In this document: piece after piece, positions 1 through 64,000 of the stretch
Layout: each line of letters starts with the position of its first letter
Position numbering within the stretch: the first letter of the stretch is position 1
Notes under the pieces: generated by a model
What the model saw: the letters and a program-made list of their open reading frames with translations, nothing else
Told to the model about the DNA's origin: nothing
Databases searched by the model: none
Program-made: the position numbers and the translations under genes
NCBI RefSeq assembly: GCF_000025605.1
Contig: NC_013894.1
Coordinates: 419,529 to 483,528 of the forward strand
DNA: 64,000 nt
Direction of reading: 5' to 3'
Origin: Thermocrinis albus DSM 14484
GTDB lineage: Bacteria > Aquificota > Aquificia > Aquificales > Aquificaceae

Positions 1-383
1 CATACGGAACATGGGAGAAGAGGAAGGATGAAGATATACTTAAGGAGTTTCTCAAGACATCTTCAAAACAGATCGCACATGCAGGAGGGTCCTGTAGTCT
101 GGACCCAAGAGCTATGCTTAAACTTCATGCTTATTTCAAAGCGTTAGGTGTTATCATAGAAAGACTTTCAGGTTACCTAACTTCCGCAGTGATAAACATA
201 GACCATGAAGGAAATGGAACCGTTATTCTGTACGCTGGCAGACTAATTCTGATAAATAAAAGCATAAGGGATGCCAATAACTTTGGTTTCAAATCTACAG
301 ATAACATCAAACAGGAAGCGGAGAAGTTGATAAACAAAGCTTTACAACTTATAGAAAAGTATGAAGAGGTTTGTAAGATATGA
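1..383 (+). CDS. NifX-associated nitrogen fixation protein (DUF269 family), 5' truncated by window
   Basis: The reading frame is open from base 3 and begins YGTWEKRKDED, so the gene starts before the window. An internal ATG at 114 is not the true start, because the family's conserved YGTWE segment lies upstream of it. The body matches the DUF269 pattern found next to nifX in many diazotrophs: a HEG motif, then YAGRLILINKSIRDANNFGF, then a helical tail. The molecular role is not established; the family is tied to FeMo-cofactor assembly by genome context. The stop overlaps the next start as ATGA (380-383), so it is co-translated with the rest of the nif operon. Confidence 0.9.
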   Translation, partial: YGTWEKRKDEDILKEFLKTSSKQIAHAGGSCSLDPRAMLKLHAYFKALGVIIERLSGYLTSAVINIDHEGNGTVILYAGRLILINKSIRDANNFGFKSTDNIKQEAEKLINKALQLIEKYEEVCKI

Positions 384-1456
384 GGAGGTTGATACCTTTC
401 AAACCTTACGGTTATTCTAAGGAAGATATGATATCTGCCGTTGAGGCTATGGGTCATCCTTACTGTTTCTCGGGACTGAGAAGAAAGGAATTAGAAGATT
501 CTTTCTGTCAGTACAGTGGCAGAAAATACGCCGTTGCCACACGTGATGTCGTTCCTGGCCTTTTGGCTCTTCTTGAGTACTTAGGTTTATCGTACGGAGA
601 CACGGTGGCCTACACTCCTCTCTCCTTAGCTCCTCATTTTGCTAAATACACCAAGTTTATGGGACTAAACTCTGCTTACGCAGATGTAGAGAGGTGGTTC
701 TTTAACGTTGATGTAAAAAGACTGTCCAACGTAATAACATCGTATAAGCCAAAAGTTCTTATAGTAAACAATTCTCTTGGTATACCTGCAGATTGGGATG
801 CTGTAAGAGAACTCTTAAAAGGAACAGGTATATTTCTGATAGAAGACTCTAGAGAGACGCTTTTCAGCGATTATAAAGGGCGCCCTGCAGGCTCTTTGGG
901 TGACGTTTCCTTCTTGGCTTTTTCTCCCAACTCTGTGCTGAGGGGTTACGGAGGAGTAATACTAACCGACGACGCACTTATTTACAAAAGAATCAGAGAG
1001 AAAGTGGAACCTATGGACGATATAATGGCTTCCCTTCTTATCTCCCAAACCAAAAGTCTGGAAGAGAGGATAAATATAAGAAGGGAGCTTGCGCAACTTT
1101 ACTCCCAGTTGCTGTCAAACATGGAAGGTATGAAACCTCAGTTTTTCCCTAAATACGTAAACAAACCTTGTTGGTCATATATGTGTGTTCATTTAGCAAA
1201 AAGATACGGAAGGGATGCAGTAGACAGTATCGTAGAACTAATGTGGGACGATGGTATAGAAACTCTAAAGTATCCTGTGTCACAGGATATACAGGAAGGT
1301 AAAAGTATGCCTCACCTACATATATCTCATGAGGTAAGTACGAGAGCCATACTGTTGCCTCTTCATGAGGATATGGACGAGGAGGACGTGTACTTTGTCT
1401 GTGAGAGGTTTAAGGATTATGTGATACAGATAGGAGCAGGTAGTGTAGATCATTGA
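380..1456 (+). CDS. DegT/DnrJ/EryC1/StrS-fold protein lacking the PLP lysine
   Basis: The 358-residue protein has the overall fold signature of sugar aminotransferases of the DegT/DnrJ/EryC1/StrS family: IEDSRE near residue 156 (the PLP-pyridine Asp), YKGRPAGSLGDVSF, and the glycine-rich RGYGGVILTDD. The segment that normally carries the Schiff-base lysine reads FSPNSVLRGYGG, with Asn184/Ser185 where Lys belongs, so ordinary transamination is unlikely. It overlaps the DUF269 gene by 4 bp and its stop precedes a strong ribosome site for nifE, so it is embedded in the nif operon. It could be a structural or regulatory relative, or use PLP in another way. The family assignment is firm but the function is unknown. 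Confidence 0.8.
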   Translation: MRRLIPFKPYGYSKEDMISAVEAMGHPYCFSGLRRKELEDSFCQYSGRKYAVATRDVVPGLLALLEYLGLSYGDTVAYTPLSLAPHFAKYTKFMGLNSAYADVERWFFNVDVKRLSNVITSYKPKVLIVNNSLGIPADWDAVRELLKGTGIFLIEDSRETLFSDYKGRPAGSLGDVSFLAFSPNSVLRGYGGVILTDDALIYKRIREKVEPMDDIMASLLISQTKSLEERINIRRELAQLYSQLLSNMEGMKPQFFPKYVNKPCWSYMCVHLAKRYGRDAVDSIVELMWDDGIETLKYPVSQDIQEGKSMPHLHISHEVSTRAILLPLHEDMDEEDVYFVCERFKDYVIQIGAGSVDH

Positions 1457-1470
1457 AGGAGGTTGTTGCC

Positions 1471-2829
1471 ATGAGAAACTTAGAAGAGTTTTTTACAGAA
1501 CCTGCGTGCGGTATTAATAAAAGTAAGGGAGATAAAGAGAAAAAAGTTGGATGCTCTAAACCAAAACCAGGAAGTGCATCCGGAGGATGTGCCTTTGACG
1601 GTGCTCAGATAACACTTCTTCCCATAGCGGACGCCGTTCATATAGTTCACGGTCCAATAGCATGCGCTGGAAACTCTTGGGATAACAGAGGCACAAGATC
1701 CTCTTCACCTATCACCTACTATAGGATGGGTTTCACCACTGACCTCTCTGAGATAGATGTGATACACGGAGGTGAGAATAAACTGTATATGGCCATAAAG
1801 GAGGCAGTGGAAAAGTATAACCCTCCTGCTGTGTTTGTATACCAAACGTGTGTACCGGCTATGATAGGAGACGATATACAGGCCATCTGCAACAAGGCTT
1901 CCAAAGATTTTAACATACCAGTTGTACCTGTTGATTCACCAGGTTTTGTGGGTAGTAAGAATTTGGGCAACAAGCTTGCCGGAGATGCTTTATTCAGATA
2001 CGTTATAGGTACAAAAGAACCGGAGTATACAACACCCTACGATGTGAACTTGTTAGGGGAATACAACATAGCAGGAGAACTTTGGCAGGTGCTTCCCCTT
2101 CTTCAGGAGGCTGGCTTTAGAATACTAGCGTGTATAACCGGTGACTCAAGATACAACGACATAGCAACGGCTCATAGAGCGAAGGTAAATATGGTAGTAT
2201 GTTCAAAAGCATTACTGAACCTTGCAAGAAGAATGGAGGAAAAATACGGTATACCGTACTTTGAAGGTTCATTTTACGGGATAAAGGACACAAGTGATGC
2301 CTTGAGAAACATGGCTCTTCTTATAGGTGACAAGGACCTGATAGAAAGAGTTGAGAAGTTAATAGAGGTAAAGGAAGCAGAGACTAAGGAAAAACTAAAA
2401 CCCTATATAGAAAAACTTAAGGGTAAGAAGGTACTTATAAACACCGGTGGTGTTAAAAGCTGGTCCATGGTGGCACAGGTTCAGGAACTCGGTATGGAGG
2501 TGGTAGGTACCAGTGCAAAGAAAAGCACAGAGGGAGACAAAGGCAGGATGTTAGAACTTTTAGGAGATGAGAAGAAACTTATAGATGACCCTAACCCTAA
2601 GGAGCTTATTAAGATAATGAGATCAGAAAATGTTGATTTACTCTTGGCCGGAGGTAGAAGCAAGTTTGTAGCCTTCAAGGAAGGTATACCATTCCTTGAC
2701 GTTAACCAAGAGAGGATAAGGGGATACGCTGGTTATGAGGGTATGCTTCTTCTAGCAGAAGATATAGTTAGAACACTGGAAAACCCGGTATGGAATCTCA
2801 GAAGGAGGAAAGCGCCATGGCAAGAGTAG
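1471..2829 (+). CDS. nifE: Nitrogenase FeMo-cofactor scaffold subunit NifE
   Basis: NifE pairs with NifN in the NifEN scaffold, on which the NifB-derived iron-sulfur core is matured to FeMo-cofactor in the cytoplasm. The 452-residue protein carries the expected cluster cysteines in GGCAFDGAQ (Cys40), GPIACAGNSWDNRG (Cys65) and YQTCVPAMIGDDI (Cys127). The C-terminal half has the NifD/E-like FYGIKDT and GGRSK segments. I chose ATG 1471 because AGGAGG lies 8 bases upstream; a TTG at 1453 in the same frame has no such site. The 3' end overlaps nifN, fitting translational coupling of two subunits needed in equal amounts. Confidence 0.96.
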   Translation: MRNLEEFFTEPACGINKSKGDKEKKVGCSKPKPGSASGGCAFDGAQITLLPIADAVHIVHGPIACAGNSWDNRGTRSSSPITYYRMGFTTDLSEIDVIHGGENKLYMAIKEAVEKYNPPAVFVYQTCVPAMIGDDIQAICNKASKDFNIPVVPVDSPGFVGSKNLGNKLAGDALFRYVIGTKEPEYTTPYDVNLLGEYNIAGELWQVLPLLQEAGFRILACITGDSRYNDIATAHRAKVNMVVCSKALLNLARRMEEKYGIPYFEGSFYGIKDTSDALRNMALLIGDKDLIERVEKLIEVKEAETKEKLKPYIEKLKGKKVLINTGGVKSWSMVAQVQELGMEVVGTSAKKSTEGDKGRMLELLGDEKKLIDDPNPKELIKIMRSENVDLLLAGGRSKFVAFKEGIPFLDVNQERIRGYAGYEGMLLLAEDIVRTLENPVWNLRRRKAPWQE

Positions 2830-4160
2830 TGGAGAGTAAAAAGGCACTGTCCGTATATCCCCTTAAGTTGAGTCAGCCTCTAGGAGCTATGTATGCCTTT
2901 ATGGGTGTAAAAGGAAGTATACCACTAATTCATGGATCTCAGGGCTGTGCCTCTTTCGCAAAAACTTTCTTAACAAGACACTTTTGGGAAAACATACCGG
3001 TACAAACTACTGCCTTATCACAGATAGCAACGGTTATGGGAAACGACGATGTACTACACACAGCCCTAAAGAACGTAATAGAAAGGGCAAAACCTGAAGT
3101 GGTAGCTGTAATCACTACTGGGGTCACGGAGACAAGAGGAGATTATACAGAAGGTTCTATAAAACTCTTTAGAGAGCTTTACCCTGATTTCCGTCATGTA
3201 GAAATACTTTGTGTGCACACACCTGACTACGAAGGATCCTTTCACACGGGCTATAAAGAGGCCCTTCTTTCCATAGTAAAGAATGTTGTGCGTACAAAGT
3301 ATGCAACGGTACCAGATCAAGTAAACCTGATAGTAAGTTACAGCTTGACTGCCGAGGACATAGATACTTTAAAGGAGCTTTTGGAACTTTTTGGTTTAAA
3401 GGTAATAGTATTACCTGACATATCCATGAGTATGGATGGAGGTGTGCTGGGCTTTTCTTCGGTAATACCAAATGGAACAGCACTGAGGGATATTCAAAGA
3501 ATGAGTTCTTCTACCATAACCATAGCGGTGGGAGAGAGTGCCAAGGCTGCAGGTGAGTATTTAGAGAAAGAGTTTATGATACCTATGTACTACTTTGAAC
3601 ATCTTATGGGAATAGAGAGTTACGATGAGTTGATAAGATTGCTTATTAATCTAACGGGCCGTGATCTGCCGGAACGTGTCAAGAGATGGAGAAACAGATT
3701 ACTGGATATGATGATAGACAGTCATTTTTACTTATCTAAAAAGCGAGTAGCCATAGCGGGAGAACCAGATTACATTATAGGACTGTCTCAGTTCCTTGCA
3801 AAAGAGTTGGGAATGGTAGTTTCGTTGGCTGTCACCACTGTCAAAACTGAAAGTTTAGAGACCTTACCAGTAGAAGACATCATAGTGGGTGACCTTGAAG
3901 ATATTCTTAACAGCAAAAAGGACTTTGACTTACTGATAGGTAATACCAATCTAAGACATGTAGCTTCTAAACTGAATGTACCTCATTACAGAGTGGGCAT
4001 TCCCATCTTTGACAGGTTGGGACACTTTCTGAAAGGTTTTATAGGGTATAAAGGTTCCACTTACTTTACCATGGATATAGCAAATCTTCTTATGGAAAGG
4101 GAAGAAGAAGAATCTTACAGAGTTCCTGATTATGTCAAGAGGAGGTACGAGCAATGTTGA
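2817..4160 (+). CDS. nifN: Nitrogenase FeMo-cofactor scaffold subunit NifN
   Basis: This is the second subunit of the NifEN cofactor-assembly scaffold, homologous to NifK. The 447-residue protein begins with the NifN-type core containing LSQPLGAMYAF and the cluster-binding HGSQGCASFAKT (Cys44), followed by ITTGVTETRGD. Start ATG 2817 is preceded by GAAGGAGG at 2801-2808; an in-frame ATG at 2790 has no ribosome site and would lengthen the overlap. The gene overlaps nifE by 13 bases and nifX by 7. With nifE it implies a complete Mo-nitrogenase elsewhere, since NifEN has no known other use. Confidence 0.95.
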   Translation: MARVVESKKALSVYPLKLSQPLGAMYAFMGVKGSIPLIHGSQGCASFAKTFLTRHFWENIPVQTTALSQIATVMGNDDVLHTALKNVIERAKPEVVAVITTGVTETRGDYTEGSIKLFRELYPDFRHVEILCVHTPDYEGSFHTGYKEALLSIVKNVVRTKYATVPDQVNLIVSYSLTAEDIDTLKELLELFGLKVIVLPDISMSMDGGVLGFSSVIPNGTALRDIQRMSSSTITIAVGESAKAAGEYLEKEFMIPMYYFEHLMGIESYDELIRLLINLTGRDLPERVKRWRNRLLDMMIDSHFYLSKKRVAIAGEPDYIIGLSQFLAKELGMVVSLAVTTVKTESLETLPVEDIIVGDLEDILNSKKDFDLLIGNTNLRHVASKLNVPHYRVGIPIFDRLGHFLKGFIGYKGSTYFTMDIANLLMEREEEESYRVPDYVKRRYEQC

Positions 4161-4540
4161 GAGTGGCTTTTGCTACAAAAAGTCTCGATAAGGTGGACGA
4201 TCACTTTGGACATGCTAGGGTGTTTGCCATATACGACGTGGGACCCACAGGTTACAGTTTCGTTGAGTACAGATACTTTGAAGACATACCTGATGAAGAG
4301 TACGACAAGATAAACTCTAAAGTAGAAAAACTGATGGACTGTTCCATAGTTTACGTTATAGCGATAGGGGCAACTGCGGCCGCAAGAATAGTAAAGCACA
4401 AGATTCATCCCGTAAAGGTTAACGAGCCTACTCCTATAGAGGACATAGTGAATAAGTTAGTAGAAACCCTGAACTCTAATCCGCCACCTTGGTTGAAGAA
4501 GGCACTTATGGACAGTAAGGAAAAACTTATGGAAGGTTAA
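4154..4540 (+). CDS. nifX: NifX, FeMo-cofactor precursor carrier
   Basis: The 128-residue protein belongs to the NifX/NifY/VnfY cofactor-binding family. It shows the typical start LRVAFATKSLDKVDDHFGHARVF, with HFGHA as the family hallmark, and the IGATAAARIVKHKIHPVKV segment near the end of the domain. NifX binds NifB-co and shuttles it to NifEN. The ATG at 4154 lies inside the last codons of nifN and follows AAGAGGAGG at a good distance. Its position directly after nifN is the classic nifENX order. Confidence 0.95.
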   Translation: MLRVAFATKSLDKVDDHFGHARVFAIYDVGPTGYSFVEYRYFEDIPDEEYDKINSKVEKLMDCSIVYVIAIGATAAARIVKHKIHPVKVNEPTPIEDIVNKLVETLNSNPPPWLKKALMDSKEKLMEG

Positions 4541-4543
4541 GAG

Positions 4544-4972
4544 ATGAAACTTGCGGCAAGAAATAAGTTCTCTGGTATAGTCAACGATATAGAAAGAGGT
4601 CGTGTGGTTTCAAAGGTTTCAGTAATGTTAAAAAACGGTGAGATCATAAAGTCCATAATCACTACGGAGGCTGTAGAATCTTTGAAATTAGAAGTAGGAA
4701 GAGACGTATTCGTCATCATAAAGGCCACAGATGTTATGCTGGGGGTTCCTGAGGAAAACGATGCCCCGTCACTGAGTGCTAGGAATATAATGAAGGGAAC
4801 TGTCAAAGCTGTAACGGAACATAATATAAACAGTATAGTAAAAGTGGACGTAGGTGGGCTGACATTCACATCTTTTATAACTACAGAGGCTCTTAAAGAG
4901 TTGGGAATAAAGGAAGGAATGGAGATTTTTGTTATAGTAAAGGCTTCCAATGTAATAATATCGATTCAATAA
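4544..4972 (+). CDS. Di-TOBE molybdate-binding protein (molbindin-like)
   Basis: The 142-residue protein is two tandem TOBE/Mop domains (roughly residues 3-68 and 74-140), each ending in a VIIKATDVM or VIVKASNVI type strand. The second begins SARNIMKGTV, which is typical of Mop domains. Such cytoplasmic molbindins bind molybdate oxyanions and buffer or store molybdenum. Its place three bases after nifX fits supply of Mo for FeMo-cofactor. No DNA-binding domain is present, so it is not ModE. Confidence 0.9.
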   Translation: MKLAARNKFSGIVNDIERGRVVSKVSVMLKNGEIIKSIITTEAVESLKLEVGRDVFVIIKATDVMLGVPEENDAPSLSARNIMKGTVKAVTEHNINSIVKVDVGGLTFTSFITTEALKELGIKEGMEIFVIVKASNVIISIQ

Positions 4973-4992
4973 ATAAGTAAGGAGGTGTAGCC

Positions 4993-5274
4993 ATGTGTGT
5001 TAGTAAGCTGTCCTTGGATATGAATATGGAGAGAGAGAGGGAAGACTTGGAAAGTGTGTACTCCAAGATGAGCCTAGAGGAGCTAAAGGAAGAGGTGAAA
5101 AAGTTAAGGATGATGGCCGTTCAGAGCGCTACAAAACTTCACGATCTTGCAGAGGAGGGACTTCCTAACAGGTGGAGAGAAATACCTTCCGTTGCAAAGG
5201 AAGCTTACGAGATACACAGAAAGTACTTTGTAGCTAAGACTATTTTTGAGAAAAGGTCCAAAGAAGGAGGTTAA
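4993..5274 (+). CDS. CCE_0567-family (DUF683) small metalloprotein of nif operons
   Basis: The 93-residue protein carries the short two-helix core [17 protein letters not shown] and [12 protein letters not shown] found in the DUF683/CCE_0567 family, small helical metal-binding proteins encoded beside nifX and DUF269 genes. Here there is an extra N-terminal stretch of about 25 residues. AAGGAGGTG precedes ATG 4993. The exact role is unsettled. It is the last gene of the nif operon, and its stop codon overlaps the stop of convergent pyrG by 4 bp, so no terminator lies between them. Confidence 0.88.
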
Positions 5275-6845
5275 TCGCCCAAGCATGCCTTTATGAAGGA
5301 TGCAAATAGAGGATGTGGTTCAAAGGGTTTACTCTTAAACTCAGGGTGAAACTGACATCCTATGTACCACGGATGATCTTTGAGCTCTATGATCTCCACC
5401 AACTTGCCGTCCGGTGAAAGCCCCGAGAACACTACACCCTCCTTTTGGAATATGTCTCTGTATGCGTTGTTAAACTCGTACCTGTGGCGGTGTCTTTCGT
5501 AAACTATCTCCTTGCCGTATATAGCCCTTGCCTTGCTTCCTTCTGCAAGCACACACGGGTAAGCTCCTAACCTCATGGTCCCACCCAGCTCTTCTATGTT
5601 TTTCTGATCCTCCATAAGATCTATTACAGGGTAAGGTGTGTAAGGATCAAACTCGGTGGAGTTGGCTCTCTCCAACTTAAGGACACTGCGAGCAAACTCC
5701 ACACACATGAGTTGCATACCCAAACATATACCAAAGGTAGGTTTACCGGACACTCTTCCGAACCGTAGTGCCAGCATCTTACCCTCTATGCCTCTCTCTC
5801 CGAAACCACCCGGAACCAAAATACCGTCCGCTTCTTTTAGATCCTCCTCCCTCACACACTCGGAGTTTATCCAAAGTATCTCCACTCTCGCATCGTTGGC
5901 TATGCCTCCGTGAGTTAAAGCTTCCACCACACTCTTATAGGCGTCTCTTAGAGCTACGTACTTACCCACAAGAGCCACCTTCACTTTTCTTTGGGCATGC
6001 TTCAAGATGTGTACTATTCTGTCCCACCGGGAGGGCACTTCTCTGAACTCCAGTCCAAGTCTTCGGGTGAGCCAGCGGTGAAGATCCTGCTTCCTGAAGA
6101 TGATGGGAACCTCGTATATAAACTCCACGTCGGGTGCGGAGATAACAGCAGATTTGTTTACGTTGGTAAAGAGAGCTATCTTCTCCTTGATGGAGTCGGG
6201 TATCTCTATCTCCGATCTACATACGATTACATCTGGTTGTATGCCTATGGCTCTCAGTTCCTTCACCGAGTGTTGTGTGGGTTTTGTCTTTAGCTCACCA
6301 GCGCTCTTCACATAGGGTACATACGTGACGTGTATGTACACCGCGTTTTCTCTGCCCACTTCAAGACCCATCTGCCTGACGGCCTCCAAGAAAGGCAGAC
6401 TCTCTATATCTCCCACCGTACCCCCTATCTCTACCACCACCACATCCTTATCTTCCTCTATGGACCTAATGAGTCTCTTTATCTCCTCCGTTATGTGGGG
6501 TATGACCTGGACTGTCATTCCCAGATACTCACCCTTTCTCTCCCTCTGGATGACGTTAAAGTAAACCCTTCCTGATGTCACGTTGTTCCATCTTCCCATA
6601 CGGGCGTTGGTAAAGCGTTCGTAATGCCCTAAGTCTAGATCTGTCTCTGCGCCGTCCTCTGTAACGAAAACCTCTCCGTGCTGGTAAGGGCTCATGGTAC
6701 CCGGATCTACGTTAAGGTACGGATCCAGCTTCTGAAGGGTGACCTTATAACCCATCTCCTCCAAAAGGGAGGCTATGGCTGCTGAGGTGACACCTTTCCC
6801 TAAGGAAGACAGAACGCCACCCGTCACGAATATAAACTTGGCCAT
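5271..6845 (-). CDS. pyrG: CTP synthase
   Basis: PyrG makes CTP from UTP, ATP and glutamine in the cytoplasm. The 524-residue protein has the N-terminal synthetase domain with [17 protein letters not shown] (residues 7-22) and the C-terminal class I glutaminase domain with PGGFGERG and the nucleophile Cys374 in GICLGMQ. The C terminus carries [11 protein letters not shown], which holds the His/Glu of the triad. Length is normal for the family. A TAAAAT box (6859-6854) ends 8 bases before the ATG and no Shine-Dalgarno is visible, so the mRNA may be leaderless. It is convergent with the nif operon. Confidence 0.97.
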
Positions 6846-6856
6846 GTGAGAATATT

Positions 6857-7072
6857 TTAGAGGTTTTTACCACCCGAGATGGCGTTTATGACCCTTACCT
6901 GGTCCTCCGGTTTTATAGGTTCTTCCTCACTGACCACTTCTCCGTTTTTTACCACAAAGGCGTACTGTCTAGATAATCCGAGAGCCTTCAGTACATCATC
7001 TGCAGTAACTTTGTCCTTTTCAAAATGCAACTCTACCTTTCTACCTCTGTAAAGAACCTCTATCCTCACCAT
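6857..7072 (-). CDS. Ubiquitin-like sulfur carrier (MoaD/ThiS-like) with residues after the Gly-Gly
   Basis: This 71-residue beta-grasp protein has the [20 protein letters not shown] ending typical of MoaD, ThiS, TtuB and archaeal SAMP proteins. Unlike canonical members it does not end at GlyGly; three residues (KNL) follow. If it is a sulfur carrier, these would have to be removed before adenylation, as happens in some carriers processed by JAMM proteases. The start overlaps the end of the upstream Fe-S protein gene by 32 bp, so the two are probably co-translated. The substrate is unknown: tRNA thiolation, molybdopterin or another sulfur-transfer route are all possible. Confidence 0.75.
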
Positions 7073-8255
7073 CGTGAAGCCTCTGAGCCAGATAATCAGC
7101 CAAGTGCATTACCTTCTGACACTTCCCGTATTTTCTGGTTCCGTCGGTCAGTTGGAGTACACAACCGGGACAAGTGGTTAGAACCACCTGGGCCTCCGTT
7201 TTGAGAAGGTCATCCATCTTCTCCTTCTGTATTTTATCTGACAGGGCAGGATTGGTTATGGAAAAAATACCCGCAAAACCACAACAAGATTTATCTTTGC
7301 TGGCTTTTCTAACTTCAGCGTTCTTTACCATCTTCAGGGTGTCGTAAAAAACCTCCTCTTTCAGCTTCATGGCGGTGTAAGAGTGACACGGTACGTGAAA
7401 GGTCACCCTCTCACCGTTTCCTTTAAAAGGAAGAGGGTTCTTCTGTATTATCTGGGTAAAGTCAAAAACATCCTTGTCTATACCGTAATCTTCCTTAAGT
7501 GCACCACCACAGGTAGGACAGGCTACTACCACTGCATCGTACTGGTATTTACTCATCTCCTTCATGTTATGTTCCTTCAGTTGGGTAAAACTCTCCATAT
7601 CACCTGAGTAGTAGTGAGGCGCTCCACAACACCTTATATCTTCCGGGACTATCACCGTATAACCAGCTCTGTTCATCAACTTTATTACGTTTCTGCCTGT
7701 CTCTGTGTAAAAGGCATCTATCATACAACCTGTGAAGAAGAGGAGCTTACCTTTCTCCTGATCCGCCTGAAAGACCTTACCACGCAACTCAAAGGCGGAG
7801 GGAGATGCCTTCGGCATAAACTTGCGAGCCCCCGTAGGAAAGATGATACGCAAACCTTCTGCAGGAAGTAGTCGAAGTATTTTCCCTAGGATGGGAACTA
7901 CTTTTCTGCCCAACGGAGACTGTAGTAACATAAGGCTTTTCAGCGCCATCCTCTTTACCAGACCCATACCCAGTTTTTTCTTTTGGTGATGTCGCGCAAA
8001 GGCCATTATCTCCTTATACTGAACATCGTTGGGGCATATCCACTCACACCTTCTGCACATGGCACACTCATCCCACTGCTTGGCTACTTCTTGGGTGAGA
8101 GGCAGATCTCCCTTTACCACCATCTCTGCCAAAGCCAACCTACCCCGTGCGTAAGATCCTTCCTCCTGTCGGTAAGTAGGACATACTGACTTGCAGAGGC
8201 CACACTTTACGCACTTTTGTGCTAAATCCAAAGGTATCTCTACCAACTTTTCCAT
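7041..8255 (-). CDS. GlcF/HdrD-type (Fe-S)-binding oxidoreductase subunit
   Basis: The 404-residue protein has two [4Fe-4S] motifs near the N terminus (CVKCGLCKSVCP at Cys15-25 and CAMCRRCEWICP at Cys64-74). Two CCG domains follow (RCCGAPHYYSG and SCCGFAGIF) with CPTCGG and CPGC partners. This is the architecture of the glycolate oxidase iron-sulfur subunit GlcF and of HdrD-like electron-transfer proteins. No FAD-binding GlcD-like gene lies beside it, so the substrate is open. ATG 8255 is chosen; the frame extends upstream to a TTG, but that extension only overlaps the preceding gene. It is followed by the sulfur-carrier-like gene, overlapping by 32 bp. Confidence 0.85.
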   Translation of the reverse strand: MEKLVEIPLDLAQKCVKCGLCKSVCPTYRQEEGSYARGRLALAEMVVKGDLPLTQEVAKQWDECAMCRRCEWICPNDVQYKEIMAFARHHQKKKLGMGLVKRMALKSLMLLQSPLGRKVVPILGKILRLLPAEGLRIIFPTGARKFMPKASPSAFELRGKVFQADQEKGKLLFFTGCMIDAFYTETGRNVIKLMNRAGYTVIVPEDIRCCGAPHYYSGDMESFTQLKEHNMKEMSKYQYDAVVVACPTCGGALKEDYGIDKDVFDFTQIIQKNPLPFKGNGERVTFHVPCHSYTAMKLKEEVFYDTLKMVKNAEVRKASKDKSCCGFAGIFSITNPALSDKIQKEKMDDLLKTEAQVVLTTCPGCVLQLTDGTRKYGKCQKVMHLADYLAQRLHDGEDRGSLQR

Positions 8256-8263
8256 AGTCTTTA

Positions 8264-9526
8264 TTAAATCTTGGGTGGTTGCACCACCACGCAATGATAC
8301 TTATCACCTAGATTTTCCCTCAGACGCTTTATGTCCTCCCACCTAACCTCCTGTATCCGTGAAACGTACTCATCATCCGTTTTGTAACCAAGACCTAACA
8401 CCTCGTAAAAGCCCCTGTACCAGGCTCTTCTGGCTCTTGTTTGATGGTCAAGGATATAGTCGCCCACCATTCTCTTCTTAGCCAGCTGAAGATCTCCTTC
8501 TTCTATAGGAGAATGTAAGATCACTTTCACCAGGTCCTGAAGTGCATCCTGTGCCTTTTGGGGAGAAGTGCCTATGTAAGCTATAAGACGGGGAGATGCA
8601 AGGCGTGTTGGGTACATGGCAAAGGTGGCGTAAGCATAGCCCTTTTTCTCCCTCAACTCCTTAAAAAGCTTTGAGTTCATCCCATCACCCAGTATAGAGG
8701 TAAGGACCTTGAAAGCAAAGTAGTCCTTAGAGTTGTAAGGAACTGCGTTGAAAGCGCACATTATGGTTGCCTGAGATCCTTCCCTCTCCACCTTTTCTAA
8801 CTTGGTTTCTTCTATATAAGTGCTCACCGTATCCACAGGATAACTACCTGCAGGTAAAGAAGAAAAAGCTTCTTCCAATTTTCCTCTCACCTGATCCCAA
8901 CTTATGTCTCCCGATATGCTCACCACCACGTTTCCACCTTTTACAAGCTGGCGCCACCGCTCAAGAAGATCTTCCCGTGTTATGTTCTGTATGTCCTCTT
9001 CTCTTCCTAAAGGAGATACTTCGTAGCTGGTTCCTCTGTAGGTTATCCTTCTTAGATGTTCCATGGCAAAGTCAAAGCCTCTCTCTCTGCTGGCCCTTAT
9101 AGCAACTATGGTGTTGTTCTTTTCCCTACTGAGGTCATCCTGCGAGAAGAGGGGTTCTGTCAGTATACTCTTTATAACCTCAAGAGCCTTTTCAAAACCC
9201 TGTGGTCTTGTAGAAAAGCTTATCTCCACGTAATCATCTGCCGTGGAGGTTGATATACTACCTCCCCAGTCTTCAAAGGTACTGGCTATACTGTAAGCGT
9301 CGTAGCTTTTAGTACCCCTTATAAGGAGAGTGGCCATAAGGTGTGTGGTGCCTCTCTTTTTCTCTCCGTGGGTACCCCCTTTTATGAAGATACTGCCGCT
9401 TACTATACCCCTGCCGTGAGTCTCTTCCACTATGATGCGTACACCGTTTTTGAGGGTCAGATAATGCACCTTACCACCTCCGTAGGAGATACCTAAAAAA
9501 CTCAGGAAAAGGAGTATTATAATCAT
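8264..9526 (-). CDS. M16 family peptidase homologue, non-catalytic subunit type
   Basis: The 420-residue protein has an N-terminal signal peptide (IIILLFLSFLGISYG) and two M16 domains. The zinc site HxxEH is absent; the corresponding place reads TTHLMATLLIRG. The C-terminal domain keeps the LREKKGYAYATFAMY region that supplies substrate-contacting Arg/Tyr residues in the non-catalytic partner of two-subunit M16 enzymes. Its ATG overlaps the stop of the catalytic M16 gene (ATGA, 9523-9526), strongly suggesting a heterodimer like mitochondrial processing peptidase alpha/beta. Likely periplasmic. Confidence 0.85.
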   Translation of the reverse strand: MIIILLFLSFLGISYGGGKVHYLTLKNGVRIIVEETHGRGIVSGSIFIKGGTHGEKKRGTTHLMATLLIRGTKSYDAYSIASTFEDWGGSISTSTADDYVEISFSTRPQGFEKALEVIKSILTEPLFSQDDLSREKNNTIVAIRASRERGFDFAMEHLRRITYRGTSYEVSPLGREEDIQNITREDLLERWRQLVKGGNVVVSISGDISWDQVRGKLEEAFSSLPAGSYPVDTVSTYIEETKLEKVEREGSQATIMCAFNAVPYNSKDYFAFKVLTSILGDGMNSKLFKELREKKGYAYATFAMYPTRLASPRLIAYIGTSPQKAQDALQDLVKVILHSPIEEGDLQLAKKRMVGDYILDHQTRARRAWYRGFYEVLGLGYKTDDEYVSRIQEVRWEDIKRLRENLGDKYHCVVVQPPKI

Positions 9527-10833
9527 CTCTTAGGTACCATAAGGAGTTCCACGTAAGGCCTTCCCAAGAAGTACCTCTCTAAAACCCGAAGAACGTCTAT
9601 CTTCCTTACACTTCTTATGTTGTTTTCAAAGTAAAGATAGTAATCCAATCTCCCTATGACTGTAGCAGAGTATCCTATGAAGTAAGCCTCTCGCTGAGGT
9701 TTTTCTTGAGTGAACACCTCACCGTTTATTATCCTTTCCTTAGCTTTTTCCACATCCTCGTCAGATAGGTTTGTACTGAGATCTTGCATAAGCTTAAAGA
9801 TCCTTTCCTTTACCTCTTGGTATTTGGAAGGATCAAAGGTGGCATAAATCACGTAAAGGTTGTCACGAGGCCTTCCCATGTCCCCTGTAGACACACTGTA
9901 AACCAAACCTTTCTCCCTCAGTTCCCTGTAGAAGAGGGATGTTCGTCCTCCTCCCAGAATCTGGTCCAGCACCACGAGAGCGTAGTACTCCTTCTCACCA
10001 GCCGGAACTGTTTTCCAGGCTATAGCCCACATAGCTCTCTCTAATCTCGGATCTTCCAACTTCTTGAAACGGTTCTGAGACCAATCAGGTTCCGGTAAAA
10101 AGTCGGAGAAGGGAACTCTTCTGCCCGTCTCCTTACCGAAGGTTTCTTCTGTCACCTTCAGCACCTCCTGAGGATCCACATCTCCCACCACCACCACGTA
10201 CATGTTTTGGGGTTGGTAGAAGTTTCTGAAGAACTCAAGAAGCATCTCTCTGTTGAACTTCTGGATTGTCTCTTCAAAGCCTATGATGGGAAAGCGATAG
10301 GGTGATACCTTGTAGGCCAGTTTTTCCAGCTCTTCCCACAACACGTTGGAGGGGTTGTCCTTGCCTCTTCTTAACTCCTCTATGACGATGGGCTTTTCTT
10401 TTTCCACCATCTGCTCCTGCAGTAAGGGTTTTTGGGTGAGTTGGTAAAGTAATCTCAAAGCCTGTTGCCAGTAAGGTTGCGCCACAGTGATGTAATAGAA
10501 GGTGTAGTCTTTGGAAGTTCCCGCGTTTATGTCGCCACCCATCTCTTCCACCAACCTATCTATCTCACCGTAAGGATACTCTTCCGAACCGTTAAAGAGC
10601 ATGTGTTCCAGAAAATGAGCCATACCCTTCTGTTGGTAGTTCTCGTAAATGGAACCTACCCTGAACCACACCTGTAGAGACACCGCTGTGGTGTCGTCCC
10701 TAGGATTCACTATGAGGGTGGCTCCGTTGCTGAGTTTGTACACTTTCAACTGAGTTGTGGCAAAGCTAACACTCATAACCACTACCTCCAGAAGCACTAT
10801 AAGGAGAACCAGCACAATGATAATATTATGCAA
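9523..10833 (-). CDS. M16 family zinc metallopeptidase, catalytic subunit
   Basis: The catalytic HFLEH zinc motif is intact (HFLEHMLFNGSEEYP) with the downstream Glu in the VEEMGGDINAGTSKDYT region, and the typical LREKGLVYSVSTG in the second domain. It forms an operon with the non-catalytic partner gene. The start is uncertain: a TTG at 10833 gives a hydrophobic signal peptide ending in SVSFA, while ATG 10776 has an excellent GGAGG site but starts inside that hydrophobic stretch. Export is expected because the partner has a signal peptide, so the longer form is given. Function is probably degradation of peptides in the periplasm. Confidence 0.88.
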   Translation of the reverse strand: MHNIIIVLVLLIVLLEVVVMSVSFATTQLKVYKLSNGATLIVNPRDDTTAVSLQVWFRVGSIYENYQQKGMAHFLEHMLFNGSEEYPYGEIDRLVEEMGGDINAGTSKDYTFYYITVAQPYWQQALRLLYQLTQKPLLQEQMVEKEKPIVIEELRRGKDNPSNVLWEELEKLAYKVSPYRFPIIGFEETIQKFNREMLLEFFRNFYQPQNMYVVVVGDVDPQEVLKVTEETFGKETGRRVPFSDFLPEPDWSQNRFKKLEDPRLERAMWAIAWKTVPAGEKEYYALVVLDQILGGGRTSLFYRELREKGLVYSVSTGDMGRPRDNLYVIYATFDPSKYQEVKERIFKLMQDLSTNLSDEDVEKAKERIINGEVFTQEKPQREAYFIGYSATVIGRLDYYLYFENNIRSVRKIDVLRVLERYFLGRPYVELLMVPKR

Positions 10834-10837
10834 TGTT

Positions 10838-11356
10838 GTGATAGTGGTGGTGATGGGTCTTTCGGGGAGCGGTAAATCTTATCTGGCCAAGTTGCTCCAT
10901 CGTTACTGGGGTTTCGAATGGATAAGAAGTGACGAGATAAGGAAAAAACTGGCCGGGATAGAACCGACAAAGCACGTAAGGGAGGCCTTCGGTGAGGGTA
11001 TATACTCTCAAGACTGGACCGAGAGGGTATATAGTCAGATGGTGAAGATGGCTGAGGATCTGGTGAAGGAGGGGAAAAAGGTGGTACTGGACGCCACCTT
11101 TTTGAAGGAGTGGCAGAGAGAGTTAGTAAAATCGGCTTTCCCTGATGCTATTTTTCTACTGGCCGAGGCAAGTGACGAGACCATAAGGCGTAGGTTGAGG
11201 GAAAGAGAAGATATCTCCGACGCCACAGAGGAGATATACCTAAAACAGAAGGAGGTATTTGAAAGACCTTCTTACGCGGTGGTGGTAAACACGGAGAAAA
11301 GTGAAGAGGAGCTTAGGGAGTTATTGCAAAATCTTCTTTCGGCAAAAGGGGTTTGA
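10838..11356 (+). CDS. P-loop kinase (AAA_33/zeta-like family)
   Basis: The protein is a small nucleoside/nucleotide-kinase-like ATPase of about 172 residues. The Walker A motif is MGLSGSGKS at its N terminus, and IRSDEIRKKLAG and VLDATFL follow, then an Arg-rich lid (IRRRLRERED). The substrate is not evident; related proteins phosphorylate diverse small molecules. I prefer GTG 10838, which puts the P-loop a few residues from the start and has TATTAT 8 bases upstream. ATG 10817, with AAGGAG 10 bases before it, is an alternative that would overlap the divergent M16 gene. The 3' end overlaps the convergent S41 protease gene by 44 bp. Confidence 0.75.
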   Translation: MIVVVMGLSGSGKSYLAKLLHRYWGFEWIRSDEIRKKLAGIEPTKHVREAFGEGIYSQDWTERVYSQMVKMAEDLVKEGKKVVLDATFLKEWQRELVKSAFPDAIFLLAEASDETIRRRLREREDISDATEEIYLKQKEVFERPSYAVVVNTEKSEEELRELLQNLLSAKGV

Positions 11357-12452
11357 TACACTTCAGAGCAGAGGACAGAGAATCGTCCTTTCCTAAAGGA
11401 CAGTCTGGCCTTATGCCACCATCCGGTGCTATGGGGGAACCGTCGGGCAATTTCATGACAAAGGTCACCAGCCTCACCACCTTCCCACAGGAGTTAAGGG
11501 GATAAACGTTACTTCCCACATACTTTCCGAAAGTGTTTTCACCCGCTACAACCGCTTTGGCATACCTTTTGAGAAGGGCAGTGAGTAGTTCACCCGCTGA
11601 CGCTGTGTTTCTGTTAACGAGAACCAAAATAGGCATTCCAATGCCCTTTCTGTTACTGAATTCATAAAGAACAACGCCGTTACCCGCCGACTCTAAGTAG
11701 AACATCACCCCCTCACCACCTATCAGAGTGTCCGCTATACCTTTGGCCACCGATATGAGGCCTCCGCTGTTGTTTCTTAGATCCAGTACAAGACCATCTA
11801 TACCTTCTGATATCAGTTTTTCTAAAGCTGCAGAAAATTCCCTTAACGCAGGCATTGTAAAGTTAACGAGGTGTATGTAACCCAGTTTCTTACCCATGAA
11901 CTCCAGCACCTTTACGTCCTCTATAGGATCCACCACAAAGGGCCCTTTGTAAACATCAACGGTGACGAAAAGACCGTTCCTTATTAGGACTAGTTCTACG
12001 GGCTTTTCAGCAGGGGTGTTTCTGATGACAACACTCCACTTGGTGTTGTCTCTTTCGCCGTTGATGGAATAAATGATATCTCCGGGCCTTATGCCTGCCT
12101 TCTCAGCAGGGGAGCCTCTGAAAACCCTAACCACCTGACCTTTGTCATCCCACCTTATACCAATTCCTACCAACTTTCCTTCAGAGTACCAACTCCTGTC
12201 TTCCTCTATGTTGGTTATGGTAGTCCACTTATCACCCTTCTGGCGGAGAAACTGAATAGCCTCTGATTCATCCTGCCACGTGGGTAAAGGACCCAGTTTT
12301 TCCTTCCACAGGTAGTATCTCTGTATGTATTCCCTCAGTCTCTGCAGTGTTTCCTCTCTGGAGCAAGTTTCCTGACTGTAAGCTAACTGAAGCAGTATGA
12401 GAAGTAGGAAAATGGGCAGGTTCATAGCTCCGCAGTATCCTAATAATAACAT
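11313..12452 (-). CDS. S41 family C-terminal processing peptidase (CtpA-like)
   Basis: The 379-residue protein has a signal peptide (NLPIFLLLILLQLAYS), a central PDZ domain (VFRGSPAEKAGIRPGDIIYSI) and a tail-specific protease domain. The catalytic serine lies in NTASAGELL and the lysine about 26 residues later in TFGKYVG. Such enzymes trim C termini of periplasmic proteins. The start could be ATG 12452 or ATG 12425; both keep the signal peptide, and the first has a weak AAAGG ribosome site. The DLRNNSGGL motif before the serine is typical of the family. Confidence 0.9.
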   Translation of the reverse strand: MLLLGYCGAMNLPIFLLLILLQLAYSQETCSREETLQRLREYIQRYYLWKEKLGPLPTWQDESEAIQFLRQKGDKWTTITNIEEDRSWYSEGKLVGIGIRWDDKGQVVRVFRGSPAEKAGIRPGDIIYSINGERDNTKWSVVIRNTPAEKPVELVLIRNGLFVTVDVYKGPFVVDPIEDVKVLEFMGKKLGYIHLVNFTMPALREFSAALEKLISEGIDGLVLDLRNNSGGLISVAKGIADTLIGGEGVMFYLESAGNGVVLYEFSNRKGIGMPILVLVNRNTASAGELLTALLKRYAKAVVAGENTFGKYVGSNVYPLNSCGKVVRLVTFVMKLPDGSPIAPDGGIRPDCPLGKDDSLSSALKCIKPLLPKEDFAITP

Positions 12453-12477
12453 CTGTGGTGCCTTTTGGCAACGCTGT

Positions 12478-12483
12478 TAAAAT
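12478..12483 (+). promoter_or_regulatory. -10 box TAAAAT for the DUF4149 gene
   Basis: TAAAAT ends 8 bases before ATG 12492 and no Shine-Dalgarno is present, so transcription would begin at or near the start codon. On the other strand TATTTT (12484-12479) overlaps it and could serve the divergent S41 protease gene with a 5' leader of about 20 nt. Confidence 0.4.
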
Positions 12484-12491
12484 AAAAGACT

Positions 12492-12887
12492 ATGGAGAAG
12501 ATGCTGGTTTTTCTCAACAGCCTCTATCTGGGAATGGCTTCCTTTTTCAGTTTCTATGTGGCACCTACCCTCTTTAAGGTATTAGGCAAGGAGCAGGCGG
12601 GCAAGGTGGTGGAGAAGGTGTTTCCCGTTTACTTTGGTGTAGGTGGCCTTGTAGCACTTCTGTCCGTCCTTTTGGGTTTTCGGATAGGTAAATTCTTTGT
12701 CCTTCTAGCCATCCTCAATTTACTACTGCACATACTGCAGGAGTTTTACATACTTCCAACGGCAAACCAACTTAAGCAGAGTAACTACGAGGAGTTTATG
12801 AGATGGCACGGTATATCGGTGAGCGTGAATCTAGCCATTCTGGTGATAACCCTCCTCATGGTGGTGATAATACTCAGAAAGTTGTAG
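12492..12887 (+). CDS. DUF4149-family four-helix membrane protein
   Basis: The 131-residue protein has four hydrophobic segments (about residues 5-26, 48-62, 66-84 and 108-129). It has features of the DUF4149 family: YVAPTLFKVL near the first helix, PVYFGVGG before the second, and a WHGIS motif before the fourth. The function of the family is unknown. No ribosome site is visible. Its 3' end overlaps the RusA gene. Confidence 0.75.
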   Translation: MEKMLVFLNSLYLGMASFFSFYVAPTLFKVLGKEQAGKVVEKVFPVYFGVGGLVALLSVLLGFRIGKFFVLLAILNLLLHILQEFYILPTANQLKQSNYEEFMRWHGISVSVNLAILVITLLMVVIILRKL

Positions 12888-13249
12888 AGCTGTACATATC
12901 CACACTCCCTGTTCCTAAAAGCAACAGATACATAAGAAGGCGTGGTGGGAAGGTTTTTAAACCACCTCGTATAAAAAACTGGGAGGTGAGAGCCCTCTGG
13001 GAGATAAAACAGCAGTACTCGGGAAGTACCCTTTTGGGACCATTACGGATGGAAGTGGAGCTTACACTACCCAACCGGAGGAAGAGGGACATAGACAACA
13101 TGCTAAAAAGCTTGTGGGATATTTTAGAAAAAGCAAAGGTTATAGGCAACGACGATCAAATACAGGAACTTTACGTCATAAAAAGGTACTCTAAGGGGCA
13201 GCAGGGTACTAAGATAAGGATCATTGAAGGGATCTCAGATACTCAGTAG
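12803..13249 (+). CDS. RusA family Holliday junction resolvase
   Basis: The core PVPKSNRYIRRRGGKVFKPP, RRDIDNMLKSLWDIL and VIGNDDQIQEL matches RusA. The acidic residues of DID and NDD and the nearby Lys form the metal-dependent active site that cuts four-way DNA junctions. RusA is usually phage-borne but is a chromosomal, active resolvase in Aquifex. Family similarity starts about 30 residues into this frame. No ATG, GTG or TTG lies between, so either ATG 12803 (GAGGAG upstream) gives an N-terminal extension overlapping the previous gene by 85 bp, or a rarer start codon such as CTG 12890 is used. Confidence 0.85.
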   Translation: MARYIGERESSHSGDNPPHGGDNTQKVVELYISTLPVPKSNRYIRRRGGKVFKPPRIKNWEVRALWEIKQQYSGSTLLGPLRMEVELTLPNRRKRDIDNMLKSLWDILEKAKVIGNDDQIQELYVIKRYSKGQQGTKIRIIEGISDTQ

Positions 13250-14480
13250 GATTAAGGGGTATACCATCCTTGTCTCTAAGTTCAAAGTGAAGAACGCACC
13301 TTCCAGAATCCTTATCCTTTCCTATCACTGCTATAGCCTGTCCCTTTTCCACCGTGTCTCCTCTCCTTACCAGGTTGGTGGAGTTGTTGGCATAAAGGGA
13401 TATAAAGCTACCGTGATCTACAATGACCATGTTACCGTAAGCCTTAAGATCATCTCCGCTGTATATCACCTTCCCTGACTCAACAGCTCTTACCTTCTGA
13501 TCACAGTTTCCTACTATCTGCACACCCCTCTGAGCCTTTTCTATCTTACCCTCTACAGGCATAGGCAGTTTCCCTATGCTTATCTTCTTCTCTACCGGTG
13601 GTGGAGGTGGTGTCTCCCTCTCTTCCACCGTTGGTATTTTTTCCCTCTCTGTTTTCTTTTCCACTTTCTCTACCTTTTCAGCCACCTTTTCTTCTTTCAT
13701 TTTTTTAGGGATTTTTACCACCGTTCCCGGCTTTAGCCATTTTCCTTTCAGCTCTGGGTTTAGCTTTTCCAGCTCTCTGAGCGGTACACCCAGTTTTCGA
13801 GCCACATGCTGAAGCTTCGCCCCCTTCTTAACAGTGTAAGTGGTGTAATCAACCTCTTCTCCTTTTTTACTGACCTTTTCCACCTTTTCAGCCACCTTTT
13901 CTTCTTTCATTTTTTTAGGGATTTTTACCACCGTTCCCGGCTTTAGCCATTTTCCTTTCAGCTCTGGGTTTAGTTTTTCCAGCTCTCTGAGCGGTACACC
14001 CAGTTTTTGAGCCACATGCTGAAGCTTTGCCCCCTTCTTAACAGTGTAAGTGGTGTAATCAACCTCTTTCCCTTTTTTACTGACTTTTTCCCCGTGACTA
14101 CGTGCCGGAATCTTCAGCTCTTGACCTTCCTTTATGACATGAGATTTTAGTCCGTTGAATTTGGCCAACTCCTTTACATCTACACCAAACTTCTGAGCTA
14201 TCTCCTCAAGGGTATCACCCTTTTTCACCCTGTAGATGGCGTAATCTCCTTGTTTTTTCTCTGCCTTTGTCTTTACAGGTATACATATCTGCTGACCTAC
14301 CTTCAGCCTGTTCTCCTTAAGGTTTTTGTTGTACCGCTTGATATCGGATAGAGATACGCCGTACTCTCGAGCTATACTCTCCAAAGTGTCACCTTTTCTC
14401 ACTTTGTGGAACTTACACTCTTTCCCCCACGCTAAAGTTATAAGTAAGCTAATACCTAACAGAAAAACCCCTCTCCTCAT
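13221..14480 (-). CDS. NlpD-like LysM protein with degenerate M23 domain
   Basis: The 419-residue exported protein has a signal peptide and four LysM repeats (about residues 22-68, 80-126, 142-188 and 212-258). A Pro-rich linker (ETPPPPPVEKK) and a C-terminal LytM/M23 domain follow. The M23 zinc ligands are missing: the usual YxHL reads LYANNS and the HLHFE motif reads VLHFELR. This matches NlpD/EnvC-type activators of cell-wall amidases rather than active peptidases, so a role in septal peptidoglycan splitting is inferred. The third and fourth LysM units come from a recent DNA duplication (see repeat). The 3' end overlaps rusA by 29 bp. Confidence 0.88.
   Translation of the reverse strand: MRRGVFLLGISLLITLAWGKECKFHKVRKGDTLESIAREYGVSLSDIKRYNKNLKENRLKVGQQICIPVKTKAEKKQGDYAIYRVKKGDTLEEIAQKFGVDVKELAKFNGLKSHVIKEGQELKIPARSHGEKVSKKGKEVDYTTYTVKKGAKLQHVAQKLGVPLRELEKLNPELKGKWLKPGTVVKIPKKMKEEKVAEKVEKVSKKGEEVDYTTYTVKKGAKLQHVARKLGVPLRELEKLNPELKGKWLKPGTVVKIPKKMKEEKVAEKVEKVEKKTEREKIPTVEERETPPPPPVEKKISIGKLPMPVEGKIEKAQRGVQIVGNCDQKVRAVESGKVIYSGDDLKAYGNMVIVDHGSFISLYANNSTNLVRRGDTVEKGQAIAVIGKDKDSGRCVLHFELRDKDGIPLNPTEYLRSLQ
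13672..14091 (-). repeat. Two 210-bp tandem copies encoding LysM units 3 and 4
   Basis: Bases 13672-13881 and 13882-14091 are nearly identical direct repeats with a period of exactly 210 bp (70 codons). Only a handful of mismatches are seen over the pair, mostly synonymous. Each unit encodes one LysM domain plus its Lys/Glu-rich linker. The near identity at DNA level points to recent duplication or ongoing homogenisation. Confidence 0.95.
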
Positions 14481-14724
14481 GCTGAGGCACCTCCTTTACT
14501 ATCTCCATCACATCTACCCTAGCGCCCCTCGGACCTTCTGACACCTCCTTAAGAAACTGCCACACCACATCCTTATCTCCCTGGACCCATATCTCTACTC
14601 TACCGTCGGGTAGGTTCCTCACCCAACCATCGAGAGCATAACTCTCCGCCACCTTCCTAGTGAAGGCTCTGAAACCCACACCCTGCACCACACCCCGCAA
14701 GTACACCCTATAAGCCACCAACAT
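14449..14724 (-). CDS. acyP: Acylphosphatase
   Basis: The 91-residue enzyme hydrolyses acyl-phosphate bonds. The signature GVVQGVGFRAFTRKVA carries the phosphate-binding Arg, and GWVRNLPDGRVE carries the catalytic Asn. Length is standard. TATAAT at 14739-14734 ends 9 bases before the ATG. The 3' end overlaps the start of the NlpD-like gene by 32 bp, so they are co-transcribed. Confidence 0.95.
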   Translation of the reverse strand: MLVAYRVYLRGVVQGVGFRAFTRKVAESYALDGWVRNLPDGRVEIWVQGDKDVVWQFLKEVSEGPRGARVDVMEIVKEVPQHEERGFSVRY

Positions 14725-14759
14725 TATACGTTTATTATAACCTTATGTCCCCTTCCTTA

Positions 14760-16046
14760 TCAAAGACGGGTTGCTTGGCTATCAGAAAGCTCATGGAGTC
14801 TTTCCCTCATTTCTGGATAAAGAGGGAACTGTTCACAAAGTTCCATCACTTCTCCTCTCACCCTCTCTATCACCTTCTCGTCAGAAATGTTCTTAATAAC
14901 AGTGGATATCAGTTTAGCTATTCTCCTCATTTCGTCCTCTCTCATACCACGGGTGGTCATAGCGGGTGTACCGAGCCTTATACCGCTCGTTTTGGTGGGC
15001 GGTAGAGGGTCAAAGGGAACAGCGTTTTTGTTAACGGTGATGTGGGCTCTTCCGAGAGCGGCCTCCACCTCTTTACCGGTGAGTCCCGTCCCTCTTAGAT
15101 CCACCAGCACTATGTGGCTGTCTGTTCCTCCCGTCACTATCCTGAAGCCTTCCTTGGTCAGTTCCTCAGCGAGGGCCTTGGCGTTGGCTACCACCTGACG
15201 AGCGTAAACTTTGAATTCTTCTGTCATAGCCTCCTTGAAGGCTACAGCTTTGGCTGCTATGACGTGCATGAGAGGGCCACCCTGTATACCGGGAAATACA
15301 GACTTATCTATGTCCTTGGCAAATTGGCTTTTGCAAAGGATAAAACCACTTCGTGGACCCCTCAGTGTTTTGTGAGTGGTGGAGGTAACAAAGTGAGCGT
15401 AGGGCACAGGATTGGGATACACCCCTCCCGCTATGAGACCTGCGTAGTGAGCCATATCCACCATAAGGAGAGCTCCCACCTCGTCCGCTATCTCCCTCAG
15501 CTTGGCCCAATCTATGATGCGTGGGTAAGCGGATGCTCCTCCCACGATCAGTTTGGGTTTGTGTTCTTTTGCCAAACGATACAGCTGATCATAATCTATC
15601 AGCTCCGTGTTGGGATCAACACCGTAGTAGACGGCGTTGTATATCTTACCGGAAAAGTTTACCTTTGCACCGTGTGTAAGGTGTCCGCCGTGGGCCAGAT
15701 CCATTCCTAGTAGAGTATCACCTGGTTGTAGGACAGCCATGTAAACGGCCATGTTGGCCTGACTTCCTGAGTGAGGTTGTACGTTGGCGTGCTCTGCGCC
15801 AAACAACTTTTTGGCCCTCTCTATGGCGAGGGTTTCTGCCACGTCCACCCACTCACATCCCCCGTAGTATCTCTTTCCCGGGAGTCCCTCCGCATATTTG
15901 TTGGTGAGTAAGGAACCCTGGGCTTCCATAACCGCCAAGGATGTAAAGTTCTCAGAGGCTATAAGTTCCAGATGGTAGAACTGCCTTTCGTACTCTTTCA
16001 GTATCACGTGGTAGATCTCTGGGTCTGTCCTCTTCAGATGGTCCAT
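14760..16046 (-). CDS. glyA: Serine hydroxymethyltransferase
   Basis: GlyA interconverts serine and glycine with tetrahydrofolate, using PLP. The 428-residue protein has [17 protein letters not shown] near the N terminus, the PLP lysine in [15 protein letters not shown] and the [13 protein letters not shown] segment. Length is typical. It is preceded by a 127-nt intergenic leader with strong complementary segments (see the leader entry), so riboregulation is plausible. The ribosome site is weak (AGAAGAG about 6 bases upstream). Confidence 0.97.
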
Positions 16047-16173
16047 ACTTCACTCTTCTACCCGGACATAGGCGTCCACAGTCCGGGTGCTGGGGTATTT
16101 TTATACCGCCTCTTGGCGGATGCCCATGCCCCAGCAGGCGGTATTTGGACATCCGCACTAAAACTAAATATTA
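16047..16173 (-). ncRNA. Structured 5' leader of glyA, candidate riboswitch or attenuator
   Basis: Read on the minus strand, the leader holds five perfect pairings. They are: GCGGATG (16156-16150) with CATCCGC (16122-16116); ATACCGCC (16144-16137) with GGCGGTAT (16110-16103); TGCTGGGG (16136-16129) with CCCCAGCA (16095-16088); CCGCC/GGCGG around AAGA (16119-16106); and ACCCGGAC with GTCCGGGT (16088-16060, 13-nt loop). The second and fourth compete for the same strand, and so do the first and fourth. The third crosses the first and second, as in a pseudoknot. This is the layout of a switch. No known class is recognised. A GATAAT box at 16175-16170 could place the transcript start just before the first stem. 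Confidence 0.55.
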
Positions 16174-17037
16174 TCACTTTACCGCTCTGTGAGTTCTGTA
16201 TGGCACGGGTATATACTGTACGGAGGGAACCTGAGAACCCATGGGCTGAGGGAACAACTCCATAAGCTCGTATACTTCCTCGGGCACATCGGTGGATATG
16301 TTGAGACCCAAAGACTTCAGGTACTCCACCGTAAGGGGATAGTCATGGGTGTACTTACCTACCGACAGTTCTTTGGCAATACTTTGGGCCTTCTCTCTAT
16401 CCATACCCTTTGAAGTCAGAAGATAGGTGACGTACTGTTCCATCTGCTCTATGGCTTTCCTTGCCACATCTGCCATCACTATAGTCTGGTCATCTATATC
16501 CTTTACATCTTTTATCTCCAGAACCTTCAGTATAGATGCTGCTGGTAGCTGTCCTATCTGGGGATCCACTGGACCAAGCACCGCGTTGGGATCCATGATT
16601 ATCTCGTCGGCGGCAAGAGCTATGAGGGTACCTCCAGACATAGCGTAATGAGGTACTATAACACGAACGGGACCTCTGTGACGTGCCAGAGCATTAGCTA
16701 TCTGAGTGGCGGCGAGAGCCAACCCTCCGGGTGTGTGAACTATGAGATCTATAGGCATGTCAGGAGGTGTCAGTCTTATGGCTCTGAGCACCTGCTCCGA
16801 GTCTTCTATGGTTATGTAACGGAATATGGGGATGCCGAAGAAACCCACACTCTCCTGTCGGTGAATGAGGGTGATGACTCTGCTACCTCTCTTTTTCTCT
16901 AAGGTCTCAATGAGAGAGTTTCTGGCATTGTTAAGGGCCCACCTCTTCCATAGAGGTAAAAGGAAGAACACCAGAAAGAGGATCCAAAAGAAGAAGTTGA
17001 AAAAACTAACGAAAGGGTTCACCATAGGTTGTTCCAT
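16174..17037 (-). CDS. Membrane-anchored Clp-fold serine protease (SDH_sah/SppA-like)
   Basis: The protein of about 287 residues has one N-terminal membrane helix (FFWILFLVFFLLPL) and a ClpP/crotonase-fold domain. IDLIVHTPGGLALAA and the presumed nucleophile Ser in HYAMSGGTLIALAADEI are followed by DPNAVLGPVDPQIG. This is the pattern of the serine dehydrogenase proteinase family, thought to degrade membrane proteins or peptides. I chose ATG 17037 because TATAAT (17050-17045) lies exactly 7 bases upstream. The frame extends 11 codons further, but that extension contains the promoter-like box. Confidence 0.8.
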   Translation of the reverse strand: MEQPMVNPFVSFFNFFFWILFLVFFLLPLWKRWALNNARNSLIETLEKKRGSRVITLIHRQESVGFFGIPIFRYITIEDSEQVLRAIRLTPPDMPIDLIVHTPGGLALAATQIANALARHRGPVRVIVPHYAMSGGTLIALAADEIIMDPNAVLGPVDPQIGQLPAASILKVLEIKDVKDIDDQTIVMADVARKAIEQMEQYVTYLLTSKGMDREKAQSIAKELSVGKYTHDYPLTVEYLKSLGLNISTDVPEEVYELMELFPQPMGSQVPSVQYIPVPYRTHRAVK

Positions 17038-17044
17038 AAAGGGT

Positions 17045-17050
17045 ATTATA
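17045..17050 (-). promoter_or_regulatory. -10 box TATAAT of the Clp-fold protease gene
   Basis: A perfect TATAAT reads on the minus strand from 17050 to 17045, 7 bases before ATG 17037. No Shine-Dalgarno is present. The spacing predicts a leaderless mRNA. Confidence 0.5.
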
Positions 17051-17084
17051 CCACCCCATCTCTGCCACACTGATGAGTATCATC

Positions 17085-17113
17085 TTGAAAACTTCAGTTG
17101 TGTCCTTTAGAAT
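17085..17113 (+). promoter_or_regulatory. Sigma70-type promoter of tpx
   Basis: TTGAAA (17085-17090), a 17-base spacer and TAGAAT (17108-17113) form a good housekeeping promoter. The predicted start near 17120 leaves a short leader with AGGAGG before ATG 17144. Confidence 0.75.
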
Positions 17114-17143
17114 ACTCCACAAAACTCTCAGGAGGTTGGTAAC

Positions 17144-17653
17144 ATGGCGCAGACCGTAAATCTAAAAGGCTCTCCCGTTACACTGATAGGATCCTTACCT
17201 AATGTGGGTGACAGAGCACCTGAGGCCATAGTGGTCACAAAAGATCTTCAGGAGAAAACCGTAGGTGGCGCGAAGGGTGTGGTACAAGTTATCATAACGG
17301 TGCCCTCTTTGGACACGCCAGTATGCGAGACAGAAACCAAGAAGTTTAACGAGATGCTGGCAGGTATGACAGGTGTGGATGTTACCGTAGTCTCTATGGA
17401 TCTCCCCTTTGCTCAAAAGAGGTTCTGTGAGAGCTTCAACATCGGCAACGTGACGGTAGCCTCCGACTTTCGTTACAGAGACATGGAGAAGTACGGTGTC
17501 CTCATAGGAGAAGGTGCTCTTAAGGGCATACTGGCCAGGGCGGTCTTCATTGTGGACAAAGAGGGTAAGGTGGCTTACGTACAACTGGTCCCCGAGATAA
17601 CCCAAGAACCCAACTACGACGAGGTTATCAACAAGGTGAAGGAATTGCTATAA
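17144..17653 (+). CDS. tpx: Thiol peroxidase (atypical 2-Cys peroxiredoxin)
   Basis: Tpx reduces hydroperoxides using thioredoxin-like donors. The 169-residue protein has the peroxidatic Cys in PSLDTPVCETETKKF and the resolving Cys in AQKRFCESFN, the spacing typical of Tpx. The N-terminal VNLKGSPVTLIGSLPNVGD is also diagnostic. Its own promoter and a clear AGGAGG site suggest strong expression. hisG follows after 11 bases, possibly in the same transcript. Confidence 0.96.
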   Translation: MAQTVNLKGSPVTLIGSLPNVGDRAPEAIVVTKDLQEKTVGGAKGVVQVIITVPSLDTPVCETETKKFNEMLAGMTGVDVTVVSMDLPFAQKRFCESFNIGNVTVASDFRYRDMEKYGVLIGEGALKGILARAVFIVDKEGKVAYVQLVPEITQEPNYDEVINKVKELL

Positions 17654-17664
17654 TTTCTTTCAGA

Positions 17665-18276
17665 ATGTTACGCATAGCCCTCCCCAGGGGTAGACTCTTT
17701 GAAGAGACACTACAGTTCTTTCTGAAATTGGGAATACTGAAAGAACCCCTGGAGGAGGGCCGAAAACTCAGCGTAAGGCAGGGGGATAAGGAGTATATAC
17801 TGGTTAAACCTTTCGATGTTCCCGTCTATGTAGAGAACGGCGTTGCGGATCTGGGTGTTGTAGGTTACGATGTACTGGCTGAGTCAGAGACACAGGTTTA
17901 TCTTCTGTGGGATCTTGGTATAGGCTTCTGTAGGATGGTGGTGGCCGGTAGGGAAGAAGACAGGGAAAAGTACGAAAAGGGCTCCTTTCTAAAGGTGGCC
18001 ACCAAATACCCTCGCATCGCTCGTAGATTTTTCTCAGAAAGAGGCATAAGGAGCTCCATAATTCCTCTGAGTGGGTCTGTGGAGCTGGCACCTCTTCTGG
18101 GACTGGCTGATGTCATCGTAGACTTGGTTCAGACAGGCAGAACCCTTAAGGAGAACCATCTGGTAGTCTTTGAGGAGATCATGCCTTCCACAGCAAAGCT
18201 TGTGTGTAACAGAGCCAGTTACAGAAACAAACGTGAGGAGATTCTCAATCTTCTAAACATCCTAACGGCAAACTGA
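17665..18276 (+). CDS. hisG: ATP phosphoribosyltransferase, short form
   Basis: HisG catalyses the first step of histidine synthesis. The 203-residue length marks the short HisG form, which lacks the C-terminal regulatory domain and normally needs HisZ. Typical segments are LRIALPRGRLFEETL, VADLGVVGYDVL, LVQTGRTLKENHL. No hisZ or other his gene lies nearby. TATAAT at 17649-17654 precedes the ATG by 10 bases, overlapping the end of tpx. The 3' end overlaps the convergent gene by 32 bp. Confidence 0.95.
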   Translation: MLRIALPRGRLFEETLQFFLKLGILKEPLEEGRKLSVRQGDKEYILVKPFDVPVYVENGVADLGVVGYDVLAESETQVYLLWDLGIGFCRMVVAGREEDREKYEKGSFLKVATKYPRIARRFFSERGIRSSIIPLSGSVELAPLLGLADVIVDLVQTGRTLKENHLVVFEEIMPSTAKLVCNRASYRNKREEILNLLNILTAN

Positions 18277-18883
18277 TGGAGGGCAGTTGTAGCTCTCCCT
18301 GCGGAAGTCGTACCACATTACCCACCAGCTCTTCTATAAAGTTCAGCCTCTCCTCTAAAGTTCCTACACTGACTCTGTGAAGTCTTGCTATTTGTTCCAG
18401 ATCCGGCGCGCTTCCCGTCATCTTGGCTATTATTCTGGCTATAACGTAACTCTTAGAATCTACCTCCGGGTATATATCCTTTATGTAGGTAAGTACATCG
18501 GAGGAGTAGACGACCACACGGTGATGGACTGCCATCTTCCTCACCATGTTTTCCAACTGCGTCTGCGTGTAGAACTCAACGCCTTCCTTGGTTTTGATAC
18601 CTGCCAGTAGGGAATTGCCGTCCCATTCTACATCGTACACCACAAAGGTGGTGGGGAACTCTTCCCAACCCAGTTCCTGTGCGTAACTGAGAAAGGCTCC
18701 CATAGCCTCTTCCCTTGAAGGGAAGATGTGAAGAAGTCTGTCAAAACTCTCGTCATCTACGTGAGCATACAGGATCCTGCAGTGGTTATGATGGCCTTCG
18801 TGGAGTGTGTAGCTCACCTCCTCCCAAACGCGAAAAAGCTCCAACAATCTCTCTCTGTCCCTGTCTACAGCCTGAAGTTTCAT
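18245..18883 (-). CDS. Hypothetical protein, possible RNase H-fold (DEDD-like) domain
   Basis: I do not recognise this 212-residue protein as a named family. The centre reads FVVYDVEWDG, then a short hairpin, then HRVVVYSSDVLTYIKDIYP, then a helical C-terminal region. That faintly resembles the DxE strand and second motif of DEDD 3'-5' exonucleases such as YprB-like proteins. The likeness is weak and the remaining acidic motifs are not clear. There is no signal peptide or membrane helix. It directly follows the ymdB-like gene, overlapping by 4 bp, so the two are co-expressed. Confidence 0.6.
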   Translation of the reverse strand: MKLQAVDRDRERLLELFRVWEEVSYTLHEGHHNHCRILYAHVDDESFDRLLHIFPSREEAMGAFLSYAQELGWEEFPTTFVVYDVEWDGNSLLAGIKTKEGVEFYTQTQLENMVRKMAVHHRVVVYSSDVLTYIKDIYPEVDSKSYVIARIIAKMTGSAPDLEQIARLHRVSVGTLEERLNFIEELVGNVVRLPQGELQLPSISLPLGCLED

Positions 18884-19674
18884 AGCTCTCTTAGCTCCTC
18901 CTGGGATATGTACAACTGTACCCTCTCCATTTTAACGCATCTTCCTTTAGTCTCCTCCACTTCCGCTATCACCGCGTTGAAAACCACGTCTCCCTTCTCC
19001 TCCACTTCGTAGCGCTGGGGCATACCTGTGAGAAATCTCTGTATAGCCTGCTGATGTTTCATCCCTATCACCGAATACCAACATCCCGTCATACCTATGT
19101 CAGTGACGTATCCTGTCCCTCCGGGTAGTATTATCTGGTCGGCTGTAGGCACATGAGTATGGGTACCGTACACCACACTGGCCCTACCATCCGCGTATAT
19201 GCCAAAGGCCCATTTTTCGGAGGTAGTCTCAGCGTGGAAATCTACCAACACTATAGGGGTATGGCGTGACAGCTGGTCGTAAAGGTTATCAAAGGTGAGA
19301 AAAGGATTCTCCAGCTGACAGTCCAAGAAAACTCTACCCATCAAATTTATCACCCCGAACATAACACCCCTCTTTTCGTATAAACCGTACCCCTTCCCTG
19401 GTGCCTTGGGGTAGTTGGCTGGTCTCAGAAGATCCGGTTCATCTATTATCTCTAATACCTCCTTCTTGTCCCATATGTGATTACCAGATGTCAGTACATC
19501 TACACCCAGTTTCTTCAGTTCTTCGTAAACCTTGCGAGTTATACCAAAGCCACCTGCCGAGTTTTCCACGTTCACTATAACAGCATCAAAACTGCTAGGA
19601 TAAGAAGCCAGAAAGTAACGCAGTGCCTTTCTACCCGGCTTCCCTATTATGTCACCTACCAGGAGAAATCTCAT
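18880..19674 (-). CDS. ymdB: YmdB-family metallophosphoesterase
   Basis: The 264-residue protein matches the TIGR00282/YmdB family. GDIIGKPGRKAL, ENSAGGFGIT, SGNHIWDKKE, VDFHAETTSEK and YGTHTHVPTADQ supply the binuclear metal site. Bacillus YmdB cleaves 2',3'-cyclic nucleotides and influences biofilm and RNA turnover. Here it is co-transcribed with the unknown 212-residue protein, which might therefore be linked to RNA or nucleotide metabolism (inference). Confidence 0.92.
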   Translation of the reverse strand: MRFLLVGDIIGKPGRKALRYFLASYPSSFDAVIVNVENSAGGFGITRKVYEELKKLGVDVLTSGNHIWDKKEVLEIIDEPDLLRPANYPKAPGKGYGLYEKRGVMFGVINLMGRVFLDCQLENPFLTFDNLYDQLSRHTPIVLVDFHAETTSEKWAFGIYADGRASVVYGTHTHVPTADQIILPGGTGYVTDIGMTGCWYSVIGMKHQQAIQRFLTGMPQRYEVEEKGDVVFNAVIAEVEETKGRCVKMERVQLYISQEELREL

Positions 19675-19681
19675 GATGTTA

Positions 19682-19768
19682 TGGTGCGGGTGGAGGGAGT
19701 CGAACCCTCACGCCCTTTCGGGCACGGGATCCTGAGTCCCGCGCGTCTGCCAATTCCGCCACACCCGC
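19682..19768 (-). tRNA. tRNA-Leu (anticodon CAG)
   Basis: Read on the minus strand, the 87-nt sequence begins GCGGGTGTGGCGGAATTGGC and ends CACCCGCACCA with an encoded CCA. It folds as a class II tRNA. The acceptor is GCGGGTG/CACCCGC, the anticodon stem CGGGA/TCCCG has loop CTCAGGA (anticodon CAG), the variable arm is TGCCCGAAAGGGCG, and the T arm contains GGTTCGACTCC. The long variable arm and CAG anticodon identify leucine. Confidence 0.97.
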
Positions 19769-19781
19769 TGAAAAGATAATT

Positions 19782-20432
19782 TTAATAGCCTCTCTCCTTT
19801 GATGCAACAAGGTGAAGTATCTCTTGGAGAACCTCCTCCGGTGTTTTACCTGTGGTGTCTATTATAAGGGCACCTTCTGTAGGTTTCAGGGGTGCCACCT
19901 TTCTCCTGGCATCTCTTTCGTCTCTCTCAAGGAGGTTCTTCAACACCTCATGGTAATCCACCTTTAAACCTTGTTCCATCAGCTGTATGTAACGTCTTCT
20001 TGCCCTTTCTTCCGGTGAGGCTGTTATGAAGATCTTTAGGTCTGCATCAGGTATTATATGGGTGGAGGCGTCCCTTCCTTCTACCACCATCTGGGATGAG
20101 CCTATGATGGACCAAAAGAGTTGGTTTATAGCCTTTCGAAAAGTGGGATCCTGTGCCAACAGTGAGGCCCACTGTCCTACCTCCTCAGTCCTCAGCTCTT
20201 CCTCCAGCTTGACACCTTCCCAAAAAACCTCTGTTTTCCCAACATCCACACGAACCTGTATCTTCTCGTTGAAGAGACTATCTACATGGGTCGTTCCTTT
20301 TGTCATAGCTATGTAAGCAAACAGTCTGTACACCATGCCGGTGTTGAGGTAAGGAATGCCGAGTCTCTCCGACAACATACGGGCTATAGTACTCTTACCG
20401 CTACCCGCAGGCCCATCTATAGCTATTCTCAT
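19782..20432 (-). CDS. cmk: Cytidylate kinase
   Basis: Cmk phosphorylates CMP/dCMP. The 216-residue protein has the P-loop IDGPAGSGKSTIARML, NTGMVYRLF, VEGRDASTHIIPDADLK and the Arg-rich lid RDERDARRK. It overlaps the end of pabB by 4 bp. A TATAAT box at 20446-20441, 8 bases before the ATG, lies inside pabB and may give an additional leaderless transcript. Confidence 0.96.
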   Translation of the reverse strand: MRIAIDGPAGSGKSTIARMLSERLGIPYLNTGMVYRLFAYIAMTKGTTHVDSLFNEKIQVRVDVGKTEVFWEGVKLEEELRTEEVGQWASLLAQDPTFRKAINQLFWSIIGSSQMVVEGRDASTHIIPDADLKIFITASPEERARRRYIQLMEQGLKVDYHEVLKNLLERDERDARRKVAPLKPTEGALIIDTTGKTPEEVLQEILHLVASKERGY

Positions 20433-21451
20433 AAGGGATTATTATAGAAAGCCCTCAGTTTTGAGAGGGTTTCCTCCCATTCCCCCTCTGGGTCTGAGTC
20501 GTACACTATACCAGAACCAGCAAAGTAGTGGACTTGGTTTCTCATACCAAAGGCGGTTCTTATAAGAACACTCAGCGTCATATCTTGGCCATCCCATACA
20601 CCTGCAGCTCCACAGTAGTAGTCCCTCGCGTGGGGTTCCAGCTGGTCTATGATCTCCACCGCCTTCCTCTTTGGAGCTCCCGTTACAGAAGCCGGGGGAA
20701 AGAGAGCCAGGAGGACCTCTCTGGAGTCTCTGTGGGTGGTGGCCCTCACCGTAGAGTGCATCTGACATAAGGTGGCGTACTCTCTTACGGCAAAGAGCTC
20801 CTCTACCTCCACACTACCTGGTTGAGCTACCATCGACATGTCGTTTCTCACCATATCGGTGATCATAAGATTCTCCGCTTTATCTTTTTCACTTTTCAGT
20901 AATTGATAAGGACTACCGGCCGTGCCCTTTATGGGACTGCTCCACAGATACTCACCTCTCCTTTTCAGGAAAAGCTCCATAGAACCACTCACCACAAACA
21001 GCTCTCCTATATCCAGAAAGAAGGCGAAAGGTACCTCTTGGCGCATGTAGTATTGAAGAAACATACCCAACCTGCTACCTTCCAGTGACATATCAAAGCG
21101 TACCGAAAGATTGATCTGATAAAGGGTTCCTTCCTCTATGAGGTTCTTTATTCTCCTCACCTTCTTTATGTAATGATCTTTTTTCAGAGACATGCCTTCC
21201 AGTGTCAGACGGTAGTTAGCTTCCTGAGGATGGAAGGTCTTTATGTCCTCAATCTCCACAAAGATGATGGGAGGGTATGGACCTTTCTTTACCTTTATCC
21301 CTAAGGTTTCTTCCAAAACTCCGTAGGAGATGATCAAAAAACCTCTCCTGTTGGGAATCTCTTCTATGCTCTGCAAGAAGAGTAGTCTTCCGGGTATAGC
21401 TTCCCAAAGCCCCCTCTTTTCCAGAAAACCTCCCGAAAGGATGAGTCTCAT
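20429..21451 (-). CDS. pabB: Aminodeoxychorismate synthase component I (PabB-like)
   Basis: The 340-residue chorismate-binding enzyme has YQINLSVRFD, the catalytic lysine region SPIKGTAGSP, DMVRNDMSMVAQPGSV and FPPASVTGAPKRKAVEII. It is shorter than TrpE and lacks the N-terminal Trp-binding region, which favours PabB (folate pathway) over anthranilate synthase. The pabA amidotransferase and pabC lyase are not adjacent. The gene sits in a run with the macro-domain, cmk and der genes. Confidence 0.88.
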   Translation of the reverse strand: MRLILSGGFLEKRGLWEAIPGRLLFLQSIEEIPNRRGFLIISYGVLEETLGIKVKKGPYPPIIFVEIEDIKTFHPQEANYRLTLEGMSLKKDHYIKKVRRIKNLIEEGTLYQINLSVRFDMSLEGSRLGMFLQYYMRQEVPFAFFLDIGELFVVSGSMELFLKRRGEYLWSSPIKGTAGSPYQLLKSEKDKAENLMITDMVRNDMSMVAQPGSVEVEELFAVREYATLCQMHSTVRATTHRDSREVLLALFPPASVTGAPKRKAVEIIDQLEPHARDYYCGAAGVWDGQDMTLSVLIRTAFGMRNQVHYFAGSGIVYDSDPEGEWEETLSKLRAFYNNPL

Positions 21452-21940
21452 CTAAAGGTTCTTCTGCCACTCTTGGACCATAAGGTGGTCCACATCCACC
21501 AGAATGATTTTTTTAAGGTTCTTAGGTTTAAAGGCTCTTATCTCCTCCAGCATGGCCTTTGCCGCTACATCTTTGGGTAACCCGCCTACGCCTGTCCCCA
21601 TACCCGGCATGGCTATGACGCGGAACCCCTCCTTATCTGCTACCTCAAGGGATGCTCTCACCGCTTTTCTTACCTTCTCTTCTGTGGTTTCCATGGCAGG
21701 CCTTTCCATGGTAGGAGCGTGTATGACACCTTTAAAGGGAAGGCTCCCGGCTTTTGTGACCACAGCGGTTCCTACAGGTATAGGTGCCTTAGCTATGGCC
21801 TCCTTCTCTATCTCCTCCCCTCCGTACTTCTTTATCACACCGGCTACACCACCCCCCATGTATCCCAAAGAGTTGGCCGGGTTTACGATGGCATCCGCCT
21901 CCACTTCCAGTATACTACCCAGACGTACTTCCAGCTCCAT
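21452..21940 (-). CDS. Macro domain protein (ADP-ribose binding)
   Basis: The 162-residue stand-alone macro domain has DAIVNPANSLGYMGGGVAG and AMPGMGTGVGGLPKDVAA, the two ADP-ribose-binding loops. Such proteins hydrolyse ADP-ribose-1''-phosphate or O-acetyl-ADP-ribose, or remove ADP-ribose from proteins. The stop and the pabB start are adjacent, suggesting coupling. TAAAAT at 21954-21949 ends 8 bases before the ATG. Confidence 0.93.
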   Translation of the reverse strand: MELEVRLGSILEVEADAIVNPANSLGYMGGGVAGVIKKYGGEEIEKEAIAKAPIPVGTAVVTKAGSLPFKGVIHAPTMERPAMETTEEKVRKAVRASLEVADKEGFRVIAMPGMGTGVGGLPKDVAAKAMLEEIRAFKPKNLKKIILVDVDHLMVQEWQKNL

Positions 21941-21951
21941 AAAGAGTAATT

Positions 21952-23244
21952 TTACTGTTCCCTTCCTCTGATGACCAGCTTAAGGGGTGCGTGCTTTATG
22001 TTGAGATACTCCCGTAATCTTCTGGTAAAGAACTTGACGTAATGGGCTTTCCAACCCTCGGGATAGTTGGTGATGATAACTACGGTGGGTGGTTTTATAC
22101 CTTCTTGAAAAGCGTAGTATACCTTAAGATCCTTTCCCTGGTAAGAGGGTGGCTCTTTCTCAGCCAAAACTTTCTCCACAGCTCTGTTTACGAAAGAGGT
22201 CTTGTGCTGCTTAACGTAGTCTGCATACACCAATGTGATGGTTTTAAGGAGATCTTCTACGCCTCTTTTCTGTATAGCTGACGTAAAGACTACGGGAGCA
22301 AAGTCTAAAAAATGAAGACGCTGGCGTATGTAAGACTCCAGCTGCGAAGGAGGTGTTTTTACCAAATCTACCTTGTTACCCACTATGACGCATCCTCTGT
22401 ATCGCCTCTCTATGAGACCACCTATCTTTTGATCCTGATGGGTAACACCTTCCGTTAGATCAAGGACAAGACACACCACATCGGAAAGCTCTATGGCCTT
22501 TATACTTCTCCCCACGGAGAAAAACTCAACACCGTACTCCACCTTACTGGGTCTTCTCATACCTGCTGTGTCCACCAAGACGAACCTTTCACCTCCGTAC
22601 TCAAAGGGTAATTCTACCGCATCCCTGGTGGTTCCGGCTACAGGTGACACCAGTACCTTTTCCTCACCCATTATGGCGTTAATGAGAGAAGACTTACCTA
22701 CGTTAGGCCTCCCCACAAAGGAGACCTTTATGCCTTCGTAGGATAACTCTTCATCCTCCTTGAGAAAAGGTAGAACGGCATCCAGCAGATCCCCCACACC
22801 TCTCCCGTGCTCTGCAGAAATTCCAAACACCCTTTCAAAACCGAGAGAGTAAAACTCGTACAGGTTCTTCTCCAAGGACTTGTTGTCTATCTTGTTGACT
22901 ACTAAGAACACTTTGTCTCTGTAAGGATACAAAATCTTGGCTATGTTTTGATCTGATGCTGTGATGCCTTCTCTTCCGTCCACCACAAAGAGGATAACGT
23001 CGGCCTTTCTGATGGCCTTTAACACCTTATCTCTCACCTCCCGTGTGAGCTCATCCCCTTTCTCCATGATACCACCTGTGTCGGCCACTATGAACTTTCT
23101 ATCCTTCCACTGAACTTGAGCCTCCACTATGTCACGGGTCACGCCGGGGATAGGAGACACTATGTTCTTTCTCCTGCCCACCAGTCGGTTAAAAAGGGTG
23201 GACTTACCCACGTTAGGCCTTCCCACTATCAGAACTCTTCCCAT
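21952..23244 (-). CDS. der: Ribosome biogenesis GTPase Der (EngA)
   Basis: Der has two GTPase domains followed by a KH-like domain and is needed for 50S assembly. Both P-loops are visible (GRPNVGKSTLFNRL near residue 8 and GRPNVGKSSLINAI in the second half), with DTGG/DTAG and NKID/NKVD motifs. The C-terminal KH-like domain ends IKHAPLKLVIRGR. Length, 430 residues, is normal. The ATG is one base after the hslV stop. Confidence 0.97.
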   Translation of the reverse strand: MGRVLIVGRPNVGKSTLFNRLVGRRKNIVSPIPGVTRDIVEAQVQWKDRKFIVADTGGIMEKGDELTREVRDKVLKAIRKADVILFVVDGREGITASDQNIAKILYPYRDKVFLVVNKIDNKSLEKNLYEFYSLGFERVFGISAEHGRGVGDLLDAVLPFLKEDEELSYEGIKVSFVGRPNVGKSSLINAIMGEEKVLVSPVAGTTRDAVELPFEYGGERFVLVDTAGMRRPSKVEYGVEFFSVGRSIKAIELSDVVCLVLDLTEGVTHQDQKIGGLIERRYRGCVIVGNKVDLVKTPPSQLESYIRQRLHFLDFAPVVFTSAIQKRGVEDLLKTITLVYADYVKQHKTSFVNRAVEKVLAEKEPPSYQGKDLKVYYAFQEGIKPPTVVIITNYPEGWKAHYVKFFTRRLREYLNIKHAPLKLVIRGREQ

Positions 23245-23245
23245 A

Positions 23246-23764
23246 TCAGAGACTCTCTATCACAAATCTGTCGTTGGTGTATATACACACCTGGGAGGCG
23301 ATCTTGAGGGACTCCAGCACTATCTCCTCGGCGCTGAGGGAGGTGTGTCGGTACAGTGCCATTGCGGACGCTCTGGCCACATCACCACCCGATCCTATAG
23401 CCATTATAGGCTCATCCGGTTCCAAAAGATCTCCTCCACCTGACAGGAGGAATATATGCTCCCTGTCTGCCACCAGAAGAAAGGCCTCAAGTCTCCTCAG
23501 GTACCTGTCGGTACGCCACTCCTTTGCCAACTCCACACACGCTCTTACCAAACTTCCCCTAAACTCCTCCAGCTTAGACTCCAGTCTTTCCATTAGAGCG
23601 AGTCCGTCCGCTGCGGATCCTGCAAAACCTACCAGCACACTGTCGTGATACAGTCTCCTTATCTTCCTGGCTCCGTGCTTTACCACAGAGCTTCCTAAGG
23701 TTACCTGTCCGTCCCCTCCCATAACCGTTCTGCCGTTCCTTCTCACCACCAGTACAGTGGTCAT
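23246..23764 (-). CDS. hslV: ATP-dependent protease subunit HslV
   Basis: HslV is the proteolytic core of HslUV. The 172-residue protein begins [12 protein letters not shown]; removal of Met exposes the catalytic N-terminal Thr. GGDGQVTLG and [14 protein letters not shown] are family motifs. The ATPase HslU is not in the window, so it must be encoded elsewhere. The start overlaps the end of mtnA by 4 bp. Confidence 0.96.
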
Positions 23765-24717
23765 CCTTGTAATTTTACCACTCCTTTTTCGGTAATTATA
23801 GCTGTTATGTTCTCAGCAGGTGTTACATCAAAGGCCCAGTGGAGAGCGGGTGATCCATCTGGAGCCACCCTGCATCCATGGAAGGACTTTACCTCTTCCT
23901 GAGATCTTTCCTCTATAGGTATGGTGTCTCCGTCCGTTATGTGGGGGTCAAAGGTAGAGGTAGGTGCCACCACATAAAAGGGTATGCGGTGATGTTTGGC
24001 CAGTACCGATAGGGTATAAGTTCCTATCTTGTTGGCCACATCTCCCCTCCTGGTTATTCTGTCTGCCCCCACCAACACACAGTCCACCATTCCCTTCTTC
24101 ATAAGAAAACCGGCGGTGGAATCGGTGATAATACTGTGAGGTATACCTTCCTTGAGAAGTTCCCATGCTGTGAGGCGTGCTCCTTGCAGGAAAGGTCTTG
24201 TTTCACACACCCATACGAACACTTTCTTCCCTGCCCTATGAGCGGACCTTATAACACCTAAGGCGGTACCCCATCCCGCTGTGGCCAAAGCTCCCGTGTT
24301 ACATATGGTAAGCACACGTGCGTTATCAGGCACAAGATCCTTTCCTATCTCACCCATCTGTCTGTTGGCTTTGTAGTCCTCTTCTTCTATCTTCACCGCC
24401 TCCTCTTCTGGGTCCGCTCCTTCTTTCAAAGCTCTCGTAACGCGATCTAAGGCATAAAAGAGATTGTAGGCTGTAGGTCTCGTGTTCTTGAGGGTGTTAT
24501 AAACCTCCTCCGGAGGATATCCCTTCTTCACACCTAGAACGAAGCCATAGGCAGCCACACAGCCTATGGCAGGAGCACCCCTTACCGCCATATCCTTTAT
24601 GGCCTGTGCCACCTGCCTGTGATCCTCCAACACCAACCACTCTTCCTTATGGGGCAACACTCTCTGGTCCAAAAGTAACAGATGAGTTTTCTTCCAAAAG
24701 AAGGCCTTCACCTCCAT
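23761..24717 (-). CDS. mtnA: Methylthioribose-1-phosphate isomerase
   Basis: MtnA converts 5-methylthioribose-1-phosphate to the ribulose form in methionine salvage. The protein of about 318 residues shows [33 protein letters not shown] and [21 protein letters not shown] with the catalytic Cys and Asp regions, plus the eIF2B-like fold. ATG 24717 ([10 protein letters not shown]) is chosen because homologues start there and TATTAT lies 7 bases upstream; no ribosome site is visible. Other salvage genes are not in the window. Confidence 0.95.
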
Positions 24718-24723
24718 GCGTAA

Positions 24724-24730
24724 TATAATA
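24724..24730. promoter_or_regulatory. Overlapping divergent -10 boxes of gatA and mtnA
   Basis: The plus strand has TATAAT at 24724-24729, exactly 7 bases before gatA ATG 24737. The minus strand has TATTAT at 24730-24725, exactly 7 bases before mtnA ATG 24717. The symmetric core TAATATAATA serves both directions. Neither gene has a Shine-Dalgarno, so both mRNAs are predicted to be leaderless and their promoters cannot be melted by two polymerases at once. Confidence 0.55.
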
Positions 24731-24736
24731 CTCTGC

Positions 24737-26185
24737 ATGTTGTGGCAAAAATCGGTGGTGGAGATTCTCCAGCTCTTGCGCAAAGGAGAGGTAAAACCGT
24801 CGGAGGTGGTGCAGTCCTTTTACGAGAGGTTTTTGGCCACAGAGGACAAAGTGAAAGCCTACATTACACCCCTCTACCATGAAGCTTTAGAAGTGGCCAA
24901 AAAACTGGACCAAGAAAAACCTTCCCACAGACCCCTTTACGGCATACCTGTAGCGGTAAAGGATAACATCAACGTAGAAGGGACAAGAACTACTTGCGCG
25001 TCCCGTATCTTGGAAAACTACGTATCTCCTTACGATGCGGAGGTGATAAGGAGGTTAAAGGAAGCCGGAGCCATAGTGGTGGGGAAAACCAACATGGATG
25101 AGTTTGCTATGGGTTCTTCTACCGAGTACTCTGCCTTCTTTCCTACCAGAAACCCGTGGGACACTGGTAGGGTTCCAGGTGGTTCGTCGGGTGGTTCGGC
25201 GGTTGCCGTGGCGGTTCTATCTGCACCTCTGTCCTTAGGTTCCGATACGGGAGGTTCCATAAGACAGCCAGCCAGTTTCTGCGGTGTCTTAGGGTTAAAA
25301 CCCACATACGGTAGGGTTTCTAGATACGGTCTTGTGGCCTTTGCCTCCTCCTTAGACCAGATAGGACCCTTTGCCCGTCGGACTGAGGACATGGCCCTCA
25401 TTCTGGAAGTGATAAGCGGGTATGATCCCAAAGACTCCACCAGCGCTCCCAAGGAGGTACCTCGTTACACGGAAGAGATAAAGAAGGACATAAAAGGTTT
25501 GAAAGTAGGTGTGCCACGGGAGTTTACAGAGTATCCGGTGGAAGAGGGTGTGAAGGAGATCTTTGACAACTTCCTCCGTTGGTTGGAGAAAAACGGGTGT
25601 GAAGTAACAGAGGTGTCTCTACCTCACGTAAAGTACTCTATCCCCGCCTACTACGTTATAGCACCTTCCGAAGCATCCTCCAACTTGGCACGCTACGACG
25701 GTGTGCGCTACGGTTACAGAGCAAAGGACTACAACAGTATAGAAGAACTCTACGCCAAAACTAGGGATGAAGGATTCGGTCCGGAGGTGAAGCGCAGGAT
25801 CCTTTTGGGTACCTTTGCCCTCTCGGCTGGTTATTACGACGCTTACTACCTTAAGGCCATGAAGGTAAGAGCCCTCATAAGGAGGGACTTTGAGGAGGCC
25901 TTCAGGAAGGTGGACCTTATAGTTTCACCGACTTCTCCCACCGTTGCCTTTCCTTTCGGAGAGAGAACACAGGACCCTATCCAGATGTACCTTTCAGATA
26001 TATTCACCGTCTCCGTAAACCTGGCCAATCTTCCCGGTCTTTCCATACCTGCAGGTATGTGGAACGGTCTTCCAGTAGGCGTACAGCTTATAGGCAAGGC
26101 TTTTGACGAAGCTTTACTTCTCAGAGTTTCTTACGCCTGGGAACACTACTACCGTCACTGGGAACTTCTTCCACCTGTGGCATGA
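24737..26185 (+). CDS. gatA: Glu-tRNA(Gln) amidotransferase subunit A
   Basis: GatA is the glutaminase/amidase subunit of GatCAB, which converts Glu-tRNA(Gln) to Gln-tRNA(Gln). The 482-residue protein has the amidase triad Lys75 (VAVKDNI), cis-Ser150 (GGSSGGSAVAV) and nucleophile Ser174 (GSDTGGSIRQPAS). I use ATG 24737 rather than the in-frame ATG 24716, because the latter overlaps the -10 box and the divergent mtnA start. The stop overlaps tsaB by 4 bp. Confidence 0.96.
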   Translation: MLWQKSVVEILQLLRKGEVKPSEVVQSFYERFLATEDKVKAYITPLYHEALEVAKKLDQEKPSHRPLYGIPVAVKDNINVEGTRTTCASRILENYVSPYDAEVIRRLKEAGAIVVGKTNMDEFAMGSSTEYSAFFPTRNPWDTGRVPGGSSGGSAVAVAVLSAPLSLGSDTGGSIRQPASFCGVLGLKPTYGRVSRYGLVAFASSLDQIGPFARRTEDMALILEVISGYDPKDSTSAPKEVPRYTEEIKKDIKGLKVGVPREFTEYPVEEGVKEIFDNFLRWLEKNGCEVTEVSLPHVKYSIPAYYVIAPSEASSNLARYDGVRYGYRAKDYNSIEELYAKTRDEGFGPEVKRRILLGTFALSAGYYDAYYLKAMKVRALIRRDFEEAFRKVDLIVSPTSPTVAFPFGERTQDPIQMYLSDIFTVSVNLANLPGLSIPAGMWNGLPVGVQLIGKAFDEALLLRVSYAWEHYYRHWELLPPVA

Positions 26186-26760
26186 TCCTCCTCTCTCTTG
26201 ACACATCCTTCTCTTCCGTGAACGTCTCTGTCTTTGAAGATGGAAAACTCCTTAAGTTATGTATGTGGGACAACAACAGGAAGACTTTGGAGAACCTTCC
26301 CCTCCTTCTGAAGGAGGTAGGTATACATCCTTTGGAGGTGGATGCCTTTGCCATCTCGGTGGGCGTGGGATATCTTAATCCCCTCCGTATAGGGCTTACT
26401 CTGGTGAAAACCTGGGCTTACCTTACCAAAAAACCCGTGATTCCTTACGAGAACCTACATATGATGTTGGAGTTCACACCTATGGCCTTACCTCGTGTTG
26501 CCGTCCTGAGGGTCAGTAACAAGCTGTTCTACAGAACTTATGACGGAAGGGAGTTATCTCCCGTGAAGCCTTTGGAGGATAACCCTCCCACGGGCAGCAC
26601 AGTGAGCCTTCATCAACACTATCCGCAGGCTCACTTTGTTTATCGCATCTTTCCCTTCTCTTTCTACGGTGGTGTGTGGGCCTACGAAGCCCTCCTGTCG
26701 GGGTACAAGGGAGAAGATCCTATGTGGTTGGAACCCCTCTATCTCAGGCCTCCAGCCTGA
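26182..26760 (+). CDS. tsaB: tRNA threonylcarbamoyladenosine synthesis protein TsaB
   Basis: TsaB is the scaffold partner of TsaD in making t6A at position 37 of ANN-decoding tRNAs. The 192-residue protein has the ASKHA start MILLSLDTSFSSVNVSVFED, the DAFAISVGVGYLNPLRIGLT loop and a C-terminal LEPLYLRPPA, all standard for the family though the catalytic residues are lost as usual. Coupled to gatA, it shares a theme of tRNA maturation. The 3' end overlaps the convergent histidine kinase gene by 17 bp. Confidence 0.92.
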   Translation: MILLSLDTSFSSVNVSVFEDGKLLKLCMWDNNRKTLENLPLLLKEVGIHPLEVDAFAISVGVGYLNPLRIGLTLVKTWAYLTKKPVIPYENLHMMLEFTPMALPRVAVLRVSNKLFYRTYDGRELSPVKPLEDNPPTGSTVSLHQHYPQAHFVYRIFPFSFYGGVWAYEALLSGYKGEDPMWLEPLYLRPPA

Positions 26761-27754
26761 CAAAGACGGTGTAATACTTTCCTCTCCATTTTATCTCCAT
26801 ACTGCCTCTGTAGCTTTTCAGGATTTCCCTCACCAAGTACGTACCCATACCCGCACCTCCCTTAGGTAGACCTTCCATCATATCATTCCTGAAAACTATA
26901 AGGACACGCCTATTTTTTTCACACACTTTCACGTGGACAAAACTTAACGAATACTTGGCACTGTTGTAAAGAAGATTGTAAATAAGTTCCTCAGCGTCGG
27001 CAGGAGCCATGTAAAGAGACGTACCTTCTTTACACCGGAAAATAAACCTCTTCTTAGAGAGCTCCTCTTCAAGAAGTTGGTAGAGCTGTCGCATAATATG
27101 GCATACATCTACCTTTTCCCTCCTTGTATCCACCTCGCCTCTTGCCAGTCTCATCAGAAGACCCATATCCAGTTCAAACTTCCTTAAACTTTTTTCCAAC
27201 CTGTCCAGTAGGGGAGAGTCTTGGTATCTCTTTTTAAGAAGAGTGATGTTCATCTTCTGAACGGCCATAAAGTTAAAGGCACGGTGAGCTAAGGATCTCA
27301 CCAACAGGTGAGTGTAATCCTCCCTTTGGCTTATACGTCTCACAAAGCTTCCTATTATCATCTCGTAAAGGAGAGCCAGAAGAAACACGAGAAGAAACTC
27401 CACCATCAACAGTCGCAGGAAGATGCCGTTGATACGGCTCTCTACAAATCCCTCCTTTACCTGCACGGCCACCGTGCGCACCGGGTCAGAAGGATCCCTG
27501 AACAGAAAGACGTTTCTCAGATCAGTGAGAGGACCTGTCAGTACCCTAAAGTTTTCGTCACCTCTGTAGCTTCTGTCGGCCAAAAACATGAAGAAGTGAG
27601 CTGTGGCTTGCAAGCGTACCGTATCTTCCAAAAGGCGTCTCAGTTCCACATACAGAAAGAGGTTCACACTTCCAAAACCCACCAGCAGAGTTATCAACAA
27701 AAGCAAACTGAGGAAAAATCTCTCTAAGGCACTGACACCCTTCTTACCATCCAT
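26744..27754 (-). CDS. Sensor histidine kinase, atypical H-box
   Basis: The protein of about 336 residues has two membrane helices (about residues 13-35 and 112-132) flanking a periplasmic loop of roughly 75 residues. A short cytoplasmic H-box region (LLVRSLAHRAFNFMA), an N-box (EELIYNLLYNSAKYS) and a G-box (GLPKGGAGMGTYLV) follow. The usual HE(L/I)RxP after the histidine reads HRAFNF, so kinase or phosphatase balance may differ. No response regulator is adjacent. ATG 27754 is chosen; the frame is open to 27793. It overlaps the subtilase gene by 31 bp, suggesting a functional link to the exported protease. Confidence 0.75.
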   Translation of the reverse strand: MDGKKGVSALERFFLSLLLLITLLVGFGSVNLFLYVELRRLLEDTVRLQATAHFFMFLADRSYRGDENFRVLTGPLTDLRNVFLFRDPSDPVRTVAVQVKEGFVESRINGIFLRLLMVEFLLVFLLALLYEMIIGSFVRRISQREDYTHLLVRSLAHRAFNFMAVQKMNITLLKKRYQDSPLLDRLEKSLRKFELDMGLLMRLARGEVDTRREKVDVCHIMRQLYQLLEEELSKKRFIFRCKEGTSLYMAPADAEELIYNLLYNSAKYSLSFVHVKVCEKNRRVLIVFRNDMMEGLPKGGAGMGTYLVREILKSYRGSMEIKWRGKYYTVFVRLEA

Positions 27755-28983
27755 CGCAGGATTAAGAAAACTATAAGGGATATGTATCCCCAACCGGAGG
27801 CCTCACCTCCTATCTGACATCCACCGCCACCACCCCCTGCTGCCACCACCTGGGAAGGTTGATAGCTGGAGGCTGTAAGGAAAGCCATGTAAGCGTTGAG
27901 GAAAGGAAAACCATCGGAGGTATAACTGGCTGAAAGCCTAAGATAATCCCTCACTTGGTACCACTCCAGTTCAGGCCTCTGACTCTTTATGAGGGCCACC
28001 GTTCCCGATACGATGGGCGTGGAGAAAGAAGTTCCGTCCCATTTATAAAAAACATCTCCACCCACGTTTACCAAGATGCTGCTACCGGGAGCGTAGATGT
28101 CCACCTTATCGCCGTAATTGGAGAAAGATGCCTTTTTACCCTGCGTATCGGTTGCCCCCACCACTATGACACCATTACAGTTGGCAGGAAAGTACCGGCT
28201 AGCATCACTGCTTTCATTTCCTGCAGCAACCACTATGACGGGTCTTTGGGGTTGGGAAAGTACCGTATTTATAGCCTCCTGAAGAGATTGAGGACACGAA
28301 CCGGGATCCGCCGAACCTAAAGAGATGTTGATCACGCTGGCAGGATACGGACCCTGTGCCGCATAGATAAGCCCTTCTATAAGCGCACTCAGAGTTCCGC
28401 CGTTACAGTCTGACACCCTCACCATAAGAACCTGTCCACTCCACGTGACACCACTCATTCCCCAGTTGTTGTTGGTGAGGGAAGCTATGATACTGGCCAC
28501 AGCAGTCCCGTGAGAATCAACACAGGTGTCTGTAGGGTCCTGGTCGTTGTCCACAAAGTCATAACCTTTTAAAATCCTACCGTCCAGATCTTGAGAAGGT
28601 TTTATACCCGTGTCGAGAACCGCCGTTATTACGCTAGCAGAAGTTCTTATATCCCAGACCGCCGGAAGTTTCACCACAGGTAGATACCACTGATATCCGT
28701 AGAGGGGATCGTTGGGTATGAGGTAAGGTTTTATTCTGTAGTTGGGTTCCGCATACACCACGTTGGGAAGGCTCTGGGCTCTCAAGGTCAGCTCCCTCAC
28801 CTCCGCCCTCCCTTCCACTCTGTAGAGGCCTGTGTTGGGAAGGGGTAGCTTCTTCACCAGCTTTAACCTGTCTCCGTTTACCGTTAGTTGGGGAGGAGGA
28901 TCTCCTTTTGTCTTTACTATAAGTTCCTCTCCAAAGGAAAAAACAAAACTCAGAACAAAAATCCATAAAACTCTAAGCACCAT
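27724..28983 (-). CDS. Subtilisin-like S8 protease with C-terminal Gly-Cys membrane sorting signal
   Basis: The 419-residue preproprotein has a signal peptide (about 1-19), an inhibitor-like propeptide, and the S8 catalytic domain with Asp124 (AVLDTGI), His158 (DSHGTAVASI), oxyanion Asn256 and Ser319 (GTSFSTP). The tail has six consecutive glycines (383-388), Cys389, a membrane helix and a basic end (RWMVRRV). This layout resembles C-terminal sorting tags of the GlyGly-CTERM/JDVT-CTERM type that are cleaved and lipid-modified by intramembrane enzymes. TATAAT at 28997-28992 ends 8 bases before the ATG, so the mRNA may be leaderless. Confidence 0.9.
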   Translation of the reverse strand: MVLRVLWIFVLSFVFSFGEELIVKTKGDPPPQLTVNGDRLKLVKKLPLPNTGLYRVEGRAEVRELTLRAQSLPNVVYAEPNYRIKPYLIPNDPLYGYQWYLPVVKLPAVWDIRTSASVITAVLDTGIKPSQDLDGRILKGYDFVDNDQDPTDTCVDSHGTAVASIIASLTNNNWGMSGVTWSGQVLMVRVSDCNGGTLSALIEGLIYAAQGPYPASVINISLGSADPGSCPQSLQEAINTVLSQPQRPVIVVAAGNESSDASRYFPANCNGVIVVGATDTQGKKASFSNYGDKVDIYAPGSSILVNVGGDVFYKWDGTSFSTPIVSGTVALIKSQRPELEWYQVRDYLRLSASYTSDGFPFLNAYMAFLTASSYQPSQVVAAGGGGGGCQIGGEASGWGYISLIVFLILRWMVRRVSVP

Positions 28984-29147
28984 AAAGCGTTATTATAAAG
29001 GAAAACAGAGCTTTATGAGGATTTTTGAATATAAGTAGAGGCTTATATTATGTCTCCTTATAATGCTATAACCAACTGTTGATAACACCTTCAACAAGTA
29101 GAACATATAATGTTTGATGTAGAACTAAAAAATTAAGGAGGTGGGCC
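28984..29147. promoter_or_regulatory. 164-bp divergent control region, subtilase / sulfide dehydrogenase
   Basis: This AT-rich region drives the S8 protease leftward (TATAAT 28997-28992) and the flavoprotein rightward (TATAAT 29106-29111). A strong AAGGAGGTG ribosome site precedes ATG 29148. The rightward -35 is not obvious: TTGATA at 29079-29084 is 21 bases from the -10, which is too far for a normal sigma70 promoter. Another TATAAT lies at 29059-29064. ATAAG/CTTAT around 29031-29046 forms a small inverted repeat. The rightward promoter may therefore need an activator. Confidence 0.5.
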
Positions 29148-30470
29148 ATGAGTATCTCAAGAAGGGATCTTTTCAAAGTAGCCGGTGTAGGTATCTTGGG
29201 GGCTGGGTTACTTTCAAAACCTGCCTTTTCAGCAGCGGAACGTGTAGTTAAGATGTCCGCTATGCTTCCTTCTCCCAAAGGTAACAGAGTGGTTATATGT
29301 GGTGGTGGATGGGCCGGTCTTACGGTGGCCAAATACCTTAAGAAGGAAGATCCTTCCATAGATGTGGTACTCATAGAGAAGAGGCCCAACTTCTTCTCGT
29401 GTCCCATATCCAACGAGTGGTTGGCGGGTTTTGTGGACCTAGATTTTATATCCCACGACTACCTACAACCTGCTTCCAAATATGGTTACAAATTCATCAA
29501 CACCACCGTTGTAGCCATAGAGAGAGACAAAAGAAGGGTCTACACACCTCACGGCTACATAGAGTACGACTATCTGGTACTGGCACCGGGGATAAAGTAC
29601 AACTACGATGCCTGGTTTAAAGGGGACAAAGATATGACCAGGTACACCAAGTATCATTATCCTGCCGCCTTCATACCGGGATCTGAGCATCTGGCCCTCA
29701 AGAGAAAGGTTTGGGAGTTTGAGGGAGGTGACTTTGTCATAACCGTGCCTCCCGGCGTTTACAGATGTCCTCCCGCTCCTTACGAACGGGCTGCTATGAT
29801 AGCTTACGTCTTTAAGAAGAACAACGTTAAGGGAAGGGTGATAATCTTGGATCCTAAGGAAGACATAGCTCCCAAAGGACCAGGCTTTAGAGCAGCTTAC
29901 GAACAGCTTTACCTTGGTATAGTGGAGTATGTTCCTAAGGCTAGCATCAAGGAGGTAGACCCCGTCAACAAGATCATAAAGACCACAGCAGGAGACTTTA
30001 AGTTTACCGACGCCAACCTTGTACCTCCCCATCAGGCGGGTGAGTTGGTGTGGATGGCCGATCTCATAGCTAAGGACAAAGAAGGTAAGCCTACAGGGTG
30101 GGCCGATCAAGATCCTCTCACCTTCCAAGCTAAGGCAGACCCTCGCGTCTTCTTGGTGGGTGATGTGGTAGGAGGTGTGCCGTATCCTAAGAGTGGTCAC
30201 ATGGCCAACTCTCAGGGTAAAATTGTAGCCCGCATAATAGCTTCACGAATAAAGGGTAAGGAGCATAAACTGGAACTTCCCGATAACACCTGCTACTCTA
30301 TGGTGAACGGTAACCCTCAGGAAGCTATAGTGATAAGTGTCACTTACAAGTACGATGAGAAGGAGAAGAAGATCATCCCCCATCCTAAGGTGATAAACCA
30401 GCGTTCTGAAGCTCTCGCAAAGGCCACCTACGAGTGGGCCAAAGGCATGTACAGAGATCTCTTTGCGTGA
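29148..30470 (+). CDS. Flavocytochrome c sulfide dehydrogenase-type flavoprotein (FccB/SoxF-like)
   Basis: The 440-residue periplasmic flavoprotein oxidises sulfide or sulfur compounds. The N-terminal twin-arginine signal is SRRDLFKVAG. The FAD dinucleotide motif is ICGGGWAGLTVAKYL. Cys85 in FFSCPISNE fits the 8-alpha-S-cysteinyl FAD site of FccB, and Cys207 (YRCPPAPYERA) and Cys382 (NTCYSM) match the redox disulfide. The FCSD C-terminal domain is present. No cytochrome c subunit follows; instead a Rieske protein gene starts 8 bases downstream and probably supplies the electron carrier. Confidence 0.92.
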   Translation: MSISRRDLFKVAGVGILGAGLLSKPAFSAAERVVKMSAMLPSPKGNRVVICGGGWAGLTVAKYLKKEDPSIDVVLIEKRPNFFSCPISNEWLAGFVDLDFISHDYLQPASKYGYKFINTTVVAIERDKRRVYTPHGYIEYDYLVLAPGIKYNYDAWFKGDKDMTRYTKYHYPAAFIPGSEHLALKRKVWEFEGGDFVITVPPGVYRCPPAPYERAAMIAYVFKKNNVKGRVIILDPKEDIAPKGPGFRAAYEQLYLGIVEYVPKASIKEVDPVNKIIKTTAGDFKFTDANLVPPHQAGELVWMADLIAKDKEGKPTGWADQDPLTFQAKADPRVFLVGDVVGGVPYPKSGHMANSQGKIVARIIASRIKGKEHKLELPDNTCYSMVNGNPQEAIVISVTYKYDEKEKKIIPHPKVINQRSEALAKATYEWAKGMYRDLFA

Positions 30471-30478
30471 GGAAAGCC

Positions 30479-31195
30479 ATGGATAGGAGAGTTTTTATAA
30501 AGGCATGTTCTACCTTAGCGGTGGCGTCCCTTGTGGACGCCAGCATCTTCTCCCAAACTCTTGCCAATACAAAGGGTACCCTCAAGAGGTACACAAAGGC
30601 CCTGTTGGTGAAGGAAGATGGCTCCCCCTTGAGGGAAGAGGATATAAAGCCACACACCCAGTACATCTTCTTCTACCCGTACGCATCCACCCCCTGCTAT
30701 CTCATCAACTTAGACAGGGAGATAAAACCTGTTGAGTTGAAGCTGAAGGACGGCGGCAGTTATACATGGCAGGGTGGAGCGGGTAAAAAGAGAAGTCTCG
30801 TGGCGTACAGCGCCATCTGTCCTCATCAATTAAGTCATCCCACCAAAGATTACTCTTTCATAAACTACTATCCACCCGATAAACCCTCCGAAACCACCAA
30901 AAAGGGTGGAATAATACAGTGCTGTGCTCACGTTTCCCTCTTTGATCCCGCAGAGGGTGGCAAAGTCCTGGACGGCCCAGCGGAGTTTCCTTTAGCAGCC
31001 ATACTGTTGGAGACAGAGGGAGACAAGATATACGCGGTGGGTACAGTAGGCGTGGACCAGTTTACCCAGTTCTTCGAAAACTTCAAACAGGATCTTATAC
31101 AACAGTACGGATCTCTGGCAAACGCAAAGAAAATGGTAGAAAGTTGCACCGTTGTGGAGATAAAGAGATACACCAAGGAAGTTATCCACTGCTGA
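30479..31195 (+). CDS. Tat-exported Rieske [2Fe-2S] protein
   Basis: The 238-residue protein starts with a twin-arginine-like signal (DRRVFIKACS) and carries a Rieske fold with CPH (Cys114, His116) and CCAH (Cys148, His151). The spacing between the two motifs is 31 residues rather than the usual 15-17, because of an insertion rich in Tyr/Pro/Lys. The extra cysteines that make the bc1-type disulfide are only partly present. The ATG at 30479 follows GAGGAAAG. Directly after the FccB-like gene, it is most simply read as that enzyme's electron-transfer partner (inference). Confidence 0.88.
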   Translation: MDRRVFIKACSTLAVASLVDASIFSQTLANTKGTLKRYTKALLVKEDGSPLREEDIKPHTQYIFFYPYASTPCYLINLDREIKPVELKLKDGGSYTWQGGAGKKRSLVAYSAICPHQLSHPTKDYSFINYYPPDKPSETTKKGGIIQCCAHVSLFDPAEGGKVLDGPAEFPLAAILLETEGDKIYAVGTVGVDQFTQFFENFKQDLIQQYGSLANAKKMVESCTVVEIKRYTKEVIHC

Positions 31196-31212
31196 AATGG
31201 GGCCCCGAGGGG

Positions 31213-31416
31213 TCAGAACTCCTTCAGGAGGCCCCTCACCTTATCTTCCCAACTTGGATTCACCAAAGTGGCTTTCCTCAGTCTGCGTTTTCTATCTTTC
31301 GACTTCTTGGTGTTGTAGTGAGATCCACCCGCCTTCCACCTCTTTATCTTGCCGGTAGCGGTCACCTTAAACCTCTTCTTGGCAGATCTGTTGGTTTTCA
31401 TCTTTACCTTTGCCAT
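31213..31416 (-). CDS. rpmI: Ribosomal protein bL35
   Basis: The 67-residue, strongly basic protein matches bL35: KMKTNRSAKKRFKVTATGKI near the start and KSKDRKRRLRKA further on. The gene is alone, whereas rpmI usually sits between infC and rplT. GGAGG lies 9 bases before the ATG and TATAAT at 31440-31435 gives a promoter. Its end is 17 bp from the convergent Rieske gene. Confidence 0.95.
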   Translation of the reverse strand: MAKVKMKTNRSAKKRFKVTATGKIKRWKAGGSHYNTKKSKDRKRRLRKATLVNPSWEDKVRGLLKEF

Positions 31417-31434
31417 AGCTAACCTCCACTCTGA

Positions 31435-31442
31435 ATTATACT
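31435..31442. promoter_or_regulatory. Overlapping divergent -10 boxes of rpmI and gmk
   Basis: The minus strand has TATAAT at 31440-31435 for rpmI; the plus strand has TATACT at 31437-31442, 7 bases before gmk ATG 31450. The two boxes share four base pairs. rpmI has a ribosome site and a short leader, whereas gmk has none and would be leaderless. Confidence 0.5.
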
Positions 31443-31449
31443 ATAAATC

Positions 31450-32091
31450 ATGCCTAACCTGTTTGTTCTGTCCGCACCATCGGGTGCCGGTAAGACCACG
31501 GTGGCCAAAAAGTTGCTGAAAGAAGTGCCTATGATCAGGCGTGTGGTAACCGCCACCACGCGCCAGAAAAGAGAGGATGAGGTGGAAGGTGAGGACTACA
31601 TATTTCTTACTCAAGAGGAATTTATGAGAGGGTTGGAAGAAGGAAGGTTCCTGGAGCACGCTCTGGTTTACGGCAACTACTACGGCACTCCCAAGGATCA
31701 GGTTATAAGGAACATGGAGGAAGGTTACGACAGCCTCTTGGTGATAGACGTACAAGGGGCCAAGCAGGTACGTCAAACATACCCGGAGGCTATTCTCATC
31801 TTCTTACTTCCTCCTTCCTTGGAGGAGTTAAGAAGGAGGCTCTTTGCGAGGGGTTACAGAGAATCCAACCTGGAGGAAAGAATAAGGAAAGCGGAGGAAG
31901 AACTTGCCTGTGCGCGCTACTTTGACTACCTAGTGGTGAACGAGTTTCTGGATGATACTGTACAGGCGGTGAAGAACATAATACTGTCCACCCGTTACAG
32001 AAGGGATAAGTTTCTCCAGAGGCATGTCTTCCTCTTGCAGGATCAAAGACTGGTAGATATACTTTTAAAAGGAATATGTCAGTGGGGGTGA
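31450..32091 (+). CDS. gmk: Guanylate kinase
   Basis: Gmk phosphorylates GMP. The 213-residue protein has the P-loop SAPSGAGKTTVAKKLL, TTRQKREDEVEGEDY for GMP binding and IDVQGAKQV. Length is standard. It leads a run with rpoZ, a membrane protein and a lytic transglycosylase. The gmk-rpoZ pairing is common in bacteria. Confidence 0.97.
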   Translation: MPNLFVLSAPSGAGKTTVAKKLLKEVPMIRRVVTATTRQKREDEVEGEDYIFLTQEEFMRGLEEGRFLEHALVYGNYYGTPKDQVIRNMEEGYDSLLVIDVQGAKQVRQTYPEAILIFLLPPSLEELRRRLFARGYRESNLEERIRKAEEELACARYFDYLVVNEFLDDTVQAVKNIILSTRYRRDKFLQRHVFLLQDQRLVDILLKGICQWG

Positions 32092-32095
32092 AACC

Positions 32096-32320
32096 ATGAG
32101 TAGGCGTCCCAACATAGAGGAGGCTTTGAAACACGTATCTTCCCGTTACGAACTGGTACACGCAGCGGCCAAAAGGGTAGAACAGTTGATGGCAGAAGGT
32201 GAAGATTTCTTCGTGAGGGACAAAGTGAAAAAAGAGATGGTAAAGAAAACCTTTCAAGCTATAGAAGACATAGCACTTGGAAAAGTGAAGGTAGTAAAGC
32301 TTAGGGAGGAAGAGGTTTGA
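32096..32320 (+). CDS. rpoZ: RNA polymerase omega subunit
   Basis: The 74-residue protein matches RpoZ: PNIEEALKHVSSRYELVHAAAKRVEQL followed by a helical, charged C terminus. Omega helps beta' folding and polymerase assembly. It starts 4 bases after gmk and overlaps the next gene by 4 bp. Confidence 0.9.
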   Translation: MSRRPNIEEALKHVSSRYELVHAAAKRVEQLMAEGEDFFVRDKVKKEMVKKTFQAIEDIALGKVKVVKLREEEV

Positions 32321-32721
32321 TAAGGTCTCTCCTTTTTCTTCACATACTCTTCACCTGCCTTTGGGTGGGTGGTATGATCTTCACCATCTTCTTTCTGAGA
32401 CCATCTTTGAGGGAACTCACCGATACAGCTAAAAGAGGACTTCTCACGTCCTTATACGGTAAGTTTTTTGCAGGTGTGTGGCTGGCTATTCTCCTACTTT
32501 TTCTGACAGGTATGGCTATGTGGCATGGCTACAGAAGAGACTTTTTCTCCAACACTCTCTTTCACGTTAAGTTGTTCCTCTTCGGAATAATGGTCATCAT
32601 CTTCAGCTATATATACTTCTTTTTATACAGAAAAGGTAGATTTAACGCGATACCACCTTTGGTGGGAGTGAATCTCTTTTTGGCTGTCCTGATACTTCTC
32701 ATAATTGTCTACATAAGATGA
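32317..32721 (+). CDS. Four-helix integral membrane protein, CopD-like
   Basis: The 134-residue protein has four hydrophobic helices (about 3-25, 49-68, 80-101 and 112-133), with HILFTCLWVGGMIF in the first and a His in FHVKLFLFG of the third. The arrangement resembles the CopD/HemJ-like superfamily, which may bind heme or copper through these histidines. No copper genes are adjacent, so the function is open. The start is TTG 32317, overlapping the rpoZ stop. Confidence 0.65.
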   Translation: MIRSLLFLHILFTCLWVGGMIFTIFFLRPSLRELTDTAKRGLLTSLYGKFFAGVWLAILLLFLTGMAMWHGYRRDFFSNTLFHVKLFLFGIMVIIFSYIYFFLYRKGRFNAIPPLVGVNLFLAVLILLIIVYIR

Positions 32722-34364
32722 TCCTCCTTCTCTTACTTCTGGTAGTTTTTTCCTACGCCCAACTACCTGAGCCTTACGTTATGCTCTTGGAGTTTAGAAA
32801 GACGGGAGACACCAACTTAGGGCTGAAGATCTTGGAACTTTATCCTCATGCTGTTTTTGCCGAAGATCTAAAGGTCATGCTGGCTCAGAGGTTTTACGAA
32901 AAGGGGGATACTGAAACAGCCTCCAAGCTCCTTCGCCATGTGGAACCGGGGAAACTTAAACCCGACTACAGAGAGATCTACGCCCGCCTTTGGAAAGAGT
33001 TGCAGCTGGATCCCAAAGAGGCTCTACTGAAGTTACCCACCTTCTTTGTGGAGTACATACCTTACGTCCCGCTGACGGATGAAGAGGCAGTTCGTGTAGC
33101 CCAAAGACTTCTGGATGCAGGACACACGGAGGCGGTTATAAAGCTTCTAAAGGGGAGAGACCTTCAAAAGGTGTGTTTTCTCTTGGGAAGAGCTTATTAT
33201 AGAAAGGGACAACAGGAGGACGCTTACCAGGTTCTCAGAAGTTGTCCCGATCCCAGAGCGAAGGAGTTTTTGGCTAAAATGCTTTTTGAGAAGTCAAGGG
33301 AGGAGTTCCTACAGGCACTGTCCACCGTTGAAGATAAAGACGTGCTAAATAGAATCCTCTTTTACGCTGGTCGCATGTCACTGTACGATGGAAGGTACGA
33401 GGACGCTCTCCGTTGGTTTTCGGCCATGCAAGAGAGTTACAACAAGTATTTCCAGATGGGGCTTGTTAGTTTCATATTGGAAAGATACCAAGATGCTCAT
33501 CTCTATTTTTCCAAAGCGTTAAAATTGGCCAAAAGCTCTGTGGAGATCTCCCAGGCTCACTTCTGGCTTTATAAGACCTTACAGAAACAAGGAGACTCCT
33601 ACTCTGCTCACCGGCACCTTAGGAATGCATCCGACGGTGGTGGTTTCTACAGCGTGGTGGCAAGAGCTAGTTTGGGAGAACCCGTTGTGGATAAGTTTAT
33701 GCAAGTTATCTTGGAAGATACACAACCGCCCAGCACGGCTTTTCTTGTGAGAAGCATATGGGATGCGGGTTTTCCTTACTACGCCCGTCTTGAAGCCTTC
33801 GAGAGGTTAAATAGTATCTCCCCCTCCGACATAATTCTTATCTCCAGGTTTGACCCCTACTTAGCTATAAGGTTGGCGGTTAGAAAGTACGGCGAAAGGT
33901 CGGAAATATATAGGGCGGTGGCCTATCCTACACCTTTTAGGGAGAAAGTACTGCAGATAGCCAAGGAGTATGGAGTAGATCCTGCTCTTGTGTACGCCGT
34001 TATGAGACAGGAGAGCATGTTTGATCCTTTCGCCGTTTCCAGATCGGGAGCTCAAGGACTCATGCAGGTGATGCCACAAACGGCACGTTACGTAGCCAGT
34101 AAGGAGGGCCTTCCTCTGAGACCCTTTGATGTAGAGATCAACTTACGGATGGGTGTAGCTTATCTGCGAGAGATGCTACAGCTGTGGAACGGTGATCTGG
34201 TGAGGGCTTTGGCCAGCTACAACGCTGGTCCCCGAAAGGTTAGTTCATGGCCCCAACACAGAGATGTCTACGTGTTTATAGAAACCATACCTTTCCCAGA
34301 AACGAGAGACTACGTCAAGCAGGTTTTGCAGAATTACTACGTGTACTCCAGCCTTTTACAGTGA
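32718..34364 (+). CDS. Soluble-lytic-transglycosylase-like protein (SLT domain, TPR-like repeats)
   Basis: The 548-residue exported protein has a signal peptide (LLLLLLVVFSYA) and about 400 residues of TPR-like helical repeats. The C-terminal SLT domain has DPALVYAVMRQESMFDPFAVS (catalytic Glu in RQES), GAQGLMQVMPQTA and ALASYNAGPRKV. It cleaves peptidoglycan glycan strands. The domain order equals E. coli Slt70. The 3' end overlaps hemL by 9 bp. Confidence 0.92.
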   Translation: MILLLLLLVVFSYAQLPEPYVMLLEFRKTGDTNLGLKILELYPHAVFAEDLKVMLAQRFYEKGDTETASKLLRHVEPGKLKPDYREIYARLWKELQLDPKEALLKLPTFFVEYIPYVPLTDEEAVRVAQRLLDAGHTEAVIKLLKGRDLQKVCFLLGRAYYRKGQQEDAYQVLRSCPDPRAKEFLAKMLFEKSREEFLQALSTVEDKDVLNRILFYAGRMSLYDGRYEDALRWFSAMQESYNKYFQMGLVSFILERYQDAHLYFSKALKLAKSSVEISQAHFWLYKTLQKQGDSYSAHRHLRNASDGGGFYSVVARASLGEPVVDKFMQVILEDTQPPSTAFLVRSIWDAGFPYYARLEAFERLNSISPSDIILISRFDPYLAIRLAVRKYGERSEIYRAVAYPTPFREKVLQIAKEYGVDPALVYAVMRQESMFDPFAVSRSGAQGLMQVMPQTARYVASKEGLPLRPFDVEINLRMGVAYLREMLQLWNGDLVRALASYNAGPRKVSSWPQHRDVYVFIETIPFPETRDYVKQVLQNYYVYSSLLQ

Positions 34365-35630
34365 TCTCACCGCTGTCTGTATCCTCTCAAGAGCCTCCTC
34401 TATGTCCTCATCCCTGTGAGCTGTGCTTAAGAACCAGGCTTCAAACTGAGAGGGTGGTATGAGGACACCGTGATGGAGAAGGTTCCGGAAGAATCTCCCA
34501 AACAGCTCTGTGTTAGATCTGCGAGAGGAAGCGTAGTCTGTCACAGGCACCTCTGTGAAGAACACGGTGAACATGGAACCTATTCTGTTTATGGTGTGAG
34601 GAATACCTTTCTCCTTCAGCACGGTAGAAATACCTTCCGCTAATCTACGTGTCCTTTCTTCCAGCAACTGGTAAGGCTTGAGGCGTAAAAGTTCCTCTAA
34701 GGTAGCTCTGCCACACACAACCGAGACAGGATTACCAGACAAAGTACCCGCTTGATACACCTTACCTTCAGGTGCTACATGACTCATTATCTCTTTCTTA
34801 CCTCCGTAAGCTCCGAGAGGCATTCCTCCACCCAGTATTTTGCCCATACAGGTGATATCAGGATCTATGGCGTAGTACTCTTGAGCACCACCCACCGATA
34901 ACCTGAAGTTGGTTATGACCTCGTCAAAGATGAGAACAGCACCGTACTTTCTGGTAACTTCCCGTAGAACTTCTAAGAATCCTTCGGATGGTAGGACCAC
35001 ACCCATGTTGCCTGCCACAGGCTCCACTATGACACAGGCTATATCCTCACCGTACCTTTCAAAGGTACTTAGAACAGCATCTGTGTCGTTGTAAGGTAAC
35101 ACCAAGGTAAGACCGGCTATCTCCTCAGGTACCCCCGGTGTGCCGGGAATTCCCAGCGTAGCCACACCCGAGCCTGCGCTCACCAAAAGACCGTCGTAGT
35201 GTCCATGATAACAGCCCTCAAACTTTACCACAAACTTTCTACCTGTGTAACCTCTTGCCAATCTTATGGCAGACATGGTGGCCTCTGTCCCCGAGGAGAC
35301 GAACCTCACCATCTCCACAGAAGGTACCGAAGAAACCACCAGCTCTGCCAAACGTATCTCCTCGTAACAGGTGAGGCCATAAGACATGCCCCTGCTAAGT
35401 TGACGTTCAACTTCCGACACCACATAAGGATGAGCATGACCGAGGATGAGAGGTCCCCAGGACATGAGAAAGTCTATGTACTCTTTTCCCTCCACGTCCC
35501 ATAATCTACAACCCTTGGCTTCTCTCACCACTATAGGCTCGCCACCTACCGCTTTGAAGGCTCTCACGGGAGAACTTACACCACCCGGCATGAGTTTTTT
35601 GGCACGCTCCATAAGCTCCCTGTTGGTCAT
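34356..35630 (-). CDS. hemL: Glutamate-1-semialdehyde 2,1-aminomutase
   Basis: HemL makes 5-aminolevulinate for tetrapyrroles by the C5 route. The 424-residue PLP enzyme has GGVSSPVRAFKAVGGEP at the N terminus, FDEVITNFR and the PLP lysine in CMGKILGGGMPLGAYGG. ATG 35630 is chosen because GGAGGAG lies 8 bases upstream and it forms an ATGA overlap with the preceding gene; a GTG three codons earlier is less likely. Confidence 0.96.
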   Translation of the reverse strand: MTNRELMERAKKLMPGGVSSPVRAFKAVGGEPIVVREAKGCRLWDVEGKEYIDFLMSWGPLILGHAHPYVVSEVERQLSRGMSYGLTCYEEIRLAELVVSSVPSVEMVRFVSSGTEATMSAIRLARGYTGRKFVVKFEGCYHGHYDGLLVSAGSGVATLGIPGTPGVPEEIAGLTLVLPYNDTDAVLSTFERYGEDIACVIVEPVAGNMGVVLPSEGFLEVLREVTRKYGAVLIFDEVITNFRLSVGGAQEYYAIDPDITCMGKILGGGMPLGAYGGKKEIMSHVAPEGKVYQAGTLSGNPVSVVCGRATLEELLRLKPYQLLEERTRRLAEGISTVLKEKGIPHTINRIGSMFTVFFTEVPVTDYASSRRSNTELFGRFFRNLLHHGVLIPPSQFEAWFLSTAHRDEDIEEALERIQTAVRSL

Positions 35631-36313
35631 GGTAACCACTCCTCCACAGTTTCTCTAAAAGTCTTGGTAAGAGAATGGTCATCTTCCACTTCTTTGTATT
35701 GGGTCACACGCACCTTCTTTACGAAGATGCGAGAGTGATCCACGGGAACCACATCATCGTACACACCGTGGGTGATGTAAAGCTGCGCAGGTGGATCCTG
35801 CGGGAAGTTAACGGTATCCTCCACCAATATCTCGTAACCCCTCTCCATTATGTCCACGGCAAAGTTCCTGTTTATGGTGATGGATTGCCCTTCGTGACAG
35901 TCTTCCAGTGTTAGATCCTCTTCGCCTCTGAGCCACCTCTCACTCTTTTGATAGCCTGCATCTCTCAGTATCAGAGCCAGTGTTGAGTAAGAAGGTGCAA
36001 AGAGAAAAGCTTTCTTGACTTTTGGCAGAGGGTAAAACCTCAGGTAGTTGAGCACTACGTAGGCACCGTGAGAACTCCCGCTAAGAATAATTTCACCAAA
36101 CTCTACAGAAAGTCCCAACAGTACAGTGTGAAGAAACTGCAGAACTTGTGTAGTGGTGGTCTTATGGTACTCCATATCCATAGCCAAGAAGGAAAAACTC
36201 CTCTCTTCTGATAGTTGATAGAGCAGCTTTACCTTTCTACTGGTTATGTCAGAAGCAAAACCGTGTAGATGTACCAGTACTGAGGGAGTTTCCCTCTTCC
36301 TAAGCAAAAACAT
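35627..36313 (-). CDS. Alpha/beta hydrolase, YqiA-like esterase
   Basis: The 228-residue protein has the nucleophile elbow LSGSSHGAYV (GxSxG type), an Asp in HGVYDDVVP and the His in EDDHSLT, completing an alpha/beta-hydrolase triad. HLHGFASD near the N terminus is the oxyanion region. It resembles small YqiA/UPF0227 esterases; the substrate is unknown. TAAAAT lies 9 bases before the ATG. It is coupled to hemL. Confidence 0.8.
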   Translation of the reverse strand: MFLLRKRETPSVLVHLHGFASDITSRKVKLLYQLSEERSFSFLAMDMEYHKTTTTQVLQFLHTVLLGLSVEFGEIILSGSSHGAYVVLNYLRFYPLPKVKKAFLFAPSYSTLALILRDAGYQKSERWLRGEEDLTLEDCHEGQSITINRNFAVDIMERGYEILVEDTVNFPQDPPAQLYITHGVYDDVVPVDHSRIFVKKVRVTQYKEVEDDHSLTKTFRETVEEWLP

Positions 36314-36325
36314 ACCACAAAAATT

Positions 36326-37390
36326 TTACCACCTTCCCAACCTCTTTAAAAAAAGCAGTAGGGCATCGTACCATAGTCTCACAAGATGCCAGTCCACTAT
36401 ATCGTAAATATCAAAGGGAGTGTGGCGCAGAGGGAAAGAACCTGCACCGAGGAAGAGGGTCTTTACGCCCATCTCTTTGAAGGGGACATGATCTCCCATC
36501 ACGTGGCTGGAACTGAGACGAGCTTCTAAGCCTACATCTCTGGCGCAGAGGAAGAAAAGTTCCGTAAGCTCCTCCGAGTTGTAACCGGCGGGGTCTTTGT
36601 AAAGGATGGCGGGATCTTTCCATCCCACACAGTCCAGATTAATACAGTAAAAAGCGTTCTTGAGTCCCTGGGAGGTGTGAAAGAGAGCCCCTTTGAGACC
36701 TATTTCGTGAGCGTCGGTCAGCAAAAACCTCACTTTGAAGGGTATGTTGTAGTTCTCCAGTAGCTCTTCTGTGAGAAGAAACAGCAATAAAACACTACTG
36801 CCGTTATCTACAGCACCGTGGACGCCTGGGAAAGTATCCATATGGGCCACCACATACACTATAGGCCCCCTTCCTATCTCCCACACCAAGTTACTGCACA
36901 GGAGCTTTTCTCTCTTTACCTCCAGTCTCACCTCTACGTAAGAGTCTTTTAGGAGGGCTACATACTCCTCTCCTAAGGAGAACACCGAAAGGTCCTCTTC
37001 CACATACCCTTTAAGGGGGAAAGGAGAGGTGACAAAAAAGGTTCTCACACCCTTTTCTGTCAGATTTTCCAGCCTATGGAGATTTTCCCAAGACACCAAG
37101 GCTATGTCTCCCTTCACCGGTTCTTCCTTAACGTACCCTGCGTGTTTACAGGGAGAACTTCCTAAGAAAGCGTCAGCCGTTATAGTGCCGAAACTACCCC
37201 TTACCTCCACCTTTTTGGGAACGTTCACCTCCGTTTGGAAAATCTCCTCCCTGAAGGGTACACCCTTCTCCCTCAAGAAACCTTTCACCACATTTTTTAT
37301 CCTTTTGGCACCAGAAGAAGTGGGAAATCTGTCCTCCTTTAGGAAAACCTCCGCTATATTCCTCAGCCTCTCAAAACTGCTAACTCTCAT
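36326..37390 (-). CDS. M28-like metallopeptidase with altered catalytic dyad
   Basis: The 354-residue protein has the M28 zinc ligands: VVAHMDTF (His, Asp), AVDNGS (bridging Asp), the Glu in TDAHEIGLKG, an Asp in NLDCVG, and a late His in LRHTPFD. In most M28 enzymes two glutamates stand together (EE); here the first, the general base, is replaced by His (HE). Activity is therefore uncertain. No signal peptide is seen, so it is probably cytoplasmic. It starts inside the last codons of ilvE. Confidence 0.8.
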   Translation of the reverse strand: MRVSSFERLRNIAEVFLKEDRFPTSSGAKRIKNVVKGFLREKGVPFREEIFQTEVNVPKKVEVRGSFGTITADAFLGSSPCKHAGYVKEEPVKGDIALVSWENLHRLENLTEKGVRTFFVTSPFPLKGYVEEDLSVFSLGEEYVALLKDSYVEVRLEVKREKLLCSNLVWEIGRGPIVYVVAHMDTFPGVHGAVDNGSSVLLLFLLTEELLENYNIPFKVRFLLTDAHEIGLKGALFHTSQGLKNAFYCINLDCVGWKDPAILYKDPAGYNSEELTELFFLCARDVGLEARLSSSHVMGDHVPFKEMGVKTLFLGAGSFPLRHTPFDIYDIVDWHLVRLWYDALLLFLKRLGRW

Positions 37391-38300
37391 AAACGGGAGT
37401 TAACCATCCCTTGTACCTTTCTATGTTACCTCTTACCGCATCAAAGTAAATCTTCTGAAGCTCCCGTGTAATGGGCCCGATATCACCGCTCCCTATCTTC
37501 CTGTTATCTATCTCCACCACGGGGGTTATTTCGGCAGCTGTGCCTGTTAGAAAGACCTCATCCGCACTGTAAAGTTCGCTTCGGGATATGGATCTTTCCT
37601 CCACTTCCAGGACAAGCTCATTTTTGATGAGTTTTATTACAGCAGATCGCGTTATACCCTCCAGTATATGATCCCAGCAGGGTGGTGTTACCACCTTTCT
37701 TCCCCTCACCAGAAAGATGTTTTCACCCGAGCCTTCTGCCACAAAGCCGTTTTGGTTCAACATTATCGCCTCGTCGTACCCTGCCAGTATGGCCTCCGTT
37801 TTAGCCAAAGCACTGTTGACGTAAGCACCAGCCACTTTCCACCGGGAAGGTATGGAGTTATCGTCGTTTCTTATCCAAGAGGAAGTTTTTACCCTTATCC
37901 CCTTCGATGTGTCTAAGTACCTACCAAAGCTGTAAGTGTATATAGCTATCTCGGGAGTAAAACCTATCAACTTGGGGGTAAGTGCAAGATCCTTAAAGTA
38001 AGCTATAGGCCTTATATAAACGTCGTGCTTTATGTTGTTCTTTCTCAGGAGCTCCACAGTTATGTTAACAAGATCGTCCACCGAGTAAGGAAGCTCCATA
38101 AACATGGCTCTACAATTAGCTAGAAGTCTCTGATAGTGTTCCCTCGCAAATAGGATGTAAAGCTGGTGATGTTCTTCGTTCCAGTAAGCCCTTATGCCCT
38201 CAAAAACGGCGGTACCGTAATGGAAGGAGTTGGTTTTGATGCTGATCTTAGCTTCCTCTATGGGGACAATTCGTCCTTCAAAAAAAGCATACTCCATCAT
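37380..38300 (-). CDS. ilvE: Branched-chain amino acid aminotransferase
   Basis: IlvE catalyses the last step of Val/Leu/Ile synthesis. The 306-residue fold-type IV PLP enzyme has SFHYGTAVFEGIRAYW, the PLP lysine in SRWKVAGAYVNS, GSGENIFLVR and LTGTAAEITPVVEID. TATAAT at 38314-38309 ends 8 bases before the ATG and there is no ribosome site. Confidence 0.96.
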   Translation of the reverse strand: MMEYAFFEGRIVPIEEAKISIKTNSFHYGTAVFEGIRAYWNEEHHQLYILFAREHYQRLLANCRAMFMELPYSVDDLVNITVELLRKNNIKHDVYIRPIAYFKDLALTPKLIGFTPEIAIYTYSFGRYLDTSKGIRVKTSSWIRNDDNSIPSRWKVAGAYVNSALAKTEAILAGYDEAIMLNQNGFVAEGSGENIFLVRGRKVVTPPCWDHILEGITRSAVIKLIKNELVLEVEERSISRSELYSADEVFLTGTAAEITPVVEIDNRKIGSGDIGPITRELQKIYFDAVRGNIERYKGWLTPVYES

Positions 38301-38339
38301 AGTCCAGTATTATAACCAAAACATCTACTCTCCATCTTC

Positions 38340-38369
38340 TTGACAAGGAAAGATAGTTTGACATATATT
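38340..38369 (+). promoter_or_regulatory. Sigma70-type promoter of the OmpA-like gene
   Basis: TTGACA (38340-38345), an 18-base spacer and TATATT (38364-38369) form the best consensus promoter in the window. AAGGAGG sits 6 bases before ATG 38399. Strong expression of an abundant envelope protein is expected. Confidence 0.8.
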
Positions 38370-38398
38370 TATGTACTGAAAAAAAAGGAGGTGGTGCT

Positions 38399-39028
38399 AT
38401 GAAAAAAGTAGCTTTGGGTCTCGTTCTGGTGGGTGGGATGGCTCTGGCCCAGGAGAAGCCCTTAGACCCGTGCGGAAGCCCTAAGGAAGTGTTCAGCAAG
38501 TACCTGCTGGATAAGTGTTACAAGGGTTACTTCGACTCTATAGTGGATGCCAAAAAGAAGGCAGATGAGGCCCTCAACAAAGTCAATGCTTTGGAAAGGA
38601 CAGTGCAAGATCACGAAAACAGGATCCGTGCCTTAGAAGCGAGACCAACGACACCTGCCGAAACACCTAAGAAGGAGGAGGGTGTTGGACCTTATCACTG
38701 GCAGCTGGAAGAAGTGACAACCGTTCATTTTGACTTTGACAAGTTTAATATAAAGAAGAAGGAAGCCAAGAAACTGGACGAAGCCGTTGACAAAATAAAG
38801 TCCTCCGGCAGAGAAGTTCTGGTGGTGGGTTTTGCTGACAAGGTGGGTACCAGCAAATACAACTTCAACCTGTCTATGTGGAGAGCACAGATGGTAGCCA
38901 GCTACCTTGCCAAGAAGGGCGTGGATATAGGCAAGATCAGGATGGCTGCCTACGGAAAAGAGGTGGCTGATCTTTTGGGAATTAAACACAGGGAGCAAAG
39001 AGCCGTCAAGGTTTACATCATCAAGTAA
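38399..39028 (+). CDS. OmpA-family peptidoglycan-associated outer-membrane protein
   Basis: The 209-residue exported protein has a signal peptide ending ALA, then a helical, coiled-coil-like region (AKKKADEALNKVNALERTV). After a Pro/Thr linker comes a C-terminal OmpA domain (VHFDFDKFNIKKKEAKKL, VGFADKVGTSKYNFNLS, RMAAYGKEV). The domain binds peptidoglycan and tethers the outer membrane. There is no lipobox, unlike Pal. Strong promoter and ribosome site fit a major structural protein. Confidence 0.9.
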   Translation: MKKVALGLVLVGGMALAQEKPLDPCGSPKEVFSKYLLDKCYKGYFDSIVDAKKKADEALNKVNALERTVQDHENRIRALEARPTTPAETPKKEEGVGPYHWQLEEVTTVHFDFDKFNIKKKEAKKLDEAVDKIKSSGREVLVVGFADKVGTSKYNFNLSMWRAQMVASYLAKKGVDIGKIRMAAYGKEVADLLGIKHREQRAVKVYIIK

Positions 39029-40128
39029 GATTTAATGCGGCGGGCACCCTCCAAGAGGGTGCCCTTATCCTTAGTGTAAGCTAACCTTATGTAAGTGTTG
39101 GTTCTGTTGTAGCCAAAGTCTATACCGGGTGTTACAGCCACCTTAGCCTTCTCTAAGAGATCCATACAGAATTGGTAGGAGTTCTCAGTGTATCTACTGA
39201 CGTCAGCCCATATGTAAAATCCTCCTTCCGGTGGGCAGGGAATGTTAAAAACATCCTTCAGTTCTCTGTAAAGTACATCTCTTCTCTCCCTGTAGATTTC
39301 TCTCACCTTCTGAAGATATTTGTAGTCAAAGGCACCTAGTGCAGCGTACTGACTGAGGCTGGGAGCCGATATGAAAACATTTTGAAGAACTATCTGAGCC
39401 TTTCTTACCAAATCAGGAGGAAGGATGATCCATCCTAGTCTGAAACCCGGCATACAGAAAAATTTGGAAAAGCCGTTCACCACTATAGCCCTCTCAGAAA
39501 ACTCCAGGACCGTGTGCTCTCTACCTTCGTACACCAGTCCATGGTATATTTCATCGGAGATGAGGTATATCCCCTTTTCGTCACAGTAGGAGCAGAGAGA
39601 TCTCAGAGTGTCCTCTCTATAGAAGGTTCCCGTAGGGTTAGAGGGCGAAGAGATGTGAACCGCCTTTATGTTCAATCCCTCCAGCATGGGAGGTGTTATC
39701 TGATAGTGGGTCTCGGGTCCTACAGGTATCAGTATGGGGTTTATGTCTAAAAGGTGGGCGAAGTTCTTGTAACACGGATAGGATGGATCCGCTATGGCTA
39801 TACTGTCTCCGGCACTCAGGATAATGGAGTAAACCACTAAGAAGGCACCAGAACTACCTGTGGTTATCACCACCCTCTCCGGGGATATATCAACACCGTA
39901 GTAAGTCCAGTAATGTTCCGCTATCTTTTGGCGAAGTTCTTCTATACCCACACTGGCCGTGTAAAAGTACTTTCTCTCCTTTATAGCCCTTTCCAGATGC
40001 TCCCACACACCGGGAGGTGGATCCAGGTCAGGTTCCCCTATCTCCATATGCACCACGTCCTCCATCCTCTGAGCCTTCTCCAGAACCTCCATAACCAGAA
40101 AAGGTGTCACCTTGTCAAGCCTTCCCAT
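39013..40128 (-). CDS. Class I/II PLP aminotransferase (AspC/AAT-like)
   Basis: The 371-residue protein has GEPDLDPPPGVWEHL, SSPSNPTGTFY, SDEIYHGLVYEG and the PLP lysine in NGFSKFFCMPGFRLGW, the class I aminotransferase set, followed by PPEGGFYIWADVS. The amino-acid substrate cannot be told from sequence; aspartate or an aromatic amino acid is likely. The 3' end overlaps the OmpA gene by 16 bp, and a perfect hairpin lies in its last codons. Confidence 0.9.
   Translation of the reverse strand: MGRLDKVTPFLVMEVLEKAQRMEDVVHMEIGEPDLDPPPGVWEHLERAIKERKYFYTASVGIEELRQKIAEHYWTYYGVDISPERVVITTGSSGAFLVVYSIILSAGDSIAIADPSYPCYKNFAHLLDINPILIPVGPETHYQITPPMLEGLNIKAVHISSPSNPTGTFYREDTLRSLCSYCDEKGIYLISDEIYHGLVYEGREHTVLEFSERAIVVNGFSKFFCMPGFRLGWIILPPDLVRKAQIVLQNVFISAPSLSQYAALGAFDYKYLQKVREIYRERRDVLYRELKDVFNIPCPPEGGFYIWADVSRYTENSYQFCMDLLEKAKVAVTPGIDFGYNRTNTYIRLAYTKDKGTLLEGARRIKSYLMM
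39042..39064 (+). terminator. Perfect 10-bp hairpin after the OmpA-like gene
   Basis: GGGCACCCTC (39042-39051), a CAA loop and GAGGGTGCCC (39055-39064) form a flawless stem 14 bases after the OmpA stop. It is followed by TTATCCTT rather than a clean T-tract. It lies within the coding end of the convergent aminotransferase gene. An intrinsic terminator or 3'-end stabiliser for the OmpA mRNA is likely. Confidence 0.6.
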
Positions 40129-40376
40129 TTCTCAACCACCTTCACTAGGTAGTCTGCTACACCTACACCTCCCGCCTCCACCAGTTTTTTGCTGAGGGCC
40201 TCCATGAGGGTGTCGTAATAGAGTTGTGTGGTGAAGCTTTTTCCTTCAAGAACAGGCCTGAAACCTAACTTCAGTACTTCCTTGAGGAGTAGGGATTCCA
40301 GATCCTTTGCCAGAGTTTTGATATCTCTGCCCGTGGTCTCCACATAGGTGTAAGGAGGAACGCTGTATATCTTCAT
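40107..40376 (-). CDS. FlgJ N-terminal-type rod-binding protein
   Basis: The 89-residue protein matches the rod-binding domain of FlgJ: DLESLLLKEVLK, then TQLYYDTLMEALSKKLVEAGGVGVADYLV. The ending GGVGVADYL corresponds to the GGIGLAD motif. In flagellated bacteria this domain caps the growing rod, and the peptidoglycan hydrolase domain is often separate, as here. No other flagellar gene is in the window. TATCAT at 40390-40385 ends 8 bases before the ATG. Confidence 0.75.
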   Translation of the reverse strand: MKIYSVPPYTYVETTGRDIKTLAKDLESLLLKEVLKLGFRPVLEGKSFTTQLYYDTLMEALSKKLVEAGGVGVADYLVKVVEKWEGLTR

Positions 40377-40384
40377 AACAAAGT

Positions 40385-40394
40385 ATGATATAAC
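40385..40394. promoter_or_regulatory. Overlapping divergent -10 boxes of the FlgJ-like and Omp85 genes
   Basis: The plus strand has TATAAC at 40389-40394, 6 bases before ATG 40401. The minus strand has TATCAT at 40390-40385, 8 bases before ATG 40376. No Shine-Dalgarno is seen on either side of this 24-bp divergent gap. Confidence 0.45.
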
Positions 40395-40400
40395 AGAAAC

Positions 40401-42989
40401 ATGCTGGTCTTGTTTCTTTTCCTTTTCTGCCTCGGTTCTTGGGGAAAGGTGATTCTAGAATCCAACTACCCCCTTGAGGGTAACAATCTGCAGAAGGTTC
40501 TAACGGAGAGAAACTACGAAGAGATAGTGCAGATCATAAGTAGCATGGAGGTGGTTAAAAACGTGAGGACAGAGAAGAAGGGGGAGGATGTAATCATCTA
40601 CGTGGAGAGGTATCCTGTCATAAAAAAGATAATCATATCGGGAAACAGGGGTGTGAGTAGACAGGAGATACTGGGCGTTCTGGGACTGGCGGAGGGAGCA
40701 CCCATTACCGAAGATTTCCCTCTGAAGGAGATAGAAGAAAGGGTTAAGGAACTTTACGCAGATAAGGGTTTTCTGGAAGCAAAGGTGGCTGTAACTCTAA
40801 GTGTGGATCAAAGAGGTTATGCAGAACTTTACGTAGGCATAGACGAAGGTGATCTTTTCTTTCTGAAAGGGGGCGTGTACGAAGGCTCCCGTTTGGATAG
40901 TAAGTTTTTAGACAGAAAACTGGGTATAGTGGAGGGAAGAGTCTTCTCCAAAAGTCAAATAGAGGAAAAGCTGCCGCTGTTACAGGACACTTACCTGTCT
41001 TTAGGCTTTTGGGAGAGTTTTGTTTACTACGAAGGCGTAAAAGGTGAGGTGTATCCTCGTCCTTTCTGGCGTGTTCTCATGCCCTTGGAACCCGGTAGCA
41101 GCAAAAACCCGTTACACTTGGCGGGCGCTCTTGTGGAAGGTTTGAGCACTCTCTTTACACACCCTATAGCTACCTTCAAAGCCCTCACCGGTAAAGGTCA
41201 CGTAGCATACCCTATCTTCAGAGTTGTGGAAGGAAGACGCTATCATGTAACTTTCGAAGGAAATAGTTTTTTTGATGGGAGCCTTCTCCTGAAGGCTACC
41301 CAGTTACCCCAGAAGGGTGTGGACCCCTTTTCTTTGGAAGAGGCTGTAGAGGGTATTGGGGAACTTTATAAAACCAAAGGGTTTCTCGATGCCAGTGTCT
41401 CTTACCAAGTCAAGGACGGGAACATTATCTTCAGAATCCATGAGGGCCAGAGGTACTTTATGGTGATAGGGAATAAGGAAGAACCTTACGATGAGGAAAA
41501 GCTGGAAGAAATTAAGGAAGAAATTTTGGAGGATCTCAAAAAGGATGGATATCTCCTGGCGGAGGTAGATGTTCATAAAAGGGTAGATACTACCGCTAAG
41601 AAGGTTTACGTAGAGTTTAAGGTAAACAAAGGTAAAAAACAGATACTTAAGGATATTGTTTGTGAGGGAGAAGACAAAGACATAAGGGAGATCTTTCGTG
41701 CTGTTCAAGAAAAGCTACCTACCTTTTACGATACGAAAATTATCGAAAACCTCAACTTACAACTGGATAAGTATTTTAAAGAAAAGGGGTACATGGAGGG
41801 GGACTTTTCTGCAGAAGTAAGACTTGAGGAGGATAAGGACGCAGTTTTTTACACATACCTTTACAAGGTGACTAAAGGAGAGCGTTATAGGTTAGGGGAA
41901 GATGTGTACTACGGCTACAAAAAGATAAGTCAGAGAGAGTTGAGTTATATGACAGTGAGAGATGAATACTATTACCGTAAGCTGGACGATATGACCCTTT
42001 ACAACTTTTACACTAGCGATATTTTCAGCGGTGTACGTATACAGACTTTTGTGGACCGTAAGAACAAGAAGGTGCACCGACTCATACAGCTCCAAGAAGA
42101 TAAGAGAGGATACTACGACCTTGCCGTAGGTTACAACACACAGGACCGTATCACTCTGGGATTTCAGTTGGGTCTGAAGGACCTTATGGGGTTAGGTGTG
42201 GAGCTAAAGGGAATGTATGCCAGGAGCTCAAAGCGTGAGGCCTACAGGCTGAGTGTTGGGGATAAGTTTTTCTTCACCAGGAACCTATGGATTAACGGTG
42301 ATATCTTTAAAGAGTGGTCCCAACACAGGTCTTACAGTCTCACCTCAAAGGGTGTGGCTGTCGCCTTCGGTTACAGAATAACACCTTACACATCAATAGG
42401 TCCGGCCTTCTCTGTTACCGACAACAGTGTTTTGGGAAGTATCATAAGTCTGAGGAAATACAGCTTCTTCCTCCTGAGAGAGTACAGAGACGATATATTC
42501 AGTCCCCAGAGGCTCCACTACGATAGCCTTACCTTCACCGTAGCGGAGGGAGAAAGACGTTACACCAAGTTGGAGTTAAACACCTACTACTTAATACCCT
42601 TGCCACGTAGAAGCACATTGGTGCTAAAGGTGGCAGGCGGCAGCGTAAGCAAAGGGGCACCCATCTTTGACAGGTTCTTTCTCGGTGGTCTCAAGGATAT
42701 GAGGGGATACAGTTACGAGGAGATAGGACAGCCTTCGGGAGGAAGATACTACCTTTTTGGTAGAACGGAGCTGGAGATCTCGGTGAGAGGACCTTTTGTG
42801 GTGATTCCTTTCTACGAAATGGGTGGGGTTTCCGATAGGATAAGCCGAATAGACATAAAACACAGTTTCGGTGTGAGTGCCGGATTCCAGACACCTGTGG
42901 GACCTGTCCGTTTTGATATAGCCTTCCCGGGTGAGAAAAACTTTCTCAGAAGGGTTAAGTTCTATGTATCTGTGGGATATCTCTACTGA
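40401..42989 (+). CDS. Omp85 outer-membrane assembly protein (BamA/TamA type)
   Basis: The 862-residue protein has a signal peptide (LVLFLFLFCLGSWG), several POTRA-like beta-alpha-beta units (clear ones begin VIKKIIISGNRGVSRQEI and YHVTFEGNSFFDG), and a C-terminal 16-strand barrel. The conserved lid-loop motif is DMRGYSYEEIG and the last strand ends VKFYVSVGYLY with a terminal aromatic. It inserts beta-barrels into the outer membrane. A segment around residues 215-265 (PLHLAGALVEGLSTLFTH) does not look like POTRA. Only one Omp85 gene is in the window, so BamA and TamA cannot be told apart. Confidence 0.9.
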   Translation: MLVLFLFLFCLGSWGKVILESNYPLEGNNLQKVLTERNYEEIVQIISSMEVVKNVRTEKKGEDVIIYVERYPVIKKIIISGNRGVSRQEILGVLGLAEGAPITEDFPLKEIEERVKELYADKGFLEAKVAVTLSVDQRGYAELYVGIDEGDLFFLKGGVYEGSRLDSKFLDRKLGIVEGRVFSKSQIEEKLPLLQDTYLSLGFWESFVYYEGVKGEVYPRPFWRVLMPLEPGSSKNPLHLAGALVEGLSTLFTHPIATFKALTGKGHVAYPIFRVVEGRRYHVTFEGNSFFDGSLLLKATQLPQKGVDPFSLEEAVEGIGELYKTKGFLDASVSYQVKDGNIIFRIHEGQRYFMVIGNKEEPYDEEKLEEIKEEILEDLKKDGYLLAEVDVHKRVDTTAKKVYVEFKVNKGKKQILKDIVCEGEDKDIREIFRAVQEKLPTFYDTKIIENLNLQLDKYFKEKGYMEGDFSAEVRLEEDKDAVFYTYLYKVTKGERYRLGEDVYYGYKKISQRELSYMTVRDEYYYRKLDDMTLYNFYTSDIFSGVRIQTFVDRKNKKVHRLIQLQEDKRGYYDLAVGYNTQDRITLGFQLGLKDLMGLGVELKGMYARSSKREAYRLSVGDKFFFTRNLWINGDIFKEWSQHRSYSLTSKGVAVAFGYRITPYTSIGPAFSVTDNSVLGSIISLRKYSFFLLREYRDDIFSPQRLHYDSLTFTVAEGERRYTKLELNTYYLIPLPRRSTLVLKVAGGSVSKGAPIFDRFFLGGLKDMRGYSYEEIGQPSGGRYYLFGRTELEISVRGPFVVIPFYEMGGVSDRISRIDIKHSFGVSAGFQTPVGPVRFDIAFPGEKNFLRRVKFYVSVGYLY

Positions 42990-43842
42990 GCAGGTCTTTC
43001 AGAAAGTCTAGTAATGGTTCCTTTAGATCCTCTCTCTGAAGGGCGAACTCCACAAGGGTCCGTATGTACCCTAAGGGTGTGCCTGTGTCGTACACCTTTG
43101 CCTTTATCTTTATAGCGTATATGGCTTCTTCTTCCAACACAAGTCTCATGGCATCTGTTAGCTGCAGCTCACCTCCTTTCCCCGGAGGCGTCACCTTTAA
43201 CTTCTCAAATATGGTGGGTGTAAAGAGGTATCTCCCTACTATGGCCAAGTTAGATGGTGCCTCGTCGGGATGAGGCTTCTCCACCAGATCATCCAGTATG
43301 TATATGTCTCTCTCTATGTGTCTGCACGAAACTATCCCGTACTGGGAAACCTCCTTAGGACTCACTTCAAAGACAGCTATAACACTTTTACCGAAACGCT
43401 GATACACCTCTATCATCCTCTCCACCACGTTCTTCTCATCCTTCACTATCACATCGCCTAAGGCTACCACAAAGGGCTCGTTACCCACCACAGGCTCTGC
43501 CACTAAAACCGCATGGCCCAATCCCAGCTGCTCCTTTTGTCTTATGTATATGGGGTTTATGATCCTGCTTATGTGAAATATGTTTCTGAGAATCTCCGTC
43601 TTACCGGCATGCTCCAGGTGTTTTTCTAAATCGGTGTTGATGTCAAAGTGGTGCTCTATAGGTCTCTTGTGTCTTCCTGTTACAAATATGATGTTCTCTA
43701 TACCTGCCTCCAAACACTCTTCCACTATGAACTGAATGACAGGTTTGTCTATTATGGGAAACATCTCCTTGGGCATAGCTTTGGTGGCCGGTAAAAACCT
43801 TGTCCCCCATCCAGCCACCGGTAACACCGCCTTTCTTACCAT
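42955..43842 (-). CDS. galU: UTP-glucose-1-phosphate uridylyltransferase
   Basis: GalU makes UDP-glucose for envelope glycans. The 295-residue protein starts VRKAVLPVAGWGTRFLPATK with the nucleotide-binding loop, then MPKEMFPIIDKPVIQF, ALGDVIV and VEKPHPDEAPSNLAIVGRY. ATG 43842 is preceded by GGAGGGGG; the frame is open further upstream without support. The 3' end overlaps the Omp85 gene by 35 bp. Confidence 0.95.
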   Translation of the reverse strand: MVRKAVLPVAGWGTRFLPATKAMPKEMFPIIDKPVIQFIVEECLEAGIENIIFVTGRHKRPIEHHFDINTDLEKHLEHAGKTEILRNIFHISRIINPIYIRQKEQLGLGHAVLVAEPVVGNEPFVVALGDVIVKDEKNVVERMIEVYQRFGKSVIAVFEVSPKEVSQYGIVSCRHIERDIYILDDLVEKPHPDEAPSNLAIVGRYLFTPTIFEKLKVTPPGKGGELQLTDAMRLVLEEEAIYAIKIKAKVYDTGTPLGYIRTLVEFALQREDLKEPLLDFLKDLLSRDIPQIHRT

Positions 43843-43868
43843 GACGTTCCCCCTCCATGTATTGTAAC

Positions 43869-44255
43869 CTATCTGTCCAGTACGTGCTTCTCTGGTACCA
43901 CACACAGGAAATCTCCCTCAAAAACCTCCTCATCCCCTCTGAAGACTCTCACTTTTACCCAGCGCTTTTTTCCCTCCACTCTGGTAAGTTCTCCCTCCGC
44001 TCTCAGGAAGTCTCCCACCACCACGGGCTTTTTGAACTGTACACTGGCATGAGCCAGTACTACAGTAGGCTCGTTGACCGTCAACATGGCACAGTAGTCG
44101 GCAAGACTGAAGATAAAACCTCCGTGTAGGAGCCCTCTTTCATCGGCACGCATCCTATCGTGAGTAAGGAGCGTCACCACAGCCCTGCCTTCCTCTACGA
44201 TGAGAGGCTCTCCGCTGAGACTCCTGTCTATCTCTTTATGGGTTCTCAACAGCAT
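43869..44255 (-). CDS. Hotdog-fold thioesterase (PaaI-like)
   Basis: The 128-residue protein has the hotdog helix GLLHGGFIFSLADYCAML and the strand VVLAHASVQFKKPVVVGDFL typical of the 4HBT/PaaI acyl-CoA thioesterase family. The active-site Asp is plausibly that in LAD. Substrate unknown. It overlaps the end of trpF by 20 bp and is part of a six-gene minus-strand run. Confidence 0.85.
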   Translation of the reverse strand: MLLRTHKEIDRSLSGEPLIVEEGRAVVTLLTHDRMRADERGLLHGGFIFSLADYCAMLTVNEPTVVLAHASVQFKKPVVVGDFLRAEGELTRVEGKKRWVKVRVFRGDEEVFEGDFLCVVPEKHVLDR

Positions 44256-44853
44256 GACAGAACTCCTCCATCTTTTTGTGGTCCTTTACACCAGGAGATA
44301 GCTCTATACCCGAGGACACATCCACACCGTAGGGCTTCACCTTCTTTATAGCCTCACCCACGTTTTGAGGTGTAAGCCCCCCAGAAAGGATGATCCTATA
44401 CCCTTGGCGCACTAAACTTACCGCCACATCCCAGTTGAAGGTTTCTCCGGTTCCTCCGTAGGTACCCTCCTTGTGGGTGTCTAAGAGAACCGCATGAGCC
44501 TCCCTCCAAACAGGATCAACCCTTAGGCCGTCCTTGACCCTAAAAGCCTTTATAACCCTATCCATACCTACTCTGAAAGCAATGGAAGGATCCTCGTCTC
44601 CATGTAACTGTAAGAGATCAACTCCCATGTCCAGAAGCTCCCTAAGATCCTCGTAAGGAAGGTTCACCACCACCGCCACCTTTAGCACATCTCCAGCGAT
44701 GGTAATAAGCTCCTTTAGTCTCTCTTTGCTTACATAACGTGGACTCTTAGGGTACATCACAAAACCCACGTAAGACACACACAACTCCCTTGCTTTGACC
44801 ACATCCTCTTCCCTTGTAAGACCGCAGAACTTCACCTTAACCTTCCGTTCCAT
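44236..44853 (-). CDS. trpF: Phosphoribosylanthranilate isomerase
   Basis: TrpF catalyses the Amadori step of tryptophan synthesis. The 205-residue TIM barrel has VKFCGLTREEDV (catalytic Cys), YVGFVMYPKSPRYV, LLQLHGDE, FNWDVA and LSGGLTPQNV. Its other trp partners are not here, as is usual in organisms with dispersed trp genes. It overlaps the preceding gene by 17 bp. Confidence 0.96.
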   Translation of the reverse strand: MERKVKVKFCGLTREEDVVKARELCVSYVGFVMYPKSPRYVSKERLKELITIAGDVLKVAVVVNLPYEDLRELLDMGVDLLQLHGDEDPSIAFRVGMDRVIKAFRVKDGLRVDPVWREAHAVLLDTHKEGTYGGTGETFNWDVAVSLVRQGYRIILSGGLTPQNVGEAIKKVKPYGVDVSSGIELSPGVKDHKKMEEFCHAVENP

Positions 44854-45217
44854 CTTTCTCCTCTTGAAAAAGCTGCGTTCTGCAGAAGGGACAGACCCGT
44901 GCCCTTTTGCTGACCACCGAACAACAGACAGGACATCTTTTTACCCCCCTCAGATACAGAAAAGGCTCACTCTCTACGTAGCGTCTCATAAGAAGGTACA
45001 CAGCGACAATGGCAAGAATTACACCCCAACCTTTTACCGCAGTAATAAGATCTCTGTGCTGTGTCCAGAAATAGGTGGTGATGACAGAAGACACCCAAAA
45101 GGCGTATCGCCTTTCTAGAAACACCTGAACCAGTATTTGCAACAGGGCCATATAAAGGAAGAACTGAAAGAGGGGCTCCGTCATTAGAGGTTCAAGGAGT
45201 TTCCACAGAGTTTCCAT
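44837..45217 (-). CDS. Membrane protein with C-terminal zinc ribbon
   Basis: I do not recognise the family. The protein of about 126 residues has two or three hydrophobic helices and a C-terminal zinc ribbon CPVCCSVVSKRARVCPFC. ATG 45217 is preferred since it follows an AGAGGTGCGAGGG stretch; the frame is open to 45262 inside the previous gene. Such small membrane zinc-ribbon proteins are common and mostly uncharacterised. It lies between trpF and another small membrane gene in one transcript. Confidence 0.6.
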   Translation of the reverse strand: METLWKLLEPLMTEPLFQFFLYMALLQILVQVFLERRYAFWVSSVITTYFWTQHRDLITAVKGWGVILAIVAVYLLMRRYVESEPFLYLRGVKRCPVCCSVVSKRARVCPFCRTQLFQEEKDGTEG

Positions 45218-45446
45218 CCCTCGCACCTCTGTGAAAGACCCAGAGACCATGTCCCAAAGCAAAGCCTAGAACCACCGTTAGGGTATCTAAAACATCTTTG
45301 GAAGGTAGCAAAAATAAAATACCTCCAAAGAAAACTATCCTTATTGGAGAGGACAGGAGGAGAAGTTTCCTGCTTCTCTTACCTATTCTGTAGAGGAGCT
45401 CCACGTAAAGTACCCCCACCAACAGGCCCGTTAAAAACTGCATCAT
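45192..45446 (-). CDS. Small membrane protein, unknown
   Basis: The 84-residue protein has three hydrophobic stretches, FLTGLLVGVLYVELLY, PIRIVFFGGILFLL and TLTVVLGFALGHGLWVF. The pattern of two helices with basic loops faintly recalls AtpR/AtpI-type ATPase assembly proteins, but no ATP synthase genes are near, so I leave it unnamed. It overlaps the end of hemW by 68 bp, a long overlap, which makes the precise start uncertain (ATG 45446 or 45443). Confidence 0.55.
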   Translation of the reverse strand: MMQFLTGLLVGVLYVELLYRIGKRSRKLLLLSSPIRIVFFGGILFLLPSKDVLDTLTVVLGFALGHGLWVFHRGARDGNSVETP

Positions 45447-46518
45447 ATAATTCTAACAGGATAGAGTTCATGAGAAGCCAGCCTTTTTTTGTGAGCCTGA
45501 GCCTGCCCTCTTCCACCACAAAGAACTCTCTAATGTGAGAAGGAATGAGAGGTAGTAACTCCTCCTCCACGCCGTATGCGGTCCTAAGACCTACGAAGAG
45601 CCTGTCAAAGAGGAGCTCTTTACCTTTGAGCTCCTCTACCGTCTCCACAGGCAGTTTTTTCTCCATCAGAGCATCCCGGTAAAGTTCCAGATTTCTCGTG
45701 TTTCCCATCCTTTTGTTTTCCACAAAGCTCCAAGCGGAAACACCAAGACCCACGAATTCCCCGTGTGTCCAGTAGAGGAGGTTATGCATGCATTGGTAAC
45801 CTTTCTTGGCAAAGTTACTCACTTCGTAGTGTACAAAGCCTAGCTCCTCCAAAGCCTCCGAAAGCAAGAGGAACATATCTGCCACCCTTTCGTCGGAGGG
45901 CATCTCCAGTTGTCCCTTCTTCACCATAATGCCAAAGAGGGTATCCTCGTAAGGTGTCAGCATGTAGGCGGAGAGGTGAGCTATGGGTAGATCCCTCACC
46001 ACCTTCAGCTCTTCTTCCAAATCCTCCAAGGTCTGCCCGGGGTAAGCGTATATGATATCCACATTTATGTTTCTGAATCCAGCTTTGTAAGCGGTGAGGA
46101 CACTTCTGATACTATGATAAACACTGTGATCCCTCCCCAGTATCTTCAGCCCCTTAGGAAGGAAACTCTGAGCCCCGATACTGATACGGTTCACTCCTGC
46201 AGAAAGAAGAAGCCCCCAGTCTCTCTCTGTGTAATCCTCTGGATTACACTCCACTGTAATCTCCCGGACATCACCCACCCTCTGGACCAGCTTACTCACA
46301 AAGGACGCCAGAGTCTTTGAATCCAAAAGGGAAGGTGTACCTCCACCAAAGTATATGGTTTTCACACGCCAGTTTTCCGTAAACCTAAGCTCCAGCTCCC
46401 TCAGAAGGAGGTCCAGATACTGGTGGAAGGTTATGTTCCATCGGGTGAGAGAAACAAAATCACAGTAGGGGCACTTCTGCCTACAGAAAGGTATGTGGAT
46501 ATAAAGGCCCTCTATCAT
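45379..46518 (-). CDS. hemW: Radical SAM HemW-like protein
   Basis: The 379-residue protein has the radical-SAM motif CRQKCPYCDF near the N terminus, FGGGTPSLL, VECNPEDYTERD and RISIGAQSF, matching HemW (formerly HemN-like), a heme chaperone often misnamed coproporphyrinogen oxidase. The CxxxCxxC plus following Phe is the HemW/HemN signature. The last 20 residues, after LYDAVFN, look non-conserved and overlap the next gene. It begins in an ATGA overlap with rodA. Confidence 0.9.
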   Translation of the reverse strand: MIEGLYIHIPFCRQKCPYCDFVSLTRWNITFHQYLDLLLRELELRFTENWRVKTIYFGGGTPSLLDSKTLASFVSKLVQRVGDVREITVECNPEDYTERDWGLLLSAGVNRISIGAQSFLPKGLKILGRDHSVYHSIRSVLTAYKAGFRNINVDIIYAYPGQTLEDLEEELKVVRDLPIAHLSAYMLTPYEDTLFGIMVKKGQLEMPSDERVADMFLLLSEALEELGFVHYEVSNFAKKGYQCMHNLLYWTHGEFVGLGVSAWSFVENKRMGNTRNLELYRDALMEKKLPVETVEELKGKELLFDRLFVGLRTAYGVEEELLPLIPSHIREFFVVEEGRLRLTKKGWLLMNSILLELYDAVFNGPVGGGTLRGAPLQNR

Positions 46519-47618
46519 CCTCTCTCAAAAATTATCTGTCTCGTCTTGAGTTCTTTTATAAGAGAGAGACACACACCCAACAGAAGACCAAAGGTGATGA
46601 TACTGCTTCCTCCGTAACTCACAAAGGGAAGAGGCATACCTACTACGGGAAACATGCCCATAGTCATAAGTAGATTTATCGATACCTGAAAGAGGAGCAG
46701 GCCCGATGCCGTACCCAGAAAAACCCTCTCCGTCATATCCAAAGTGAGAGGCACGTAGGTGATTAACCTAAGTATTATCAGGAAGAAGAGGGAAACGAGA
46801 AGAGCACTCATCCAAAAACCCCATTCCTCCGCTATTACGGAAAATATAAAGTCCGTGTGTTTTTCAGGGAGGAAGAGAAGGTGCGACTGTGTGCCTTTTA
46901 GAAAACCTTTACCCAGAAACTCACCGGAGCCTATGGCGATGATGGACTGTATCAACTGATAACCGCTACCCGAATAGTCGGCGTGAGGATCCAACACGGC
47001 CAGTATTCGCTCTTTCTGATAGTCTTTAAGAAGGTGCCACCCAAAGGGAAGAAACAGGATGAGCAGAAGACCGGCCAGTGCAAAGTAACGTACCGGTAGG
47101 CCCCTGAAAAAAAGAGCAAAGGCAAAGATGGCCCAGTATACCATGGATGTTCCAAGGTCCGGTTGATGAAACACCAGCACGAAGGGTATGGTGAAGAGAA
47201 CCACCAACAGTAAAAGATCTTTTTGAAAGAGCTTGTCCATCTTACCCAAGGCATAGGCACTAAGTAAGACAAGGGAGAACTTCATAAACTCCGAAGGTTG
47301 TATGTGTACAGGCCCTATATCTATCCATCTCTTGGCACCATAAACCGTCTTACCCACCAGAGGAACCATCACCAGAAGGAGGAGGTTGAAGGCATAAACT
47401 ACGGGAGCGTACTCCACCATCACGTGGAAAGGTACTCTTGCGAGGAGTAGTATCAAGAAGATACCCATCAGCTGATACAGGACCTGTTTTACAAACATAG
47501 GGCTGGTGGTTCCACCGTAAGTGGCGCTGTAAACCCCTAGGAGACCTATTGACATTATGAGGATCACACTCAGCGTCAGGGGAAGATCCACAACGGCATT
47601 CTTCCAGTTTTTCACCAT
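46515..47618 (-). CDS. rodA: Rod-shape SEDS glycosyltransferase RodA
   Basis: RodA polymerises peptidoglycan glycan strands during elongation. The 367-residue protein has about ten membrane helices with GAKRWIDIGPVHIQPSEFMK, HQPDLGTSMVYW, KEHTDFIFSVIAEEWGF and VGMPLPFVSYGGSS, all SEDS signatures. The short length and N terminus favour RodA over FtsW. No mre or pbp2 gene is adjacent. TATACT at 47633-47628 ends 9 bases before the ATG. Confidence 0.93.
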   Translation of the reverse strand: MVKNWKNAVVDLPLTLSVILIMSIGLLGVYSATYGGTTSPMFVKQVLYQLMGIFLILLLARVPFHVMVEYAPVVYAFNLLLLVMVPLVGKTVYGAKRWIDIGPVHIQPSEFMKFSLVLLSAYALGKMDKLFQKDLLLLVVLFTIPFVLVFHQPDLGTSMVYWAIFAFALFFRGLPVRYFALAGLLLILFLPFGWHLLKDYQKERILAVLDPHADYSGSGYQLIQSIIAIGSGEFLGKGFLKGTQSHLLFLPEKHTDFIFSVIAEEWGFWMSALLVSLFFLIILRLITYVPLTLDMTERVFLGTASGLLLFQVSINLLMTMGMFPVVGMPLPFVSYGGSSIITFGLLLGVCLSLIKELKTRQIIFERG

Positions 47619-47627
47619 ATGAGTTAT

Positions 47628-47635
47628 AGTATAAT
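47628..47635. promoter_or_regulatory. Overlapping divergent -10 boxes of rodA and the roadblock gene
   Basis: TATACT (minus, 47633-47628) faces TATAAT (plus, 47630-47635). The plus transcript would have a leader of about 15 nt with GAGGAGGG before ATG 47657; the minus one would be essentially leaderless. Confidence 0.5.
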
Positions 47636-47656
47636 CTTGAAAGAGAGGAGGGAAAG

Positions 47657-48010
47657 ATGGACAGATACACTCAGGTCCTTCAGGAGCTCATAAAGAACAC
47701 GGGGATAGAAGGTGCTTCCTTAGTATCGGCCGACGGTCTCCCCATAGCCTCCGTCCTTAAGCCGGGCATGGAGGAGGACAGAATAGCAGCTATGAGTGCA
47801 GCTATTTTATCCTTAGGGGAAAGAGTCGCCGACGAACTGGCCAAGGGTTCTCTGGAACAGATAACCATCAAAGGTCACGACGGATACGTCATCCTAACGG
47901 GGGTGGGGACCGACGCCGTCATGGTGGTACTGGCAGACAACAACGCCAAGCTGGGTCTTCTCCTTATGGAGATAAAGAAGGCACAGGAAAAGGTGAAGGG
48001 ACTTCTGTAA
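47657..48010 (+). CDS. Roadblock/LC7 domain protein (MglB-like)
   Basis: The 117-residue single-domain protein has GIEGASLVSADGLPIAS and the central DRIAAMSAAILSLGERVADEL helix, typical of prokaryotic roadblock/LC7 regulators that act as GAPs or partners of small Ras-like GTPases. It starts a three-gene cassette with a DUF4388 protein and a GTPase, which supports an MglB-like role. Cytoplasmic. Confidence 0.9.
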   Translation: MDRYTQVLQELIKNTGIEGASLVSADGLPIASVLKPGMEEDRIAAMSAAILSLGERVADELAKGSLEQITIKGHDGYVILTGVGTDAVMVVLADNNAKLGLLLMEIKKAQEKVKGLL

Positions 48011-48013
48011 AGG

Positions 48014-48709
48014 ATGGCTCTCACAGGAGACCTCAGTAACTTCAGCTTTGTGGATATATTCCAGGTACTCTTACAGGGTAAAAAGAGCGGCATACTGCTG
48101 GTGGAGTGGAAGGACCTTACCTGTGCCTATTACGTGAAGGACGGTGACGTCATCTTTGCCAGACCTGTGGACAAGGTTTTCAGGGTTTACACCGATAGGG
48201 ATTTTGACCAACTTCTGGTCAAGTTGAGGATAGACCCCAAAAGTATGCCGAGGACGGTAGAGAGGTTTCTGGTAGGTAGGTTCCACCTCAAAGAGGGGAT
48301 CTTTTCTTTCACACCGGGCTTTATAAAGTACGGATCTTCTTACCCCGTCGAGTACAGAACTCCTCAGCTCCTCCTGATGGCTTCGAGAGAACTCTCACCA
48401 GAAGAGGTGGAGAGAAAGATATCGGACGAGCTGATGCTTTTGGAAAAACTGCCTTCGGCGGAAGAAACCGTTGGCCAGCTTCCCCTCACGCCTGAGGAGA
48501 AGAAAGTGTGGAATCTCATAGATGGCGTTAAAACAGTGGCCCAAATAAGGGCCGAGTCAGGCCTTCCTAACCTTACGGTGGACAGAGCCTTGTATGCCTT
48601 CATGGCCTTGGGTGTTGTCAAAAGGAAGAAGAAGGAGACACAGCAGTACAAACCCTCCATAACCCTGGAACTGCTGGCCAAGATAATAGAGAGGATAAGG
48701 GGACTGTGA
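48014..48709 (+). CDS. DUF4388 domain protein
   Basis: The 231-residue protein begins MALTGDLSNFSFVDIFQVLLQGKKSGIL, the hallmark of the DUF4388 (PATAN-like) domain of bacterial signalling proteins. A C-terminal winged-helix-like part follows (about 150-215: VWNLIDGVKTVAQIRAESGL). DUF4388 domains often sit near roadblock and GTPase genes. It may be a scaffold or effector for the adjacent GTPase (inference). The stop overlaps the GTPase start by 4 bp. Confidence 0.85.
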   Translation: MALTGDLSNFSFVDIFQVLLQGKKSGILLVEWKDLTCAYYVKDGDVIFARPVDKVFRVYTDRDFDQLLVKLRIDPKSMPRTVERFLVGRFHLKEGIFSFTPGFIKYGSSYPVEYRTPQLLLMASRELSPEEVERKISDELMLLEKLPSAEETVGQLPLTPEEKKVWNLIDGVKTVAQIRAESGLPNLTVDRALYAFMALGVVKRKKKETQQYKPSITLELLAKIIERIRGL

Positions 48710-49257
48710 TGAGGTTGATAAAGAAGATAAAGGTGGTGGTAGCTGGACCCTTTGCAGCCGGTAAGACCCAGTTCATCAACACCGTCAGTGAGATAAAGAC
48801 AGTACAGACGGAGAGGAGAACGAGGGCCTCTTCCGAAAGATCCGTCAAGGAGTACACCACAGTGGCTATGGATTTCGGAAAGATAAGAATAGATGACGAG
48901 CACGAACTCTATCTTTTCGGCACTCCCGGACAGTCACGCTTTGATTTTATGTGGGAGATACTGGCGGAGGGGGCCCTAGGCATCATAATACTGGTAGACA
49001 GTACAGATCCTTCCACCTTTCATGAGGCACGCAGGATAATAAACTTCTTCCAATCCCGTTTCCCAGTTCCCATGGTGGTGGGAGCCAACAAACAAGATCT
49101 ACCCAACGCGTGGCCACCTGAGGATATAAGGATAGCCCTTGATATAGATGAGAGCGAGAACATTCCAGTGATTCCGTTATCTGCCAAAGATAAGGAAAGT
49201 GTGAAGAACGTTCTGCTGACACTTCTCTATCTCATAAAGAAACAGATGGAAGTTTGA
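48706..49257 (+). CDS. Ras-like small GTPase (MglA-related)
   Basis: The 183-residue protein has G1 GPFAAGKTQFI, G3 FGTPGQ, G4 NKQD and G5 SAK, so it is a bacterial small GTPase related to MglA/Rup proteins. The G3 motif with TPGQ and a Thr-rich switch I (EYTTVAMDFG) is typical. With roadblock and DUF4388 partners it likely sets polarity, motility or a surface process; the exact output is unknown. The gene ends 7 bp from convergent argC. Confidence 0.92.
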   Translation: MMRLIKKIKVVVAGPFAAGKTQFINTVSEIKTVQTERRTRASSERSVKEYTTVAMDFGKIRIDDEHELYLFGTPGQSRFDFMWEILAEGALGIIILVDSTDPSTFHEARRIINFFQSRFPVPMVVGANKQDLPNAWPPEDIRIALDIDESENIPVIPLSAKDKESVKNVLLTLLYLIKKQMEV

Positions 49258-49264
49258 CCGAGTT

Positions 49265-50284
49265 TTAAGGAAAGAGGGGAAGTAGATCCAGCCCAAGTTT
49301 TTCGTTCCATCCCATCATACAGTTCATGTTTTGAACAGCTTGAGAAGAAGCACCTTTTCCCAGATTGTCAATAACAGTTATCACCTGCAGTATCCCTGTT
49401 CTCGCATCGTACACGGGATACGCCAAACACATGTTGGTGCCCATCACATGCTTAGTCATGGGAGGCTCATCCACCACTTTCACAAAAGGCTCAGAGGAGT
49501 AAGTGTCCCTAAAAACCTCTATCCAGCTGGCATCAGCACCACCCATGTAGACGGTCACCATCATACCCCTCGACATGGGAACCACGCGCGGAGTGAACCT
49601 AAGAGAAACTCTCTTACCTGTCAGTCGAAAGATAACATCCTCCATCTCCGGTGTGTGACGGTGCTTGAGAACTGAGTAAGGAAAAGCGTTCTCCGTCATT
49701 TCGGGAAAGTGAAACTGCTGAGAAGTCTTCCTACCGGCCCCTGACACACCCGATATGGCATCCACCACCACCCACTCAGGAAAAAAGCCCTCCTTCATAA
49801 GGGGATATATGGCAAGAAGAGCTGCGGTAGGATAACAGCCAGGATTGGCCACCAAACGAGCGTTCCGTATACTCTCCCGAAAGATCTCGGGAAGACCATA
49901 TACAGCTTCCTTAAGGAGATGAGGGTAAGGATGTTCCCAGCCGTAGTACTGGATGTAAGCCTCTGACGAGGATATCCTGTAAGCACCCGAAAGATCTATC
50001 ACCTTCTTTCCCATCTCCAACAACTTTGGAACAAGGTCCCTTGAAACCTCGTGAGGTAAACACAGAAAGGCAAGATCAAAGTCCTCCGAAGGACTATCCT
50101 CCAGCCTCTTATCTCTCAGAGAGTCCGGTAAAGAAGGGAGAAGGTCACCCAACTTCTTACCGGCGTGGGAAGAAGATACCAAAGAGGAGATCCTAACCCC
50201 CGGATGAAGGGAAAGAAGCCTGAGAAGTTCGGTGCCCGTGTATCCTGTGACACCGAACACACATACCCTTAACGTTTGCTCCAT
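49265..50284 (-). CDS. argC: N-acetyl-gamma-glutamyl-phosphate reductase
   Basis: ArgC reduces N-acetylglutamyl phosphate in arginine synthesis. The 339-residue protein has the NADP loop [31 protein letters not shown] and the catalytic Cys in [13 protein letters not shown], followed by [10 protein letters not shown]. Its start overlaps the end of rpsI by 16 bp, so arginine synthesis is transcriptionally tied to the rplM-rpsI ribosomal operon. Confidence 0.96.
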
Positions 50285-50709
50285 CTGTAGCCTTTTCTTG
50301 CTTTCATGAGGCCGTACTTCTTGCGCTCTTTCTCTCTTGCGTCCCTCGTCAACAACCCTGCCTTCTTAAGGGTGGGTCTAAGTTCAGGATTGTACTTGAG
50401 GAGAGCTTTAGCAACACCGTACATGATGGCATCTGCTTGACCGGATATGCCACCTCCTTCTACCGTAGCATAGATACCAAACTTACCCTCCGTTCCCGTA
50501 AGTTTGAGGGGATAAAGGACTTTCTGGAACAAGGTTTCCCTCTGAAGGTACTGGCGCATATCAAACTCTTTACCACTGTCTTTGGATTTTACTATGTACT
50601 TGTCGGAACCCTTGACAAGCCACACACGGGCTATACTCTCTTTCCTTCTACCTGTTCCGTAGTAGGCATTGTCCACTCCTATCTTAAAGTCCCTCAAAAT
50701 AGTGATCAT
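50269..50709 (-). CDS. rpsI: Ribosomal protein uS9
   Basis: The 146-residue protein has the uS9 core [51 protein letters not shown] and the basic tail YRWSKR, whose last Arg contacts tRNA. About 15 extra residues precede the core ([15 protein letters not shown]). It overlaps rplM by 4 bp in the conserved rplM-rpsI order. Confidence 0.97.
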
Positions 50710-51140
50710 GCTTCAACCTCCAACTTCTGAGGTTTTTGAGCTACGTAAGGATGTTCGGGACCCCTGAGGACCTTTAGTCTCTTCATCATCCTGTGCCCCA
50801 GTCTGTTTTTAGGGAGCATCCTCTTCACAGCCAGTCTTATAACCTCTTCTGGCTTATTCTCCAGCATCCACCTTAGGGTGTATGCCTTAAGGCCACCCGG
50901 ATAGTTACTGTGCCGGTAGTAGATCTTTTGCTCCAGCTTCTTGCCTGTGACCCTTATCTTATCGGCGTTCACCACCACCACAAAATCACCACAGTCCACA
51001 TCAGGTTGGTAATAAGGTTTGTGCTTTCCTCTCAGAAGGCGAGCTATCTGACTGGCAAGCCTTCCCAGAGTCTTACCTTCTGCATCTATGAGCCACCAGT
51101 TTCTCTGCACATCCTCCGGTCTTACCCTGTAAGTCTTCAT
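50706..51140 (-). CDS. rplM: Ribosomal protein uL13
   Basis: The 144-residue protein matches uL13: [65 protein letters not shown]. It has an AGGAGAGG ribosome site and its own promoter, and heads rplM-rpsI-argC. Confidence 0.97.
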
Positions 51141-51171
51141 AGCTACCTCTCCTGATATTTAATAAACAGAA

Positions 51172-51177
51172 ATTATA
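51172..51177 (-). promoter_or_regulatory. Extended -10 promoter of rplM-rpsI-argC
   Basis: On the minus strand TATAAT (51177-51172) is preceded by TGT, an extended -10. A start near 51165 gives a leader of about 25 nt carrying AGGAGAGG. No good -35 is visible, which fits an extended -10 promoter. Confidence 0.55.
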
Positions 51178-51182
51178 ACACA

Positions 51183-51647
51183 TCATCTTTCTGCCTGTAT
51201 CTTGTACCCTCCCTCTCTTCCTCCTTCGGGTATGTACCAGTCCCTGAAACGTACGTATCCCAGATCCCTGAGCTTCTTACCTAACCTGGTTTCCTCCACA
51301 GGAACACCCTTTTTAAGCTCCCACATGGTCTTAGGATCTGTGTAATACTCTACAAAGAGGCGATCAAATCTGTCCGACAGAAGGCGGTAAAGCCAGTCTT
51401 CTGCGGGACTCTCAAAGAAGGAGGTGTCTATGTCAAAGAGCTCTGCCCAAGGCTTCCAGTAAGGCTCTCTGCCATAAAAAAGCTTCACTGTTAAAATGTG
51501 CTTGTCTTCCAGCACCATCACAAAGTCTTCTTCTTCCGCAAACCTACCAACCTTTACTTTGACGGCATAAAACCTACCTTCTCCCCACTCTGTACCTTCT
51601 CTCAACCTGGACCTCAGATCATCTATGGTAGTCTTTGAGAGCCTCAA
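51183..51647 (-). CDS. Conserved hypothetical protein (possibly DUF1122-like)
   Basis: I do not confidently recognise this protein. The likely product has 154 residues, starting at TTG 51647 because GAGGAGGG lies just upstream; the frame is open to 51713, but that would overlap hisS by 95 bp. Features are a Tyr/Trp-rich middle (VKLFYGREPYWKPWAELF), ESPAEDWLYRLLSDRFDRLF and a basic GGREGGYKIQAER end. No signal peptide or membrane helix. DUF1122 is a guess from memory of Aquifex and archaeal proteins. It follows hisS with a 29-bp overlap. Confidence 0.6.
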   Translation of the reverse strand: MRLSKTTIDDLRSRLREGTEWGEGRFYAVKVKVGRFAEEEDFVMVLEDKHILTVKLFYGREPYWKPWAELFDIDTSFFESPAEDWLYRLLSDRFDRLFVEYYTDPKTMWELKKGVPVEETRLGKKLRDLGYVRFRDWYIPEGGREGGYKIQAER

Positions 51648-52845
51648 GTTTAACCCTCCTCTGTTCACCAGTGGCCAGATCTTTGATGCTAACCTCCGAA
51701 GAATTTTTCTCATCTTCCCCCACTATAACAGCGTACCTGGCTTTAAACTTGTTGGCCAGCTCCAACTGTTTCTTTAGAGAACCCTTCTTGTAAGAGATCT
51801 CCACCCTCTTACCCTGAGATCTGAGAAAGTCAGCTACCATAAGAGCGTACTCCTCTACTTGGCCAAAAGGTATAACAAAGTAAAGAGGCTCCTCCTCTTC
51901 TTGGACAGAAACCAGCATAGAAAGTCTCTCTACTCCCACCGCAAAACCTACCGCAGGCGTGGGTGGTCCACCCAGTTCCTCCACCAGGTAGTCGTACCTT
52001 CCACCTGCTATGATGGTGATGTTTAAAGTTTCTGAGACAGCTTCAAAGACAGTACGTGTGTAGTAATCAAGGCCCCTCACCAGATGTGGGTTTTCTCTGT
52101 AAGGAACTTCCATAACTTCTAGATACCTTTTTACCGAGTGGTGATGTTTTTTACAGTCCTCACACAGATAATCCAGCATACGGGGTGCTTCCTTCACCGC
52201 TTCCTGACACGTGGTTACCTTACAGTCCAGCACCCTAAGGGGATTTTTATCCTTTCTCTCCATACAAACGTCACAAAGATGTCCTGCCACACTTTCCAGA
52301 AACTTACTGAGAGCTTCTCTGTAAACAGGTCTGCACACCTTACACCCCAAAGAGTTTATCTCCACCACCGCAGGTATTCCCAGTTCCTTAAGTATGAGAT
52401 GAACTATCTTTATCACCTCGGCATCCACCAGAGGATCTTCACTACCAAAGACCTCCGCCCCTATCTGGTGGAACTGTCTGTATCTACCCGCCTGAGGCCT
52501 CTCGTACCTGAACATAGGACCCTCATAGAAAAGCTTCACGTAAGGCCTAAGGGTGTAAAGACGGTTCTGAAGGTAAGCCCTCACAGCGGAAGCTGTGCCT
52601 TCAGGCCTTAAAGCCAACAACCTACCCTTCCTATCGGGAAATACGAACATCTCCTTTTGAACTATGTCTGTAAAGTCTCCTATACTCCTCTGAAAAAGCT
52701 CTGCGTACTCCACCACCGGTAGTATGACCTCTTCAAAGTTAAACCGTCTCAGAACTTCTCTAACCGTCTGTGTCACACGCCTGAACTTTCTAAGATCTTC
52801 ACCCAATATGTCATGGAAACCCCTTACTGTCCTAAACTCCTCCAT
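51619..52845 (-). CDS. hisS: Histidyl-tRNA synthetase
   Basis: The 408-residue class II synthetase has GFHDILGED, motif 2 FRYERPQAGRYRQFHQIGAE, LVRGLDYYTRTVFE and GGRYDYLVEELGGPPTPAVG, followed by a C-terminal anticodon-binding domain. TATAAT at 52857-52852 ends 6 bases before the ATG and no ribosome site is present. It marks the left edge of the core chromosome next to the defence island. Confidence 0.96.
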   Translation of the reverse strand: MEEFRTVRGFHDILGEDLRKFRRVTQTVREVLRRFNFEEVILPVVEYAELFQRSIGDFTDIVQKEMFVFPDRKGRLLALRPEGTASAVRAYLQNRLYTLRPYVKLFYEGPMFRYERPQAGRYRQFHQIGAEVFGSEDPLVDAEVIKIVHLILKELGIPAVVEINSLGCKVCRPVYREALSKFLESVAGHLCDVCMERKDKNPLRVLDCKVTTCQEAVKEAPRMLDYLCEDCKKHHHSVKRYLEVMEVPYRENPHLVRGLDYYTRTVFEAVSETLNITIIAGGRYDYLVEELGGPPTPAVGFAVGVERLSMLVSVQEEEEPLYFVIPFGQVEEYALMVADFLRSQGKRVEISYKKGSLKKQLELANKFKARYAVIVGEDEKNSSEVSIKDLATGEQRRVKLEALKDYHR

Positions 52846-52857
52846 GCTAAAATTATA

Positions 52858-52957
52858 GAACCCTTCAGGTCAGGTTTCACCAGCAGTTAGCTTCTTAGGT
52901 TTTGCCTTCAGGAGGGTTTAAACTAGGTTACTTCTACCGTGACAACCTCAAGTCGGT
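52858..52957. other. Left edge of the defence island with imperfect direct repeat
   Basis: This 100-bp gap holds no gene. Bases 52862-52888 (ccttcaggtcaggtttcacc...) resemble 52946-52973, which cover the end of the OLD gene, as an imperfect direct repeat sharing caccagca and a GTC-GGTTT block. Such a repeat might reflect insertion or recombination. No matching copy was seen at the right edge (61539-61667). Confidence 0.35.
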
Positions 52958-54643
52958 TTATTCACCAGCACTTCCTCCGGTCTGTGATTCTACATACTCT
53001 TTCACCTTTAGTATTGCCTTCCTATACACCTCAGGAATGAGATCTTCCTTTGCTGTCAATTCCCCAATAATTCTGCCAAGTATAATTGATTTATTACCTC
53101 TCAGTTTTTTGATGCTATCTTCTTTATTAATTCTTTCCAAGAAAGCTTTTCTCCCTTGTTCACTTCTCTGATATGCTCCTAATTCCACAAGTATGTCATA
53201 CAAAATCTCCTGCTTCCCCTTTTCAAACAATAAATTTACTAAATCTTCTTCAAAATCCTTACCTTTAGTTATAAAGTCATATCCTTCCAAATCTTTCCCA
53301 TCATCCTTATCTGCTATAGAAATTGTTTTGATTCCAAAATGATTCAAAAGCTTGCATAACGGCTCTATGCTACCTTTACCGTCAGCCTTTAGCACACTTA
53401 TTCCATACTCGTCCATGTCTCCTAAAAGTTTGTTCACCCATACAGGTATTGCCCCAGCTTCTGTATCTCCTTCAACAACAATTACACAATTTGAGAAAAA
53501 TGCCTCTTTTATATGTGGAATATTCTTTAAAAGTTGTTTTTCTTCTTTCTCTCCTAGTTGTATGGATATACCACTCTTTGCTTCAATTTTGTCACCAGAA
53601 GATACATAAAACCTTACTATTTGCTTATAGTCGTTCAGTAAAATATTTGGTGAATGGGTAACAACTATTGCCTGTCCTAACAATCCTGAAATATTAAAAG
53701 CATTTTTAAGTAGATCTAAAAATTCTTTATCTTCATTTGAAAGGATTCGCTTGATATACTTTATCAAACTTCTCTGCATATATGGATGAAGATGTATCTC
53801 TGGTTCATCTAATCCAAGGATTAATGAAATATAACGATTATCCTTATGAGTATCAGTATCTGTATATATACATTCATTAGTATACTGTTTTCTTTCCAGT
53901 AAGTACATTATCCTTTCCAAAACTGATAGAATAACGATCAGCTGAAACTGGACACCATATCCAAGTTTCATTATTTCAATTCCATCTCTATCTTTTAAAT
54001 TTATTAACCTCTGGATAAGATCCTTTATGTCCTTTTCCTTTTCCGCTCTTATACCGAATTTTTCAAAAGGTTTTAACTTTTCAAAAAATGAGTTTATTTC
54101 TTCTAAAATATTATCTAATTGTTCTATCTTTATCTCAATATTTGATGTTTTGCCTTCCTCAAAAGATTTTTCTATTAGGTAGTGTAAAAACTTACCCACG
54201 CCTCTTCTTTTATGGAAAGTTAGCTCCTCATCTGGTTTTCTTAATGGATCGTATCTTATGAAGTTAGCACACCTAAAGTATTTATAATCTATGGGTTTAC
54301 TACTTTCTTTATGAAAATATTTGATTCCTTCGTCTGGATCTTCCTGCTTCACTATAACATTAATACGGTTGCTATTGTTAGGATCAAAATAATCTTCAAA
54401 GATACCAATTTCCTTTTCATCCAATAATAAGGAGATCTCAATCTCTATAGGTGTAGGATTCTTCGGATCTTTAAAATCTCCTTCTTCAAATCTTCTTTTA
54501 TTAAAAATAATATCAAGTAAATCCAGAAAGTTAGATTTTCCTATATTGTTCTCCCCTACAATAAACGTAATATCTTCGTGTAAACGAATCTCTACCCCAT
54601 CTAAGTTTCTAAAGTTACTGCATTTGACCCTCTCGATCTTCAT
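52958..54643 (-). CDS. OLD-family ATP-dependent endonuclease (AAA + TOPRIM)
   Basis: The 561-residue protein starts with an SMC-like ATPase half (MKIERVKCSNFRNL, Walker A GENNIGKS at 30-37). The Walker B/signature region is LGLDEPEIHLHP. The C-terminal TOPRIM nuclease has VIVVEGDTEAGAIPV and SIADKDDGKDL. OLD nucleases act in phage defence, alone or with a partner (GajA-type). The gene has GGGAGG before its ATG. It is AT-rich like the island and follows the methyltransferase tail. No UvrD-like GajB follows, so it is either a single-gene defence or part of the four-gene cluster. Confidence 0.88.
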   Translation of the reverse strand: MKIERVKCSNFRNLDGVEIRLHEDITFIVGENNIGKSNFLDLLDIIFNKRRFEEGDFKDPKNPTPIEIEISLLLDEKEIGIFEDYFDPNNSNRINVIVKQEDPDEGIKYFHKESSKPIDYKYFRCANFIRYDPLRKPDEELTFHKRRGVGKFLHYLIEKSFEEGKTSNIEIKIEQLDNILEEINSFFEKLKPFEKFGIRAEKEKDIKDLIQRLINLKDRDGIEIMKLGYGVQFQLIVILSVLERIMYLLERKQYTNECIYTDTDTHKDNRYISLILGLDEPEIHLHPYMQRSLIKYIKRILSNEDKEFLDLLKNAFNISGLLGQAIVVTHSPNILLNDYKQIVRFYVSSGDKIEAKSGISIQLGEKEEKQLLKNIPHIKEAFFSNCVIVVEGDTEAGAIPVWVNKLLGDMDEYGISVLKADGKGSIEPLCKLLNHFGIKTISIADKDDGKDLEGYDFITKGKDFEEDLVNLLFEKGKQEILYDILVELGAYQRSEQGRKAFLERINKEDSIKKLRGNKSIILGRIIGELTAKEDLIPEVYRKAILKVKEYVESQTGGSAGE

Positions 54644-54674
54644 GCTAAATAACCTCCCTATATTTCATTATACT

Positions 54675-54839
54675 TCATCTGCTCTTTGCCTTCAACAACC
54701 TATTCTTTACAAGTTCCAGCACTGCACGATAAACTTCAAGTTGTTCTTCTTCGGTTAAGCCAAGGGTTTCAAAGACGATTTTGTCAAGTTCTCTTCTGCC
54801 GGGCATTATGCGGTTAAAGGAAAATTTTTTTGTTTTCAC
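54675..54839 (-). CDS. 54-residue detached C-terminal tail of the DNA methyltransferase
   Basis: A GTG at 54839 overlaps the methyltransferase stop (GTGA). It opens a 54-codon frame ending TGA at 54675 and reading KTKKFSFNRIMPGRRELDKI, then a helix (LTEEEQLEVYRAVLELVKNRL). From memory, similar helical ends occur at the C terminus of large Eco57I-class methyltransferases, so this looks like a tail split off as a separate coupled peptide. A programmed frameshift or decay product is the other possibility. Codon use fits coding. Confidence 0.6.
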   Translation of the reverse strand: MKTKKFSFNRIMPGRRELDKIVFETLGLTEEEQLEVYRAVLELVKNRLLKAKSR

Positions 54840-57800
54840 GAGATATTCCCTCCTTCTATTATATTTATTTCATCTTCTGTGAGTTGGTATAGTTCATATA
54901 CTAATTTGTTAATTTGTTGTTCTAAAGCTTTTACTTGTTCTTGTTTTTGGGTGTTCTGGGGGTAATCTTCACTCTTAGTTATGGCAAGGATTTGATCTAC
55001 AAGCTCTTCTATCTGCCGGGCTATGTGCTGGTTTTGGGGAGTGATGGGGGGGATGGGGAGTTGTTCGACATATATGTTGAAGCTCCTTGTAGTTTTCCCT
55101 GAAAGACTGGCAGCCACTTGGTTGTAATAAAAAGCTACTAGTTTAGAGTTCAGGACACCTAACAAATATTTAAGTAGAACATGTCTGACTGGAATAATAA
55201 AGTATGTAGTATTAAGACCAACTGTTGTATCTGGGACCAATGCAAATTTTAATGAAATATCAGAATATCCTATTTTATCTTTTAGCAAACAATTTAACTT
55301 TTCCTTACTCGGTGCAGCTTGTAATTGAAACCACTTTTGATTTCCTGCTCGCTTTTCCAGAGCAAATTTGTATTGTTTTAAGTATTCCTCTAGAGCAGGT
55401 AAGCCCGATATATTAACCTCCTTCGTAGTCAGTATCACCCACAACCCCGCCCACTTATAACCCCACTTAAAAATGTCCCTTCCTCTCAAAACAGGTTTTA
55501 TCAGTTCTTCAGTTCTTTTCCTTTCCTCTTCTGTTTTGCAGTTAGCCAGTATTCTGTTCCTCGTCTCAGTGTCTATGATAAAAGCCTCGTTGTAGCCTGT
55601 TAGAACTCCACGGTAAATTTTCACATCCCATTCCTTCAGAGGCTTTCCTACTTTCTCTATCTTTTCTTTCAGAGCTAAAACCTCATCATCCGCCAATATG
55701 AAAGCTTTTTCTGAGAGCTTTTCTTGTGGAATGGTTTTAAGGTTTGCACGGATGTAATCAATTAAATTGTCTTCTACTTCATCCTGTTTAACCACCAAAT
55801 ATTTTACAATATGTCCTTTTTTGGGTTTTTTCTTTTTAAACAAAATTATATTAGTATCAACTGTTTGTTCAAACACTCGATAACCTCCGAAGTCGATTAA
55901 ATGCTCTATCTCTGTATTTTCTTTTAAGAATTTCCTCAATTTTTCTCCATACTTTGCCCTCATCCATTTGTTGGAGCTTATGAAAGTTAAAATTCCATTG
56001 TCTTTGAGTAAGTTATATCCCTTCTCATAAAAATAAACATACAGGTCTGCAGTACTTGTAAATGTTTGGTACCCTTGTCTTTGCAGTAATGGTTTCAGGT
56101 CTTTTATCCTCTCTTGTCTCACATACGGTGGATTTCCTATCACAATATCAAAACCATCTTCTACTCCAAACATCAACTCAGGATCAAACCAGTCAGCTTT
56201 TGCAGTCTGGTCAAAGATGTTAAGGTTGGCTATTTTTTCTGCTTCTTCACTCTTCCATCCACTTCTTTTTAGTTCTTCTTCTATCTTTAATATTATTTCT
56301 CGTGCTTCTTTCTGAATTTCCCCCTTTTCTTCTCTCTTTCCTGGGCTAAAGTACTCTTCGTAAACCTCTTTGAGTTTAGCTATATACCCTTTAATCTTTT
56401 CATCTCCGAAACTTAACTGTCTCTTTTCCTCAAGTCCTATCAGTATATTGGCTGCAACAAACTTTGTCTCAAGGTGGGGAAGTGGTCTTATTCCGTAGTT
56501 TTCCTTATTCGGGTCAATCTTCTGGTAAATTATGAGAGAAAGGAAAAATCTGAGCTTGCATATCTGTGTGGCTATTCGCTGAATATCTACTCCATAGATG
56601 GAGTTCCGTATGAGATAGAGCTTTCTTGCATAATCGGGATTGTTTATGCTTTCGTCAAAGCTTTCATCTTCAACTTCATGCTGTGCTTTTTCACGTTGCT
56701 TCTTTTTCAATAGTTCATTATTCTCATCTATTTTCTCAAGTATATGAACAAGTTTATGCAGAATTCCCATTGGAAAAGCACCGGAACCAACCGCTGGGTC
56801 AAGGATTTTTAACTCATCTATAGCTTTTATGATCTCCTCTTTCTCTTTGTCACTTATTTCTGGTTTTTCATCAGAATAAGAGAGAAGCTCTCTTATTTTC
56901 TCCTCCGGTATTGATGTTTTGTTTTTGAAGTACTCTACAAGAGATTCTTCCACCATGAAATCTACTATCTCTGGAGGTGTGTAATAAGACCCTGTTGCTT
57001 TTCTTTCTGAAGTCTGTGTTTCCTGATTATATGCTGCAAGAAGGTTTTCAAAGATGATTCCCAATAATTTCGGGTCAAGAGAAACTTCCACATCAATAGG
57101 ACTGTTCTCATCAGCAGTAAAGTTGTAATCTTTGAGAATGTTTATAAGTCCTCTAACTTTTACTCTCTTTCTCTCCCCATAAAAATCCGTAAGGTCAACT
57201 TTCCTTTCTTCTCCAAAAAAGAGTTCATCAGGAATTTTTGCTCTCCATTCTTCATTTTCGCTAAATCCATCAATGAACTTTTTATTATCCTCATCGTCAA
57301 GACATTCAAAAAGTCCGCCGTTTATAAAGGGAACCTTTTCAAAGATCTTGATATACTCTTGCGGATCTAAGTTAATAAATTGCTTATATCTGAAATAAGT
57401 CCAACTCCTTTCCCTAGGATAGGTATTCATGGTGGCAAAGAATAGATTTTGTAAAACAACATTGTAATATTTATCTCCATTTCCAAAGTCCTTAACAACA
57501 TCTTTGAGCCATCTCTCATCAAAAATTTCCTCTGGAATAAGTCCTCTTTCTTTAAGAAACCATACAAATATGAGTCGTGTAAGAAGTCTTATAAGATTTT
57601 CTTCAAGTTTTCCTCCAGGGAAAAAGCATTTTGATTCTTCTTTTAGTGCCCACGCAAACCAGTTCTGAATCTCTGTGTAAAACTCTCTGGTAAGTGGCAA
57701 GGTTGAAAAGGCTGAGATTATGTTTTCAAGAGTATCAAATTTTGCCTCCGTTAGAGCCTTGACAAAGGTGCGATATGGTTTACCCCTTTCAACGTAGTAG

Positions 57801-58195
57801 GTATATCTTTTGTAGTAGCTGTATTCTGCCTTTGTCCCTTTGGGTATGGTATAGATAAGAGAAAATCTAAAATTTTTATTATCATCGTAAAAAACAAAAA
57901 ATCCAGATTGAATATAATTATCTTTCAGAATTCTTCTCCCGAATTCATACTGTTTCTTTTTGCTGGTTCTCTCTTTAAGCTCTCCTGAGGTTTTTATAGC
58001 AAATACATGAAAGGCCTTCCCATCGTTAAGTTTTCCTTCCGCTACTTTATATACTTCTGAGAAATAGTCATCTTCATAGTCATATTTCCTTTCAGGAGGT
58101 TGGTAAATTGTAAAATTAGGGTTTTTACTAAGTAAAAGCTCGCTAAGTTTTTCTATTGAGAAATCCTCTGCAAGGCTTTTAACTAGCTCCTGCAT
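54836..58195 (-). CDS. Eco57I-class adenine-specific DNA methyltransferase with N-terminal and specificity domains
   Basis: The 1119-residue protein has an N-terminal part (1-190) with a possible degenerate nuclease-like segment (HVFAIKTSGEL). Next come a helical region, the GSYYTPPEIV motif near 403, SAM motif I DPAVGSGAFPMG near 466, and catalytic NPPYVRQ near 688. A C-terminal TaqI/Eco57I-like specificity region follows (IKPVLRGRDIFKWGY). The layout fits a type IIG-like or PglX-like enzyme that methylates adenine in a specific sequence. ATG 58195 is preceded by AAGGAGGG. It overlaps the helicase gene by 17 bp. Confidence 0.9.
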   Translation of the reverse strand: MQELVKSLAEDFSIEKLSELLLSKNPNFTIYQPPERKYDYEDDYFSEVYKVAEGKLNDGKAFHVFAIKTSGELKERTSKKKQYEFGRRILKDNYIQSGFFVFYDDNKNFRFSLIYTIPKGTKAEYSYYKRYTYYVERGKPYRTFVKALTEAKFDTLENIISAFSTLPLTREFYTEIQNWFAWALKEESKCFFPGGKLEENLIRLLTRLIFVWFLKERGLIPEEIFDERWLKDVVKDFGNGDKYYNVVLQNLFFATMNTYPRERSWTYFRYKQFINLDPQEYIKIFEKVPFINGGLFECLDDEDNKKFIDGFSENEEWRAKIPDELFFGEERKVDLTDFYGERKRVKVRGLINILKDYNFTADENSPIDVEVSLDPKLLGIIFENLLAAYNQETQTSERKATGSYYTPPEIVDFMVEESLVEYFKNKTSIPEEKIRELLSYSDEKPEISDKEKEEIIKAIDELKILDPAVGSGAFPMGILHKLVHILEKIDENNELLKKKQREKAQHEVEDESFDESINNPDYARKLYLIRNSIYGVDIQRIATQICKLRFFLSLIIYQKIDPNKENYGIRPLPHLETKFVAANILIGLEEKRQLSFGDEKIKGYIAKLKEVYEEYFSPGKREEKGEIQKEAREIILKIEEELKRSGWKSEEAEKIANLNIFDQTAKADWFDPELMFGVEDGFDIVIGNPPYVRQERIKDLKPLLQRQGYQTFTSTADLYVYFYEKGYNLLKDNGILTFISSNKWMRAKYGEKLRKFLKENTEIEHLIDFGGYRVFEQTVDTNIILFKKKKPKKGHIVKYLVVKQDEVEDNLIDYIRANLKTIPQEKLSEKAFILADDEVLALKEKIEKVGKPLKEWDVKIYRGVLTGYNEAFIIDTETRNRILANCKTEEERKRTEELIKPVLRGRDIFKWGYKWAGLWVILTTKEVNISGLPALEEYLKQYKFALEKRAGNQKWFQLQAAPSKEKLNCLLKDKIGYSDISLKFALVPDTTVGLNTTYFIIPVRHVLLKYLLGVLNSKLVAFYYNQVAASLSGKTTRSFNIYVEQLPIPPITPQNQHIARQIEELVDQILAITKSEDYPQNTQKQEQVKALEQQINKLVYELYQLTEDEINIIEGGNIS

Positions 58196-61100
58196 GATTT
58201 CCCTCCTTCTGGTTTTCAATTGCTATTATTATCTCTCCATCTTCTTCCTTAATATGTTTTCCGATTCTCTCAATAAAGTCATCTCCAATTTGTTCTCTTA
58301 ATTTTTCAATTTCTTTAACTAACTCATCTATTCTCTGATTCTTCAAATACTCTTCCCAGTCAACGATTTCAGATAGAGCATATTCAGAAAGCGTCCCAAA
58401 ACTTCTTATATCTTCAAGTAAGTCAGATATGAATTTTTTATATGGCTTGAGCTTTTCAACATTATCCATACCAATTAGGGTGCTTAGGAGATTAGCTGCT
58501 TTTACAGATGTTTCATTTGATCTTTTTGGAGAAGTTCTTTGATATCTTCCTTTATCAAGAACTTGATGGTAGTTTTTCCAGAAACTATCACTTAAATTAA
58601 GCGATTTATCTTCTGGAGTTGCCTTTACTTTTTCATAAACTTCTTCAAATGTTTTTACTGATGGATTCTTTTCATTATAGTTTTTGTATCCAACAAAGAT
58701 GTCTTTACCTCTTTTGATAAATACCATCAGTTCGTTCTCCTCTCCTCTTTTCGCAACTTTTATTCTGTTAGGTAAGTCCCTTACTCTATCTTCAATGTCC
58801 GGATATTTCTCTTTTATTTCTTCAAACTCACGCCTTAACTTTGTAAAGAAGCTTTCCTCTTCCTCATCTTCTTTATAGGTCGTCAATCTCTGATAAAGTT
58901 TTGAAGGTGTTGGTTCTTCATCTGGGGCAAATATTTTTGCATCTTCACCGAGGACATTGTGAATCATAAACATTTTGGTTTGGGCAATTTCTCTTGATTT
59001 TACTATGTCCGCTCCCTTTTCGGTCGGGAAAAAGTTAACGATGTAGATTTCATCATAAACTTTTTTACCAATTCTATTAATCCTTCCAACCCTTTGAATT
59101 ACCCTTACAGGATTCCACGGAATATCATAGTTTATAACAACTCCTGCCCTGTTCAGATTGAATCCTTCCGAAAGTTTATCTGTTGTAAGAAGTATATAAT
59201 ATTTATCTTCTTGTTCTTTATACTGAGCGTCAAAGTTTTTGTATAAAGCGTCCACTGTGCTTTTACTTAAATTTCCAACTGCAAGAAGAAGCTTGTCCCC
59301 AAACTTCTTTTCAAGTTTCTCTTTTAAATATCGTGCTGTATCAAGGTATTCTGTAAAAATAACCACTTTTCTTCTTTCGTTCAAAAAATTCTCAATTCCT
59401 TCTATAAGACGTTCAGCCTTTGGGTCGTATTCATTTAAACCAACTTTATCCATCTCTTTCAAAAGGTCCTCAAAAAGTTTCAAATCATTTTCTATATCTT
59501 TAATAAATTTTTTACCATCCTTGAATTTTTCTATCTCATAGACTTTGTGATACTTCCTATCAATCTCTCCTTCCTTAAGTTTTTCTTCATATTCGGCAAG
59601 TTTTTTATCTATCTCTTCAGAGTCTGCGGTAACAACCTCCTCCATGAGTTTTCTATCAAGTATGAACTTTCCTGTTTTCTTTACAAAGTCAAGCGCTGTC
59701 TCATGAACTCTTTTAAATCGCTCTACACTTTCTCTGAAAGCTCCAAAACTACTTTCAAACCTTTTAACAAGAAGTCTTCTCATAAAATCATAGAGGTTTC
59801 TCTGAGATGTATAAAGAAAGCTTTCTTCTTCCGTAAGTTTTAGTTCTTCCGAAAATTCGTCCCCTTTTAATCCCTTTTCATATCTTATAGGAAAGTATAT
59901 TGCACCGGTGAATACCCCCCCTTCATCAATGGGCTTAAAACTTTCTATAACTTTATCGTAAAATTTTAGTTGTTCTGGAGTAAGCTCAAAGAACCATTCC
60001 TGAGGGTCTTTTACCTCTGGCATATCTATTTTTTCTCCATAATATTTTAAATCTAGTCTATTCCTACGTATAACTATGGGTTCAAGAATAGCTCTTATCT
60101 CTTTAGCAATCTTTCGTGCAAGTTCTTCCACACGAGAAATATCAATATCTTTACTTTGAAATACTTCATAAAAGTATTTTCGTGCTCTGTCCCTTCTCTT
60201 TTTATCACTTGAGTTATGATAACTTCTTATATAAGCAAGCTTTTTAAAAGTATTTTCATATTCCCAAAATCTATATTCAAGATTTTCATCAAAAATAATG
60301 GATGATTTTTTAGGTATGGTAAAAAGTTTTAACATCGCAAATATATCGCTTGGACGGTTGTTAAAAGGCGTTGCGGTGAGGAGAATAACTGTTTTCCCTC
60401 TGCATATCTCATGCAGATAATGATAGCTCTGAGTTTTTTCATTTCTGAATCTGTGCGCTTCATCAACTATTATCACTTCAATATCTTTATGCTCTTTAAC
60501 AAACTTCAGAGCTTCTTCAAGTTTTCCAAGAGAACGAACTTCCCACCCCCACAGTTCAAAGTCCTCAAGATATTTTTTCCATCCAAATCTTTTATTTTCG
60601 TCCCCAACAAGGTGAGGAGGGCATATTACTAATCCTCTTTTTCCAAGTATTTTTGCAACAAGACATGCTGTAACTGTTTTCCCGAGACCTACAACATCAG
60701 CAAGAATTGTTCCATTGTGTTCTTTACAGTTTTTAACTGCCTGAGCTACAGCCTCTATCTGGTAAAGGTATGGTTTATATCCTTTACTCCTCATAAATTC
60801 ACTGAGAAGATTTACCGTTAGCTCCTCCCCTTTTAAGGTCTCAAGGTAAACTTTTAGAAGATAGTAATACGCTTCAAACGGTCTTATTTCTTTGAGGAAA
60901 GTTTCATTTTTGATTACATTCACCACATTATTTTTATCTATTTCAATAGCCCTCTTCCACAAACTATCAAAATATTTTTCTGCCTCTTCAAATCCATAAT
61001 CTTTAATTTCCACATTGAATTCATTTTGGGATTCAAGTCCAGCTTTTGTAAGATTACTACTTCCAGTTATAAAGAGGTTTGGAATGATCTGATTTACAGA

Positions 61101-61538
61101 TTCATTCATTTTGAATAAATATAATTTTGCATGATTTGGTTCTCTTGTTTTTCTTATAACAAGTTTTCCCTCTTCAATGAGTTTTACGAAGAACTTAGCC
61201 TGCTCGTATACTTCCTCTCGGTCAAGTTCCTGTGATGAGAGAGCCTTTTTTAGCGATTCAAAAAATTCCTTCTTTATAAGATCTGAGTTAATGAACTTAT
61301 TAATTTTAGCATATTCATAAATTCCAAAATTTCCTTTATCAACATTTAACCCCACAAGAATTTTAATATGTTGATTTTTGAGTAGTCCCTTTTCATCCAT
61401 TGATTTTAGAGTTTCATAAAGTTCTTTGAGTCCGGAGAAATAGAAGAAGCCAACGAGGAATTTCAATTCTTCGCTTCTTTCAATAAGGGTCTTTAGCCTT
61501 TGCTTTAAATTTTTTTCTTTGTCATTGGTTATAAACAT
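58179..61538 (-). CDS. PLD-nuclease-fused SNF2-type helicase
   Basis: The 1119-residue protein combines an N-terminal phospholipase-D-like domain (HAKLYLF, HxK at 136-138, and GSSNLTKAGL at 159-168) with a superfamily 2 SNF2-like ATPase. Walker A is VVGLGKT at 282-288, DEAH is at 359-362, then LTATPFNNRPSDI, and motif VI is VIQRVGRINRIG. The single HxK/GSxN set suggests a dimeric nuclease, as in BfiI-type enzymes. Directly upstream of the methyltransferase, it likely provides ATP-driven restriction. No PglZ, BrxC, DrmB or other BREX/DISARM hallmark is present. Confidence 0.9.
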   Translation of the reverse strand: MFITNDKEKNLKQRLKTLIERSEELKFLVGFFYFSGLKELYETLKSMDEKGLLKNQHIKILVGLNVDKGNFGIYEYAKINKFINSDLIKKEFFESLKKALSSQELDREEVYEQAKFFVKLIEEGKLVIRKTREPNHAKLYLFKMNESVNQIIPNLFITGSSNLTKAGLESQNEFNVEIKDYGFEEAEKYFDSLWKRAIEIDKNNVVNVIKNETFLKEIRPFEAYYYLLKVYLETLKGEELTVNLLSEFMRSKGYKPYLYQIEAVAQAVKNCKEHNGTILADVVGLGKTVTACLVAKILGKRGLVICPPHLVGDENKRFGWKKYLEDFELWGWEVRSLGKLEEALKFVKEHKDIEVIIVDEAHRFRNEKTQSYHYLHEICRGKTVILLTATPFNNRPSDIFAMLKLFTIPKKSSIIFDENLEYRFWEYENTFKKLAYIRSYHNSSDKKRRDRARKYFYEVFQSKDIDISRVEELARKIAKEIRAILEPIVIRRNRLDLKYYGEKIDMPEVKDPQEWFFELTPEQLKFYDKVIESFKPIDEGGVFTGAIYFPIRYEKGLKGDEFSEELKLTEEESFLYTSQRNLYDFMRRLLVKRFESSFGAFRESVERFKRVHETALDFVKKTGKFILDRKLMEEVVTADSEEIDKKLAEYEEKLKEGEIDRKYHKVYEIEKFKDGKKFIKDIENDLKLFEDLLKEMDKVGLNEYDPKAERLIEGIENFLNERRKVVIFTEYLDTARYLKEKLEKKFGDKLLLAVGNLSKSTVDALYKNFDAQYKEQEDKYYILLTTDKLSEGFNLNRAGVVINYDIPWNPVRVIQRVGRINRIGKKVYDEIYIVNFFPTEKGADIVKSREIAQTKMFMIHNVLGEDAKIFAPDEEPTPSKLYQRLTTYKEDEEEESFFTKLRREFEEIKEKYPDIEDRVRDLPNRIKVAKRGEENELMVFIKRGKDIFVGYKNYNEKNPSVKTFEEVYEKVKATPEDKSLNLSDSFWKNYHQVLDKGRYQRTSPKRSNETSVKAANLLSTLIGMDNVEKLKPYKKFISDLLEDIRSFGTLSEYALSEIVDWEEYLKNQRIDELVKEIEKLREQIGDDFIERIGKHIKEEDGEIIIAIENQKEGNHAGAS

Positions 61539-61667
61539 TCTCTATCCCCATAATGGGTATAACTTGCTCCGATCTCTCTTAGCGCGCTTACACTTTTCTG
61601 GTTGTTGGGGGACATGTATTTTATTATATTGCCAGCAAGGGAGTAAGTGAATAATATTTATTAAGAA
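61539..61667. other. Right edge of the defence island, divergent control region
   Basis: This 129-bp gap separates the helicase (leftward) from the hypothetical gene (rightward). It holds an inverted repeat CCCAT-A-ATGGG (61547-61557) just before the helicase start, which could be an operator, and a palindrome AGCGCGCT. AT-rich sequence follows near the rightward start (AATAATATTTATT). TATACC on the minus strand lies about 20 bases before the helicase ATG. No repeat matching the left edge is seen. Confidence 0.4.
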
Positions 61668-62024
61668 ATGCGGGTGAGGTTCAGAATAGCTCTGTACAGG
61701 GATGGTGTAAGGCTTACCAAAGAACAGCTTAAGGATCGTAAGGATCCTTTGGGAATAGGTATGCGCTACGTGACGGAGTTTAAGTACTTGGAGGCTACCA
61801 AGTGGCTTATGGTGGCGAAAGACTCCTATGAGAAGTACCTGTTGTTGGGTCTTATTAACTTTGCTCTTGCTCAGGACTGGCTGGGAAGGGAGTTTCTAGA
61901 AAATGCTTCCCTGTACGAACCTGCGGAAAACGTCCAGTTTTTTGTAGAGGTTCCCGAAAAGGGCCTTCGTGCAGAGATAAAGGGTCTGCGGGACGTTCTT
62001 AATCTACAGAGGTTAAGCGCCTGA
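61668..62024 (+). CDS. Hypothetical protein, helical
   Basis: I do not recognise this 118-residue protein. It begins MRVRFRIALYRDGVRLTKEQ and has a central paired-helix region (YLEATKWLMVAKDSYEKYLLLGLINFALA) that resembles a TPR hairpin. It ends EIKGLRDVLNLQRLSA. There is no signal peptide or metal motif. Base composition is back to the chromosomal norm, so it lies outside the island. The 3' end overlaps the VWA gene by 26 bp. Confidence 0.6.
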   Translation: MRVRFRIALYRDGVRLTKEQLKDRKDPLGIGMRYVTEFKYLEATKWLMVAKDSYEKYLLLGLINFALAQDWLGREFLENASLYEPAENVQFFVEVPEKGLRAEIKGLRDVLNLQRLSA

Positions 62025-63867
62025 AGTAGTTTTCTAAAACAAAGGAGAAGGCAGAAGGTAAACGTGATATATCGCTGACCTTTATAGCTGTTCTGTCAAA
62101 GTACTCCTCTATGTAGTTTCTGCTTTGTCCCACTCCCACACCCACAAGGGGATACTCCTTTTTCATGGTGTCTATGATTTTTTTCAGTTCTGTTCCTTTC
62201 AAACCTCTCGTAGGTTCTCCGTCTGAAAAGAGGATGAGAACACCCCGACGGTGGGTGGTTTTACAGTAACTACTAAGGTGATCAAAGGCTTTAAGAAGTG
62301 CCAGCTCTATGTTGGTGGCACCTCCCACCATGGAGGGTATCTGCATGAACTTACTTCTAAAGTTTCTGTAGTCTTCGTCAAAGTCCTTGAGGGTCATAAC
62401 CCTCTCGCTGAAGAGGTCTACAGAGAGGGGCATCCCCATACTGCTGAGGGTCTCTGCCACCAAAAGGAGGGCTTTCATGGCGCTTACCAGTTTTTCCTCC
62501 TTCCTCATGGAAGAGGAGACATCTATGACCAGCTTGAAGGCCAACTCTTTCCTCTCCGGTACAACGCGCCTCTGGTAAATCCTACCTCTACCTGTGGGAA
62601 CTTCCACCGATAGTTTTTTCAGATTTAACCTCCTTCCCGTATGGTATCTACCCCACCAGTACTCTTCCTCCTTGGGTAAAAGCTTTTCAAACTTCCTTCG
62701 GAGGGCCTCCACGTGCGGAAGAACATCCTTCAGCATGAGTCTGTAGCTTCTGTACTCTTCCTCTGTGAGGCCTGTTTCACGCAAAAACTGTTTGTCTTTG
62801 TCAGAGAGATCTTTACGAGAATGAGAGGAGGAGGAGAGACTTCTACCGGACCTTTCTTCCTGCCAAGGTTTGAAAAGGAAGGTGAGAAAACCTCTGTGCT
62901 CCAGCTCTACCTCCAGGGTTTTGGGAAGGAAGAGTCTTAAGAAGCTTACGTCCCTCTCCAGCATGTTGAGATAAGACATCTGTTTCATGTAGTCCTTCAT
63001 CCAGTCTGGTAAGTTCCTTATGTGTTTTACAAGATCCTTCACCACATCCGAAGGTATTTGGACGGCTTTTAGATCTCTGTTCTTCAGTATGAAGTCCTGA
63101 AGGTGTGGAGGGAGTTTCTTGAGGACATCTGTCATTATACGGCCTCTGTGACCATCCTGTCGGTTTCTGCCTCTTGCCTCTTCCAAAAGGAGATCTACAA
63201 AGTTAAGTTCCTGCGCCTCCTCCAGCAACACCCTGTACTTACCAAAGAACTCCTCCATGAGAACGTCGTAAGCCTGTCCATCCGGTAGGGAGAGGTACTC
63301 CTGCATTGCTCTAGCAAGACTTCTCACCTGTCGTGACACAAGGGGAGACAAAAGGTCTTCTCTACCTGTCCACAAGGCTATAAAACCCAGTGCCATAAGA
63401 TGATGGGGATAAAGATCCTCCAGCTGAGAGAGGATGTGTAGGTACCTCTGCTGGAGATAGGAAGAGGAGTGGGGGTGTCTTTCGGTAATTCTTTTGTCAG
63501 CCTTGAGGGATTCTAAGGGGGCGTAAAGGACTAGGAAGGATGTGGGAGGGTACCCGAAACGGAAGAACTCCCTCTGACCCAATCTCCACAGGTAGAAGTT
63601 GGTTTCTAAGAGGCTCACCTCGTGTCTTATCTCGGTCAGTATTTCCTCTTCACTTTTTCTGGAGAGCTGGTTTATGTCAAAGACGATACCTTCGGGTTTT
63701 CTTACAGCGGGTGGAACCTCCTCTACCTCAGCCCGTGCCCACATTTCCAACAAAGGCAGATGCATAGGATCGTATCCACAGCCCCAGCCCTCGTAGCTGG
63801 GAACGAACTTCATACCGTACTCTTGCTCCAATAGGTGAGACACCACTCGCCATTTTTCTTTCATCAC
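61999..63867 (-). CDS. VWA domain protein (CoxE/CobT-like)
   Basis: The 622-residue cytoplasmic protein has a long helical N-terminal part and a C-terminal von Willebrand A domain with an intact MIDAS: DVSSSM (449-454), a Thr in GGATN and LFSDGEPT. Such proteins normally act with a MoxR-type AAA ATPase in metal-cofactor or complex maturation, but no MoxR gene is in the window. The start is GTG 63867 or ATG 63864. TAAATT at 63881-63876 lies 8 bases before the GTG. Confidence 0.85.
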   Translation of the reverse strand: MMKEKWRVVSHLLEQEYGMKFVPSYEGWGCGYDPMHLPLLEMWARAEVEEVPPAVRKPEGIVFDINQLSRKSEEEILTEIRHEVSLLETNFYLWRLGQREFFRFGYPPTSFLVLYAPLESLKADKRITERHPHSSSYLQQRYLHILSQLEDLYPHHLMALGFIALWTGREDLLSPLVSRQVRSLARAMQEYLSLPDGQAYDVLMEEFFGKYRVLLEEAQELNFVDLLLEEARGRNRQDGHRGRIMTDVLKKLPPHLQDFILKNRDLKAVQIPSDVVKDLVKHIRNLPDWMKDYMKQMSYLNMLERDVSFLRLFLPKTLEVELEHRGFLTFLFKPWQEERSGRSLSSSSHSRKDLSDKDKQFLRETGLTEEEYRSYRLMLKDVLPHVEALRRKFEKLLPKEEEYWWGRYHTGRRLNLKKLSVEVPTGRGRIYQRRVVPERKELAFKLVIDVSSSMRKEEKLVSAMKALLLVAETLSSMGMPLSVDLFSERVMTLKDFDEDYRNFRSKFMQIPSMVGGATNIELALLKAFDHLSSYCKTTHRRGVLILFSDGEPTRGLKGTELKKIIDTMKKEYPLVGVGVGQSRNYIEEYFDRTAIKVSDISRLPSAFSFVLENYFRRLTSVD

Positions 63868-63886
63868 AGATGTTAAATTTAATTCA

Positions 63887-64000
63887 GTGAAAGGTGTTGT
63901 ATTTCTTCTCTTGACACTGATACCTTGGATCTTCTCATGTACAGGAGATGATACACCTTACATAGCTTTCTTTATATCGGGTGAAGGAAGACAGAGTAAG
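63887..64000 (+). CDS. Lipoprotein, N-terminal fragment running off the window
   Basis: From GTG 63887 the frame stays open to the last base. It reads MKGVVFLLLTLIPWIFSC and onwards: a basic residue, a hydrophobic core and a lipobox-like IFSC followed by Thr-Gly-Asp-Asp, the layout of a bacterial lipoprotein signal peptide. TAAATT (63874-63879) lies 7 bases upstream. Only 38 codons are visible, so the mature protein cannot be assigned. It is divergent from the VWA gene. Confidence 0.5.
   Translation, partial: MKGVVFLLLTLIPWIFSCTGDDTPYIAFFISGEGRQSK

Follow-up and report, generated by a model that had tools for sequence, protein, structure and literature searches.

Four genes on the minus strand of Thermocrinis albus DSM 14484, encoding a PLD-SNF2 protein, an Eco57I-class methyltransferase, a 54-aa protein and an OLD nuclease, stand in tight order within a stretch of 64,000 nucleotides (the window; contig NC_013894.1, positions 419,529 to 483,528), which raises the question of whether they form one restriction-like system or several elements that came to lie side by side. 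The arrangement reported in an earlier note, with overlaps of 17 bp between the first two genes (HEL and MT) and of 4 bp between MT and the tail ORF, and a gap of 31 bp between the tail ORF and the OLD gene, was reproduced exactly when the coordinates were recomputed:

58179-61538, minus strand: HEL, gene of the PLD-SNF2 protein, ATG start, 1119 aa.
54836-58195, minus strand: MT, methylase gene, ATG at 58195 behind AGAAGGAGGGAAATC, 1119 aa.
57700-58195, minus strand: N-terminal domain of MT, residues ~1-165, with the sheet-and-helix order of type IIG enzymes in the structural model.
54675-54839, minus strand: detached tail ORF, GTG start, 54 aa, behind AGAAGGAGGGAATATCTC.
52958-54643, minus strand: OLD gene, ATG start, 561 aa, behind GGGAGG.
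52958-61538: AT-rich island as a whole, flanked by hisS (51619-52845, minus strand) and a gene for a 118-aa protein (61668-62024, plus strand).

That the island is AT-richer than both flanks also holds, with a GC content of 34% as compared to about 47% (0.343 versus 0.480 in the 10 kb to the left and 0.473 in the right flank), and the lowest value of any left-side segment equal in length to the island is 0.437. The family calls were likewise upheld, namely PLDc_2, SNF2 and Helicase_C for HEL, Eco57I and TaqI_C for MT, and AAA_21/AAA_15 with an OLD-like TOPRIM domain for OLD. No tRNA genes are located inside the island or adjoining it, and hisS and the VWA gene are not adjacent in congeners, which therefore offer no clean empty-site comparison. 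Elsewhere in the window, positions 47657-49257 hold a tight plus-strand run of three genes, including one for a 231-aa protein, the other two of which we take to encode a roadblock-like protein and a small MglA-type GTPase.

The part of the island that is conserved as a unit consists of HEL and MT. At least 575 relatives of HEL were found in one scan of genome contigs, the best 80 of which cover more than 15 phyla as judged by record title. Of 128 HEL loci, 110 have a gene for MT next to HEL on the same strand, in some cases ahead of HEL, and it is found within 6 kb in 24/29 loci of the order, 70/80 loci of other genomes and 16/19 viral contigs (L179-L197; IMG/VR); since the loci were collected via HEL, these counts speak for MT near HEL and not for MT alone. 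Most HEL loci that lack MT break off at a contig edge close to HEL, others (L086, L092, L098, L108, and L197) offer space for it on a single side, and L042 is a true exception in the order. When the gene families around the pair were counted in 109 loci, HEL was present in 109, MT in 92 and the next family in 6, so that in this set the pair has no recurrent third neighbour and the conserved unit is therefore HEL plus MT. The suggestion that the methylase and the ATP-driven PLD-SNF2 protein belong together in a restriction-like system is thus borne out by a pair that is kept across phyla. The pair is also found on plasmids, and its presence on viral contigs suggests proviruses or other mobile elements as carriers of the system; no HEL relatives were detected in phage genomes at 1e-40. 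A literature search outside REBASE and most of the subscription literature found no paper naming this exact pair, which is apparently a widespread, minimal two-gene system for which no name was found.

HEL combines a PLD nuclease (residues ~1-200) with a SWI2/SNF2 translocase (~250-850), as detected by the Pfam models PLDc_2, SNF2-rel_dom and Helicase_C, with the PLDc_2 match at residues 26-194 and the SNF2 part after it, and has extra C-terminal regions beyond these two parts. In an alignment of 32 relatives, the PLD residues H136, K138, GSSN (159-162) and E173 are invariant, as are DVVGLGK (281-287) and D359, E360 and H362 of the DEAH motif in the motor and the main residues of motif VI, QRxGRxNR (815-822; QRVGRINR in the window). 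The predicted structure (pLDDT 80) has RapA as its top Foldseek match, with SauUSI (7clg) also among the matches. No PADLOC or NCBIfam model takes HEL as a full member of any named system: it reaches 170 of the 610 bits required by the DrmD model, HmaA matches weakly, and the model C3a139 (‘HKD+Snf2’), which may represent a related candidate, reaches 104 bits.

Judged by its sequence, MT is a complete N6-adenine methylase with its own target recognition domain and a C-terminus that we refer to as type a. The Pfam domains Eco57I (PF07669, residues 531-775) and TaqI_C (PF12950, 900-1048) score above cut-off, the motifs DPAVGSG and NPPY are found at 466 and 688, respectively, and the order of parts is N-terminal domain, helical connector, methylase and recognition domain. 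The C-terminal end, LVYELYQLTEDEINIIE, matches that of full-length relatives, for which LVYxLYxLTEEEI is typical when complete, and the predicted structure (mean pLDDT 86) has CamA, M.BseCI, BrxX, and MmeI among its Foldseek matches. Among 28 relatives, no conserved E-x-K is present at residues 66-68 of the N-terminal domain, that is, no D...ExK nuclease site, and hence the nuclease function most likely resides on HEL, while the N-terminal domain itself may be a dead nuclease or a docking domain.

We consider it probable that HEL and MT constitute a split Type ISP-like ATP-dependent restriction-modification system, with the tail being a scar and OLD an independent cargo. In Type ISP enzymes, an SF2 motor is switched on once the methylase and its recognition domain have recognised their target, and the DNA is cut by motors that converge (PMC7049714), and SauUSI is a translocating PLD-SF2 enzyme (PMC7913695). 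By analogy with both, we propose that MT would methylate adenine at the host's own sites, with the specificity being set by its C-terminal half, since this half holds the target recognition domain. At an unmethylated site, MT would stay bound, form a complex with HEL and activate or load it, HEL would then translocate along the DNA by means of its SNF2 motor, and upon meeting another complex or a block the PLD domain would cut, so that this site-dependent translocation and cutting could serve in defence. The nuclease would hence be carried by the motor chain and not by the methylase chain. Shared with the Type ISP enzymes LlaGI and LlaBIII are a nuclease, an SF2 translocase, which in HEL has intact Walker and motif VI residues, an N6-adenine methylase and one recognition domain per methylase. 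However, Type ISP enzymes are single polypeptides, whereas two genes encode these activities in the window and in the relatives; their nuclease is of the Mrr type, whereas that of HEL is a PLD domain attached to an SNF2/RapA-type motor; and the C-terminal half of MT is closest to CamA and M.BseCI, unlike that of Type ISP. Type ISP enzymes are further defined by an ATP-driven convergence of two complexes ahead of the cut and by m6A on one strand of an asymmetric site. SauUSI and CglI/NgoAVII share with HEL a PLD nuclease combined with an SF2 motor, either by fusion or as a partner, but SauUSI, which possesses an SRA domain, attacks DNA that is methylated, whereas recognition here lies on a separate methylase.

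The small ORF between MT and OLD had been described as a detached tail, of which the similarity to a methylase tail stands; it is, however, the tail of a different methylase type and not a piece of this MT. Its residues 12-53 correspond to the C-terminal ~43 residues of methylases that belong to the same family as MT and have another type of C-terminus (type b), with 69% identity to the C-terminal end of the type-b MT in L055, and no family model matches it. An origin as the cut-off end of the present MT was rejected, as MT ends like its full-length relatives, and so was a conserved small gene when tested with a 25-sequence profile, as the detached copies start at different points and two of them are broken. 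Because the break points vary and copies are damaged, the tail is most likely the scar of a C-terminal (specificity) exchange by recombination. The present type-a MT would have been written over an earlier type-b methylase, or joined to it, leaving ~43 old codons, and whatever stood behind the type-b codons would have stayed as well, in this case the orphan GajA-type OLD gene. Similar remnants of other lengths are seen in L050, where a frameshifted type-b tail lies directly behind the stop codon of an MT with a type-a C-terminal half, whose N-terminal part is 73% identical to that of L052 (the frameshift, at an A run, could be a sequencing error); in L053, where a type-b tail with a stop codon lies 1.1 kb behind a type-a MT; and in L077, from a delta-proteobacterium, where only the second half of the tail is present and overlaps the MT stop. 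Against a scar, the tail is an open frame that overlaps MT stop to start and is preceded by a strong ribosome site, and its differences from the L055 counterpart are mostly silent (dN 0.26, dS 1.3; 42 codons), a pattern as in a live gene, although a scar of recent origin would look alike. In L050, the scar is followed by a gene (12070-13389) for a PDC-M30/M41-like candidate defence protein and not by OLD; the position after MT resembles a slot whose cargo varies.

OLD is an orphan GajA-type protein that forms a cargo and not part of the core of HEL-MT. It scores 643 bits with the PADLOC GajA model PDLC00085, its TOPRIM domain is above cut-off, and it has the motifs GENNIGKS (Walker A, 30), VVEGDTE (389), and DKDD (445). 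OLD thereby shares with the GajA subunit of Gabija the OLD-type ABC ATPase and TOPRIM domain, and is 32% identical to GajA on two plasmids of Lactiplantibacillus (L. plantarum), where a UvrD-type GajB then follows. No GajB stands beside OLD in the window, as the earlier note had pointed out: hisS comes after 112 bp, and the best GajB-like match elsewhere in the genome (E=3.7e-6) is not convincing. At E<=1e-20, a relative of OLD was found in 1 of 198 other genomes of the lineage (G024), which lacks HEL; any match to OLD was near HEL in 2 of 128 loci, and none was detected in viral contigs. The same note had combined the action of OLD with that of the methylase and the PLD-SNF2 protein, naming a lack of conservation of OLD with the pair as what would speak against this, and these counts largely show such a lack, so that this part of its reading is not supported. 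Its more open wording, an unnamed system or two systems side by side, is retained as to the side-by-side placement, but OLD, as an orphan GajA, is not a complete system. OLD probably acts alone as a second, independent defence.

How closely OLD and the tail are tied to the pair nevertheless has to be weighed. In a four-part system, the tail would be a small docking subunit coupling OLD to the methylase or motor, and OLD would fire when restriction is blocked, in line with reports that OLD nucleases serve BREX and related systems as back-up effectors (PMC12839542). The overlap of the tail ORF with the MT stop and its strong ribosome site would fit such an arrangement, as would the placement of genes for OLD/RecF-type ATPases: of 31 distinct sites with a type-b end, 5 have such a gene starting 23-80 nt further on, compared with 1 of 92 MT ends of other kinds (Fisher p=0.004, a post hoc value from related and partly chosen loci, in which the OLD genes were recognised by their Walker A pattern only and divergent type-a methylase ends were placed by the last tblastn match). 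These five sites (the window, L053, L071, L163, and L208) involve at least three OLD families, namely a PDLC00085-like one in the window, an OLD-like one in L053 and L163, whose proteins are 47% identical to each other, and a PDLC00102-like one in L071, and a detached tail is present at three of the OLD sites (the window, G014 and G082). However, the tail carries a stop codon in G014, a frameshift in G033 and lacks one half in L077, nearly all HEL-MT pairs have no OLD nearby, and G082 has the tail and OLD on a 12-kb contig without MT or HEL, in a genome without a close HEL. We hence regard the four-part system as unlikely. The narrower proposal that the type-b tail is a docking module for OLD nucleases, kept as a 54-aa gene after exchange of the recognition half of the methylase so as to couple a GajA-type OLD to split restriction, appears to us quite improbable; if true, a restriction enzyme could change its specificity and still retain a plug-in back-up effector. 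We read OLD behind type-b operons as a cargo carried along, and since OLD/RecF-type ATPases recur directly behind the type-b tail, OLD of the window probably arrived together with that tail. In L163 (3615-5971) and L204, a type-b tail fragment lies directly before OLD on a contig piece without methylase or helicase, possibly as the relic of a lost restriction operon.

Alternatively, MT alone could be a Type IIG-like restriction-methylase, with HEL as a mere accessory. The best PADLOC models for MT are those of REase_MTase_IIG (414 bits), the most likely PADLOC annotation is a type IIG enzyme for MT and a solitary GajA for OLD, and MT shares the domain order and the Eco57I and TaqI_C domains with Eco57I, BpuSI, and MmeI. 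It differs from these in that its N-terminal domain has no conserved nuclease site and in that it is kept with a motor partner, HEL being beside MT nearly always in loci that were, though, collected via HEL. To our knowledge, type IIG enzymes do without a PLD-SNF2 partner, and we hold it very unlikely that MT works alone.

The pair could also be part of a DUF499-centred system (Hma/BREX-related type 2) or a DISARM-like system, the other components of which are encoded elsewhere in the genome. The helicases of type 2 BREX-related systems have an N-terminal HKD nuclease on an SNF2 helicase and stand beside an N6 methylase (PMC12839542), HEL and MT are distantly similar to DrmD and DrmMI, and the genome does have a DUF499 gene. 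However, this sole DUF499 match is ~1 Mb away from the island and has its own helicase and methylase: in L060 (9894-18561; G000:C1 ~1479893-1488561), a NOV-type SNF2 helicase (NOV C-terminal domain), a DUF1156 methylase and an 851-aa DUF499 ATPase form an operon that is a separate DUF499/Hma-type system. Among 12 HEL-bearing genomes, DUF499 is absent in 9, DUF1998 in 10 and PglZ in all 12. The HEL-MT locus thus shares the HKD-SNF2 effector and N6 methylase with the DUF499 type 2 systems but has no DUF499 ATPase, and neither this nor any other third family recurs beside the pair; type 2 loci are also expected to encode a DUF3780 protein. In class 1 DISARM (DrmMI, DrmD, DrmC), a single operon similarly provides an Eco57I-type methylase, an SNF2 helicase and PLD activity, but it includes DrmA and DrmB, both of which are lacking here, where the PLD domain and the SNF2 motor share one chain. 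The earlier remark that hallmarks of BREX and DISARM are missing also holds for this genome, in which no match to PglZ or to DUF1998/MZB (PF09369, DrmB) was found. Hma was also rejected as a name, as the match to HmaA is weak, Hma needs the DUF499 ATPase, and HmaB was called an m5C methylase (PMC8565338). Taken with the position of the DUF499 gene, a dispersed system of this kind is highly improbable. We give equally little credence to the operon being an inactive relic in a decaying island, since the orphan GajA and the gene fragment do point to past loss, but the catalytic motifs of HEL, MT, and OLD are all intact, the frames are open over 8.5 kb, the junctions are tight and the ribosome sites strong.

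Exchange of the specificity part is also visible within the methylases of the family that HEL and MT represent. Close relatives of MT are mosaics, in which residues 1-560 are about 45-72% identical, while residues 560-1119 are either well or poorly conserved, with the recognition part at 41-66% or 9-20% identity. Two plasmids of the Thermus family encode the methylase, a separate recognition subunit with a type-b tail, and HEL (L175 4831-12372; L176 5578-12363). At five loci, an inverted, silent copy of the recognition part lies directly behind MT and is adjoined by a recombinase of the serine invertase type:

L187, 13603-16073: inverted silent cassette, arms of up to 291 nt at 98%.
L191, 13627-16195: inverted silent cassette.
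L195, 13574-16000: inverted silent cassette.
L137, 15742-18118: inverted silent cassette.
L091, 5753-7728: inverted silent cassette.

The serine invertases are 65-73% alike, and L121 has the recombinase with a weaker inverted repeat (8192-8767, in part). Crossing over in the cassette arms would swap the recognition domain, and together with their invertase the cassettes probably allow these PLD-SNF2/methylase restriction systems to switch specificity by inversion. Such switches are familiar from Type I hsdS (PMC4948785, PMC7394358, PMC5903667), while no description of one for the HEL-MT family was found in the literature searched. Within the MT of the window, inverted repeats are limited to short, poor pairs, and hence there is no inversion switch here.

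For the study of defence loci, the window is a warning about co-location, as an intact defence gene adjoining a system need not belong to it. Two genes seem to be enough for HEL-MT to achieve what takes DISARM or DUF499 systems a larger set, and as the pair is both common and minimal, it offers a good test of the least that is needed for translocation-dependent restriction. The cassettes with their invertase, moreover, make the switching of the mark that separates self from non-self directly testable outside Type I hsdS loci.
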